The translations under genes and the position numbers were made by a program. DNA of 64,000 nucleotides from Amphiura filiformis (lineage: Eukaryota > Echinodermata > Ophiuroidea > Amphilepidida > Amphiuridae), in contig NC_092629.1 of assembly GCF_039555335.1 (NCBI RefSeq), positions 30,749,382-30,813,381 of the forward strand. Direction: 5' to 3'. Positions 1 to 64,000 of this stretch are shown here, one piece after another. The notes beneath the pieces are model-generated. The model did not search any database and had not been told where the DNA came from. It saw nothing but the letters and a program-made list of their open reading frames with translations. Position 1 is the first letter of the stretch. Each line of letters starts with the position of its first letter.

Positions 1-221
1 AATGTATATAAATTTACCACTATGTGCTGCTGAACCAGCCAGTTAGGCATAGGGTCAAGATCAAAGGACACTTCTTAATGATCTCAAGTAACTCTTCATC
101 ACTCTTAAATTCAGGGAACAAACATGTAACTGGGTCTGACTTCATACATGACTTGGAGCTTATATTACAATTGGACACTATGCCATCCACCTCGATCGTT
201 ATGTATGTTTGTATCCCGGTT

Positions 222-300
222 TGTGTATGAAGGCAACTGGATCAACCCAATCTTAAGCTGAATTTATACTGCATGTATATACATTGCTGAGCGATAGCGA
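222..300 (+). repeat. Duplicated segment, copy 1 (other copy 2671-2750)
   Basis: About 80 bases starting with GTGTATGAAGGCAACTGG recur almost unchanged at 2671-2750. Both copies are followed by a stretch with TGTTTACAATAT and a GCCCGG run. No coding content is seen in 1-580. The repeat marks the outer edge of a local duplication that also includes 690-1190 against 3385-4080. Confidence 0.7.
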
Positions 301-582
301 TTGGTTTTTAGCCTATTGAATGTTTACAATATGCCCGGGCAATATGCGGGTGATAGAGCCCTGATATTTATTAGCAAGATCTTCTGGACAGTCAGTATCA
401 GTGAGAGCTTTATTGGTGTTATTAAGAAGCATTCGTATACATTTTATTCTGCTCCGTATAAGCTTTTAATAATTCTAACATCGTAAAACACACCTCTTTA
501 TGTAAGACAAATCCTGGAATCTCAAGATATGACTGACACTCATCATATCTTCACTCAAGAATCGGTCTTACATAACCACTAG

Positions 583-1828
583 TGGTTGTTTGATGTGATC
601 ATTTATTAATTTTGCTAACATAACATTATATCATGTATATAATGCTATAAAATTCTAGACCTGGGCGATACCAACAGTTATCATACTAATATACATACTG
701 CAGTTACTGTTCATTTCCCTATACACAATACACAGTACTCTCACCATTGACGCGTGACGTCTACAAACAGTGAATGTTATAGGGCATTGCCTAGTTAACG
801 TCACTGTGTGAAAAATAACTGGCCAATATTTAAAGTACTCACTGAAATTCTAGAAAATATAGTTTTGTAACATGTCCTACATTTTTAGCTAATTTCGGTG
901 TTTGGAAATTTCGTACTTTGGTGTTTTAGGAAGGAAGGGCACGGCACGGCCTGCAAAATTTTCTGTGTAAATCGAATGCATCTTTTACTGACTATCACTC
1001 ACTTGTGTACTGCTCTCTTGTACCGCTCTCTTGCGAAAGGCATTAAAGCTAAACCACTTGACGGATATTTTTTGTACTTGATGTCAATCAAGAATAATGA
1101 ATGCATTACATGTAGGCTAAAAACTGAGTAGGTTGGGCATCTGCAAATGGTCGTACCTCCCTGATATGTGAATGACAGATAACACACAAAAAAATGAAGA
1201 AATCATTTCCAAACCGTGTTAAGTCTACAACCATGACAACCATTATGTTTCTCATTTTCAAGAATGCTTGTTAACAATATTCAGACTATTGTCTCATTTG
1301 TGAAACAAAGGCCAACACAGCTTTATAATCGTTCACCCAACTGAAATTATAATACCAGCTCATTGCAATATCGCACAGGTAAAACAGAAACATGTGTAGT
1401 GTGGATTTAACCAGAGAAGATCTGATTTAACATAGTTGAGTTGTTTTCAATGAGTGTTAGCTTGTTTTAATAGCTTTTAATGGGGTTCAAGTCCTGCAAA
1501 GGTCGTGGTGAATTCTACTATAGACATAACTGCATCATGACACATATTTTGCATATAGCTCTGTTTAACATAATTATATTTTCGTTTCTATATCAAATTA
1601 ATAATCTTTTTCTGCTTTTTTGTGGCAATTTTTATTCCATAAACTGTACATTTGTGTGCAAATTGAGGGCGCTATTTACATATAATTTTAAATTCAAATT
1701 AGCCAATGAGTAATATTACCAACATTTCATGATAAAAGATGTTTTGAAAATGTCCTTACCATTTTGTTAGTCCGATGTTTTAATACCATTATACAAGTGT
1801 CTACCCCTTGTAAAGATGCAAACAAGAT
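583..1828 (+). repeat. Dispersed repeat family R1, copy 1
   Basis: The left part (583-690, from TTGTTTGATGTGATCATTTA) recurs at 21236-21320. The middle (690-1190) recurs at 3385-4080. The right part (1633-1828, around ACTGTACATTTGTGTGCAAA) recurs at 22260-22470. It is noncoding; the short open frames inside carry no recognisable domain. It looks like a nonautonomous mobile element or old segmental duplications of one. Confidence 0.6.
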
Positions 1829-2198
1829 TTAAGGTGGTACTACACCCCTGGCCAATTTTGTGCCTATTTTTGCATTTTTCTCAAAGATTATAGAGCATTG
1901 GTGACGAATAAGATATGTATATTATAGGGGCAAGGACTACAACTACTGCACTGAAAATTCAGCAACTCAAGGCAAGTAATTATTGATTTATTGATCAAAT
2001 ATTGGGTTTCCCTCATTTTTGACTGCAACTCAAAAGACTTGAAGACAACTATTGTCTGTGTTGAAATACAATTTCCAGTGCATTAGTTGTAGTCCTTGCC
2101 CCTATAACATACATATCTTACTTGTCACCAATGCGCTATAATTTTTGAGAAAAATGCAAAAATAGGCACAAATTGGGCAAGGGTGTAGTACCCCTTAA
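1829..2198. mobile_element. Palindromic MITE with TTAA ends, copy 1
   Basis: The first about 150 bases are an imperfect inverted copy of the last about 150. The ends carry GGTGTAGTACC-type sequence and TTAA lies at both edges. A second copy sits at 23330-23696. A paralogous host sequence at 22440-22500 lacks the insert, so it serves as an empty site. TTAA target duplication is typical of piggyBac-type elements; that family call is an inference. Confidence 0.75.
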
Positions 2199-2325
2199 GA
2201 TAAATAGCGCCATCATTGTTCACCTTTTCTTAAAAATGAATACAATTTGCGTGGCATCAAACAAGTATAGATTGGGTCTATTTTGGAAAAATCGCGTCCC
2301 AATTTAGGTCCTTTCTGTGAGATTT

Positions 2326-2672
2326 GGCTATTCCAGTTGAAATCCATACACCCCAATGGAAAACATGGCCTGTAATCTCCCACACAGGGGGTGTAGATAT
2401 AACATGGAGTCAACATCATTTTTGATAAGAACCTATCCATTTTTGACAAGAACTTATTCATGTTTTTAAATGACAAGACGATCTTATCAAATTTGATGAG
2501 TTTCATGTCATTTTGATGAGAAAATCCGATTCATTTTGAAGCGAAATTTGTTAATTTTGAAGAGAAATCTGTTATATCCCACTCCGAATTATGTCCTACT
2601 TGTCAAATTTGAATTAGATTCTATCCATTTGTGGGAGTTACTTTTTAGAGTGCAAATGTCTTCAATAGGGGG
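2326..2672. mobile_element. CCAGTTGAAATCC palindromic repeat (family P), copy 1
   Basis: It opens with GGCTATTCCAGTTGAAATCC and the CACACAGGGGGTGTAGAT block shared with at least nine other places in the window. The centre (2415-2580) holds degenerate units around TTTTGATGAG and TTTTGAAGAG. It is noncoding. Confidence 0.6.
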
Positions 2673-2750
2673 TGTATGAAGGCAACTGGATCAACCCAAT
2701 CTTAAGCTGAATTTATACTACATGTATATACATTGCTGAGCGATAGCGAT
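2671..2750 (+). repeat. Duplicated segment, copy 2 (other copy 222-300)
   Basis: Near-identical to 222-300; see that entry. Between here and 3385 (2750-3385) the DNA is AT-rich and no gene or clear repeat boundary was recognised. Confidence 0.7.
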
Positions 2751-3384
2751 TGGGTTTCCTATTGAATGTTTACAATATATGCCCGGTGATAGAGCCCTGA
2801 TCCGGGGCCCTGATATGGTGGAACAAAGACCCAGACAAAATTGATAAGAATCTTACAGCATTTCTCTGCAAAGTTGTAATAAATGTTAGCATTTACTACT
2901 GGACCTACATGTACCGGTACTAGGCCTACTTGTTTGATATGTCAATTCCCATTTTGGCATTCTTATTGTAGGCCTCCTTGCTTGCTAATATTTTTCCAGC
3001 TTTTAGTAGGCCCTGATATCACTACCTATTTTAACATAATTATTTCATGTCAATCTGTAACGGTATATTACTGTTTGCTTTGGTTTTAGTGATTTTTGGC
3101 TTGCACTTTCATCCGCGGGCCTATCCCCATGCACTGAATTTATTTTTTTAATCATGTATGGACCATTTGCATTCTTACTTTCTCTCTGTTCTTCTACTAC
3201 ACCTCCCCCATTCTTTTAAGTATAAATATACTTCACTTTATGATATTTGAGACATTCCTCGACTGGTGTTTTATCCAGCAATTTTTGGCTTATTTTTCCA
3301 CGAAAAAGTAACACGTGTTAGGGTTATTTTCACGTCAGGTTATATTGATGTTACCAAACTGACCAATGCCATGTCAGATTGACG

Positions 3385-4080
3385 TTAGAATCATACTGCA
3401 GTTCCTGTTCATTTTCCTATACACAATACACAGTGCTCTCACCATTGACGCGTGACCGACAGTGATATAAAATTGGATCGGTTGAGCCCATATTTATTGG
3501 TCGAGCTATGAGTTTTAAAATATTGGACGAGACGTAGTCGAGTCCAATGTTTTACAACTCATAGCTAAACCAATAAATATTGGGCGTAAAGCATCCAATC
3601 TTATCATTATTATGTTTTGGATCCAATATTATCACAACTTGGATCCATCAAAACATAATAATGTATAATATAGGTATAGGGCTTCTATAGTTAACGTCAC
3701 TGTGTGCAAAATAACCGGCCAATATTGTTTGTACTCTCTGAAATTCTAGAAAATATAGTTTTGTAACATGTCCTAAATTTTTAGCTAATTTAGATGTTTG
3801 GAAATATTCGCACGTTGGTGTTTTATTAAGGAAGGGCACGTATGGCCTGCAACCTGTGTAAATCGAATGCAACTTTTAGTGACTATCACTCACTTGTCGG
3901 GACCGCTCTCTTCCGAAGGGCATTAAAGCTAAACCACTTGACGGATTATTTGTACTTGCTGTCAATCAAGAATAATGTATATTACATGTAGGCTAAAAAG
4001 TGGGTAGGTGTGGCATCTGCAAATGTTCGTACCTCCCTGATATATGTAAGTGACAAATAACAGCAAAAACAACTCCCACA
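3385..4080 (+). repeat. Dispersed repeat family R1, copy 2, with a palindromic insert
   Basis: It matches 690-1190 at most positions, for example CTCACCATTGACGCGTGAC, TTGTAACATGTCCTA and CATTAAAGCTAAACCACTTG. About 200 bases at 3465-3668 are absent from the other copy and form an inverted repeat with arms around CCCATATTTATTGGT and ACCAATAAATATTGGG. That is a later foldback insertion. Confidence 0.65.
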
Positions 4081-5187
4081 TCTGTCCATAACTTTGGTCA
4101 GTGGAGCGAGCCAGGGGATTTCAAGTGGATGATTATTGATTGGCAAGTGCCATATTTGGGCACGTCACAAGTGCAGTCCACCATTCAATGTGGGGGATGG
4201 GCGCGGGCTGGCCGACTTTAATGATTGATTTTACTTGAGTAACACCTACCTGTTAACCAGGTTTAAGTACTGCAAAGGTCGAATCATGTTTGCTGTGCAG
4301 TATAACTGCACTATGTGTAAGGCCCTAATGTTGGTTAGGTTGACGTTGTGAAAATGACAAATAGGCCTACAAAATAATGCTAAATAGGGGGCCTATACGT
4401 TGAATTATTGTTGGTCACATTAACGTTTCCAAACTATTAACCAAACTTTGTGTTTTAAGTTAGATTTTGGTTGGTATACTTACTGTAAGAAAACAAGCGT
4501 AATATTATATATCAAGTACAAACCTCAATAAAACCAAAATACAAGGTCATTGATGAGTTGTGCCCATTGGGATCCTCCAATGTTAAAAAGACATTCATGC
4601 TAGAAGTATAAATCATAGGCTTCGCTTCAATCGCTCAAAATTTTTGGCCCACCAGTCCCCCCCCCTCCACCCAAAAGTAGACACATTAATTATTGTTGGA
4701 ACAAAGGGCGCTGAGCGCGCAAAAACTTAGGCGAAATGTAAAGAAAGCTGAAGCGGGCAAAATAATTGCATTTTAGATTGCGCATGCACACATTTAAAAA
4801 TTATTTTATGAGCCCCTTTATATTTTTGGTGTAACAAAGTGATCCCCAGTTTGGTGTAAAAATTCTATACCCCCTCCCTCAGTACATTCATGACCCCCTC
4901 CCCCCATTCCGAAGAAAATGACACCCCTCTTTACTCTTTTTTATACACGTGTTTACACGTTCTTTTTTAAGGGAATTTTATCAGACAAAATTATTTTTTC
5001 ACATTCATGTATTGGGCGTCTTTTCTACTACAATTATTGATTTTGGGTGTAACTGGGTGAAATTTTTAGCAACCCGTTCTATTTACGTTTCGACCGGGGG
5101 TCACTGCACAGTCGGCAGAAATCTGACTTGTTTTAGCATCAGTTTTTCTACTTTTCGTGCGAAATTTGGTCTTAATTTTACAGTAAA
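4080..5187. other. Upstream region of R3HDM4
   Basis: No gene seen. 4600-4930 is a C-rich and GCGC-containing repeat-like stretch (GGGCGCTGAGCGCGCAAAA, then several CCCCCTCC runs). 4931-5187 must contain the promoter and 5' UTR of the R3HDM4 gene, but no TATA box stands out. A TTTTACAG four bases before the start codon could be the acceptor of a 5' UTR intron. Confidence 0.35.
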
Positions 5188-8100
5188 ATGGGTGTTAAAA
5201 CAACCGAAGATGCAGAGAAGGAAAACAAGGGTGTTCAGTGAGTGCATGTAATGTATTTGTGAGGTCAAACTTGGTTTTACACGTCGCGGAGTTTTTGTAA
5301 GCTTACCTAAAAAAAAAATGTATTGATATTCATATTGTGATCATCACATGCACATCACATTCAGCCGGTCATGGCCGAGCCTGAACCTCGGCTTGCTATG
5401 ATCACTAAAAACCAAGGTGTGTAAATAATTTTAAGGTTAGGATGTTTGTAATGAATCTTCAATTGGACAGAAGATTGGGATTTATCAACGTGAACATGAT
5501 CAATGCCAACTTTTGTTCATCAATTCATTCATTGCACCACAATTGTGCAATTTTGAATATAAATCAGATTTCATGATTTAGAACTATAGTTTTCAGCACA
5601 GTTCTTCTGCGGTCTGCCAATTTGGTGCAGTTTACAGCAATTACAAAAGTGAGGTTCTGATCAGTTCCAATAATTTGAACTCACACTCCCGTGTGTGAGC
5701 CCGGGCGTGTGAGTTCCAACAGCACTCAAAATCTTTCAGTGTTGTTATCCCATTTTGAGTACCGTAACTTTTTGCTGTCTCAGTGTTTGCACTTCAGACC
5801 AGGGTTTGAATTCGTTTAAAAATTTTGCGTACTCAGTTTTTGGCTAATTCATCATAATCGGGGTACTTCCATATACTATTAAAGCACTATAAAAAGTGCT
5901 ATACAAATGCAAAATTGGGTAGCAGTTACTTCAAAATGTGGAGCAAACTGCTATGCGATACAGCCAAATTCGAACCCTGCTTCAGACATTCAAATGCAGA
6001 ATGAAATAGTTCACTCATTCAGATTTTTCACTTATATGGCCAATGCTTGGCTTGGTCCTGATCATAAGGCCCAAAAAAATTGTTTGCTTGCCCTCTGCCG
6101 ACCGACCCAAAATTGGCCAAAGTCAGTGTCGACCTTTTTAAAAATATTTGTTGTTGTTTATTTTTGGTTTATAATTTTAATGGTACCGGTACAGTATTTT
6201 ATTACTTTTTCTGTGTGTAAATTTCATTTCAAAGCTAAATTTGGCCAACAACATTTTTCTTTCAAAGAAGAAAATCATTACAAACTCATTATAACATTTA
6301 GGCCTATAATTGTCCATTCCTGCATAAATGCTTCCAATAAACTTATGCAGTCATTCTAATTGCATCCATTTCTATGGTGTATCTTGCATGTTGAAGGTCT
6401 GAAGGAAGTGTTGATGTATCTTTCCACATGACCAATATTCATTGCCTACAGGCCTATACAGTAGTGAGTAATTAAAAAAAAATACAATTTTTTTTTTCCA
6501 ACCAACCGACCCACCCCAAAAATCCCACTGGAGGGCATATACATATGAGAGATTGGACTCTATGTACTTTTGTGATGTTATGTGATCTGGTGCTCTGCTA
6601 TTGTAAATATTTTTGTCAGGTTTTATCACATGTGTTTTGTTAAATTTGGTAAAATGCAATAAAAAACTACATAGTTTTGTTTGTAACATGCCCTAAAAGT
6701 GCATGTTTATCAAATTATTACTATTATTGTTATTGTTATTTTCTGTTCTTTTCTACAGACTTGAAAATAATCCAGATGCAGAAAATAAAGCCAAGAATGT
6801 GACAGAAATGAAAAACATTTCTACTCGCCCGATATATTGGCAGCCAAAAGTTGCCGTCAAGTCACCAAGCAAACGCAAAAAACTGGGTGTGAGGAAGACT
6901 AGACGCCATGAGAATAGTAAGTATCACTATATGGACCACAATGGCCTCATCCCAATGCCATAGTTCAATAACCTCAATTAAACAATCATAGAGCAAAATT
7001 TGACCTCAAGTTGCGAGTATGTGTTTGTGTACCCAAATTGTCAAAGGTCATTCAATGAATGTGCAACTGTATTGGGGTTAAAGAAATGTGCCCTGATAGA
7101 TGAGCATGTTGTGGATCCTAGTGTATCCATAAGTACTGGTATTGTATATGGTCATTTTCACGGTAAAGGGTGTAACTTTGGATTTTTAACATTTTAATCC
7201 GTAGTGTTCTAATAAAGCCACAGAATTCCATGATTTTTGGCCACATAAGTCATCTAGTTAGCAGCTACCTTGGGTAGCATAATCAGCTTTGGGAGTTACT
7301 GCGTTCAGTTTTAGCAGGCTTAAATGTACTTAATATTGCCATTTTGAAAAACTATAAAAACAGTAACATTTTTGTAAAACCCTGTGTTTTCTTCAGTTAG
7401 TTCATGGATAATTTTTCTTATCCTGAAAGTACAGTCATATGTTCAGTAAACACTGCCACATTAGATTTAATTGTGAACAGCCCTGTATTTTTGAGAACCG
7501 GACTTGATATTTGTTGTTTCGGAGGCTTCATTTTCCGTTAACAATTGTTAACAAACTTTGTGGGTGTAGCTTTGGTTCATAATTCTTGGTTATTTCTTCA
7601 CTTCTTCTTGATTCATAACAGTTGTTATCTTAACTTGAAATGGGTAACAAAAATTAGTCGATTTGCAAGCTTTTAAAATTTTTATAAAATCTTGACTTCA
7701 AAGAGCCGTTTTTCCGTTAACTTTTTTGAAGCCTCCGAAACAAACTGTTCAGCAAGCTTGTGCAAATATAAATAAAAGAGCTCATCCAATCTATTTATCA
7801 AAATGTAGCAACATAGATCCTCAAGTCACATGTTTTTAAATCGTGGAGATATATATCACCGTTTGAAAATGGGACCCAATACAAACTTTCCGTTAACAAT
7901 TGAAGCCTCCGAAACAAACGAAGCCTCCGAAACAACAATAAGATTAATTATCATCTATGCATATCTAAATTGGTGTGTTTCATACTGATATCTGCATTGT
8001 AATTATTACTTGATATGTGCAGAATGTCATAAATTAAAAAAAAAATTGACATTATGGTTAATATTTGAAAAATATACTGATACCCAAAAAAGCCTGTTTC

Positions 8101-11100
8101 GGAGGCAAAACATGCAAAAAACACCATACTTAACAAATGGGTGAAAAAATTAACATGTGATAAATCTACAATATCTGCCGCATAGAATCATTGATTCAAT
8201 ACACACAAGAAAATAACAGCTTAGATGATCCCAACACTGTTGTTTTCAAAAAAACTACTTCTGCAATGTTTAACAATTGTTAACATGAAGCCTCCGAAAC
8301 CAAAAAAATGACTTGCTGTGATAATTTAATTTTTGTCACAACTGAAATTCAATACTTAGAAGCAAAGCATGAAAATTGGTAATTGTGATATTTTTTACCT
8401 ATTTTTTTATGTCAACTTGTAGTAATTAGCCAAATATTTTACTTTTATGATCACCTGTGTTGTTAACTGAAGCCTCCGAAACACAAATCGCTTGAATTGC
8501 CATTTCTAAAAATAACTCCAATTTCTGTGAAACTTGGCTGGGAGGTTCCTTTCATCAAGTAGTATTTGTACATGAAGTTAGACATTCAAATTATTTTAGG
8601 AACCCAATTAAAACTTTAAAAATATGTTTAAGGTTTGGAAATTTCCATTGTAAATGGCACTTGATGTTAAAAATTTTCAAAACTGCAATTACAAAAACAT
8701 AGCAAAACATGGTATAAAATTTAACTTATATCTGTTGACTTACTTTGGAATGGAATTTCACATGTATTCCAGCTTTCATGTCAAAATTTTCTGAGGTTAT
8801 GTAAAATACATTTTTTCTTAGATTTTAACCAAAATGTTATGGAAATGTCAATTTTTTTATTAGAAATCAAAAGGTTTAAGCCTTGAAACATTATTTTGCT
8901 GGAATTTAAGTTGCTTCGATGCATGATTTCAGTAAACAGAAACATATTTAAGTGGTTTGAAATTTTGACCCTAAAAATCAAAAGTTACACCCTTTACTGT
9001 GAAAATGACCATATATGTATGCATAGTCAAGTTAGCTCAATCGATAAGGCATTCAACTATGGTGCGAGAGGTTGCGGGTTTGAACCCTGGCTGTGGTTAG
9101 TATGCTCTGGTGTTAAAAATTGGGTTAGCTTTTTAGTGAATATCCAAAGTATAACTACTTTTCTTTCCTCCTCACATTTTAAAAAATATTTTATATAGCA
9201 TGCTTTCTGCTCAGTCTGGTGGAGAATGAAGAATATGGGGAGCTTGAAGTGAGCCTGACTGATCTGGTAACATCACAGAGTGCTTTTGAGCAGCTTTTTG
9301 AAAACAAGGAAAGCATGGAGGTAAGCCTGTACATAAACTGTAACTTATTATGCCTGTATCATGCTAATAGCAATCACAAGGAGCGTAGAGGTTAATAACT
9401 GTGCATCGGCTATTTGGAGGGCATTGTGAAAAATCTAAACATTTTGCTTTTGGATCTGAGGAATATTCCGAGGTCCAAAGCAATCTTTCACAATGCCTGA
9501 CATATTACCGATCCAAAGTTATTTAATTCTTTCATAACCGTTACTTTGATCTCGTCACTTTACATAACACAACATTTTCCTCAAAAGTTTATAATAAATA
9601 AACAGTTTTTACATCTTCCCTTTCCAAAAATCGAACAGGCTAAAACAAGATGACTGTTACAAAAGTGTGAATCACAATCTGTCCAAATATGGTATAATTA
9701 AAGACAGAGATAAAGAGAATTTATCGCGTCTGACGTCATCTGTCAATCAAACTCAAGCACGGTTTGTTTACAAGTGTCGTGATGATGACTTGCTGAATGC
9801 GGCGGCATAACCGGGCGCCTTATTGTTAATTTTGCACCTTCAAACATGCAAACCATCTCAAAAGTTAGGTCTTTAAATAGGAAACTTTCTTTCGCGAAGG
9901 CACCATGTCAAGAATGCCTAGAAAAGCTGCTTTTTGTCTTGTAAAAGTACGTAATTTTTCGCCATTTGCTGCTATTCCTTTTCTCCGATCAGCACCAGAT
10001 AGATCGGTCTTCCTTTTACGTACTAACCTGTGTAAACCAATCAAGGATGATTGACAGTGACATCAGACGCGATAAATTCTTTTTATCTCTGTCTTTAATT
10101 ATAGCGCACAATCCAAATACGGCAGCCAGCGTGTGTGTAGTTTGTTCGATGCACACAGAGGTTACTAATATATACTTGCGAACAATTATGCATTTTGCGG
10201 TCAATTGTGAGATATTAATAACCTCAATTTGCATTCGCATTTTTACAATAATTAAATATGATTAGATCACACGCATTGACCATACTGAGGTTATGAATTG
10301 TTTTATAATGCATTTCCATCACTTAATGAAAAAATCGATTTGCTGATGTTCTCAATCAGAAGTTGCTAGTATATCAAATTACATCGTTATTTAGACAATA
10401 ATAACTGTGCACCATCTATTTTGAGGTCATTGTGTGAAATCGGAGGGTTTTGTTTTGGGCTGAGGTATTTTTCCGAGGGAGCGGTAGGTCGAGGAAAATA
10501 CCGAGGCCCAAAAACAAACCCGACTAATTTCACACAATGACCTCAAAATAGATGGTTAAAAGTTATTATTGTCATTCATTACCATCGTATGTAATATTTT
10601 GAACAAATCAAAATGGCATTTTATGTTATTTTATGCCATAAAACGCTGTTAAATATAACCAGTTTTAATCATTGTTGCAACCTACCCTACAAAAAAATCA
10701 ACCAGGCGAATATAACATTCGCGCCGACAACAAGAGCTACCAATCACAGAAGCGCGACAACATCGCGTAGGCGTGTGCGTTGCCATAACGCTTAGCGATA
10801 CACGCACGCGCGCTCAGAAGTCGTTGTAACGCGCTGTATTCCAGGAGTCATTGTGAGTTATTATTGACCTCGCAATTAGTGCGTGGTCAGGCAATCAATT
10901 TCTTTTGATTGGATTACAGGCTTCAGCGTATATTAATGAGGTTATGAATATTACATCTTACACCCTTACTTTAGACTATAAGAATAATAAACTGTAAGTG
11001 TAATCCTTTTGTTTCTCAGGTGTGGAATGAATTTGTTAACCGTTCTGGTGAAGAACAAGAACGCTATCTCAGGGATTTGTCTTTAAATGGCGTCAGTGAA

Positions 11101-14100
11101 CATAATGAAAAAGACAAAAACAATGAGAAAGAAGCAGGAGACACTAATGGAAATGACAAAAAGGAAAATGTAGACATGAGAACAGGTGAGTTTTGCTGTT
11201 ACATGTTTGTCTTAACCCCATGAGAACTACCTGCCGAACAATTTCACCACACAAAAGATTTTGGGGAGAATTATTTGCAAAGTTCCATTCTGATTGGTGA
11301 TTTAAGTGAAGATATCATGTAATTGACCAATCAGGGCAATGTTAAATCGGCAGGTAGTGCTCAGGGTGTTAACATTCAGCAGTAATGTCACAATAAAAAT
11401 GTATGGGGTCAGTGTGTAAAATCAGCTAAGCCACAACTAGTTTGTCGGACTGGCTGCTCCTAAAAGTAACCTGTCCGGCCTGAAAGTAACCTGTTCATAT
11501 ATTTTATGTGTAAATTTGGTTTTGATGTATCGGTGTTTGTGCGCTGTCGTAGTTACCAATGGACAAAATTTCCAAGGTTGGTAAAATACTACCCAAATTA
11601 CTTATTAGGACCTGTGCCCTCGAAGGGCGCAAAAGTGTGCAATTTCAATGCTGAAATGGGCCGAAATAAGGATAATTGTGGCCTAAAATGGCCAAAAAGA
11701 AGATAAACATCCAAAATTTGGTTAATATTGTCCTGGTATTTGTGCGACCGGTATGCCACTTCTAATTAATAGTGGCAACATTTCAGGGCATCTGTTACCA
11801 GGTGTGCAACACTCGCTCATTTGCATGGCAATTTGACCCCTCCATTGTTTGTTCATTTGTGTATGGAGAGCCATTATACTAGAAATACCTTTTAAAAGCA
11901 TTAAATTAGTATCACCTGGCGGCCCCTTGCACTGGAAAACCAGAATTTGTTATTTCAAAAGAAACCAAAACACAAACAAACCCAGATCTGCAGATGTACA
12001 TATCAATGGGTTGCAAAATAATTGGTCTCAAAATTGGTCTCGAATTAAAAGAAACATACGGGATATAATGAACCATTGACCTGACGGCAGAATTTAGTTG
12101 TATTATTCCATGTTTTTACCGTATATGAAAATCCCATTTCTTGTTTAAATTATAATGACTTATATTTTGCATCTTCAATGTGCAGTCCATATGCACAAAC
12201 GAATACTAGCCTGTTCGATATTGAGCTTTTTGTGCAACTCATATAACATGTCGCTAAAGAAGGTCATATGTGCTGACCTTCTTCTATTGTATTTGTTCAT
12301 CTGTGTATGGAGAGAAGAATGCTATTGAGTATTGAAACTCCATCTGTATTAGGGCGTAGTTCAGTGAACTCACCTGATTGCTATTCCGAGTGCTTTGATA
12401 ACACAGATAATATGTACTAATGGGTCGAGGTGATTGCATTGAAAAACTAATAAATTATTCATAACAGTTACGTAATCAGTCGATGGACACTCTTCACTTG
12501 CAAACCATCAAAATTCGTAATCTTATTGCGTTGGAAAAGAAACCACGTGAATAGAGTGCCCTCTCAAGGATGTCTTCTCTCTGCTGTTACTGTTGGATGG
12601 GCTAATCCCTGGGGGGGGGGGGAAATCAGTACAAATGACCAAACGGGGCGGTCCGCAAACATGGGTGGCATTTTCAGCCTTCTGGTATATCAATGACCCC
12701 TTTTCAAAGCCTATTTTGGTATATGAATGGGTCCTTTTTCAAAATTGTCTCAATTTTTTCGGAAAACAGCCCAATTTTTCCTTAATGTAGCCAAAATTTT
12801 CAAAATTTTCCCAAAATTTTGGGAAAATTTGTAAAAACTAAGACAATTTTGGGTAAATTCGGCCGAAAATTTTGACTTTTGGTATATCAATGGGTCCAAA
12901 TTTCTTGAAAAATTGGTATATTTATGGGTCTACTTCCAAAATCTCAATGCACGTCCCTACCAAAACCAAACTTGAGTACCCCGAAGTCTAATCCAATTGA
13001 TATATGTATACCCCTATGAAAGACATGACCTTAATCTCCCCGCAGGAAGTGTGAATTTCAATGAGGATAACAGAATTTGAAATCTACACTCTCTTAAATG
13101 TCTTTCTTATGGATTTCAATAGCCTGATTAATGCTTTTACGAGGGGCATAACTTATGTATTTAGTTGTTGGGGGACATTCTGTACCGGCAATTATTTTGG
13201 ATTATTTGTTTGCTTTTTTTTTTACAGAGCACCCAGCTCACACGCCAGAAGACTGTTTTCTCAGGATCAATCCAAAGAATAGAACTATGCTGCAAAGACG
13301 ACACTTACCTAAGGTAAGATGCAACCAGATGTCATAAGAAGATTATTAACCTCACCTTAAGCTGTTATATTTAAACCAAAGATTACCGACTCAAATTGCA
13401 CTATACGTAATTAATGCTATGGCAAATCTGCCATCTGGTTTTCGCTCATGGAGGGCTGCAGATAATTTGTCAGCAAGAGCTCAAAATCAAACCGTAATTT
13501 GCGTCTTTAAGCTTGTACGTTTCAAAGGTTTTGCATGCAGTGCTTAGTGTGTATTTTAGGCACAATTTAGGCACGCCTAATGGAAACAACAAGGCGCTTT
13601 GAATTACAGTTTGCCAGGTGCATATTAAGTTGCCTCTATTTATAATAGCGACATGCAAGAATGGTGGAGTGGATAGTCTTTGATTCTATCTCATTGATTT
13701 AAACAGGCAATCATTGCGTTGTCAAACCACAAATAGGACTTGCCATTCTGTTAAAACGGCTTATCTTCCATGGACCAGTGTGTAGGCCCTCAGATCACCC
13801 GAGATCCTTGTTGTATCAGTGCGTTATGTATATATTTAAGTCCTCTAAAACAACGCAATATTATGCACAGACACTCTCCACTCCCCACACAAGCGATATT
13901 GTATTACCGCCCTTTACTAGGAAATGTATCGATGAACAGTTAAGATATACTTTGTGCAAGCATCAGATGAACAATATTGACAACAGCCAAAAATGATGGT
14001 TCAAAGTGGCATCTCCTGCTACATGTATCATATTCGTTCCATTAACTGCCCACAGCGCTTCTTTGTTAGATACATGTGTAGTTGGTTCCTGCACATAATG

Positions 14101-15168
14101 ATGGAGGATCATGTGTAGTAAAATCGCTGGGTTGGCTTATAGAGGCAGGGGCAGTAAATGGAAGGAGTACAGTAGATACAGTAAGAAAAGATTCATTTTA
14201 TTTCGACCCACTTGCAGTGATTTTCAGAGAGGGTCGAGGCTCAACATTGTAACAAAAACTAGCTATGTTTGTAAGGCTTCAATCTACATGTATTGATGTT
14301 TTTGTCCATTCCCTCAAGCATGTCCTTCTTCTTTCTATATTTGTTTCAGGGTTCTTTGGAAACTCATGAAGAAGAACTAGTGTCTTGGTTCAAAGATGAT
14401 CCAACATCTGTGTTTGTGTCTCTCATACCTAGTAGCTATGACCGTTTACTGCTACACTCGGTTTGTCAGTACCTGGACCTTCAGTCAACAAGTAAGAGTT
14501 TATCTGAGCTATGTATCTGCTATGTATTATCTGCTATGTATTAAAGGGGCATTTCTTGATCCCCACTTTTCTCAAAAAAAGTTGAGATTTTTATACTGCT
14601 GGACACCTCTTGCTACATAATGTTTATGTATAATAAGTTTCTTACAGATTTTTGTTTAGCATAAGTGTTATCAAATTTGTATTAACATTCTGGTTAACAG
14701 AACAAAATCAAACACAGCCTATGAGCATTGCAATACATGTATCATGCATATAAGCATGCAAACACAAAATCGGAATCAACTGAAATTTTGGTAATAAGCC
14801 TTCTTGGTGGACAGCTACTCAAAAATTTCATAATAAGAGGATGCCGGATTTGCAAAATACAAAAGAAATTATTGTCTTTGTTTGGCTGTATCAGAAAATC
14901 AATATATCCGACTTTCGACTGATTTTGCTTGATCCCTTCAAAGTGGGCTTTTCTGGCTGTACATGTATAAGAGACCTTAAGTACCGTGTATTGATATATT
15001 TATTTCTGGGACAATATAATTGCTAATTTTAAAGTTACAATTTCTTTTTCCCTTGCAGGTTATGATTGTGACGGCCAGCGACAGACTCGAGTTGAGAACA
15101 ACCACGATTCCTTTGACCCTCCGCCCATGTTGCTGTCCAGGTACCTGGACACCTTGTCTGACAGCTGA
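5188..15168 (+). CDS. R3HDM4: R3H domain-containing protein 4 orthologue (complete, 7 exons)
   Basis: Exons: 5188-5237, 6759-6916, 9199-9320, 11020-11185, 13228-13313, 14350-14491, 15059-15168. All introns are GT-AG, phases agree at every junction, and the total is 834 bases: 277 residues plus TGA. Residues about 50-125 (RKTRRHEN, FLLSLVENEEYGE, EVWNEFVNRSGEEQERYL) fit the R3H-associated N-terminal region of this family. Residues about 128-165 are a charged, low-complexity linker. Residues about 195-270 are the R3H domain; the signature Arg-x3-His is R226 and H230 in SSYDRLLLHSVCQYLDL. R3H domains bind single-stranded nucleic acid, and the role of this family is poorly known. The length is close to the vertebrate protein. 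The start is the only ATG whose short exon joins in phase. No damage was seen. Confidence 0.9.
7145..9015. mobile_element. 1.87 kb terminal-inverted-repeat element with an internal repeated 14-mer
   Basis: It lies in intron 2 of R3HDM4. The left end (7145-7185, TATATGGTCATTTTCACGG then TAAAGGGTGTAAC) is the inverse of the right end (8976-9015), at about 90% over 40 bases. Inside, GAAGCCTCCGAAAC occurs six times in full, in both orientations (7516, 7728, 7902, 7920, 8287, 8469), plus a partial copy at 8096. Several copies sit next to GTTAAC or AACAATTGTTAAC. There is no long open frame, so it appears nonautonomous. Confidence 0.7.
9029..9130 (+). mobile_element. tRNA-derived SINE head
   Basis: An A-box-like stretch, TTAGCTCAATCGATAAGGC (9032-9050), and a B-box-like GGTTTGAACCC (9077-9087) sit at tRNA spacing. 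The sequence does not fold into a convincing complete tRNA, so it is called a SINE. It lies directly right of the 7145-9015 element and about 70 bases before exon 3 of R3HDM4. Confidence 0.55.
9388..10310. repeat. Repeat family R2 (GTTAATAACTG), copy 1, interrupted
   Basis: It begins GGTTAATAACTGTGCATC, then an inverted pair around GAGGAATATTCCGAGGTCC. It shares ATCGAACAGGCTAAAAC with the copy at 21328 and ends near GAGGTTATGAATTG. A separate MITE (9698-10098) interrupts it. It lies in intron 3 of R3HDM4. Short open frames on both strands at 9966-10265 are by-products. Confidence 0.55.
9698..10098. mobile_element. TIR MITE TTAAAGACAGAGATAAA
   Basis: The left end TTAAAGACAGAGATAAAGAG, continuing with TTTATCGCGTCTGACGTCA, is inverted at the right end. 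Arms are about 50 bases and the element is about 401 bases, with TTAA at each border. It lies within the R2 repeat of R3HDM4 intron 3. Confidence 0.75.
10388..10950. repeat. Repeat family R2-like element, copy 2
   Basis: Starts near ACAATAATAACTGTGCACC. It has an internal inverted pair (TGAGGTCATTGTGTGAAATC against GATTT-type CACACAATGACCTCA) and ends near GAGGTTATGAATATTAC. A GC-rich island with many CG dinucleotides (10720-10850, ACACGCACGCGCGCTC) lies inside. It is in R3HDM4 intron 3. Confidence 0.5.
11216..11371. mobile_element. Small palindromic MITE (GAACTACCTGCCG)
   Basis: CCCATGAGAACTACCTGCC at the left end is roughly inverted by GGCAGGTAGTGCTCAGGGTG at the right. The size is about 155 bases, just downstream of exon 4 of R3HDM4. 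Confidence 0.6.
12590..12985. repeat. Dispersed repeat with GGTATATCAATG units
   Basis: A G-run at 12611 is followed by repeated TGGTATATCAATGACCCC and GGTATATGAATGGGTCC units and A/T-rich AAAATTTTCC runs. Noncoding, in intron 4 of R3HDM4. The rest of that intron outside the listed repeats shows no gene. Confidence 0.45.
12989..13123. mobile_element. Family P palindromic MITE, copy 2
   Basis: AAAGACATGACCTTAATCTCC and the GTGTGAATTTCA block match the family, and it closes with ATGGATTTCAATAGCC. It sits about 100 bases upstream of exon 5 of R3HDM4. Confidence 0.65.
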
Positions 15169-15180
15169 CAGACCATGTTT

Positions 15181-15186
15181 AATAAA
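15181..15186 (+). terminator. Polyadenylation signal of R3HDM4
   Basis: A canonical AATAAA lies 13 bases after the TGA stop of the R3HDM4 gene. This would give a very short 3' UTR unless a later signal is also used. 15187-16140 holds no recognised gene; overlapping short frames on both strands at 15582-15885 carry no known domain. Confidence 0.6.
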
Positions 15187-16149
15187 GAGTAGGGATATTT
15201 TATTATTTAATTAGTTCAGATAAAGCTATGCTAATGCTCTCTGTGATGTTGAGTGTGTGTCGAAAGGCTTGATATAAGGTTGCCATGAAGTGTTTTTTCA
15301 GGGTTAAAACTGGTTAAGTTATCAATGAATTTATTTTATATTGCTATTTGAGCCCTGTATGATCTTTAGCTGGCAAGTCATTTAGGATTTTTCTCTGAAA
15401 ATTTTCTTCAGCAGAAAATTAATAACTAGCTATTATATTTAGAAATCTTTTTACCTGTAGTGATTTTTGTCAAGCAAATTTTAATGTGCGCAGCTTCAAG
15501 AGTTCGGTCAAAGGTTATCGTACACAAGTGCACAGTTATACCGCAAAGCTGTATGTATCAAAATATAGTGTCAACAAGCTGTCACTGATTAGGTAAAATT
15601 TTAAAGCACTGAATTGAGTAGACGCGAATCACATGACCAAGTGATTTGAGGGTTTCAAAAGATAAAGATGTAATTGACCTATCACTATTTATGTCTGGCT
15701 TACATGCTTCTATGCCTAAATCCTGTTGTCTACATTGTTCATGTATTTGTGTTGTGCTTGTACTGACAACTAAAAAACTTACCGCTTGTATCGTGGTGGA
15801 TTCTTTCGCCACTTTAGTTTGTGCTAAAGCACGACTGCCTATCGGTGTATGTGTACTGTGCCGTTGTACCAGCACACTGTTGTGACAAGGAAGTTCTTAA
15901 AAAATATGTGTTCAATAGATAACAAATGCGGTCAATTTGTGCAGTCTCATATCACCAGAATCTGGTGGAAAAGTCCGACACTTTTTTTAACACATAAGCT
16001 TCTCACTTGTCAACCCTGAAAATTGACAAATGGGGGCAGCAGTCAACATACATCATCAGAGCTAGAATTCTATTTTGCTAAGTCTTGTGTGTGGCTTATG
16101 CTTGTTATTAATGTAGGACTTACAAAGTTGTACATCATGAACATACTGT

Positions 16150-16280
16150 AAAGATTCGCCTAATGGCACACATGGTCTCGTTTGCCTTTGCGTGAATTTC
16201 ACATACAAGAGGGCACTTTTATTCCGTGCCTTAAATTTCAGTTATGTCAAGGGACATATGCACCATTAGGCAAATTTTTA
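16150..16280. repeat. Short inverted repeat
   Basis: AAGATTCGCCTAATGGCAC (16151-16170) is inverted near 16261-16280 (CACCATTAGGCAAATTTTT). Probably a small MITE. 16280-16890 shows nothing else recognisable. Confidence 0.45.
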
Positions 16281-16890
16281 TGTTATAGTTTTAATGTTTT
16301 TAAACAGTACAAAATAAATAGTGTGTGGTGAGATTCAGTCAAGTTTCAAAGCAAAAACCTTAAAACTTTAATATAAGAACAAAAACAAAGGTAAAACACA
16401 AAGTAGTAAGTATTTGTAAAAATCTTCCTCAGTAAGGGTGGTGTAGTGTGTTTTATAAATTATGATTTATGTTCCCAGTGAAATCAAACATGAGTATAAA
16501 GTCCTTTCACAATTTTGTGTGTCTCGGACTGCGCACGCATCAACATCCGGGTCTTTTTGAGAGATGACAACCGAACCTCCTCCATTGATGATGCATGTGA
16601 TGAAGCGTGCCCGAAAGGGATTCCCCAATGATATTACTTTTCTGTTTCACTCTAGCAGTTGTTTCTAGCTCATCAATATTTCCTTGTCTTATGCAAGTGT
16701 TTAGAAGACATTAAGTACCATGCAAAAATATGAAAAACTCATGTAGGAAGTGTTTCTTACAACATGCAAAGTTCACCCGCATTGAAATACTGTGGCAAGT
16801 CCGCAATGTTTATCTCCCAAGCAAGGAATTCCGTACATGCACAACCAAATTTGCGAAAGGGATTATTAATACCATGACTTGCCTTTACTC

Positions 16891-17231
16891 TTAAAGGCCC
16901 ATTCAGTGATTTGCTCATCCCAACAGTCGTAAAAATCATCAAAATTCAGGTTTTTGGCACCTTTGTCATTGTCATAGATGTGCTAACATAGCCTGCTAGT
17001 GGTTCAGCCGAAAATAAGGCAATTTACATGAATCTGTCTGTAATTTATATGCTGGCTACATGTATTTGAATGGGGCTTCAACTTCATCAATACTGGTGTT
17101 TTTCTTCGTTTTTTGCCAAATTTTTCATTTCAAAATTACCAAATAACAATTTGAATGACTTATCCTTCACTTCTAAGCAATTTATAAACAATTTTTTTAC
17201 ACTTTTTTGTGCTGGGATCATGGGTCTTTAA
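16891..17231. mobile_element. MITE with TTAAAG-CCCAT ends
   Basis: TTAAAGGCCCATTCAGTGAT at the left and ATCATGGGTCTTTAA at the right form a short imperfect terminal inverted repeat with TTAA at the edges. About 340 bases, noncoding. Confidence 0.5.
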
Positions 17232-17550
17232 AACTTCAACAAATATTCTCCCATTTGAAAGATAATTTTTATAGCAAGCCAAATTTATCAAAAGTTACTT
17301 TCCATAGTTGACCTTCACCAAGAATCAATAGTTTAAAGGTAACATCAGTTTCTGAAAATGAGCCTTATAATTGTAAAGGTATTCATTTTTGATACAAAAA
17401 TCATAAAAAATTATTTGCTGCCTTATATGTTGATACAACACTAAGTAATACAAATCTACCGAAATTATATACATGTATGTAGCTCTATATTTTTATGTGC
17501 TAAGGTATCTTTTTTTCAAACATGTACATACAAAATTTGCATGTGGATAG

Positions 17551-17670
17551 ATCCGGTTGAAATCCATACACCCCCAAATATAAGACATGACCTTAATCTT
17601 CCACACACAACTAGGGAGTGTGAAATAAGGTCATGTCTTCCAAAGGTGTGTGGATTTCAACCGGTATAGC
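17551..17670. mobile_element. Family P palindromic MITE, copy 3
   Basis: A near-complete palindrome running from CCGGTTGAAATCCATACACC to GGTGTGTGGATTTCAACCGG. It is the most compact copy in the window, about 120 bases. Confidence 0.8.
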
Positions 17671-17965
17671 CCATTGTATATAAACACATGACAAGAAATA
17701 AGTCCCACTCTCAACATTTCATCATAACATTGTAAGGTAAAACTTTTTACCAATAAAACAAACTTAGAAATGGGGTTGAGTGAAGTTCAAAATCCCCACC
17801 AAGTGAACATTTACTCTATTTAATTAATGATAATTCAGCCATGCAAATCCCATTCTTTGTTCAGAGCTCAGCACAGTGAGTTGTAAGGTGGCCAGTAACA
17901 TTCCTTGTTGGATACACACCTTAATGAACTGTAGATTTAATTGGATCGTGTGACTTTTAATTTTC

Positions 17966-18152
17966 AGATGGTACTCCATCTTTCATTTATAGCGAACGAT
18001 AGACTGCACACTGTATCATTAAAGTGATACACTAAACAAGGACAGGTGCAGGTTTAAACTTCTTAAAGTCTATGATTTGGTGATCAACTCTTATGACCTG
18101 ATGACAGAGTTCACAGTCTCACTCTCACTGATAAAAGATGGAGTATCATCTG
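17966..18152. mobile_element. Small MITE (GATGGTACTCCATCTTT)
   Basis: AGATGGTACTCCATCTTTCA at the left is inverted as AAAAGATGGAGTATCATCT at the right. About 187 bases with an unrelated centre. Confidence 0.6.
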
Positions 18153-18269
18153 GAAATTCTAAGGTAGTAATAAATATGTTTGGATTAAAATTTAAACTTC
18201 AATTAATTCACCTGCTTGCAAAAGGTTAGCTAACACTGTGATGAATAGGGGGTACTGCAAGCTACGTTA

Positions 18270-18850
18270 AGCTGCGGATTACTATTGAATTTCCTGCCAA
18301 TCATCATGTGTTGCCTTCAATTGTTGCTGACGAATCCGCTAGCGACAGCAGACGGCTGGAATTATCAGTCGCGTCCGTTGGCAAATTTTCAGCATGTGGC
18401 GGCAAAAAATTACTTCTGATTCCGTTCAGATTTCATTGGAGACCGCAACCCTCATTTCTTTGAGGTCGTCACAATTTCGTTGGTAGTTGTTGTCAACAAC
18501 CATTGACGAAAAAACAACGGCAAGTGACGTTACATCTCATACCCTGATGACACGGCCGCTGTTCCTTCCCGCCAGCCAATCCGCTGCCAGTCATCTGACC
18601 ACTTTGCTTATTGTTGGGCTCTGTCGCGAAATCGTCACTCGCCGCCCAGACAACATCCGATTTTGGTCACTAGACTCCGTTTCCTGCCGTAGCCATTTGT
18701 CCCTTGCCGTCGTGTTGTCGCTGAAGGTCGTTCCCATCCGTCAGCTTTTCCCCTTTTGACGTCGCTTTACCGCCAAAATTGTGTGATTTTCACATCCGTC
18801 GCCTTTCGCGGGTTATTTGCCGCTACTATATATATGTCAGTCATCCTTAA
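18270..18850. mobile_element. GC-richer nonautonomous element, copy 1 (other copy 42600-42905)
   Basis: 18560-18850 matches 42615-42890 closely, for example CGTCACTCGCCGCCCAGACA and CTTGCCGTCGTGTTGTCGCT. It is CpG-rich compared with its surroundings. The other copy ends GTGTGACCGGGCCTTTAG, which resembles the ends of cut-and-paste DNA transposons. The 90-residue open frame (18487-18759) is not conserved as a frame in the second copy, so it is not called a gene. Confidence 0.6.
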
Positions 18851-19083
18851 CATGAAAGTTGTTAAAGTACTTTTCTTTATGGTGACCCTTTTAATATTCG
18901 TACTGTATGTCCATGTTAATTGTTATCGTAACATTCATCTCCTATGTATGGTGAAAGTAATGCAGTAATAGCAATGAATGTAAAGCAGAGTTAGTCGTAA
19001 TTGTCTGTATTCCTTGTGGTAGTACAGTCTACTAATGGAAGCCCTATAGAAAATAATTGGTTTAGAAAAGTGGTGCTGAAAAT

Positions 19084-19290
19084 GGGCTATTCCAGTTGAA
19101 ATTCACACTACCCCTGTGGAAGATTTTAGAAATATCTTCCACTATCCTCCACATGGGGAGTATGTTTTTCAAATGTAATTAGTCAGAATTAACCATTTTG
19201 AAACCCATACTCCCCCTGTATTATGGCTTTGCATTTTTATCTTCTACAACTGGAGTGGGTATTTCAAATGGAAGTTACCCAATTGACTAT
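19084..19290. mobile_element. Family P palindromic MITE, copy 4
   Basis: GGGCTATTCCAGTTGAAATT, then CCACATGGGGAGTATG and the inverse CCCATACTCCCCC. A related partial arm continues to about 19345. 19350-19900 holds only AT-rich DNA and an unrecognised 106-residue frame (19386-19706). Confidence 0.65.
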
Positions 19291-19919
19291 TCTATTTGAA
19301 ACTTATAGTGGAAGACTTTAGCTTAGTCTTCCAAAGGAATAGTGTGGTTTTTGGCTGCTATTTCTAATTATGACATTATATATATATGTCTTTATTTATG
19401 AAACAAGGGGTGAAAATACTGGTACCAATAGTTCTTTTGCCATCTGTATTTGCCATAGGTGCCGTGATTGAACAAAAACTAATATTCCCCCTGTTGTCAT
19501 TTCGCACAAAAGACACCTGCAGTAATATGATATCATGTTATTTGTGTAACATGTGTATGTTTATAACTCATTGTCTGGGGACTGGGGAGTTGTTTACTAA
19601 ATATATATTTTCAGTGGGGATAAATGAAATGGGCAAAGGTTATATACCTATAATTATAGACCCAAGAGACTCAATTTGTTCAACAATGGGAAAATATATA
19701 GTTTAAAGTTTAATATTTATGTAGATCATTATTTTGTAGCCTTAGAAATTGCAATTACAAATAAAATTTGTAGAATTTATTCTATATATAGAATGTAATT
19801 TATGTACCATTAATAAATTACTGTTAGAAATATAATAGACGTATGTCAATAAAACTAACAATACTGAACTTGATTAACAACTTATATTAAAGTGTCAGGT
19901 GTGTTGGTTTTTACTGTCA

Positions 19920-20225
19920 AAGTCGTTAGGAACTTGTCGGCTGCAGTCAACACCCACATTATATGAAAGGAGAGAGTTAAACTACAGATGGTTTACTCTG
20001 CATGCTAGCCATAGGCTTCAACATACTTAAGGTCCAAGTTTTGAGATATTTTCTCAAATTCTCAAGGGCTTTCTCAAGAACCACTGAACCAATGCTAGGC
20101 TTGTTTGTACTCATTTTAATGCTGATTCTAAATATGATCTGTTCATTCTGAAATGTTTGAATTTTTTTAAAAGTTTTTTAAAAACTTGTCGTCTGAGTAG
20201 ATACTAGCGTGGAGAGAGTTAATCA
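19920..20225 (+). repeat. Repeat family R3 (AGCCATAGGCTTCAACATA), copy 1
   Basis: AGCCATAGGCTTCAACATA, then CTCAAGAACCAC and AGGCTTGTTTGTACTC, recurs at 34590-34770 on the same strand and at 56190-56340 inverted. It has GTGGAGAGAGTTAA-type edges. Noncoding. Confidence 0.6.
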
Positions 20226-20450
20226 TTGCATTCTGGTACATTGGCAGGGTCGTCACAACACAAACAATCGTGGTTATAGACTGATTCTCCCTTGCAGCTA
20301 CCGGTGTACGTGCCATGATCAATACAATATGATGTACACACTGTCACAATTCCCCTGGGGGAAAAGTCCCAAAAATGTTGGTTTTGTAAAGGTTTTGCTA
20401 GAGAGAAGAGAAGAATATGATTAAAGATTAGAAATTTATATTTATATCAG

Positions 20451-20935
20451 CAGGCCTGTACGCAAGGCGGGTGGTGCAGGAGTTGCGTCCGCCCCAATAA
20501 CTCCCGGCAATAACCCCACCCTCCGAATGTCCACTGAAAAAGGCACTTTTCAGGGTTAAAATACTGATAAAATGTCCAAGAAGGTCCGAATTAGAAAGCA
20601 ATATTATGAAATTATTTTAAAAAAAAGATCGTAAGCATGCCTGACGGGGGCAGGGGTGCCCCGGCCCCATCTTAAAGAAAAAAGAATAAAATAATATTCC
20701 CTTTTCTTAAATTTTGTATTGTTTTAATACGCACACATTCGGTAAACATCATTTTGGTAAAAAATAGTGTAAATTGTAAATTTTCGGGAAAATTCGAAAC
20801 GAACCCAATATGTTTCAACTTTCACTTTAATAGTATTATTACGAAAAAATAATACCGGTACTCACTGGTCAATTATTTTTCGTTGTCCCCCGCCCTTGCA
20901 GAAAGTTCTAGCACACCCGTGATTCAAAGGGACGT
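20451..20935. repeat. Diverged repeat starting CAGGCCTGTACGCAAGG
   Basis: The GC-rich ends (GGCCTGTACGCAAGGCGGG; CCCCCGCCCTTGCAG) and A/T-rich core resemble hAT-type nonautonomous elements. No coding domain is visible. Low certainty on class. Confidence 0.35.
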
Positions 20936-21235
20936 TATATAATTTACCCGAGACAGACAAAATGACGGCCAGTAAGACCAGCGTGGTAAAATTATACATT
21001 CTCACTGGATAGTTTGCTGTTCCCTGTGATTAAGTCCTAAAAAATAGTATATGATTAAAGTTACCTTAGCAATAATTTGGATACCCATATAAAAATATCA
21101 GTAAGCAAATTCTATGCAGATACAAAAGATGATACATTTTGATTGTAGAAATAAATAGATTTTGATTAGACTAATCCTGTTTTTGAGAGCATTATACTTC
21201 GAAAAAGACAATTCATATTAACTCTTTCCACGGTT

Positions 21236-22520
21236 GTTTGATGTGATCATTTATTTATGTTTCTAACAAAACATTACAATTTTCTATTCTAAACCTTTAC
21301 AATACCAACAGCTATCACACTACTTATAGGTTAATAACTGCGCATCAGTTATTTGGAGGGCATTGTGAAAAATCTAAACATTTTGCCTTTGGAACCGAGG
21401 AATATTCCGAGGTCCAAAGCAAAATGTTTATATTTTTCACAATGCCTGATAAATAACTGATGCAAAGTTATTAAACGAATTCATAACCATCATTTTTAAC
21501 TCATTTCTCAGCTAAATCCCAAGATCTTATTCTCTGAAATTTGTTGAAATAAACAACTGTTATCACAACTTATATTTCGCCCTTCAAAAAATCGAACAGG
21601 CTAAAACGGACTTACCAATTACAGCAGTGCGCAACCACGCCCGGCAACCCAGATCATGTGCAAATATGGTAGTTGCGTAATACACATATTATATACACCA
21701 GGCACAAAAAGAAACTCGTTAGTTATATTCATCCTTGCTGTTCAATAACTTGATAATTTTGAATTATTCTGAAATATACATTTTTTAATTGGACTTTGCT
21801 TTCTCATTTGACAACCTGTTCGTGAAAAGCGAACAAGAATTGACCAAGATATGCGCCTCCAAAGCCTCAAACCCCAAAATCAAAAGTTGCATTTTCAACG
21901 ATTTTCAATGGGAACGCATCGTTGTATTGCACACAAGCACCACGGGCCAATCAATAAAGCACACAGTGTAACAGGCACAATTGAATCGTTAAAATTGCAA
22001 GTTTTCATTTTGGGGTTTGAGAGTTTGGAGGCGCATATCTTGGTCAATTCTTGCTCAATGTTCACAAACAGGGTGTCAAGCGAGAAAGAAACGTCCAATT
22101 AACAAAATGTATATTTCAGAATAATCCAAAATTATCAAGTTATTGAACAGCAAGGATGAATATAACTGACGAGTTTCTTTTTTGTGCCTGGTGTAGGCCT
22201 ATATATTTGTTAGGTATTTTTAACTTAGATTTTCTTTTCTTTATCAACCTTCTTTTCCTACCTTTTTGTGGTATTTATTCTATAAACTGTACGTTTGTGT
22301 CCAAATTGAGGGCGCTAAATTTTTAATTCAATTTAGCCCAATAATAAAAAAAATTGTGTTATTGCTTTCCTTTGATGATAAAAAGTAGTTTGAAAATTTC
22401 TTTGCAAAATGTCATTTTTATGTCTTAATGCCATTTTAGAAGTATGTACCCCTTGTAAAGACGCAAAGAAGATTTGCCATAAATAGTGCCACCAGTGTTT
22501 TCTTTAAAATGAATACAGAT
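21236..22520 (+). repeat. R1 and R2 repeats, composite copy with a foldback insert
   Basis: 21236-21320 matches 583-690 (R1). 21328-21660 matches the R2 repeat of R3HDM4 intron 3. A 500-base foldback (21694-22195) follows, and 22255-22520 matches 1630-1828 plus 2199-2245. At 22466-22480 this copy lacks the TTAA MITE that interrupts the other copy. Confidence 0.6.
21694..22195. mobile_element. 500-base foldback element (ACACCAGGCACAAAAAG)
   Basis: The left arm begins TACACCAGGCACAAAAAGAA and the right arm is its inverse, ending TTTTTTGTGCCTGGTGTA. Pairing extends about 200 bases inward. The mirrored open frames at 21789-22102 on both strands are a by-product of the inverted repeat. Confidence 0.8.
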
Positions 22521-23329
22521 TAAAAGTCGTATTTCGTGTGCAGAACACATGGCACGTGGATATTTAATATCTACATGATCTATGAACAAAATCATCACTT
22601 AATAATTGATGTACAGCCTGTCTAAAAAAATTGTGCAAGTGAAAATCGCCCTCTTGGCAATTAGGAAATACTGGTTGTGACAAGATGCTAACAATGTCGT
22701 CAAGAGCGCAATCTTAGCTCTCAAATGCCGTTTGTTCTGTTCAATTTGATTGTTTTAATCTCGAGATATGTTTAGTTAACAACGAAAGGGTAAAATCACA
22801 ATTATGTCACTTTTACTAGGGAAGAGGTCTGTACATGTAAATCAATGATAGCATCAAGTTTATCAAGATAAGAATTTATCGATTACACATGTCCCTCCAA
22901 ATGTTTTTACTGTTTTATCATGATACAAGTATAATAATTCTCTTTTTAGATTAAAAGATATATAAATATTTCACATTCTGATGTAAAATTCATGAAATAC
23001 ATGTCAATGGTTTTATCATTGTAAATACTGTTCTCTTTGTCACTCAAGACCTATTAAAAGACGATATGGCATACTTTGTTGTTATATATGTCACATTGCA
23101 CATCGTATACGTTTGAAATGTTAAACTAGAGATTTAAAATAGATTGGCGATTTTCATCATATTACAAGTACAAATTATCATATTTCAGAGTGTGCAGCAG
23201 CTGAATTCGAAATTGCTTGAACCAACATTTAGTCCATTTTACAGTTTGGTCTTGGTCAGAGCCCCCTTCCTTCTTCGTGACTGCCGCCTATAGCAATGCA
23301 TCTTGCTGCAAGATCTTACTGCCCTCGTC

Positions 23330-23696
23330 TTAAGGGGGTACTACACCCCTGTGGTAAATTTGTGACTATTTTTGCATTTTCTCCAAAAATAATAAGACAC
23401 TGGTAACAAAAGTTATGTATATTATTGGGGCAAGGAATATCCAATTACTACACTGAAATTTCAGTGACTCAAGTCAAGCGGTTCAGTATATATGATAGAA
23501 AATGAGGTACATCGTAGCGGACAGTATTCTTATCATAAATAACGAACCGCTTGTCTTGGGTAACTGAAATTCCAGTGTAGTAATTGAATTCCTTGCCCGT
23601 ATAATATACATAACTTTTGTTACCAGTGTGTTATTAGTTTTTGAGAAAACTGCAAAAATAGACACAAATTTATCGATGGGTGTAGTACACCCTTAA
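23330..23696. mobile_element. Palindromic MITE with TTAA ends, copy 2
   Basis: Same family as 1829-2198: TTAAGGGGGTACTACACCCC at the left, GGTGTAGTACACCCTTAA at the right, and the internal GGGGCAAGGA block inverted as TCCTTGCCC. 22530-23330 holds no recognisable gene. Confidence 0.75.
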
Positions 23697-24089
23697 TACA
23701 ATTAAGTACTGAGCAATTGTTACACAATCATTTCTACTCTTACAAATTAATGTTCTTTCATTTTAATTGCACTGTACAGGTATGGATATAACATTCTACT
23801 CAATTTTCTAAAAAGTGGCACCAAAGGGGTTTCATGAAATTTGTGTTTAGTGAAACAGATCTCTGGATTACCGAAACTAAAATGAACGAAACAAACTGTA
23901 TTTGAAAGCTAGGACTGCCCCTTGACGTTGATACATGTAAGCATCATGTCACAACATTATTTTCTAATTGCCAAAGATGGCGCTTTCCACTTTTTAGAGA
24001 GGCCTGTGTGAAAATGCCATTATTGGTATTTTTGTGCAATGACCAAAAAAAGAGTAAATTGTGTACGGGAGATGTTTTGAAAAATGATT

Positions 24090-24345
24090 TATGCCACCGA
24101 GAAAATGGTCTAGCGACAGCTCTGGCTTGATCGTGGGTCACGTACATTACTTGGTTCCATGTTGTCACAAACAACATCCTGGTACGCTATATCACTACCA
24201 ATATGCAATGTTGCTAAAAATAGGAAATGACAAATCAAAAAGTTCCACTCAGTTTGATCGGAACTAAAGGGACGTGACGTCACAGCATAACACGACTTTG
24301 GGCACTGACAATGAACTCTGTTGCTTGTTAGCGCAACAAAGTCAC
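24090..24345 (+). repeat. Segment shared with 45830-46090
   Basis: GTTGCTAAAAATA, GACAAATCAAAA, CGGAAC and GGGACGTGACGTCA recur in order at 45910-46000. The segment lies 2.1-2.3 kb upstream of receptor A and its partner 1.7-1.9 kb upstream of receptor B. It may therefore be part of the receptor duplication, though a dispersed repeat is also possible. Confidence 0.45.
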
Positions 24346-25194
24346 TCATACAGACAGTCAATCGGTTAGCTGCCTTTTACTATTCGTAAATTACGTACCG
24401 GTATGTGATTAACTAAAAAGCCGGAGGACGCGGGTGGCGAGGCCGAGATGCAGGTTTAGAGTGTGGATTATTTGTTTGTTTGTCTGTTTTTTCCGTGATG
24501 TTTAAAAACCCGTTTACTCACGAGATTTTGGCAAGTTCTGTCAACTATAAATTAAAATAAAACAGAAGGCAGCTATTGCACGGTTCGAGAGCTGTCTGCA
24601 TATGTCTGTGTCTTAATCCAAATCAATTCGATTCAGCCCAAAACTTCTCACTGACTTCTGAAGAGAGTAAAGACCTACCTATTCGCCAGCGAAGTGGTTA
24701 CGGAACTCCCTGGACGTACCTTTTGGAATTGATAGTACATGACATAGACTATGTGTTGCGATCATTTCGATCGTGGTGCAGAACTCAAATTAAAAAGCGT
24801 GACCCAGTTGACATAGTGATAATCGGATAATTTGGAATTACCGGTATATGTATTTATCACTAAAAAAAGCGCGTCAATAAAAAAATTGCAACAGGCGCTA
24901 GACCGCATCTAGGCCTACATGTAGCCTGTAGTTAATCCAGATTCTGGCAATGTAGATTAATATTATATTCTGGTTGATAAATGGTCGAGTTGAAGGTCGT
25001 GTTGAATAGTCCTTTTGTGGTCTCATCATTGTTATTAATTAACCATCCAACTGCTTGTGGCAAGTGGACTGAGCCAGTTTTGAATAAGATTTTCAATTTT
25101 AATTTTAATGTTTAATATTTGAAATATCTTGAAAAAGGAATGATCTAAATGTTAGCATAGGCCTACATAAGGCAATACTATACTGGTTTAGGTG

Positions 25195-25560
25195 CTTTCG
25201 GATTTCCATTTTTGGGGGCCCTGGGCCAGGCCAAAATTTGGGGGCCCCCAAACTCACCGTGTGCATGTGCACTCAGGTGGCCAAGTGTTGGTTTAGGATA
25301 TCGACAGTGGCGGAGGAGGGGCATTTAATTTGCGCGCGAAGCACGCGAAGATTTCAGACTATATTTTGGCCAAAAACGAAGATGAATTTTGCTATATAAC
25401 GGGCCAGTGGGCGCGAAGCGTGCATAATTGTTAAATTTTGCCCTAATTTTGCCCAAAACATGGTGTTTTGGGGCTAAAAAGGAAGATGCAAAGGGCAATT
25501 TTGTTTGGGGGGGGGGGCGGGCCCATCTGGCCCAATGATAAATCCGGCCCTGGGTGCTTT
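25195..25560. repeat. GC-rich dispersed repeat
   Basis: GGGGGCCCTGGGCCAGGCC, then GCGCGCGAAGCACGCGAAG, a G-run and CGGGCCCATCTGGCCCAATG. Noncoding, class uncertain. 24840-25190 and 25560-25900 show no gene. Confidence 0.35.
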
Positions 25561-25909
25561 TCAGTGTGGTAATGGTTGTGGATAACTGTTATAATTTTTG
25601 GATTTTCCTCAATAATGTGAAGCAAGAAATTAAGAATTGATGAGTGACACTTGTCACATATTTAAGAAAGTTTTAACAATGTATCGTCTAAACAAGGGAA
25701 GAGGCTTGCGCATCATATCATACACTGGAACATGGAAATATTCAAACCCCTGACTCAAACATTACAAACTAGCGCACGAGATCAAATTAATGATGCTTAA
25801 CCGTTATTCTAAATATATCAATATACACGGGAAAGAATAATTACGCATCGCGCAATTAAACAAGAAATTACAAATGGAAACATGACATGCATCGGCAGAT
25901 ATACCAGAG

Positions 25910-26010
25910 TAAAAACTCCGGACATACCTACCTGCGCGGTGACCTGAACCCCAGACCTCTCGCTTGTCGGGCGAGCGCTCTACCACTGATCGAGCTACGA
26001 CTGTCCCTGA
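25910..26010 (-). mobile_element. tRNA-derived SINE head, minus strand
   Basis: Read on the minus strand: CGTAGCTCGATCAGTGGTAG (A box), then GGGGTTCAGGTCACC (degenerate B box). The ends show the GGGACAGTCGTAGCTC start seen in invertebrate tRNA SINEs. The 90-residue frame across it (25804-26076) is incidental. Confidence 0.6.
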
Positions 26011-26262
26011 TAAACAGGACTCAATATGGATATGAGCAGTCAGGGTAAACAATACAAACAACACATTACAAACCATTAAACGAGATTATTGTATCGTCGT
26101 GTGTGTATGTTATAGTTTAGCCCTAATTACACATCTCCATATTTGACAGTCTATTGACAGTTCTGTCAAAATGTCTGCAAATTTTTGAACATTTTCTTTT
26201 AATACGAACTTCCTTCTTTCACCATTGTTTAAGCAGCCAACTTCCTTCTTTCAGCATCATAA

Positions 26263-26399
26263 GCAACCGCAGTTAAGGAGTTAAAACCAGCCAAATAATA
26301 CATTACACGGTTGAGAAAGTACTACATAATAGTCTAGTAAATACAAGTACACGAAATCAATTGGTTACTTATCATTATTTTAGTAGTAATAACTTTAAC
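26263..26399 (+). promoter_or_regulatory. Promoter-proximal / 5' UTR block of receptor A, conserved with receptor B
   Basis: CAACCGCAGT (26264-26273), seven bases, then TTAAAACCAGCCAAAT (26281-26296) recur with the same spacing at 47651-47660 and 47668-47683. Further matches (TGAG-AAAGTAC) lead to both start codons. Conservation in otherwise unlike flanks suggests transcription-start or regulatory sequence. Confidence 0.55.
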
Positions 26400-29300
26400 A
26401 TGGCGTCTTTGCGGAACTTTACATGCAGGAACTATAATATGGAAGTTGTGTGGTTTTTGATATTCACATATCTATTTTGTGGTATATATGGTAAGTTTAA
26501 AGTAATTTGTTTAACAATAGAATTTGATTAAAGTACATACACCAAAAAGGAAAATCCTTTTTGCCGCTGGTCTAAACCGAAGCGCTTAATAGACTGCCTA
26601 CGCTACCTTTTTTAACTATACTTTCAGACAGTGTCAGTTATGTTTCATATAATGTAGTACCATGTTGGTCAGTATTAGTTGTGTAAGTATTACGCCCAAA
26701 GTTATAATGATGTTCCAGAATTACTGATGATAGACAATTGCAGTAAGCATTGCTCCTTTATGTCGAATTGATTTGCCAACAAGCTATTGTAATATTTTTT
26801 CGAGCCACTTAATTCGCGTTCCATAGGATTTGATGCAGCTGGTGAGAACGCGCTCTTAAACACGTAGCGGATCTGCGCAATAAGCACACATAAGCCCATA
26901 ATTACTATTATACGTATCCGGCAGTCATGCTCTTGTCGCAGACAACTTACAGAAGCAATATCAAACGCATGTATTATGAAGTTCATTGCAGACTTGGAGA
27001 AAACTGACATAACATATCCATTGCATAGGTAGCAATCCTTGCAGAGATGAAACCTTCAAAAACGACAATACTTGCACCTTTCTTCTTGGGATTAGTTTAC
27101 AATCTGTTCCACTCGCATATTGTTTAACCAGACATGCGCATGTCGAATGAAGACCAAAATAAAATCCCGTTTTGGGAAAGTTGCGCACCTAGCCCTTTGG
27201 CGTAATCCAAATCTCGTTCACTTGCCGAATTAACAGCACCTTGTTTGCCCAATTCTTCAAAACCCAACGCGTAACTGCACTCACAACACTTCGCCTCGAA
27301 CTCATTGTTTGTCTTCAGCTTATAGTCAACTGCAATGGGTTTTCCACTCATGCAATCTCTTGTGTTAGATACTGTTCGTATATGTACATTGTCAATGCAT
27401 TGCCAATACCGATTGAGTAATGCATTCCAGTCTAGTTCTGACACCTGAGGAAATCTCTTACGGGTTTACAACAGTCGGATAATTAAGAAATAATAATTGT
27501 AAACAACATTTTGCTATCTGCGAATTTGCCGAGTTGTTTTACGCCAAAAAATAATGATGTCGCCCGTGTTATGAGAGGATAGATGCACGACTAAAACAGT
27601 ATACCTTTACACTTCAATTCAAATAACAATATTAATCATATTTAGTATACCAAGTTTTAATCTCACTAAATACCACATTTTACAAGAGATACCTAGCGCT
27701 TAGAATCGGTCAGCTAATGTTGCTAAGCACCTCCGATTGGTTCAAATAGTGTATTCGAGTATCGCGTCGACTCGCACGCGCTGAACCGTGTTATATCGTG
27801 TCATATCACACGGCTAAGAACCAATAAGATTGCAGTGTTTAAGAATGAACAACGATATCCAAATTACTGCCTCGAGGAAGGCATACGGACAGTACGGATC
27901 ATGGTCAATTGTGCACTACCATCCCTCCCTGCCCCCAGAATCCATGATAACCATTTAGCTGACCATTAATTTGTTTGTTTATTTTTCCTATCATTTTTTT
28001 AGCAACAAGACAATTTATGGGAAGTGTGGGTGACGATATGATAACAATGTCTTGTTCACTACCAGATAATACGTATGCTGATGATTATGATCACATAGAG
28101 GTATGTACCGATGCCAATGGCGTATTCCCGGGCGTAAACAGAGTTTTTTCAGAGCAGGGTGGGGGAGGAGGGGAGGGGAGGGAGACAAGGCAACATTCGA
28201 GGGGCAAAATTTGACGGAAATGGCCAAGACTGGGCTAATGAATACAAAAAAGACAGAAAAATCTTAATTTAAAGGGCGGCCAGCATCCACGGGGGAGGCT
28301 ACGCCACTGACCACGTGCACTGCCATGCCAGGAAACCATGATTGGTAACTGCCGGTTTAAGCTGGTTTAGGACTATAGTAGTCACCAGTAGTGGGCTTCA
28401 GCAACAATGCTCTTCAAGTCATAATTGATCCCCGGGGGGCACTCAACTTTGGAGGTGACGCGTATGTAGGGCTGTTAAGACCCCCCTTTTTCAGCATCGC
28501 TGTCACCCAAAGACCCCATATTTTTTTACGAACACATGTTCTGTCACCCGAAGACCCCTTATTTTTTCATTTGATCTGTCACCCAAAGACCCTTATTTGT
28601 TCAATTTTAACAGCAACTTTCATTTATCGAGGTTTCTGTTGCGCTGTTTGGGCTCTCACGCAAAGATTCCATTTAAATAAATGTCATGTTCTCACCCAAT
28701 GACCCCATATTTTTTACATTTTGCTCTCACCGAATGCCAAAATCATGCTCTCACCCAATGACCCCATATTTTTTACATTTTGCTCTCACCGAATGCCCCT
28801 TAGTGCGAAAGTGCCAGCCCTATACACCTATATCCATTTAAAATTGAAGTGCCCCCGGGAATTGATCTAAAGATCAATTAAGGCACTTTAAACAAGTCAT
28901 GGTACTGAAGAGTGCCGAAACTTCGCACAAAACTTCGCACTGAAAAGTTTTGACCACAAGCCACTATGGCTGTCTCTCCTTCACCTCTAGCTCTCCCAAC
29001 TCCTCTCATAACAAGAGTATCCTGCTCAAACTAAAGACATGGTTCAATTCTTTCACAGATATTGAGGGACGATAAAGATGTCGCAAATTACAGGCCAGCA
29101 ATGGCGGATCTGATGGTTACAATTGACGAACAAACTGGCAACCTGTTTGACACAGACATCTCATGGCAACCTGGCTTTGATGGTGGTAACGATGCTGCAA
29201 ATAAATACAGATTAAGCGTTGATCCTATCCAAGTGATAGTTAACCTTGAGGTATGTACATGAATTCATATTAATCTCATATGCATAACGTGCGGGTCATT

Positions 29301-32300
29301 AAACATTTCTACCTAAACATCTCAAAAGAAGTAACTAACCCCCCCCCTAAATAATGACCATTATTCAAAAACGGGTGATTGTATTACAAATCTGTAAAAT
29401 GCGTTGGAAGCAGAATTTATTTCTGGACATTTTGACACCTCATTTGTAGCAATTGACTAAATATTGACGTCACAGCGTACATTTAAATCAATGTTACCCA
29501 AGATTTGAAAGTTGCAGTAAATTCTATTGATTTTGCATTCAGTATAATGGAAGAAAATCTGTGTAATGATAACTGAGTTTTTGTATTGTAAAAATGTGTA
29601 TGTAAGTGCAACTTTTAAATCTGGACCTCACTACATTAAATTGACCGGTGTTTTATTGTTTTCTGGGCTATCGTATCAAATGAGGTGTCAAAATGCGCAG
29701 AAATAAATTCTGCTTCCAACTCATTTTACAGATTTATTTACTTATTTATTTATTTAATTCTTATTTACCCTGGGGTGACCAATCAATGCACTGGCACTGT
29801 TCTCCCTTGGTTCCCATGTGATTTTGTAATACAATAGCCCCGTTTTAAATGATGGCCATTATTTAAGGGGGGTTTGTTACTTTTTTTGAGATGTTTATTA
29901 TTGATAACTTTAAATTGTAAAAGTAAAAGCTCTTGGTATGATATTACAGGGTGTATCAAAATGAAATAAACAGTTTGAAAAGTGCCACTATATTAGAAAG
30001 TACGAAGTATTTAGTCAAAATGGTATTACCGTAAAAACTCGATAGTTAGCATATGTGCTTACTATCGAGCGCTTTTAAAGTTTGGAGTTCATCAAGGTCT
30101 GCAGGAAGACCATTCCACTTGGTGCTTCAAGGCTATCACACGATTGTCAAACAATTCTGCAAGGCGTATACTATAGTATGCTGTCAATTGCAGTTAAGAA
30201 AATGGCGAAACATTTAATTTTCATGTTATCCAGTCTTTGCCTTAATTCTCCTGGATGTTGGTTGGCTCTGCCATTGGAAGTGGCAGGACTGGATTTTGAT
30301 AGTTGTGCTTTCAGTTAAACGAAAGGCTATAGAGGTTATCCACTTCACTCATGTGTGACTTCTAACAAAAGACGCTGATTCCCGTAATATTCCTTATTCA
30401 AAGGAATTCAATACACGACCTCGGAGTTACCTGCATGACTTTGGCGGGCTATTTTGAAACAGTCATGGTTACATATGCAGGTACTTCTTTTGAAAGTCCT
30501 AAACAAGGTATAGCAGTCGCTGATAGGATATGCAGCTTATAGAACACAGATAACCTCTATTGTAGTGGTGAAGTCCAGAGTCTTGGGTGTATTGCATTTC
30601 GTCTGATTTGCCTCTACCATGTATGCTGCCAGATCTGATGCAATTGCTCTCAATGTTTGGTCGTGGTGCCATTTGTACGTAGCTTCCGCTTTATAACTTG
30701 ATAAGAAGCTGCAACCATTGAGGATGTGAAACAGCGAGCGGACAATAACGATGATGGTATAGTGATTAGTATAGGCAGTTTTGGTTTTGTCATACAGCTG
30801 CAGATTAACAGGAGAGGGAAGTTGATCATGAATTGCGTTGAGTGTGGAAGAACAACCACTCTGGTTTCCAGAAATATAGAAGTTTCTTCCAGGTGTAGAC
30901 CTGCATGACATACTTCCAATCCAACCTGTCCCTGTTTTGCACATCTGTAAAAGTATACCAACATGTCCTCCTCGTCTACGTCTACATCTTTCACTAGGCC
31001 GGTGAGGAACTTCCCGTGTTCTTGGTAACTCATGTCTTTGATTAGCTTCTGGTTTCTTTTGTAACCCGTTACCGAGACCGGTTCTGTCGGCTTGGCCCCT
31101 AGCCATCTCATTCAGAATTAGGTGCGTCCTTGCTTATTTTCTTAATTCAAGTAGTGTCCTCGCACTGTGATGGCTTTCCACTACTTTCTGTCCTTCATTG
31201 CTGCCTCTAGTCCAGTGTCATATTTTAGAATGTCTATGTAGGTCAGAGCAGGTCTTCCAGGTTTCCGCTTCCCGTGTTTGGGTATCCAATGAACCATTTT
31301 TGATGCGGGTTCCTCACTTCTGGAACAATAACCAGCAAATCGGATTTTTCTTTACCTGATCTTGTGGCTTATTTTTGGAAGATCTCCATATAGGTTTGCA
31401 TTTGTGACACGTTCCTTCCCATGCACATTCAGAACAGTTCTTGGCTTGCGATTATAACAGCCATCCACTCCCTTTGCAAGTGTTGGGGTGATGGTCCACG
31501 CTTCACATCCATAAAGCAGCACCGACTCCACTGTTGCAGCAAAGATTGGTAAGAGTTGATTTCCAGTTCAGAATTTCTGTTCTACTTCTTTCACATGATT
31601 CCACCTGGCTTTGATTTTCTTAGTTTTTATGCATTTTTTCTAGAGTCTGGGAACTTTTTTCATCTTTAGAGTGATTGGTAGATGGTACTTGGTTACTTGT
31701 AAACATTTGACAGAAGTGGTGAGCTGTTTCTGTTGCATACCATAGTGCTTCTTGCTCATGTACAGAGCTCTGGTTGTGGTAATTTTACATCTGCTTATTC
31801 TTACCCATTGCTTTAGGTATTTCCATGTAGGTAATTGGGAAGTTGTAGATGGTGAGCTCCAATGTCATTTTGGGTACGAACGATCGCATTGTCATATGTT
31901 CATTGACCTATTCTGAAAAATAGGAAAGGACGAAGCCTATAATTATACAAGGCTAACTGTATGTATATAAGTGTTCATTGTCATACGGGCAGTCGGACTC
32001 CTACCAATTTGTTCTTGCTTTTCTTCCACAGATCAGGAATTTGGCACCTACTGACCATGCTAGTTACTGGTGTACCTTTGAAGATCGTGATGGAAATAAG
32101 CAAGCACAACAAAGAGACAGGGTGGATCTCTGTATTTCTGGTAAGTTATGCTTCTTTTCAGGTCAAATTACGAGAAATCCTTGGTCAACCCATTCTCTAA
32201 TTGCCTTTCACATGTATCCATCTCGCAAAAAGCTCACACACACAAAAAAAAAACTACGGACTTCTAAGGTCCACAAATCGAACATGGTGCCTTATCAGGG

Positions 32301-35300
32301 TTGAAATTTCAAAATGTAAAAATCATGTATTCCACTCATCATAGCCTTCATAGGTATTAGGTAAAACAAATTACATAATAATGTATGCAATTTTGGGTAC
32401 TTGAAGAACATATCACATAGCTGATTTTAACGGTACGAATAATAAAATGGTCATTAAAAAAATTTGCTGACCATTTTACTGTGTAAAAACATTACTTCTC
32501 GCATTGTATTTCAAAAGGATTTGATAATATGTATTGATGAATTTTTGCACAAATTACGTTTGTAAAAATTTCTTTTACTATTTTTGTTTCGCACAGAACA
32601 CGTTAAAATCTAAATCTTTATAGGAAATGGCCTTTTTCACTTGAAAAATAATTTTTTAGAGATAAAGTACACTGAGAATTGTCGACATATTCATTAACAA
32701 AGGTAGACCGTTATTCACCTTATCTTGAACTTGTCAAAAATACTTTCATTTACTAATATTTTAAAATAGTGATTTAGATAAGTTAGTAAAATGTCTTATA
32801 ACGTAGGTTGGACTTCAAACAGTGAAGACGGGGTGACGGTGATTGCGAATTCTACTGGAATACATGTCACATGGGATCCTATTGATGGTGCAACATATTA
32901 CCACGTGAGTACAGCGACATACCAACAATCGTACTTGAAAATAACAACATTAGCAAACAACAGAAACAACCAACAACTTGACCATAACAATGGAAATGCA
33001 CACACCGGGGATTTGACGCCAAAAAGGATCATTTGGGGAATAGTACATAAATAGGGGATCATTCAATCAGACCTGGTACATTTTGGGCCATTGACGCAAT
33101 ACAAAATGTAAAATAATCGTGCAATAAATTTCTTGCAATTTTAGCGTAAAAAGGTGAAAATGTATGTCTCATTCGATCTGTTAGATAATTAACTGTAATA
33201 ATTAATTTTGAATGTTATCATCTTCATTTATTTATTTATTTACATAGGTGGTACATGGCGCGACAAGCAACAATAAAGAAAAGAGTGTTAAGATAGTAAC
33301 AGGAAATACCAATTCGGTGTGGTTACCAACTACATCGAACACTATGTACACCATCGAAGTAGTTGCTATATTTCCCAACAATGATCTTACACATCTAGGG
33401 GCATTGAATATTACTACGGAAAATGGTAAGAAAAATGGGGAAAAAATACGCTTATAGATAATATATAGTACTATATATCACTTCGTTATCGTTAAAAAGC
33501 ATCACAATACTTGGGGATTGGGCCTGGGATATACATGCTGTATCAAAATAATAAAAACATGTAAAATCGATTTCATGTGTAATGTAAACTACACTGATTA
33601 AAGTAGTATATGATTTGCTGATTTTATTGGAATTTGTCGTTATACGTTGGAAATAATGTTGTTTCAGCAGTGGTTCGGTGTGCGGAGACGAACGAAAACA
33701 ATAGCTGCGTCCTGCAATCGTGGTGTTTCACGATGAAGCATGTCAAATTATGCCCAGTAGGCGATATTGCGCTTGCATATATCCCAGGCAAAAATTTAGA
33801 CATGAGTCATGCCCATGAACGTGCCAAGATCTTGGCATGAACATGCCAAGAACATGCCCTATTTTCGCTAGCAACGTGCATGAATTTTCATGAATTTGGG
33901 AAATTTTGATGGGTTGTTCATGCTCACCCCTGAATATTCATGCCCTTGCATGCTTTTTGTTTGTCATGCGTGTAGTCAGAGCCTTGATATGTTCAGGGCA
34001 TGTTCATGGGTAACTCATGGGCATGAATCGCGGTCAATGTCAAATTCTCTCTACTTTCATGCCCATAAATTCCTTATTCATGGGTAATTCATGGCATGAT
34101 TCATGGTCAATGTCAAATTTTCTCTACTTCCATGCCCATTAATTTTACTCAAGGGCGTCAATTACAATTTTAATGGGTTCAAAATTAACGACCCATGAAT
34201 CCTTGAAAGAGGATTTTCATGCCATATACAAAACAAAAGAATCAGAATGTCTTGCCATGTTCATGGCATAAACATGCCATGTTTATGGCATGATTTGCAT
34301 AGCAACCAGTGGCGAATTTTGGGAATACCCATGAATTATTTTTGCCTAGAGCATTCCGAGGGAAACTGAATACCCCCAATTTTTCTCCATGCCTGTATCA
34401 AGATGGCGGTCGAGTCCCGGTTCTCCTTCCCTAATTCTGTGGTTGCATTAGATGACCTTATGATTGTGCAGTCCAGCTGTCCAGAAAGTGACCTTTCAGG
34501 TTCCTTTGCATCGATTGTCAATTGACGCATGATATTGTTTAAACGGCTGATGTCTCAAACGTGAACAAAACAGGACTAATTTGTTTAATGCTGTGCGTGA
34601 TAGCCATAGGCTTCAACATATGCATTAGAACTTTTGAGATATATTTTCTCAAAATATCAAGAGCTATCTCAAGAACCACCAAACCAATACTAGGCTTGTT
34701 TGTACTCGTTTTAATTATTGATTTTTTTTTAAAAACTTGTCGTTTGCAGTCCCGCGTGGAGAGTGTTAAATTGAGGAGTCTTAGCTTGTTGCATAATTAT
34801 GCTGATTTTTATACACGCAGTGTGTAAGAGATGCAAAGGTATATTATGTGGACCCAGTTTACCGGGCCAGTTTAATATTGCAATGCGGGTTGATCTTTTC
34901 AGTACCGAAACTTTTCGCCCTATTTTTGCAGATGTATTTGTTAGAGAGGTAACTTCAAATAGTGCCTCCATATGGTGGGGAGCTGTCGACAACGCGGATG
35001 AATACCACGTAAGTATTATGGTATTACAATACAATGATTGTTTCCTTTAAAGCAATAATGTGTGATTTGCATAAAGAATAGATTCTTATTTAAATGTTTG
35101 TTTTCACTGATCACATTATCCCCGAGGTATAACGAAGAATTGCGATTTCATTCCAACGCCTACAATGCGTGTACTACGCTCGCCGATCGTATTACATGTA
35201 ACTGTACGGAGCATCACGCTCGACGTGTGTGTATACAAGCTGACATCCACGATACATGTTAGCAAGCATTTGATCGTTGAACTCTGGATAAACCCGGTCG

Positions 35301-38300
35301 ACCCGGTTTTAATACAAAAAGTTAAAAGTTACTGTTTATTAAGGCACTTCAGGCTTAATCTTTTACGTGGTATTTTAGTATACCACTGGGCATTATAATT
35401 ATGCAAAAAGTAGAAATCCGAGTAAAATTGAGGGCGTCGCTGTGAAACAAATCACACATCATGGCTTTAAGGGTACACGATGTTTTGTTGGTCGAAGCAG
35501 CCAAAAAAAAAAATCGATTTTCTTTATCAAAATCAATAACGGTATATTATTCAACACTTTGATATTTTGCAAAAGTTCATCCAACAAAATATTATTAATA
35601 CAATTTATATTGTTGTTAATGATTTATGTACGTTTTACAAAAGTGTTGCTGTTTTAGCACTCTTTACAACATAACTCAAGAACCGCAGGGCCTACAAAGG
35701 TGTATCTGTGATATTTGAATACTTCTACACACTCGCTATGAAATGATCAATGCAAATTTTGCCAAAGCTCACTACCATTCGCAAGATGCTGTGAACTACC
35801 GAATCGCAACAGTTGACCTTAAGTCACTAAGGACTCACTATCAATAGGCTACACTTGACTTTTGCAAGATCCGTGCTTTGCATGGGCTTGATTTATTTAT
35901 ATAAACATCAAAGAGAAATTACGATGTAGGTGATGCATCTATTGATCTAAGGCAAGAGCTTGAGACAAGATGCATCCCCTTTACAATTGCCATTCTCCAG
36001 CCCTTAACCACTGCGCTTGATTAGTAACGTATAGGTGCTGGCCCATTCCATGTCAACTCCAGGGATGTGCACCGCAGCACCTCTTCAATTTTTTTCTTTT
36101 TCCGTGTGGTGGTAGATATTGATGAGAAAGTAAAATCCTGAAAATTTGAGCTTCATACTCCATTTCGTTTTCCCGTGGCATCAATTTGAAATTTAGGGGG
36201 TCAGCGTAAAAAATGTGTCGCAACGCGAAAGACGACGTTTGGAGGTCCATAAATGTATAAAAGGAACCCTTTAAAACTTTGAAAAGTATGTATCCTGGGG
36301 TACTTTTTGGTGTAGAATTCAAATCTGCTATCAGAAAACTTGTAACTCCTTTACTTTAAAAGATATAGGGCCCTCAAAATGCAACTTCGTCCAACCAGGA
36401 CCAACTTGATAGCAGATTTGAATTCTACACCAATAAGTACCCCAGGATACATACTTTTCACAGTTTTAAAGGGTTCCCTTTATACATTTATGGACCTCCA
36501 AACATCGTCTTTCGCGTTGCGACACATTTTTTACGCTGACCCCCCTAAATTTCAAATTAATGCCACGGGAAAACGAAATGGAGTATGAAGCTCAAATTTT
36601 CAGGATTTTACTTTCTCATCAATATCTACCACCACACAGAAAAAGAAAAAATTGAAGAGGTGCTGCGGTGCACATCCCTGGAGTTGACATGGAATGGGCC
36701 TGCTGACGTGCTGTTATTGTCTGTATACTCGCTGGGACCCTTCCAAATGCCGAACGAGAGACTTGTTCTAACTGATATTTCTTTTCAACCAAATGCTTTG
36801 TAGATTCTTTATCATCCATCAAAGGATAAAGAAAAAAGGATCGTACCGGTTCGAACAACACAGAAGGAGATCAAAGATCTTCGACCAGACACAGAGTACA
36901 TCATTGAAGTTGTTGCTATTTTAGAGGATACCGAAAAATTTCAAACGATAGGAGAGGTCACTATAAGAACCAAACCACCTGGTATGTTAAATGTTATTCA
37001 TTTGGGTAGTGAAACGCCATTTATACCGCTACGTTTGATAATTTTGAGTAAGGGGCTAGGGGAGTCAGTTTAGTTTTAAAGGTCTGTGGTTTGCACCTTG
37101 CAATGAATCAACCTACTTCTAATTATTTTTCAGGTGTTCTAAACATTCCCATTATAGCAGGCAGTGCTGCAGGTGGTTTGGTGCTACTTATCATTGTGGC
37201 AATTATTCTCTATTGCTGTTGTTGTCGGTAAGTGGGTAAGAAACAACCAATTACGTTACCTATTACAATTATAGGTTAATAAATGGGTATCACTTGTTGG
37301 GAGTGAAATTGTACAAAATAATGTGCGCGTACTGAGATGTTGATGCCTAATGCACGAGCCCCGGAGAAGTGAGTGCATTAGACGCATCAACATCTCAATG
37401 CACGTTTCGCATTTTTCTAACATTTGCTCGGACTGAATCTCAAATAAGTATTTATTATGTTGATGCGTCTATTGCACTCCGCTGTTCAGGGGGTAGGGCA
37501 ACTTCTTAGGGCAGGGGGAAGCTGCCTCTTGCCCCTGGCTAAGTCATTGCTTTTGGCGATTCGGGCCAGTAGCGTAGCTTGTGGGGACAGAGTACACTCT
37601 GACATAAAATGAGAAAAGTGCCCCCTTCATATAAAAGAAAAGAAAAAATCGGGAAGAAAAAGGAAAAGAAAAAAGCAAAGGAGCCCGTTTTCCGCACCAA
37701 AAGTTGTTTAATTCATTTTTTTTTAAATTTACAAATATCTAAATTAAAAGAAAAATATATAAAGATTAACAAACTAACCTACTGTTCTTGTCCAAGCAAC
37801 TTGTTAATAGGTACATATGCTTATTGTATAATTTTTACGGTATACCAAATGTTTACGCGTTACGCTCGTATTTTCGCTTGTTTTTGGAAGCTCAAATATT
37901 TTACACTCCCACTTATAATACCGGTTCAAAATGATGCAACTGGGATTTTTTCCTTTGCCCCAATTTTGTTAAAAATTTTGACTCCCCCTCCCCTCCCCCA
38001 CACACACACCATGAAAGCTGGCTCCACCCCTGATTCAGGCCAACTACTCTCCCACCATAAGACGGGTTGACTGTTGACACCGCTGTTTGTAACAAAGAAT
38101 TATTTCACGATTATGAAGATTATCATTCATCCAGGTATAAATAACTGTGAAATTATTATAATCTGATCTACTGGACTTACGTTTTTTGATCTCGGATGCA
38201 TCATCAAGCCAACTGATGTTAAAGCGGCAAAAGTTCGTTGACCTGTGAAGAGAATGTTACGTCACAGGTCGACGATGAGCCAAACCTCTGAGGGATCTTC

Positions 38301-39087
38301 TTTATCGCTGAACAATGGGCCCCTGCCAAGTTGTGTCGTAGCCCGCCTCCCTTATTGAGTGAAGCACAGCACTAATCATTCATTTGATAACAAGGACGTC
38401 GAGATATTAGATCGCGAAAGCAGATGGTTTGAGAGGGGAGTCAAGGAAGCGATTTATGTCAAACGGGAGGAGCCTTCACTCAATAAGGGAGGCGGGCTAC
38501 GACACAACTTGGCAGGGGCCGATTGTTCAGCGATAAAGAAGATCCTTCAGAGGTTTGGCTCATCTTCGACCTGTGACGTAACATCCTCTTCACAGGTCAA
38601 CGAACTTTTGCCGATTTAACATCAGTTTTACTGATTCAGTTGGTCTGATGATGCATCCGAGATATGATGCGAAATATTGCCACTCATCAAAAAACGTAAG
38701 TCCAGTAGATCAGATTATAATAATTTCACAAAGAATTATTTTGTTGTTGTTTATAGCAATCGGTCGCCTTCTCCTCCCAGCAACGATACGAAGAGACAAT
38801 CAGAACTGTACGATGACATTGACGACACTCACCATAGAAATAGCCCCAAGATTACCCCTACTTATTTAGAAATGGATGAAGGAATTAATGGCAACAAAGA
38901 CGCACAGGATAGAGCTCCTCGTCCCCTCCCTCGGCCTGATGGGAATAATTTACGTCTACCCGCAGGTGACGCAAATTACGTTCTTCCGAATCCTGCAAAC
39001 GAGCGTGACGTTATGTCGAGTGATCCCGGTTATGTTAGTATGCGACGATCAAAGCCGGCTCCTGTACAAGTATATGACATCAAATAG
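26400..39087 (+). CDS. Receptor A: Ig + two FN3 type I membrane protein with YxxM tail (10 exons, 474 aa)
   Basis: Exons: 26400-26490, 28003-28100, 29059-29250, 32032-32140, 32828-32904, 33248-33425, 34932-35008, 36804-36981, 37134-37227, 38757-39087. They sum to 1425 bases in frame. Residues 1-31 form a signal peptide (VVWFLIFTYLFCGIY core). Residues 31-163 form a V-like Ig domain with C48 and C141 in DHASYWC. Residues 164-249 and 249-334 are FN3 domains, each from a 77- plus a 178-base exon. The membrane span is about 340-360, with GSAAG (GxxxG) and CCCC after it. Tail tyrosines: Y383, Y401 (YLEM), Y439 (YVLP), Y457 (YVSM), Y471. YxxM is the known docking motif for PI3K p85 SH2 domains. Inferred role: a phosphotyrosine-signalling surface receptor or adhesion molecule; ligand unknown, no named family recognised. 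The exon 5 acceptor is weak. Confidence 0.85.
27230..27447 (-). other. Possible exon or coding remnant, minus strand, inside receptor A intron 1
   Basis: On the minus strand a good acceptor-like TTTCCTCAG precedes an open frame beginning VSELDWNALLNRYWQCIDN and including RTVSNTRDCMSGKPI and KCCECSYALGFEELG. It is Cys-rich and looks coding in composition. Further open but frame-shifted segments follow to about 26700. No family was recognised. It could be a decayed gene copy or an unrecognised mobile-element ORF. Confidence 0.3.
28410..28870. mobile_element. CCCGGGGG-ended repeat with CACCCAA-GACCCC units
   Basis: It starts near TTGATCCCCGGGGGGCACT and ends with the inverse AGTGCCCCCGGGAATTGATC. 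Inside are degenerate tandem units (GTCACCCAAAGACCCC; CTCACCCAATGACCCCATA). Probable nonautonomous DNA element in receptor A intron 2. Confidence 0.65.
29313..29897. mobile_element. Foldback MITE, long copy (TAAACATCTCAAAA)
   Basis: TAAACATCTCAAAAGAAGTA at the left and TTACTTTTTTTGAGATGTTTA at the right are inverses. The arms extend through GCGTTGGAAGCAGAATTTAT. A TTTA-repeat and about 90 extra bases interrupt the right arm. A shorter, one-armed copy is in intron 2 of receptor B (49140-49413). It lies in intron 3 of receptor A. Confidence 0.75.
30537..31111 (-). other. Unrecognised open frames, probably mobile-element derived
   Basis: Two overlapping minus-strand frames of 189 and 153 residues. 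The 153-residue frame contains QEHGKFLTGLVKDVDVDEED and MLVYFYRCAKQGQVGL, with acidic and tudor- or chromo-like character. It lies just downstream of a LINE fragment on the same strand, so it may be another element piece. No family assigned. Confidence 0.3.
31130..31560 (-). mobile_element. LINE 3' coding fragment (RTE/L2/CR1-like), minus strand
   Basis: Minus-strand translation gives LLYGCEAWTITPTLAKGVDG, then CYNRKPRTVLNVHGKERVTN, RKIRFAGYCSRSEEPASKM and GKRKPGRPALTYIDILKYDT. This order (LYG-EAW, RR-R-AGHC, GRP-T-D-L) is the usual C-terminus of many invertebrate non-LTR retrotransposons. It is interrupted by stops and therefore dead. It sits in receptor A intron 3, opposite to the gene. Sequence to about 31900 may belong to the same or another element. 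Confidence 0.7.
33790..34330. repeat. CATG-rich degenerate repeat tract
   Basis: Dozens of CATG tetramers in about 540 bases, with units such as TTCATGGGTAATTCATGG, CATGCCCATAAATT and GGTCAATGTCAAATT repeated at about 100-base spacing. Short palindromes occur (TGGCATAAACATGCC). It is noncoding, in receptor A intron 6. Confidence 0.6.
34590..34770 (+). repeat. Repeat family R3, copy 2
   Basis: Matches 19995-20225 (AGCCATAGGCTTCAACATA; CTCAAGAACCACCAAACCAA; AGGCTTGTTTGTACTCGTTT). It ends about 160 bases before exon 7 of receptor A. Confidence 0.6.
36040..36700. mobile_element. 661-base foldback with arms of about 285 bases
   Basis: The left arm starts GGCCCATTCCATGTCAACTC and the right arm is its inverse ending GTTGACATGGAATGGGCC. 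Arms pair almost throughout, with a loop of about 80 bases (36332-36405). Mirrored open frames (36053-36322 minus, 36379-36588 plus) follow from the symmetry. It lies in receptor A intron 7, about 100 bases before exon 8. 35009-36039 is AT-rich with no recognised gene. Confidence 0.85.
37318..37425. repeat. Short inverted repeat
   Basis: GTACTGAGATGTTGATGCCT pairs with GACGCATCAACATCTCAATG. The left flank (TATCACTTGTTGGGAGTGAA) recurs at 42130, so this is part of a dispersed repeat. It lies in receptor A intron 9. Confidence 0.5.
38092..38741. mobile_element. Penelope-like retroelement fragments in inverted arrangement, with target duplication
   Basis: A 14-base direct repeat ACAAAGAATTATTT flanks it (38092-38105 and 38728-38741). 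Between lie two inverted arms (about 38148-38362 and 38472-38730) and a short centre. The plus-strand frame includes VEILDRESRWFERGVKEAIY and PSLNKGGGLRHNL, typical of the end of the GIY-YIG endonuclease domain of Penelope-like elements. Partial copies in inverted arrangement are a habit of that group. It is only a 3' fragment and cannot be active. The corresponding place in receptor B (about 55580) lacks it. Confidence 0.7.
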
Positions 39088-39485
39088 GAATTATCATCAA
39101 AAGGTGAAGTGTATTAAGGGCCTAATTGCAAAATTGGATTCAGAGGTATAGCGCCTTATTTTAATCAGCTTGAACTTCAAGCTACTTCAGGCCCGGACTT
39201 CAGGCCTGTTTCAATATCAACTTGGCGTGCCAGGGGATTCCTTGTGCTGTCGAATGATATTTTGATTTCACAATCACAAAATTGAGTAATTTGTCTTCGA
39301 GTATCGAATGTAAATCAGGCCTTTAGTACGATAATTATGACCAATGATACCGGTCACCATACCAGGAAGTATAGGACACGCAACAAGTGACGTACGAGGC
39401 TGACGAAACTACAAGGCTGACAGCCTGTTCAAAACAGTGAACAGTTACAAATTTAACTAGTGGCAAATGGTGGTCATAGACCACA

Positions 39486-41363
39486 AACCTAGCTGGGGCG
39501 TGTTGGTGTTGTGGAGGTATTTGACCCCTGCAAAATGTTCCAAAAATGTTCCCCTGGTCATGAGGTTTGTTGTCACCGAGTTTGAGTCCCGTATTCCTTA
39601 CAGATGTCCAAAAATACATTTATAAGATTTGACCTCTGCATGACCTTTGACCTGACCCCTGCAAAATGTTCCCCTGATCATGAGATTTGTTGTCACAGAG
39701 TTTGGGCCACATACCCCTTACAGATATCCAGAAAATGAAATTATTAGATTTGACCCCAGATAACCTTTGACCTGACCCCTGCAAAGTGTTCCAAAATGTC
39801 CCCCTGATCATTAAGTTTGTTGTCACCAAGTCTGAGCCCCGTACCCCTTACAGATGTCCAGGAAATTCATTTCTAAAATTTGACCTCTGCATGACCTTTG
39901 ACCTAACCCGTGCAAATTGTTCCCCTGGTCATGAGATTTGTTGTAACCGAGTTTGAGCCCCATACCCTTACAGATGTCCAGATAGTGCAATTGTAAGATT
40001 TTGCCCCTTTAATGACCTTTGACCCCAATTCTGTAAGCAAGTTCTAGGCGTGGGGTATAGCCGATGCATATATGCAAATGACATCATTGTACTATATAAT
40101 ATGTGGCAGGAGAAGCATTTTGAAGGTATTTGGTTAAATACGGGAAGTGCCCCCTTAATGGGTATTTACCCCAATTCTGTTTAGACCCTATGGGCACTGG
40201 GTATAGCCGATACATATGTGCAAGTTACGTAACTGTAGGGTGTAACATGTAGGAGGAGAAGCATTTTGAAATTTATTGCCAGAAAGAAGAAAGAACTAGA
40301 TCTGGTTACAGATCTGGACCTAGCCGGGGCCGGAAATGCCAGTCTTAACTTAAAGCTTGACATTTGACCGGCTATTATGGACATCTCACACCATTAATGG
40401 TGCATCACTGTAGCATGTAGGGGCTTTATCCATCTTCCATAGGCTGAGATACAGCTACTTTTTCGTAATTTTAAACATTTTTTGCAAATTTGACGTTTTG
40501 ACCTCCTTAATGACCTTTGACCCCAATATAAAAAAACCTCATATACACCGAGAAAATGCATTGTTACAGTTTAAATTAAAAAAATCTACTATGCTTAGTT
40601 ATGGAGATAAAAATTCTTGAAGTTATTTAGCTTAAAACCGGAAATGACGTCTAAATGACCTTTAACCAAAAAAATAAAAATACCGTGCATACATCGGGTA
40701 TCACTAATACATATATGAAATTAATGTCACTCTGGTCTGGTTATGTTTTGAGATATAATAAAAAAAATGAACATATTTGATGATTTTTGGTTTTTGACCG
40801 GAAGCGACCCTTAATGACCTTTTGACCCCAAAACTGTAGACACCCCAAAGACCCTGGTTGGTAGCAATGCATGTGTGCTAATGACAACACTCTGCTGTGT
40901 AATTTGTAAAGACAGTGATTTTTGAATATATTTAGCTTTCAGACCGGAAATGACCCCTTAATGACCTTTGACCCAAATTCTGTGAATAATTTATAGGCAC
41001 TGGATATAGCCGATGCATATGTGCAAGTGACGTCATTATATGATGTAACATGTAGGAGAAGAAGCATTTTGAAGATATTTGGTTTTATACCGGAAATGAC
41101 CCTTAATGACCTTTGACCCCAAATTTGTGAATATCCTATAGACACTGGATATAGCCGATGCATATGTGCAAGTGACGTCATTGTAGGATGTAACATGTAA
41201 GAGAAGAAGCATTTTGAAATTTGTTGCCAGAAGAAAGAAGCAGAAGAAGAAAGAAGAAAGATCCGATAGCATCACAAGACCTAGCCGGTGTCCCGGCTAG
41301 GTAAGAAAGATCGGATAGCATTACAGTACCTAGCTGGGGGTGTAAACCCCCCCAGCTAGGTAA
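39486..41363. repeat. Tandem array with TGACCTTTGACC motifs, bracketed by CCTAGCTGGGG
   Basis: Part 1 (39534-40031): four units of 120-131 bases starting at 39534, 39655, 39775 and 39906. Part 2 (40031-41290): diverged units of about 120-150 bases with GCCGATGCATATGTGCAAG and AACATGTAGGAGAAGAAGC. Nearly every unit has TGACCTTTGACC. The array begins by CCTAGCTGGGGCG and ends in a hairpin ACCTAGCTGGGGG/CCCCCCAGCTAGGT. Overlapping minus-strand frames are artefacts of the array. It starts about 400 bases after the receptor A stop. Confidence 0.75.
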
Positions 41364-42397
41364 AAACAACATACTGTACTTACAGTAGTGGTTCTTTGCC
41401 AAACCCCGCCGATTTTAGAAGAAAAAATTGTGTTTTAGCAACACATAATACATACAGAATTGTTTGGGAAGATTTCATGATTATGTGTCAAAGCCATAAT
41501 GTAACATTTGCTGAGGAGGACGCCCACAATATTTATCAAAATTATGTTTTTACACGATTGTAATATAAACTGATACTTTATAATGAACAGTGCATTTTAT
41601 TTTTGATAGCATTTGACGTCAAGATTGTAAACAGTTGACAACTTCAATAGATGCAGAGGAAAACATACCAGTTCATATAGTGATAAAATGGCCCCATGGA
41701 ATATATTTTGGGGTGTGATAGGGCCACTCACTTGTGATTGTGGTCATGGGTGTGTGCGGCGGTCAAGAGTCCCTTTTTACCCGAGTGAAATCATAGGCGG
41801 TCCCACACCTCTACCAAATTCAAGTTGACCCACCGGCTCATTGGTCTCTAGTAGTGTAAAACAAATAGGGCTATACATTTTGTAAAATATTTTTTTGACT
41901 TTAAAAGTATTAGGGGGAACTTATAAAGTTGTGGACCCTATATGAAACTGTTTTAATGATCAAAATGTATGACTAAGGTTATTGACGGCTTTAAAATTAT
42001 TTGTCATGTTTGCATATTTTGTATTCAGAAATATTCAGAAAATTTCAACTTAGCACTCTAAATATTTATTACTTATTTGTAGATAGAATGTATTACTAGA
42101 CCAACATTTTGATTGTCAAACCAATAAGTAAAGTGCGTATCACTTGTTGGGAGTGAAATTGTACAAAATAATGCACACGTACTGGGATGCTGATATATAT
42201 CTGGGTGTTTGCATTACTTTATAATATTTTGCATTTCCCCATGTCACCCATTTGTAAGTTTTTGTATCCCATGTTTCTGAGTTAAATAAAAGCACAGATG
42301 ACCATAGCATTGTTGTTCGGTGGAATCACTTAAATTTATTGTTCACCAAATTAGCTGGTTCTCTTGTTCTTATGACAGTAGTCCAGATTGGCCCAGA

Positions 42398-42446
42398 GGG
42401 TATAGACCATCCCTTTACATAATTATGTAAGGGATGGTCTATACCA
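42398..42446. repeat. Near-perfect short palindrome
   Basis: GGTATAGACCATCCCTT mirrors AAGGGATGGTCTATACC around ACATAATTATGT. It is followed by CCCTGATGTGGTAATGACG, a motif that recurs in the MITE at 63807-63950. 41364-42397 holds no recognised gene; AATAAA at 42285 could be a late poly(A) signal for receptor A, but this is weak. Confidence 0.6.
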
Positions 42447-42599
42447 TTTTCACCCTGATGTGGTAATGACGTCAAAGTGCATTTTATTGGGCTCAGCGCG
42501 GGTAAAAACTGAATTTGTAAGCATTTGTTTTCGGTTCCATGACTCTAAACTTGGCCGGATGGTATTGGCGGGTATAGGATGTTGTCTGTTTCTGAACAT

Positions 42600-42905
42600 A
42601 ATCCGGTGTGGGAATTTGCCGCAAGCAAATCCGCTGCCAGCCGTCTGACCTCGTTGCTTGTTGTCAGGCTCCGTCGAGACATCGTCACTCGCCGCCCAGA
42701 CAACGTCCGGTTTTGGTCGCTAGTCTCCGTTTCCTGCCACAGCCTTTCATCCCTTGCCGTCGTGTTGTCGCTGAAGGTCGTTCCCACTCGTCAGCGAATC
42801 TTGTTTTTCCTCTTTTTGCCGTCGCTTTGCCGTCAACATTTTGTGATTTTCACGTTCGTCACCTTTCGTTGGTTATCTGCCGTCATAGTGTGACCGGGCC
42901 TTTAG
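42600..42905. mobile_element. GC-richer nonautonomous element, copy 2
   Basis: Matches 18560-18850 closely and ends GTGTGACCGGGCCTTTAG. The 131-residue open frame here (42608-43003) is not maintained in the other copy, so it is treated as noncoding. Confidence 0.6.
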
Positions 42906-43005
42906 CGCACATAACATCATTCAACCGCGGCAAAATGTTCGCGAAAAATAGGGGTGTTTTCCGAAGGGTGACAGAGCTGGGCAGAGCTGGTGTTCTGCAA
43001 TGAAT

Positions 43006-43348
43006 AAGGGGCTGTGCAATAATTATGAGCCCGAGGGTGTTGCATGGCAAATTGAGGGGGGGGGCGAGGAGCAATTTTTGGCAAGCCGAGACGGGGTCAA
43101 GCGATTTTTGCCACACATTCATTGGGCGCCTTTTAAAAAAAGCTTATGAAAACAGTACGGAAACGGTTAAACATGCAAATATTCCTACTCGCTGTGCTTG
43201 CAACATAGCTTATATATCTAGACCATAATGTTTGTAAATTGGGATCCCCAAAATTTTTGGCATGCGTAATGGGGGGGGGCAAAGAATTTTGGCAGGCCGA
43301 GAGGGGGGGGAAATTTACCCCGGGCTCATAATTATTGCACAGCCCCTA
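43006..43348. mobile_element. TIR element AGGGGCTGTGCAATAATTAT
   Basis: AGGGGCTGTGCAATAATTAT, continuing GAGCCC, at the left is inverted at the right (GGGCTCATAATTATTGCACA, then GCCCCT). About 343 bases with G-runs and GGCAAGCCGAGACGGGG inside. Confidence 0.75.
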
Positions 43349-43489
43349 ACTTCGATCCCTTCCTAGGTCGTGCGGTTCTTGTGTTAAGGTCAATAATTCA
43401 AAACGAACATTTGGAGATAATCATGAAGGCTATGATGAAATGCGTTTTATAAACCCATGAACCACAGCCTAGCCCATATCAAAATATGA

Positions 43490-44822
43490 GACCTTTTCGA
43501 ATAACTTCCCGATAGTCACCGGGTAGACACCGGCAAATTTCACATGCAGATTAGTCGATAGGTAGCGGGTGACTACCCGATACATTGTTGGGAAACCATA
43601 GTGGATACCTTTCAGGTAATAGGTACCGGGTGACTTTTGTGGGAAACTAGCGGGTAACCACCCGGTGACTTTTTTTGGGAACTTGCGGATAACTACCCGA
43701 TAACTTTTCGGGGACCTAGCGGATAACTTTTGGTGACGATATACCTGGTGACCTCTTTGGAGACTTCCTGTTGACCTTTTGGGGAATGCAGAAATACAAA
43801 TTCATGAGTATCAGGCAATTTAACTTATTATTTGAATTGTAGTTTTTGGAGAAAAACATCTCACTCATGGTAGTTGAGCTAGTGCTATCTTGCTAAAAGA
43901 AACTTGAAAGTGTATGTTATTGTGCCAAAATATTCTTCTGATTTAATTTGGTTCACACCTTTATAAGGTGCATACATTTCAATTAATGTACAACCAAATT
44001 GTTATGATATCAGCATTATATACATGTGTATATTGCAGTACCTAAATGTGATCACATCACTGACACAGCCTATAATTTTTATATCAAATATTATAATTTA
44101 TTTACAACAAATAGCTTAACACAAAGCTAATTATATCAGTTAATTGACACATTATAGCTGATGATTAATAATTTAATTAACATTAATTTACTGTCAAAAT
44201 GATTTACTAGAAAAGATATAAACTAAAACATTCAAATGTGTCATATATATTAGGTACATGTATAAACACTGTATCAGTATACAAATCATATCATACAAAT
44301 TTCCTACCTGCATTGTCATATGAAATCAAGCATTCAATGCTTTATAATTCTTACAGCATGTTCCAGATTAATTAGTAAACATCTTGTAATGTCCTACATG
44401 TAAATCCATACATTTTGGATCACAAATAACTTGAATATTCTGCACAAATATATTCCAACTGCCAACAGCTACATTGTAGCTATTCCATTTTGAATCCATT
44501 CAGTGACCTTTGACCATATCCACCCACAATGCATTCTGAAGATGCTTTATGCTATTTCAAGGTCAAATTAAAAGCGGATAACCACCGGGTAACTCCTGCA
44601 AAGAATCTAAGTTTCTGGGAACCTTCTGGATAACTCATTTGAAATATTTGAGTTTTTGGGAGACTTCCGGATGTCTACCGGAAAACTTTTGGATAACTTA
44701 ATTATGTATCCGCAAGGTATCCGCTAGCGGGCACTTTCGGATAACTCTGGAAAAGGTACCCAAAAGGTTTCTGATGACCACCGAATGGTCATCGGGTGGT
44801 CACCGGGAAACTTTTCTTTTTA
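43490..44822. repeat. 1.3 kb element with degenerate CCGGGTGAC / CGGATAACT repeats at both ends
   Basis: 43490-43800 and 44570-44822 each carry many units such as CACCGGGTAGAC, AGCGGGTAACCACCCGG and CGGATAACTTTT. The 700 bases between are AT-rich and unstructured. Noncoding. It may be a nonautonomous element with subterminal repeats. Confidence 0.55.
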
Positions 44823-44824
44823 CT

Positions 44825-45131
44825 ATACGCTGGCGAAGTTACGTAATAATCGGATTAACTACCATAGCAATAGGTGAAAACAATTTTTGAATATACCGCG
44901 CTGCACTGATACGTTCACGCGGTACCTCTTTATTGAACCATATCATGCTGATTACTTGCACCTGTAAGATTAGTATCTTTGAAAAGACCAGTATTGTATT
45001 CAATCTATGATTGAAGACATACACAGGTGATGAGTGTAACCTGCTTGTAGTGCAGCGCGATATGTTCAAAATTGTTTTCACCTATTGCTATGGAAATTAA
45101 TCCGATTAATTACGTAACTTCGCCAGCGTAT
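44825..45131. mobile_element. MITE ATACGCTGGCGAAGTTACGT
   Basis: ATACGCTGGCGAAGTTACGT, continuing through CAATAGGTGAAAACAATTTT, is inverted at the right end (AAAATTGTTTTCACCTATTG to ACTTCGCCAGCGTAT). It is 307 bases, directly abutting the right end of the 43490-44822 element. 45132-45830 contains an A-run and a CAA-rich tract (45768-45828) but no gene. Confidence 0.8.
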
Positions 45132-45829
45132 GGGAGAGCACACAGTGGAAATGGTAAAACGTGGAACAAAAGACAGGGTAACCGTGGTAACAGTGTTATT
45201 CCGTAAACAAGGCCATAGCATAAATTTAGGGGAATCCCCGGACGGTACATGGCCTGATTTTAATGCACTTTGTATCTGAAAAGAATCTGTGATCCGATAG
45301 GCAATTAAGGTTTGAAATAAGTGGATTGGAAATTATTTACTATTCTAATCATTCATTTAGTTCTTTATTTTTTAAGGATGGTCTTAACCCTGGAATTATG
45401 GAAATTTTCGGGCCGCATAACTGCTAAACTTCACCAAAAATATTTGAAATTTGGGCGAAAATCAGCTTTTTTTATGATTTTTGGAAAATTAAGCATTATT
45501 TGACAATTTCTGTGCGTATTTCTCAAAGTTGGCCAAAAAAAAAAAAAAGTTTATTTGACCTCACAGATGAATTTATCAAGTCTTTGACATTCTAAATATG
45601 TATGATATAATACTTTAAACCAACAATTTAGCAGTTATGAGACCCAAAAGTTTTCACCTACAAGCATAACTTTGCTACTCTTATGATAGCCCTACATCAA
45701 ATTAATGAGTAAAATACTTTATCATTCTAACAGGCCGATACTTTTATTATGACGCGGTAATCAGAAAACAACAACAACAACCAAACAACAACAGGAAAAA
45801 AACCCAAAACAAAACAACAACAACAAAGA

Positions 45830-46090
45830 TCCATTCGTCTTGTTCGGGTCACATTATTCTGTGCCAGGGCATAGACATGTACTGCGACGTTACTTTATCT
45901 GATATATATGCATGCAATTTTGCTAAAAATACAACAATGACAAATCAAAACAGTCCACTTCGGAACAAAAGGGATATGACGTCATATATTGGTAACTGAA
46001 TAAACGACCTGTTTGGCCTTGACAATGAAAACTATTGAATTTGGGAATCACTGAAACTTTTCGTTTATATATAAATTGTGCAACAATGTC
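45830..46090 (+). repeat. Segment shared with 24090-24345
   Basis: See the 24090 entry. It is followed by 46245-46330, a TTAGGG-like stretch with GGTTAGGGTTAGAGTT and variants. Confidence 0.4.
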
Positions 46091-46336
46091 GACAGCTGCC
46101 TGATTTCAAAATCACGAACCTTTATACGGAGTATACCTGAAATACCGGTCCCGGGACCCGGATGCTTTATTTATTTGAGCAACCAATAGGCCGCTGCAAC
46201 TATATGGGCCGCTGCAACCATAATGGGCCGCAATCCGGGGACGCAATACACCTAACATTTATGGTTAGGTTTAAGGTTAGGGTTAGAGTTGGGGTTAGTC
46301 TAGGGTTTAAATTTAGGGTTGACTCAATGCGGCCCA

Positions 46337-47037
46337 TCCCAGCAAACACAAAACGTTTTCCACATCATTCGCAAAAGGTTATAAAAGGTTGTCAGAAAAT
46401 GTTTAAATGTCGGGTTATATAAAGGGTACATTAATGGTATCAAACGTTTTCATAACATTAAATAACATTTGTTGGTAATTTACTGCACAGCAAACACAAA
46501 TGTTTTACAGAAAACATTTAAATGTCGGGTTATATAAGGGTATAAAAACGTTTTAATAACATTCCAAAAACATTTTTGAAAACTTGGTATAAATCATTCT
46601 AAACAGAATGTTATTTTGGGGTTGAAAAAATATTTTGCAAAAAATGTTTGCCCAAAATATTTACAATAACGTTTTTAAAATGTGTTCACGACCTTTATAT
46701 AACCCGACATTTAAATGTTATTAAAACGTTTTGTAAAAAAAACATTTTAAGAACATTTCTGTGTTTGCTGGGTGCAAATATTTTAACATAATGTTATTTA
46801 ATTGTTGACAAAATATAAAAATTTGGCCAAAAATTTTTGCAAAAATAGTTTACAATGACATTTCGAAAACATTTTAAAAATATTGTTGTAGTGTGTTTTC
46901 ATACAAAACGTTTTAAAACGATTTCATGACCTTTATATAACCCGACATTTTAATGTTATTAAAACGTTTTTATCTAAACCAAACCCCAAAATATAACTTA
47001 TTTAAAACGTTTTAAAAACGTTTTTGTGTTTGCTGGG
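46337..47037. mobile_element. AACGTTTT foldback element (CCCAGCAAACACAAAACG)
   Basis: CCCAGCAAACACAAAACGTT at the left and AAAACGTTTTTGTGTTTGCT, then GGG, at the right are inverses. Inside, AAAACGTTTT and TATATAACCCGACATTT, with their inverses, recur, and the AGCAAACACAAATGTTTT terminal motif also occurs internally (46492). This is the layout of a multi-repeat MITE. The flanks (GCAACCATAATGGGCCGC; ATGGTTGCAGCCCGG) suggest it landed in another repeat. Confidence 0.7.
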
Positions 47038-47649
47038 ATAATGGTTGCAGCCCGGGGGTTGCAGAAAATAATTACGCGTCTTGGACTGGTCACCGGGTGC
47101 AATGCTTAAAACATAATAAAAAGACACCTGCATTGGGGCAACTTCCGCCATCTAGAAATTAAAATGCAACAGCCGGCAGCCATTGCATGTGCATTGTAGA
47201 ATACTCTGGATTGTAAAATTTCGCTAAGGATAGCCCTATGACTCATTATCCCGACTAATTAGCCATCCCAATGCTGATACCAAGTTTGCTAACTATACTG
47301 AAAGCCATTGTTAGTCTTTTGTTTTTATTATTATTCATTTATATAAAAATAACGGATACAAATTAGTAGACCCTATTATAAAATAGGCCTACGAGTTTAC
47401 GATAAGCCTCACCAAACCGCATTTTTCCGGATCCCAGATGTTCCTGAATTGAGATTATTTTTTCAGAATAGTGCAGTGACGTTTATCATTTTCATTTTGA
47501 ACTTTGGGAATGAATCTTAGCAATAAACGAGGGATAATAAGTAGTGAATATGATTGAAATTTTGACGGGTCACTAAATTCAAAACATTCTCGTCACCAAC
47601 ATTTCTTGTTTCAAATCTCCGTATTCTTAAAACAGCAGACCCAAAAGAA

Positions 47650-47761
47650 ACAACCGCAGTCACGAAATTAAAACCAGCCAAATGTTTCACAGGTGAGGAA
47701 GTACATTAAAAAATTACACCAATTTAGTATCAGTGAGTTGGCTAGTAGAATAAACTTGAAC
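47650..47761 (+). promoter_or_regulatory. Promoter-proximal / 5' UTR block of receptor B, conserved with receptor A
   Basis: CAACCGCAGT (47651-47660) and TTAAAACCAGCCAAAT (47668-47683) match the receptor A upstream block with the same seven-base spacing. A GTGAGGAAGTAC match follows. Confidence 0.55.
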
Positions 47762-55937
<8,176 letters not shown>

Positions 55938-56189
55938 AAAAGTGAAAAAGTGAAATACAAAATTGGATTCAGAAGCATTCCATGTCATAATTATTGTGTT
56001 ATTTAATCAACTTTGAATGAGCTTTAAGTCCGTGTGTACAATGTAGTCAGGGAATTTTGTGTGCTGTTGAAAATATTTTGATATCACAACTGCCAAAGAG
56101 TATTTCATAATGGAAAATATTGTCTTCCATTTATCATAATCACTACAAATTTTAAATTTTGTTTGAATTTTTCAAAAATTTCAGAATTG

Positions 56190-56345
56190 TCAATTTTCAT
56201 GACCATATTTAGAATCAGCATGACAAATGCATTAAAATGAGTACAAACAAGCCTAATATTGGTTCAGTGATTCTTAAGAAAGCTCTTGATATTTTGAGGA
56301 AACATTTAAAATCTATGGCTAGCATGCAGATCATTAAGATTGCAA
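56190..56345 (-). repeat. Repeat family R3, copy 3 (inverted)
   Basis: Inverse of the 19995-20225 block (GAGTACAAACAAGCCTA; GGTTCAGTGATTCTTAAGAA; GGCTAGCATGCAG). A 144-residue plus-strand frame (56237-56671) runs across it but shows no domain. Confidence 0.6.
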
Positions 56346-56599
56346 AAAAGGTTGACAACTTCAACAGTTGCAGGGTGTACCTTGTCTATAATCTTAAAGG
56401 AAACATTATTAACAGATTGTGCAACTGTCAGTTACTATCATATGCACTTGCCATGCTTACCATTTTATGTATGCAAGAAGAGAATAATGGACAAATGGAC
56501 CACTTTTTAATGTCACACTATTCAAAATATCCTATTTCAAGTGGGTTACGTGCACTTTTTGCCTGTAAGCAGATTTGTTTTACATACATACATTTAAGG

Positions 56600-56752
56600 T
56601 ATAATTCTGGTATACCCTGCGCACCCTTTGATTTAAAGTTAGAAATTAGGATTAGGGTTAGGGTGGGTTAGATTAGGGTTAGGGTTATAATCAGGGTGGG
56701 TTAGGATTAGGGTTAGGGTTATACTTGTGCGCAGGGTATTCCAGAATTATTC
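56600..56752. mobile_element. Palindromic element with a TTAGGG core
   Basis: TAATTCTGGTATACCCTGCG, then CAC, at the left and GTGCGCAGGGTATTCCAGAA, then TTATT, at the right are inverses. The 85 bases between are almost entirely TTAGGGT-like units (GATTAGGGTTAGGGTT). Confidence 0.7.
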
Positions 56753-57689
56753 CATTTTTAGATATATCTATAACACTGCTAGATTTAGAACAAAGCTCAA
56801 GGACAAAAAAAACTAGAAACATCGCGGTTTTCGACGTAAGGCGTCGAATGGGATGCCTCCACCCCCACCAAAAACAATATGCAAAAACAATATGCCTCAC
56901 GGTGGAGGCATAAAAAAAAAAAAAAAGCAAAAGAACAACGTAAGGAAAATCAAATCCAAAAATGGTTTATATGACATAATACATAATAATTTATTACTGA
57001 TACGTAACTATACTATTTGCTTCAACAAATTGTTCCCAATGTGTGGTTATAATAACAATATTCATACAACAAAAAGTGATAGGGAAATCTAATCACTTTT
57101 GCAAAACGTTATTTCCTATGAACATTTTATGTTATCTCTTGTGTCATTTACATCATGTATCGTTATAACAGGCAACATGTACATGTACTATGTTACTTGG
57201 AAATCCTTCATCAAATGTTAGTAAAATGCATCTGAAGTAATTCTGTATCAAGATATAGGCAAATTTCGTGAACAAAAACAATATATGTTAGAATATTAGC
57301 ATTGTAAAAGTTCACAACTTGATTTTGTAACCAATTGTGACATGATCTGGTTCATGCGGGCTGAAGCTAGAAAGGTGGCAAATTTAAAATTGACATAAAT
57401 GCAAAAATTGAAATATGGAGTAAAAAAACAAAGAAATACATAAGGAAATATACATCGCAAAACTTCAGAACCTTAGTACAGAGTATGCTAGACCTTTGAT
57501 GTTTTTAGTACGGTATGTGAAAAGTCTAATGTTTGTATAAGATAATAATTATAGAAACTTTCGTCAAAAATGCCTTCTTTGGCCCCATGGAGCAGATTAT
57601 GTCACAATTATGCTAGGGATGGATGCAAGGATTTTATGTAATTTGCCATCGTAGTGAATACGTCATACTTTAGTTACTGGTTCACCTCT

Positions 57690-57800
57690 TAGTTACCCAT
57701 TGACTTTGTGTTGTGATCATTTTGGTCCTGGTTTCAAACACAGATAGCGCACCAGTTGACCTGGCAATGATCTATTTTGATGACGTCAAACTACGACAGC
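57690..57800 (+). repeat. Segment related to 24735-24825
   Basis: TTGTGTTGTGATCATTTTGG and CCAGTTGACCTGGCAATGAT have counterparts at 24747-24825 (TATGTGTTGCGATCATTTCG; CCAGTTGACATAGTGATAAT). Origin unknown. 56753-57690 otherwise shows AT-rich DNA without a gene. Confidence 0.4.
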
Positions 57801-57853
57801 GAATACATGTATGTGTTAAAGTTGAACATAATAAAAACTCACTAATCAAAATT

Positions 57854-58013
57854 GGCCTATTCCAGTTGAAATCCATACACCCCCTATGAAAGACATGACC
57901 TTAATCTCCACACACAGGGAGTGTATATTTCAAATGGAGTCACTCATTCAGGTAACCCCATTTGAAATCGCACTCCCTTCCACATGAAGAGTATGGATTT
58001 CAACTGGAATAGC
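57854..58013. mobile_element. Family P palindromic MITE, copy 5
   Basis: Full-length copy from GGCCTATTCCAGTTGAAATC to GATTTCAACTGGAATAGC, about 160 bases. Probably close to the family consensus. Confidence 0.85.
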
Positions 58014-58547
58014 ACATCTCTTTTAGTCTAGTCAGATCAGATGAGGCATGAGAATGATCATCCATGACAAAAACCTGGAAAGTTTGAAAAAGCCTGAAAA
58101 GCGTGTGAAAACAGGCTAAAAAGACCAAAAACTGGCTAAAATTAAAAGAAAGTGCGAAAATTTGGACCATAAAAAAAGCAGGAAATCCTGCAAAAGCAGG
58201 AAAATTCTCATGCCTGCTAACATCTTTGATCTAAGGTTCTGATCTCAGACCAACCACCTTTAATAATATCAGTGGTGCACCAAGGGGATGGGTTTCTGGG
58301 CTTCTGTCACTCAACATTTGTAAAATCATATAAACGACCCTTGTTGTAGTAGCATTCATTTCAGTAATGTGGGTTCAAGAGGTTGAAAAAATCGGCTAGT
58401 TTAGCAAAAACTTTGGGCACTTTGAGTTCCTATAGATGGTCATCCCCTTTAACACACCGCTGATTGGATATGATCTAAATGTTTGAAATTATTATATCTT
58501 TCAAATGAAATACAACAGTCCAATGATGTACTTTCCACAAGAAATAA

Positions 58548-58708
58548 GCTATTCCAGTTGAAGTCAGCTCCCCTGTGGAAGACATAACCTTATAATCTCT
58601 CACACAAGGGGTGTAGATTTCAAATGGAGTTACCCATTAAGATCTGAAATTCACACTCCCTGTGTGAAAGATTAAGGTCGTGCCTTCCATGGATTTCAAC
58701 TGAAATAT
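58548..58708. mobile_element. Family P palindromic MITE, copy 6
   Basis: GCTATTCCAGTTGAAGTCAG to ATGGATTTCAACTGAAATA, with both CACACAAGGGGTGTAGAT and CACACTCCCTGTGTG blocks. Confidence 0.8.
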
Positions 58709-58710
58709 AG

Positions 58711-59012
58711 GGTCTTCAACTTACAAGTTCCCCCTGATACTTTTTAAAATATGTCGAAAAATATTGAAAAGTTTCACCAGAATCCAGGTCAGCTTTTCCT
58801 TAACAAACACATGAATATTATAGGCCTGGTTTGAGAGTTGACTCCTATATACTCAAATGCAACTTTTAAAACTGTTTAAAACATTCTCTTTTTTACATAA
58901 TGAACCATTGTGACTGAACGCAATTGTGACACTATAATTTGGTTCATATGTGTAAAACCAATAACTTTTTACAAAGTTTTTAGGGGGATTCCATAAGTTG
59001 TGGACCTATAGC
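58711..59012. mobile_element. TIR element (TATAGGTCCACAACTTA type)
   Basis: GGTCTTCAACTTACAAGTTC, then CCCCTGATACTTTTT, is roughly inverted at AAGTTTTTAGGGGGATTCCA, then TAAGTTGTGGACCTATA. A related single arm is at 41905-41945. 59013-59945 has unrecognised frames on both strands (59588-59884) and no gene call. Confidence 0.6.
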
Positions 59013-59945
59013 TCAATTTTATTAGCTCCTACAGAACAAACAAATTATGAATTGCACTTACTTTTTTTTCAAGGTGATTTAGCACAAGAATTAAACAAAT
59101 ATTGATACTAAACTAAAATAATTCAGTAAACTATAATAATACATAATATGTGCATAACGTAAACTATCACATTTTATACTTGTAGCTTATGTCTTCCAAG
59201 ACATTTACAAATAAGGTATAGACATATAGATCCTATAATTTGCTATGGCTTAAGTTGATGGTCAAGATACATACATGTACAATAAATATAATAGTACAGC
59301 ATCTCTCCCATCTATGCCGTTCATTCTAATCAGCTGCTTAACATATTTACATGTCAAAAGGCTAAACATTTTACTAGTCTGGTCTGTCCGATCCAGTGGC
59401 CTAACCCCGCTAATCATGGACCGTCCGTACATTACAGGTCATCGGTACACGACGGTGTTTGCGCAACAAAAGATAGGGGTCAACGATTCACAATCTTTTG
59501 AGTACCAGTTTAGGGGGGAAACCTTTTCACCAGTTAACATTCAATTAAACATATTTGCCAAATAGAATATTGGTATATAAATGTTGAATGTGCATTAAAT
59601 TTTGTTTGTCTTCCCCCCTTTTTTTTTTTTTAATTCTTGAGTGCTCTGGACCAAAAAAATTGCAGTTTACAATTCCCATTGACAAAAAATATTTCCGTCA
59701 GGACATCCTCAAGTTTGTGCCCCTCTGGTTCCAAAAATATAGCTATATAGCCTATGCCACTGGTCTGATCATGATAATCAGTGCTCAAAAAAGTCCATTG
59801 ATCCATTACATTACCTGTTGTGAATTTGCTAGTCTGAAATGTGTACCTTGGGCCCATACATTTCACACCCAAAGGCCTGAATAGCCTTTGAAGATTTTAG
59901 CTTATTTTAGATCGCTGATGATCATGTTCTCTGGATGAGCGATAG

Positions 59946-60105
59946 TGGGCTATTCTATACAGCCCCTATGGAAGACATGACCTTAATCTTCCACACAGGC
60001 AGTGTGAATTTCATGATTAATTATATTTGAAATCTACACACCCCCTGCATTGGAAAAGGTCAAGTCTTCCACAGGGCATATAGATTTTAACTGGAATTAA
60101 TAGCC
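59946..60105. mobile_element. Family P palindromic MITE, copy 7
   Basis: GGGCTATTCTATACAGCCCC, AAGACATGACCTTAATCTTC, and the closing AACTGGAATTAATAGCCC. Confidence 0.75.
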
Positions 60106-60439
60106 CAATGTAGCATTCATACAAATGTCAGAACAGATGATCAAATTAATGTCTACATTATAAACTTGATATTTATTACTTTTTTCAATATTGACAATAT
60201 ACAATGTAGTACCGATTACACTATAAGTACTCATGAAAGCTCTTTGGCAAAAAGAATCTTTAAACTGATACAAGGCAGGATTTCCAATTTGTACTGATGA
60301 TGCTACCAAAAGCACAATTTGACTGATAGCCTTTCAGTCACGATACCCATGACAGGTCGATAGGTATACTGTAAACTACTCCATCAATTCCATTAGATTA
60401 ACATATATTCTAGCATAATTGAGTGAGAATGAAAGCTAA

Positions 60440-60985
60440 ATTTATATTCTTAGTCAGTGGGAGTGGTCTAGTTCAGTAGACACATTTTGATTGGACAATC
60501 GCAAGATTTCGGTGCCGCTTATCAGGCCGTAGACTACCCCCACGCCATCATGCGCCTTGATAATGCCTTACACGCTTGTAGAGGTGCGCTTGGCGTATGT
60601 ATTGCGCTGTAATGCGAGACTAGTGCGGAATACGCGACGCGCTAGCAGTACGCCGCAACAGAATACGTGAAGTTGTAAACAAGTTTCGTTCATTTTATAA
60701 TGAGGGAGTTTTTATGACGGTAACTTAGTTTTTGCTTTAAAAAATTGTTTACAGTTATTAAAATAATATTTAACTGACTAAGAATGAGAATAAACGATAG
60801 AATTTTTATTTTGCCTATCTCTACCTATGATAGACGACAGGCAGGTCCAATATTTTTATCGTAGTGGATACCGGCTGTGCCGGCATCCACTGCTCAAAAT
60901 ATTGGACCTGCCTGTCGTCTATCACACGGTAGAGGATAGGCAAAATAAAAATTCCTATCGTTTATTCTGTAAGTACCTACATGTC
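60440..60985. repeat. Composite repeat with a strong 180-base palindrome
   Basis: 60787-60967 pairs AATAAACGATAGAATTTTTA, then TTTTGCCTATC, with its inverse around GATACCGGCTGTGCCGGCAT. The left part has a CpG-rich stretch (60600-60660) like that in R3HDM4 intron 3. 60985-61920 has nothing recognisable. Confidence 0.6.
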
Positions 60986-61924
60986 ATAAGGCAGCAGGTT
61001 TAGTGTGGCCCTATAGCACTATTGCACCCCAAGTGGTGCCAATGACTCTTTCTATTGAACCCTGCAGATATAATGGAGCATATCTACATGTAGTAAACAG
61101 GATTAGTGCAAATATACAGGCTATGATAGAAAAGTCACAGCTACCTACATGTATCGGGCCATCATGAGCACTATTATGCCAATAATGTGGTACCTATAAG
61201 TATAGCATTTTGTTCCTTTACATAGCACACTGATAGGTAAGACTGCCTGTCACAATAAAACACATTTACTATACACGTTCCTGTATGAGTTTTAAATGTA
61301 AACTATATATTCACATATCAGTTAGGGACATGTAAGTTTTTACAAAAATCTAGAACCAAGCAGAAAACATACTGATCTTAAAACTTAGTCACATACAAAT
61401 ACATACACATCTACCCATCATATTACATATTATGTTGCCATTGTAATCAACTGCTTTGCGTACAAACATGATCAGTGTGTCTCTTACTACAACATGTCTT
61501 GTGCTATATAGGTTTAACCTTTTTGACAACCTTGCCCATTGCCCTGTTGGGCCAGCTGTTGTGATTTGTAACCAAATGCAAAATTGCAGGGTTTGAACCA
61601 GGTTCTACTTTTAGAGTAGGGCCCAGTTGAGGTGGGTGATTTTGTGTAAATCTGGAGCTGCTTGCGACCAACCAAGATCGAGTTAAAACACACTATAACA
61701 TATATTCTTGCATGCAAAAGACACGGTGTTTTAAAAGTATCTCCTGAAAAGTAGCTCCCAGTCATGATATACCAAGGGCTAAACTGAGAACTATTTCATG
61801 GTAACCGGTGGGCAAACAGGGCATAGAGCCTACTTATATTTCCCTTGTTCGCAGCTGACTGGCAAGGATTTCAACTTCCCTTGGAAATTGTCACACACAT
61901 TTAAAACGTTGAGTGCAAAATACC

Positions 61925-62085
61925 AACACACAAACATGGCCGAGTAGATACTTTTTGGTCTCATTAATATATATTCATGGTAGAGTCGGTACTGTTTGAT
62001 TCAACCTCATTGGAATGGATAGCAATACACAAACATGGCGGAGTCGGTACTCTTTGATTCTACCTCATTGATATATATTCATACT
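61925..62085. repeat. Partial tandem repeat, period about 99
   Basis: CACAAACATGGC at 61929 and 62028, each followed by GAGT..GGTACT and CTCATT..ATATATATTCAT. It lies immediately downstream of the WDR54-like stop codon, so it probably falls in that gene's 3' UTR. Confidence 0.55.
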
Positions 62086-63672
62086 TTTTGTTTGAATACC
62101 ACTATCTCGTTGAGGTCATAACCTGTCACTCCAAACGCTTTGCCATCTGAATCCATAAACTTTGCACCAGTAAGCTGCACATCTGTCACACTGTCTGAAT
62201 ACTCGAGGCTCACCTGAAAATTGTCAAAATTATACAAAGAAAATAATCAGTACGTATAAAGGACTGACCACTTGCAGCAAACAAAATGTACAATGAATTT
62301 ATGAATAATACATGTAGCGAAAAGGCAAAATTCAATCGACTTGGACAAATGTAATTATTAGACCAATCAGTTTTACTGGTCATCGTCAAGGATGTTTTAC
62401 TGGCTATTTGCCTGACCAGTATTGGGCTAATTGGGCCAGTTGAGACCATACATCCCATATGGAAGACATGACCCTTAACTTCCACACAGGGGGTGTAGAT
62501 ATCAAATGGGATCAGCCATTCAGGTAAGGAACAAAATCAAAACTCGACCTGTGGTTGACCGTTGGTTCCGTCTGGTTGCTATTGTTCTAGACAATGGTAA
62601 CCGAATTGAACCGGCGGGTGATCATGTCTTCCATAGAGGTGCATGGATTTCAAATGAAATACTCTGTCAGTGAACAAATCACTGACAAAACTGTCAGCAA
62701 GAAAAAAATAGTAAGTTTCTGCATTCAATTGGTTTTGACAGATTAAAAACTCTTTTAAAATCAAGTGTGTGTTCAATATCACTCCGTGTACAGTGCAGAA
62801 AAGTGTGTACTTTGCACATGATTTTCTTCGAATGTGTAGAGTTGATGATAGACCGACATGTCTAGTCTCATTGGGATTTCAAGTTGAAATCCATAAACTG
62901 GAAGGGAGAGCGTGGCCTAATGGTTAGTGTACTTGCCTTTAGTGCATGAGGTCCCGGGTTCCATTCCCGGTGGTGGAGATTTGCTGGGATATTGACTTGG
63001 GGAAAAATATGTCTGAAATTAATTGGTAACCTCAGTAGATTAAATTCAGACTTCCGCTCTCCCCATGGTTATTTCAGAATTGGGAAAATGAATCATGAAA
63101 GTAATCCGTCCTTTGGAGGGGATGTTAAGCTGTCGGTCCCGTGTACAGAGAGCCATACCTGTACATGTATCTCGCAGCCAATTTCGAAAAGAGTAGGGTG
63201 TTAACCCCTTACTGTTCCCAACCCGTCCCGGTGTTCAAATGGACCCCAATGGAAATAAGCTTCAATAGAGGCTTTCTTGGGTTATCCAGGGTTGTCAAAA
63301 ACTCGAACAAAACAAATCAAACATGGAAGTCATGACAAAGGGGGTGTAGATTTCAAATTGAGTCACCCATTTCAGGCAGGATTTTCTTTAAGCTTTTTCG
63401 TGAAGGGGTAAAAAACCTCTGTATCTAAAAATATTTTACCCTTTCATGATATTTAACATATATGTAAAGAGCATTTGAGGGGAAAAGTGGGTAGCTGAAG
63501 GGGCAAAAAACTCCACTGTTAATGTTAATTAAGCATAAAGAAAACCCTGATTTCAGGTAACCTCATTTTGCATTAATTGATGAGAGCATCATAAAAAACA
63601 AACCTTAGCACCATTTTCAGCTTTCTGTATGGACCACACCCTGACACAGGTATCTTCTCCAGAGGTTAAAAG
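62079..63672 (-). CDS. WDR54: WDR54-like WD-repeat protein, last two exons (partial, 5' end beyond the window)
   Basis: Minus-strand exons 63672-63604 (69 bases) and 62213-62079 (135 bases, ending TGA) join in phase 0. The acceptors are TTTTACAG and AATTTTCAG and the donor is AAG/GTTTGT. The first exon encodes LLTSGEDTCVRVWSIQKAEN, a WD40 blade ending (D-x-x-VRVW). The second encodes SLEYSDSVTDVQLTGAKFMD and KAFGVTGYDLNEIVVF. I recognise the VTDxQ-GA-F ... VTGYDLxE ending as that of WDR54, recalled rather than searched. WD repeats form beta-propeller scaffolds. Upstream exons lie right of position 64000. The single intron here (62214-63603) is full of MITEs and a SINE. Confidence 0.7.
62424..62668. 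mobile_element. Family P palindromic MITE, copy 8, with an insert of about 100 bases
   Basis: GGGCTAATTGGGCCAGTTGA, GACATGACCCTTAACTTCC, then an unrelated 62525-62620 stretch, then CATGTCTTCCATAGAGGTGC and GGATTTCAAATGAAATA. Confidence 0.6.
62873..63375. mobile_element. Family P MITE, copy 9, split by a SINE
   Basis: The left part ends GTTGAAATCCATAAAC at 62898. The family sequence resumes at 63318 with AAACATGGAAGTCATGAC and GGGGGTGTAGATTTCAAA. The intervening 420 bases are the SINE. Confidence 0.65.
62900..63318 (+). mobile_element. tRNA-derived SINE, about 420 bases
   Basis: The head reads GAGCGTGGCCTAATGGTTAG (A box), then GTCCCGGGTTCCATTCCCGG (B box) at tRNA spacing. The body holds TTGGGGAAAAATATGTCTG and GGACCCCAATGGAAATAAGC, then TTGGGTTATCC, and the tail is AAAACAAATCAAA. 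An AAAC shared by both edges may be part of the target duplication. The tRNA-like part lacks a sound full cloverleaf. Confidence 0.7.
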
Positions 63673-63806
63673 CTGTAAAACATGAAACGATATGAAACCA
63701 GGACAAATGAGAGTTAGCAACTGGTATGAAAATATGTAAGGGTTGCACGTTGAACATGACACAGCATTCCAGCTCCGCATTTCAGCTTCCATTTCACATC
63801 TTACTG

Positions 63807-63950
63807 CTAAAGCATTTCCCACCCTGATGTGGCAGTGACGTCAGTGCGCATTTCATTGGGCGCTATTGTTCACTCAAAGCGCTGGCGTACGTGCTAAAAG
63901 ATGCTGCATAGATGCGTGCACGAAACAGCTGCCTCAGGGAAATGCTTTAG
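63807..63950. mobile_element. Small MITE (CTAAAGCATTTCCC)
   Basis: CTAAAGCATTTCCC and GGGAAATGCTTTAG form the terminal inverted repeat. Inside, CCCTGATGTGGCAGTGACGT recurs at 42453. It lies upstream of the second-last WDR54 exon, in what should be another intron. Confidence 0.75.
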
Positions 63951-63969
63951 TATTACTTGTTTTTATTGT

Positions 63970-64000
63970 GCTATTCCAGTTGAAATCTATGTATGTACAT
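63970..64000. mobile_element. Family P MITE, copy 10, cut by the window edge
   Basis: TGCTATTCCAGTTGAAATCT is the left end of the family; the rest lies outside the window. Confidence 0.6.

Follow-up and report, generated by a model that had tools for sequence, protein, structure and literature searches.

Two neighbouring genes on the + strand of the 64,000-nt stretch of DNA analysed here (the window) are best read as tandem paralogous type I single-pass receptors that lack a kinase of their own, would be phosphorylated by another kinase and would recruit SH2 proteins, a reading to which we assign a probability of roughly 0.6. The pair occupies positions 26400-55937, from the ATG of gene 1 at 26400 to the last base of the gene 2 stop codon at 55937. 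On the predicted proteins, a receptor function as such is very likely and phosphotyrosine/PI3K signalling is somewhat favoured, while an immune role is possible but unlikely, the sequence offering no means of telling it apart from a role in adhesion, guidance or growth signalling.

Gene models, paralogy and surroundings

The predicted model of gene 1 spans 26400-39087 and comprises 10 exons encoding 474 amino acids, and that of gene 2 spans 47762-55937 with 7 exons and 345 amino acids. The first-pass annotation had proposed two adjacent same-strand genes with common intron phases and several identical exon sizes, and each of these features is recovered in the models. Both are complete, with reading frames open throughout from ATG to stop and canonical GT...AG borders at all 15 introns. 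The phase series of gene 1 (1,0,0,1,0,1,0,1,2) equals that of gene 2 (1,0,1,0,1,2) once its three Ig exons are removed, and four of the seven corresponding exon pairs are of equal length (178/178, 77/77, 178/178 and 94/94 bases), the other three measuring 91/103, 77/80 and 331/328 (gene 1/gene 2).

The similarity of the two proteins is beyond chance, as evidenced by a blastp E value of 2e-138, and identity between the copies is 68% across the 337 codons that align once Ig exons, stop codons and codons with gaps are set aside. Differences at codon positions 1, 2 and 3 number 58, 54 and 110, respectively, and dN/dS is 0.33 (dN 0.19, dS 0.57; 95% bootstrap interval 0.24-0.45), with 0 of 2000 bootstrap replicates at or above 1. 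The ratio and its interval indicate that the coding reading has been under selection, and values by part are 0.27 for the signal, 0.41 for the first FN3 domain (FN3-1), 0.28 for the second (FN3-2), 0.26 for the membrane segment and 0.33 for the tail. Purifying selection is what the aligned codons show as a joint signal of the pair, a pairwise dN/dS being a quantity that cannot show present-day selection on each copy.

Nucleotide identity within the seven exon pairs is 70-86%, and self-blastn aligned 33215-33433 of gene 1 with 50375-50593 of gene 2 at 79% identity. Fourteen flanking 100-base stretches (12 intronic and 2 beyond the coding ends) are 55-69% identical, the control of 30 shuffles per upstream stretch giving means of 58-61%; the flanks lie slightly above the shuffled level in 9 of the 14 cases and below the lowest exon identity in all 14. 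Downstream of both stop codons a stretch still aligns, with CAAAATTGGATTCAGA common to the two. The shared layout of a signal-like exon, two FN3 domains of two exons each (phase 1-0-1), a membrane exon and a tail exon shows, at the level of the predicted gene structures, that gene 1 and gene 2 derive from one gene. The tandem receptor pair of the first-pass annotation is thus upheld, as paralogous single-pass receptor-like proteins, by alignment, exon plan and joint purifying selection. No third copy was found in the 64,000-nt window by self-blastn (E <= 1e-6) or tblastn (E <= 10), the remaining tblastn matches being FN3-exon cross-matches or weak chance or low-complexity matches, and among viral contigs none of 11 pattern-matching stretches was confirmed as a relative of the gene 2 protein.

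Several other elements were observed in and around the two genes. An intron of gene 1 holds a MITE-like repeat of about 590 bases (29310-29898) with inverted arms at 29314-29390 and 29823-29897 (84%), and pieces 86-89% alike to it occur at 49155-49417, just before gene 2 exon 2. The introns of gene 2 contain long ATG/GAT microsatellites at 48104-48567 (154 units) and 54863-54976 (38 units), the former of which probably accounts for a GC skew of 0.35 in 48001-50000. In the gene 2 intron that separates the FN3-2 exons from the membrane exon, 53752-54207 (+) matches an endonuclease-reverse transcriptase below threshold (25.0 bits against 27.4) and is probably a broken non-LTR retroelement; the open frame ahead of it, at 53410-53667, has no match. 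At 10975-11217 (+) an R3H-associated match of 28.1 bits (cut-off 25) and at 14275-14538 (+) an R3H match of 19.6 bits (below the cut-off of 26.8) probably mark exons of one gene (10975-14538, + strand), which we take to be R3HDM4-like. Towards the other end of the window, an open frame on the - strand (63592-63840) has a WD-repeat-like end (LTSGEDTCVRVWSI) with weak PDB matches to WD proteins (E 0.0015 and 0.005) and just a sub-threshold DAN match in Pfam, and a tRNA family match at 62911-62972 (+), weak at 30.2 bits against a cut-off of 29 (E 0.028), was not called by ARAGORN.

Ectodomain, membrane span and cytoplasmic tail

Signal peptide and membrane span were called by hydropathy alone, each protein showing a single hydrophobic stretch at its N terminus and a stronger one ahead of the tail. 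The start codon and signal-like peptide lie in exon 1 of each gene (26400-26490 in gene 1, with a hydrophobic 19-mer scoring 1.62 at residue 14; 47762-47864 in gene 2), and the two exons align and both end in phase 1.

In gene 1 the signal-like peptide is followed by an Ig-like domain encoded by exons 2 (28003-28100; first part with Cys48, phase 1-0), 3 (29059-29250; middle, phase 0-0, within a sub-threshold V-set match) and 4 (32032-32140; end with DHASYWC, phase 0-1). A hallmark of the Ig superfamily is a pair of cysteines with the motif D-x-A-x-Y-x-C at the second, which the domain shows as DHASYWC; its Cys48 and Cys141 lie 93 residues apart, a long spacing, and it has no Trp at the usual distance after the first Cys. 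Profile scores lie below the Pfam cut-offs (21.7 bits against 26 for V-set and 15.0 against 23.7 for I-set), and weak matches to nanobody and antibody chains occur among PDB sequences (60 of 149 matches listed). Because this symmetrical block enters and leaves in phase 1, its presence or absence is frame-neutral. Self-blastn (E <= 1e-6) and tblastn (E <= 10) detected no Ig-like counterpart in gene 2 or in the rest of the window. The label "Ig/FN3" originally given to both genes consequently holds for gene 1, with its sub-threshold Ig-like domain, but not for gene 2, in which no Ig trace was found.

Two FN3 domains are common to both proteins. FN3-1 is encoded by exons 5 (32828-32904; first half, phase 1-0) and 6 (33248-33425; second half, phase 0-1) of gene 1 and by exons 2 (49451-49530; first half, phase 1-0) and 3 (50408-50585; second half, phase 0-1) of gene 2, and FN3-2 by exons 7 (34932-35008; first half, phase 1-0) and 8 (36804-36981; second half, phase 0-1) of gene 1 and exons 4 (51736-51812; first half, phase 1-0) and 5 (52667-52844; second half, phase 0-1) of gene 2. 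The start of FN3-1 in gene 1 is uncertain because the exon 5 acceptor is poor, with three in-frame AG choices (32783, 32807 and 32828) at a pyrimidine fraction of 0.40-0.45, the 14 other acceptors of both genes having 0.65-0.85; the choice moves the start by up to 15 residues and leaves the architecture unchanged. FN3-2 is clear by Pfam fn3 (35.8 bits in gene 1 and 36.9 bits in gene 2; cut-off 25) and FN3-1 is weak (13.0 and 20.7 bits, same cut-off), with FN3-1 of gene 1 matching fibronectin among PDB sequences (E 0.0076). Since FN3-1 has the same two-exon plan as FN3-2 (about 77 + 178 bases, phases 1-0-1), the gene structure suggests an internal FN3 duplication older than the gene duplication.

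The membrane span is encoded by exon 9 of gene 1 (37134-37227) and exon 6 of gene 2 (55363-55456), both of phase 1-2, together with juxtamembrane cysteines (CCCCR in gene 1, CWCCR in gene 2). Sub-threshold Pfam matches at the membrane region are to EphA2_TM and DUF3481 and, in gene 2, also to DAP10 (14.5 bits, cut-off 22.9). The cytoplasmic tail and stop codon lie in exon 10 of gene 1 (38757-39087; YDDI, YLEM, YVLP, YVSM) and exon 7 of gene 2 (55610-55937; YIDI, YLHP, YVTM), and a stretch RPLPR is common to both tails. Neither protein has a kinase or tyrosine-phosphatase catalytic domain (Pfam, E up to 1), and neither tail contains the ITIM pattern [SIVL]xYxx[IVL].

Of the five tail tyrosines in gene 1 and the six in gene 2, four occupy aligned positions. 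Their +3 residue is kept at three of the four positions (I/I, M/A, P/P and M/M in gene 1/gene 2), YLEM of gene 1 corresponding to YFVA in gene 2, and the +1 and +2 residues are each kept at one of the four. As the tails are 59% identical overall, three kept +3 residues are suggestive and not by themselves unusual. YxxM occurs twice in the gene 1 tail (YLEM and YVSM; shuffle p = 0.004) and once in that of gene 2 (YVTM; p = 0.11, not significant), and for Yxx[MPIVL] the same kind of test gives no more than a marginal result (p = 0.027 in gene 1 and 0.13 in gene 2). The common signal peptide, two FN3 domains, membrane segment and tail claimed in the first-pass annotation can accordingly be retained, the signal by hydropathy and FN3-1 weakly by profile, and the proposed phosphotyrosine type is supported at sequence level by tyrosines in SH2-type contexts in both tails.

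We posit that the ectodomain would bind a ligand borne by another cell or present in the environment, and that a partner tyrosine kinase, probably of the Src family, would then phosphorylate the tail. The conserved YV[ST]M site, once phosphorylated, could recruit PI3K, YxxP could recruit Crk-type adaptors, and YxxI, which is read as a Src-type SH2 site, could recruit Src-type SH2 proteins. Published work describes phosphorylation of the tails of non-catalytic receptors by Src-family kinases (PMC11399299), and binding of YxxM to p85 and of YxxP to CRKL (PMC7982423). The Ig-like domain would alter or extend the binding surface in gene 1, the type of tail staying the same, and the likeliest output would be a PI3K-dependent signal for adhesion, survival or activation. 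Should both genes be expressed, they would constitute a small natural experiment in which the same tail and membrane plan is combined with and without an Ig-like domain. The gene content of the window suggests an animal host, and if this is an invertebrate, the pair would help to trace the rise of phosphotyrosine receptors with PI3K-type tails outside vertebrates. The value of the pair hinges on family size and ligand, the parts of the architecture being common.

Rival readings

A named full-length receptor was matched neither in Pfam (both proteins) or NCBIfam (gene 2) nor among the PDB matches listed (60 of 88 for gene 1 and 48 of 48 for gene 2), most of which involve FN3 or Ig domains and a few membrane-span regions. 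Likewise, no receptor of this make-up is named in the literature titles and abstract openings among the matches listed, in a search whose coverage leaves out most subscription journals. The constituent parts of both proteins are very common and their make-up is generic; a lineage-specific pair is plausible. The more particular proposal of a lineage-specific, undescribed animal receptor family, in which an exchangeable Ig module sits on a fixed FN3-FN3-membrane-PI3K/Crk/Src tail in the manner of paired innate or self-recognition receptors, draws on the symmetrical phase 1-1 exon block of the Ig-like domain and is improbable.

The strongest rival to receptor signalling, possible though unlikely, is that the two proteins are adhesion or guidance molecules of general Ig/FN3 type whose tail tyrosines tune endocytosis or the cytoskeleton and do not transmit a receptor signal. 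Their best PDB sequence matches are indeed to FN3 domains of tenascin-R, tenascin, fibronectin and RPTP-delta, and their ectodomains are without cysteine-rich ligand-binding parts. This similarity, however, is at the level of the generic domain, and three SH2-type sites are kept in both tails, which argues against this reading.

Paired innate or allorecognition receptors, like the tunicate fester co-receptors (FcoRs), would be adjacent paralogues that tell self from non-self by differences in their ectodomains or tails, a role that we consider quite improbable for this pair. The resemblance consists in a tandem arrangement with a variable ectodomain, the Ig-like domain being present or absent, and in tail motifs: YDDI in gene 1 and YIDI in gene 2 fit the FcoR core motif Y-x-x-I/L/V. 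One study describes this motif and the clustering of the receptor genes, and gives the FcoR architecture as a V-type Ig domain, Sushi, two C2 Ig domains, a membrane span and a tyrosine tail (PMC12065747). Clustered genes and the Yxx[ILV] motif are thus the likeness to the Botryllus FcoRs, but their Sushi and C2 Ig domains are without counterpart in either gene 1 or gene 2, no Sushi or C2-set profile having been found for either protein (Pfam, E up to 1). The tails also lack an ITIM pattern and are of the same kind in both copies, so that no activating/inhibitory split is visible, and the average dN/dS (0.41 for FN3-1, 0.28 for FN3-2) does not point to a rapidly evolving ectodomain, though such an average could mask individual sites.

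Very improbable is the cytokine-receptor type mentioned in the first-pass annotation, by which the proteins would be divergent cytokine receptors, of class II or, in the case of the Ig-bearing gene 1, of IL-6R/gp130 type, signalling via JAK and STAT. It was weighed because gene 2 has a class II-like seven-exon plan (signal, two exons, two exons, membrane, tail), a likeness confined to gene 2, gene 1 having 10 exons; the duck IL-10R1 gene is reported to have seven exons (PMC12652433). Against a cut-off of 21, Interfer-bind reaches 22.3 bits when the whole gene 2 protein is scanned but drops to 17.5 for its FN3-2 alone, stays at 16.5 and 16.6 for the full protein and the single domain of gene 1, and is outscored by plain fn3 (45.6 bits in the whole gene 2 protein, 36.9 in FN3-2 alone). 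Class II cytokine receptors have conserved cysteine pairs in their FN3 domains, and class I receptors have a WSxWS motif and the four N-terminal cysteines of the cytokine module, whereas there is no cysteine in either FN3 domain of either gene and WSxWS is absent from both proteins. The intron phases also differ, being 1-0-1-0-1-2 vs 1-2-1-0-1-0 in class II, the latter series being reported for most IFN-upsilon receptor 1 genes, as in other interferon receptors (PMC8863823). The likeness to IL-6R and gp130 is one of domain order in gene 1 only (Ig-like, then FN3 domains, then membrane span), with an Ig-like domain that lies below profile cut-off; one paper traces IL6R to Mollusca (PMC13203501). 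We rate the cytokine-receptor reading low because of the intron phases and the missing FN3 cysteines, and do not retain it.

Least probable of all is that one copy is a decaying pseudogene or that all exons form one long gene, as the sub-threshold endonuclease-reverse transcriptase match and GAT microsatellite in the penultimate intron of gene 2 and the weak acceptor at gene 1 exon 5 might suggest, but a separate start, signal-like peptide and stop are present in each gene, neither frame is broken, and dN/dS is well below 1.

Comparison with known systems

Tenascin, fibronectin and RPTP are long multi-FN3 proteins with other ends, and although they are the nearest PDB sequence neighbours of the FN3 domains of the pair, this likeness is at domain level and not one of whole proteins. 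With PI3K-recruiting receptors the pair has in common a YxxM in both tails, that of gene 2 not being above shuffles. The preferred reading of kinase-less, SH2-recruiting single-pass receptors places gene 1 and gene 2 in a broader kind, and by predicted anatomy the pair, which we assign neither to the cytokine receptors nor to the FcoRs, fits the non-catalytic tyrosine-phosphorylated receptors. From these it differs by an FN3-based ectodomain and by having no ITIM pattern, a pattern that occurs in part of this class only, and it shares with them a single span, the lack of a catalytic domain and tail tyrosines in SH2 contexts.
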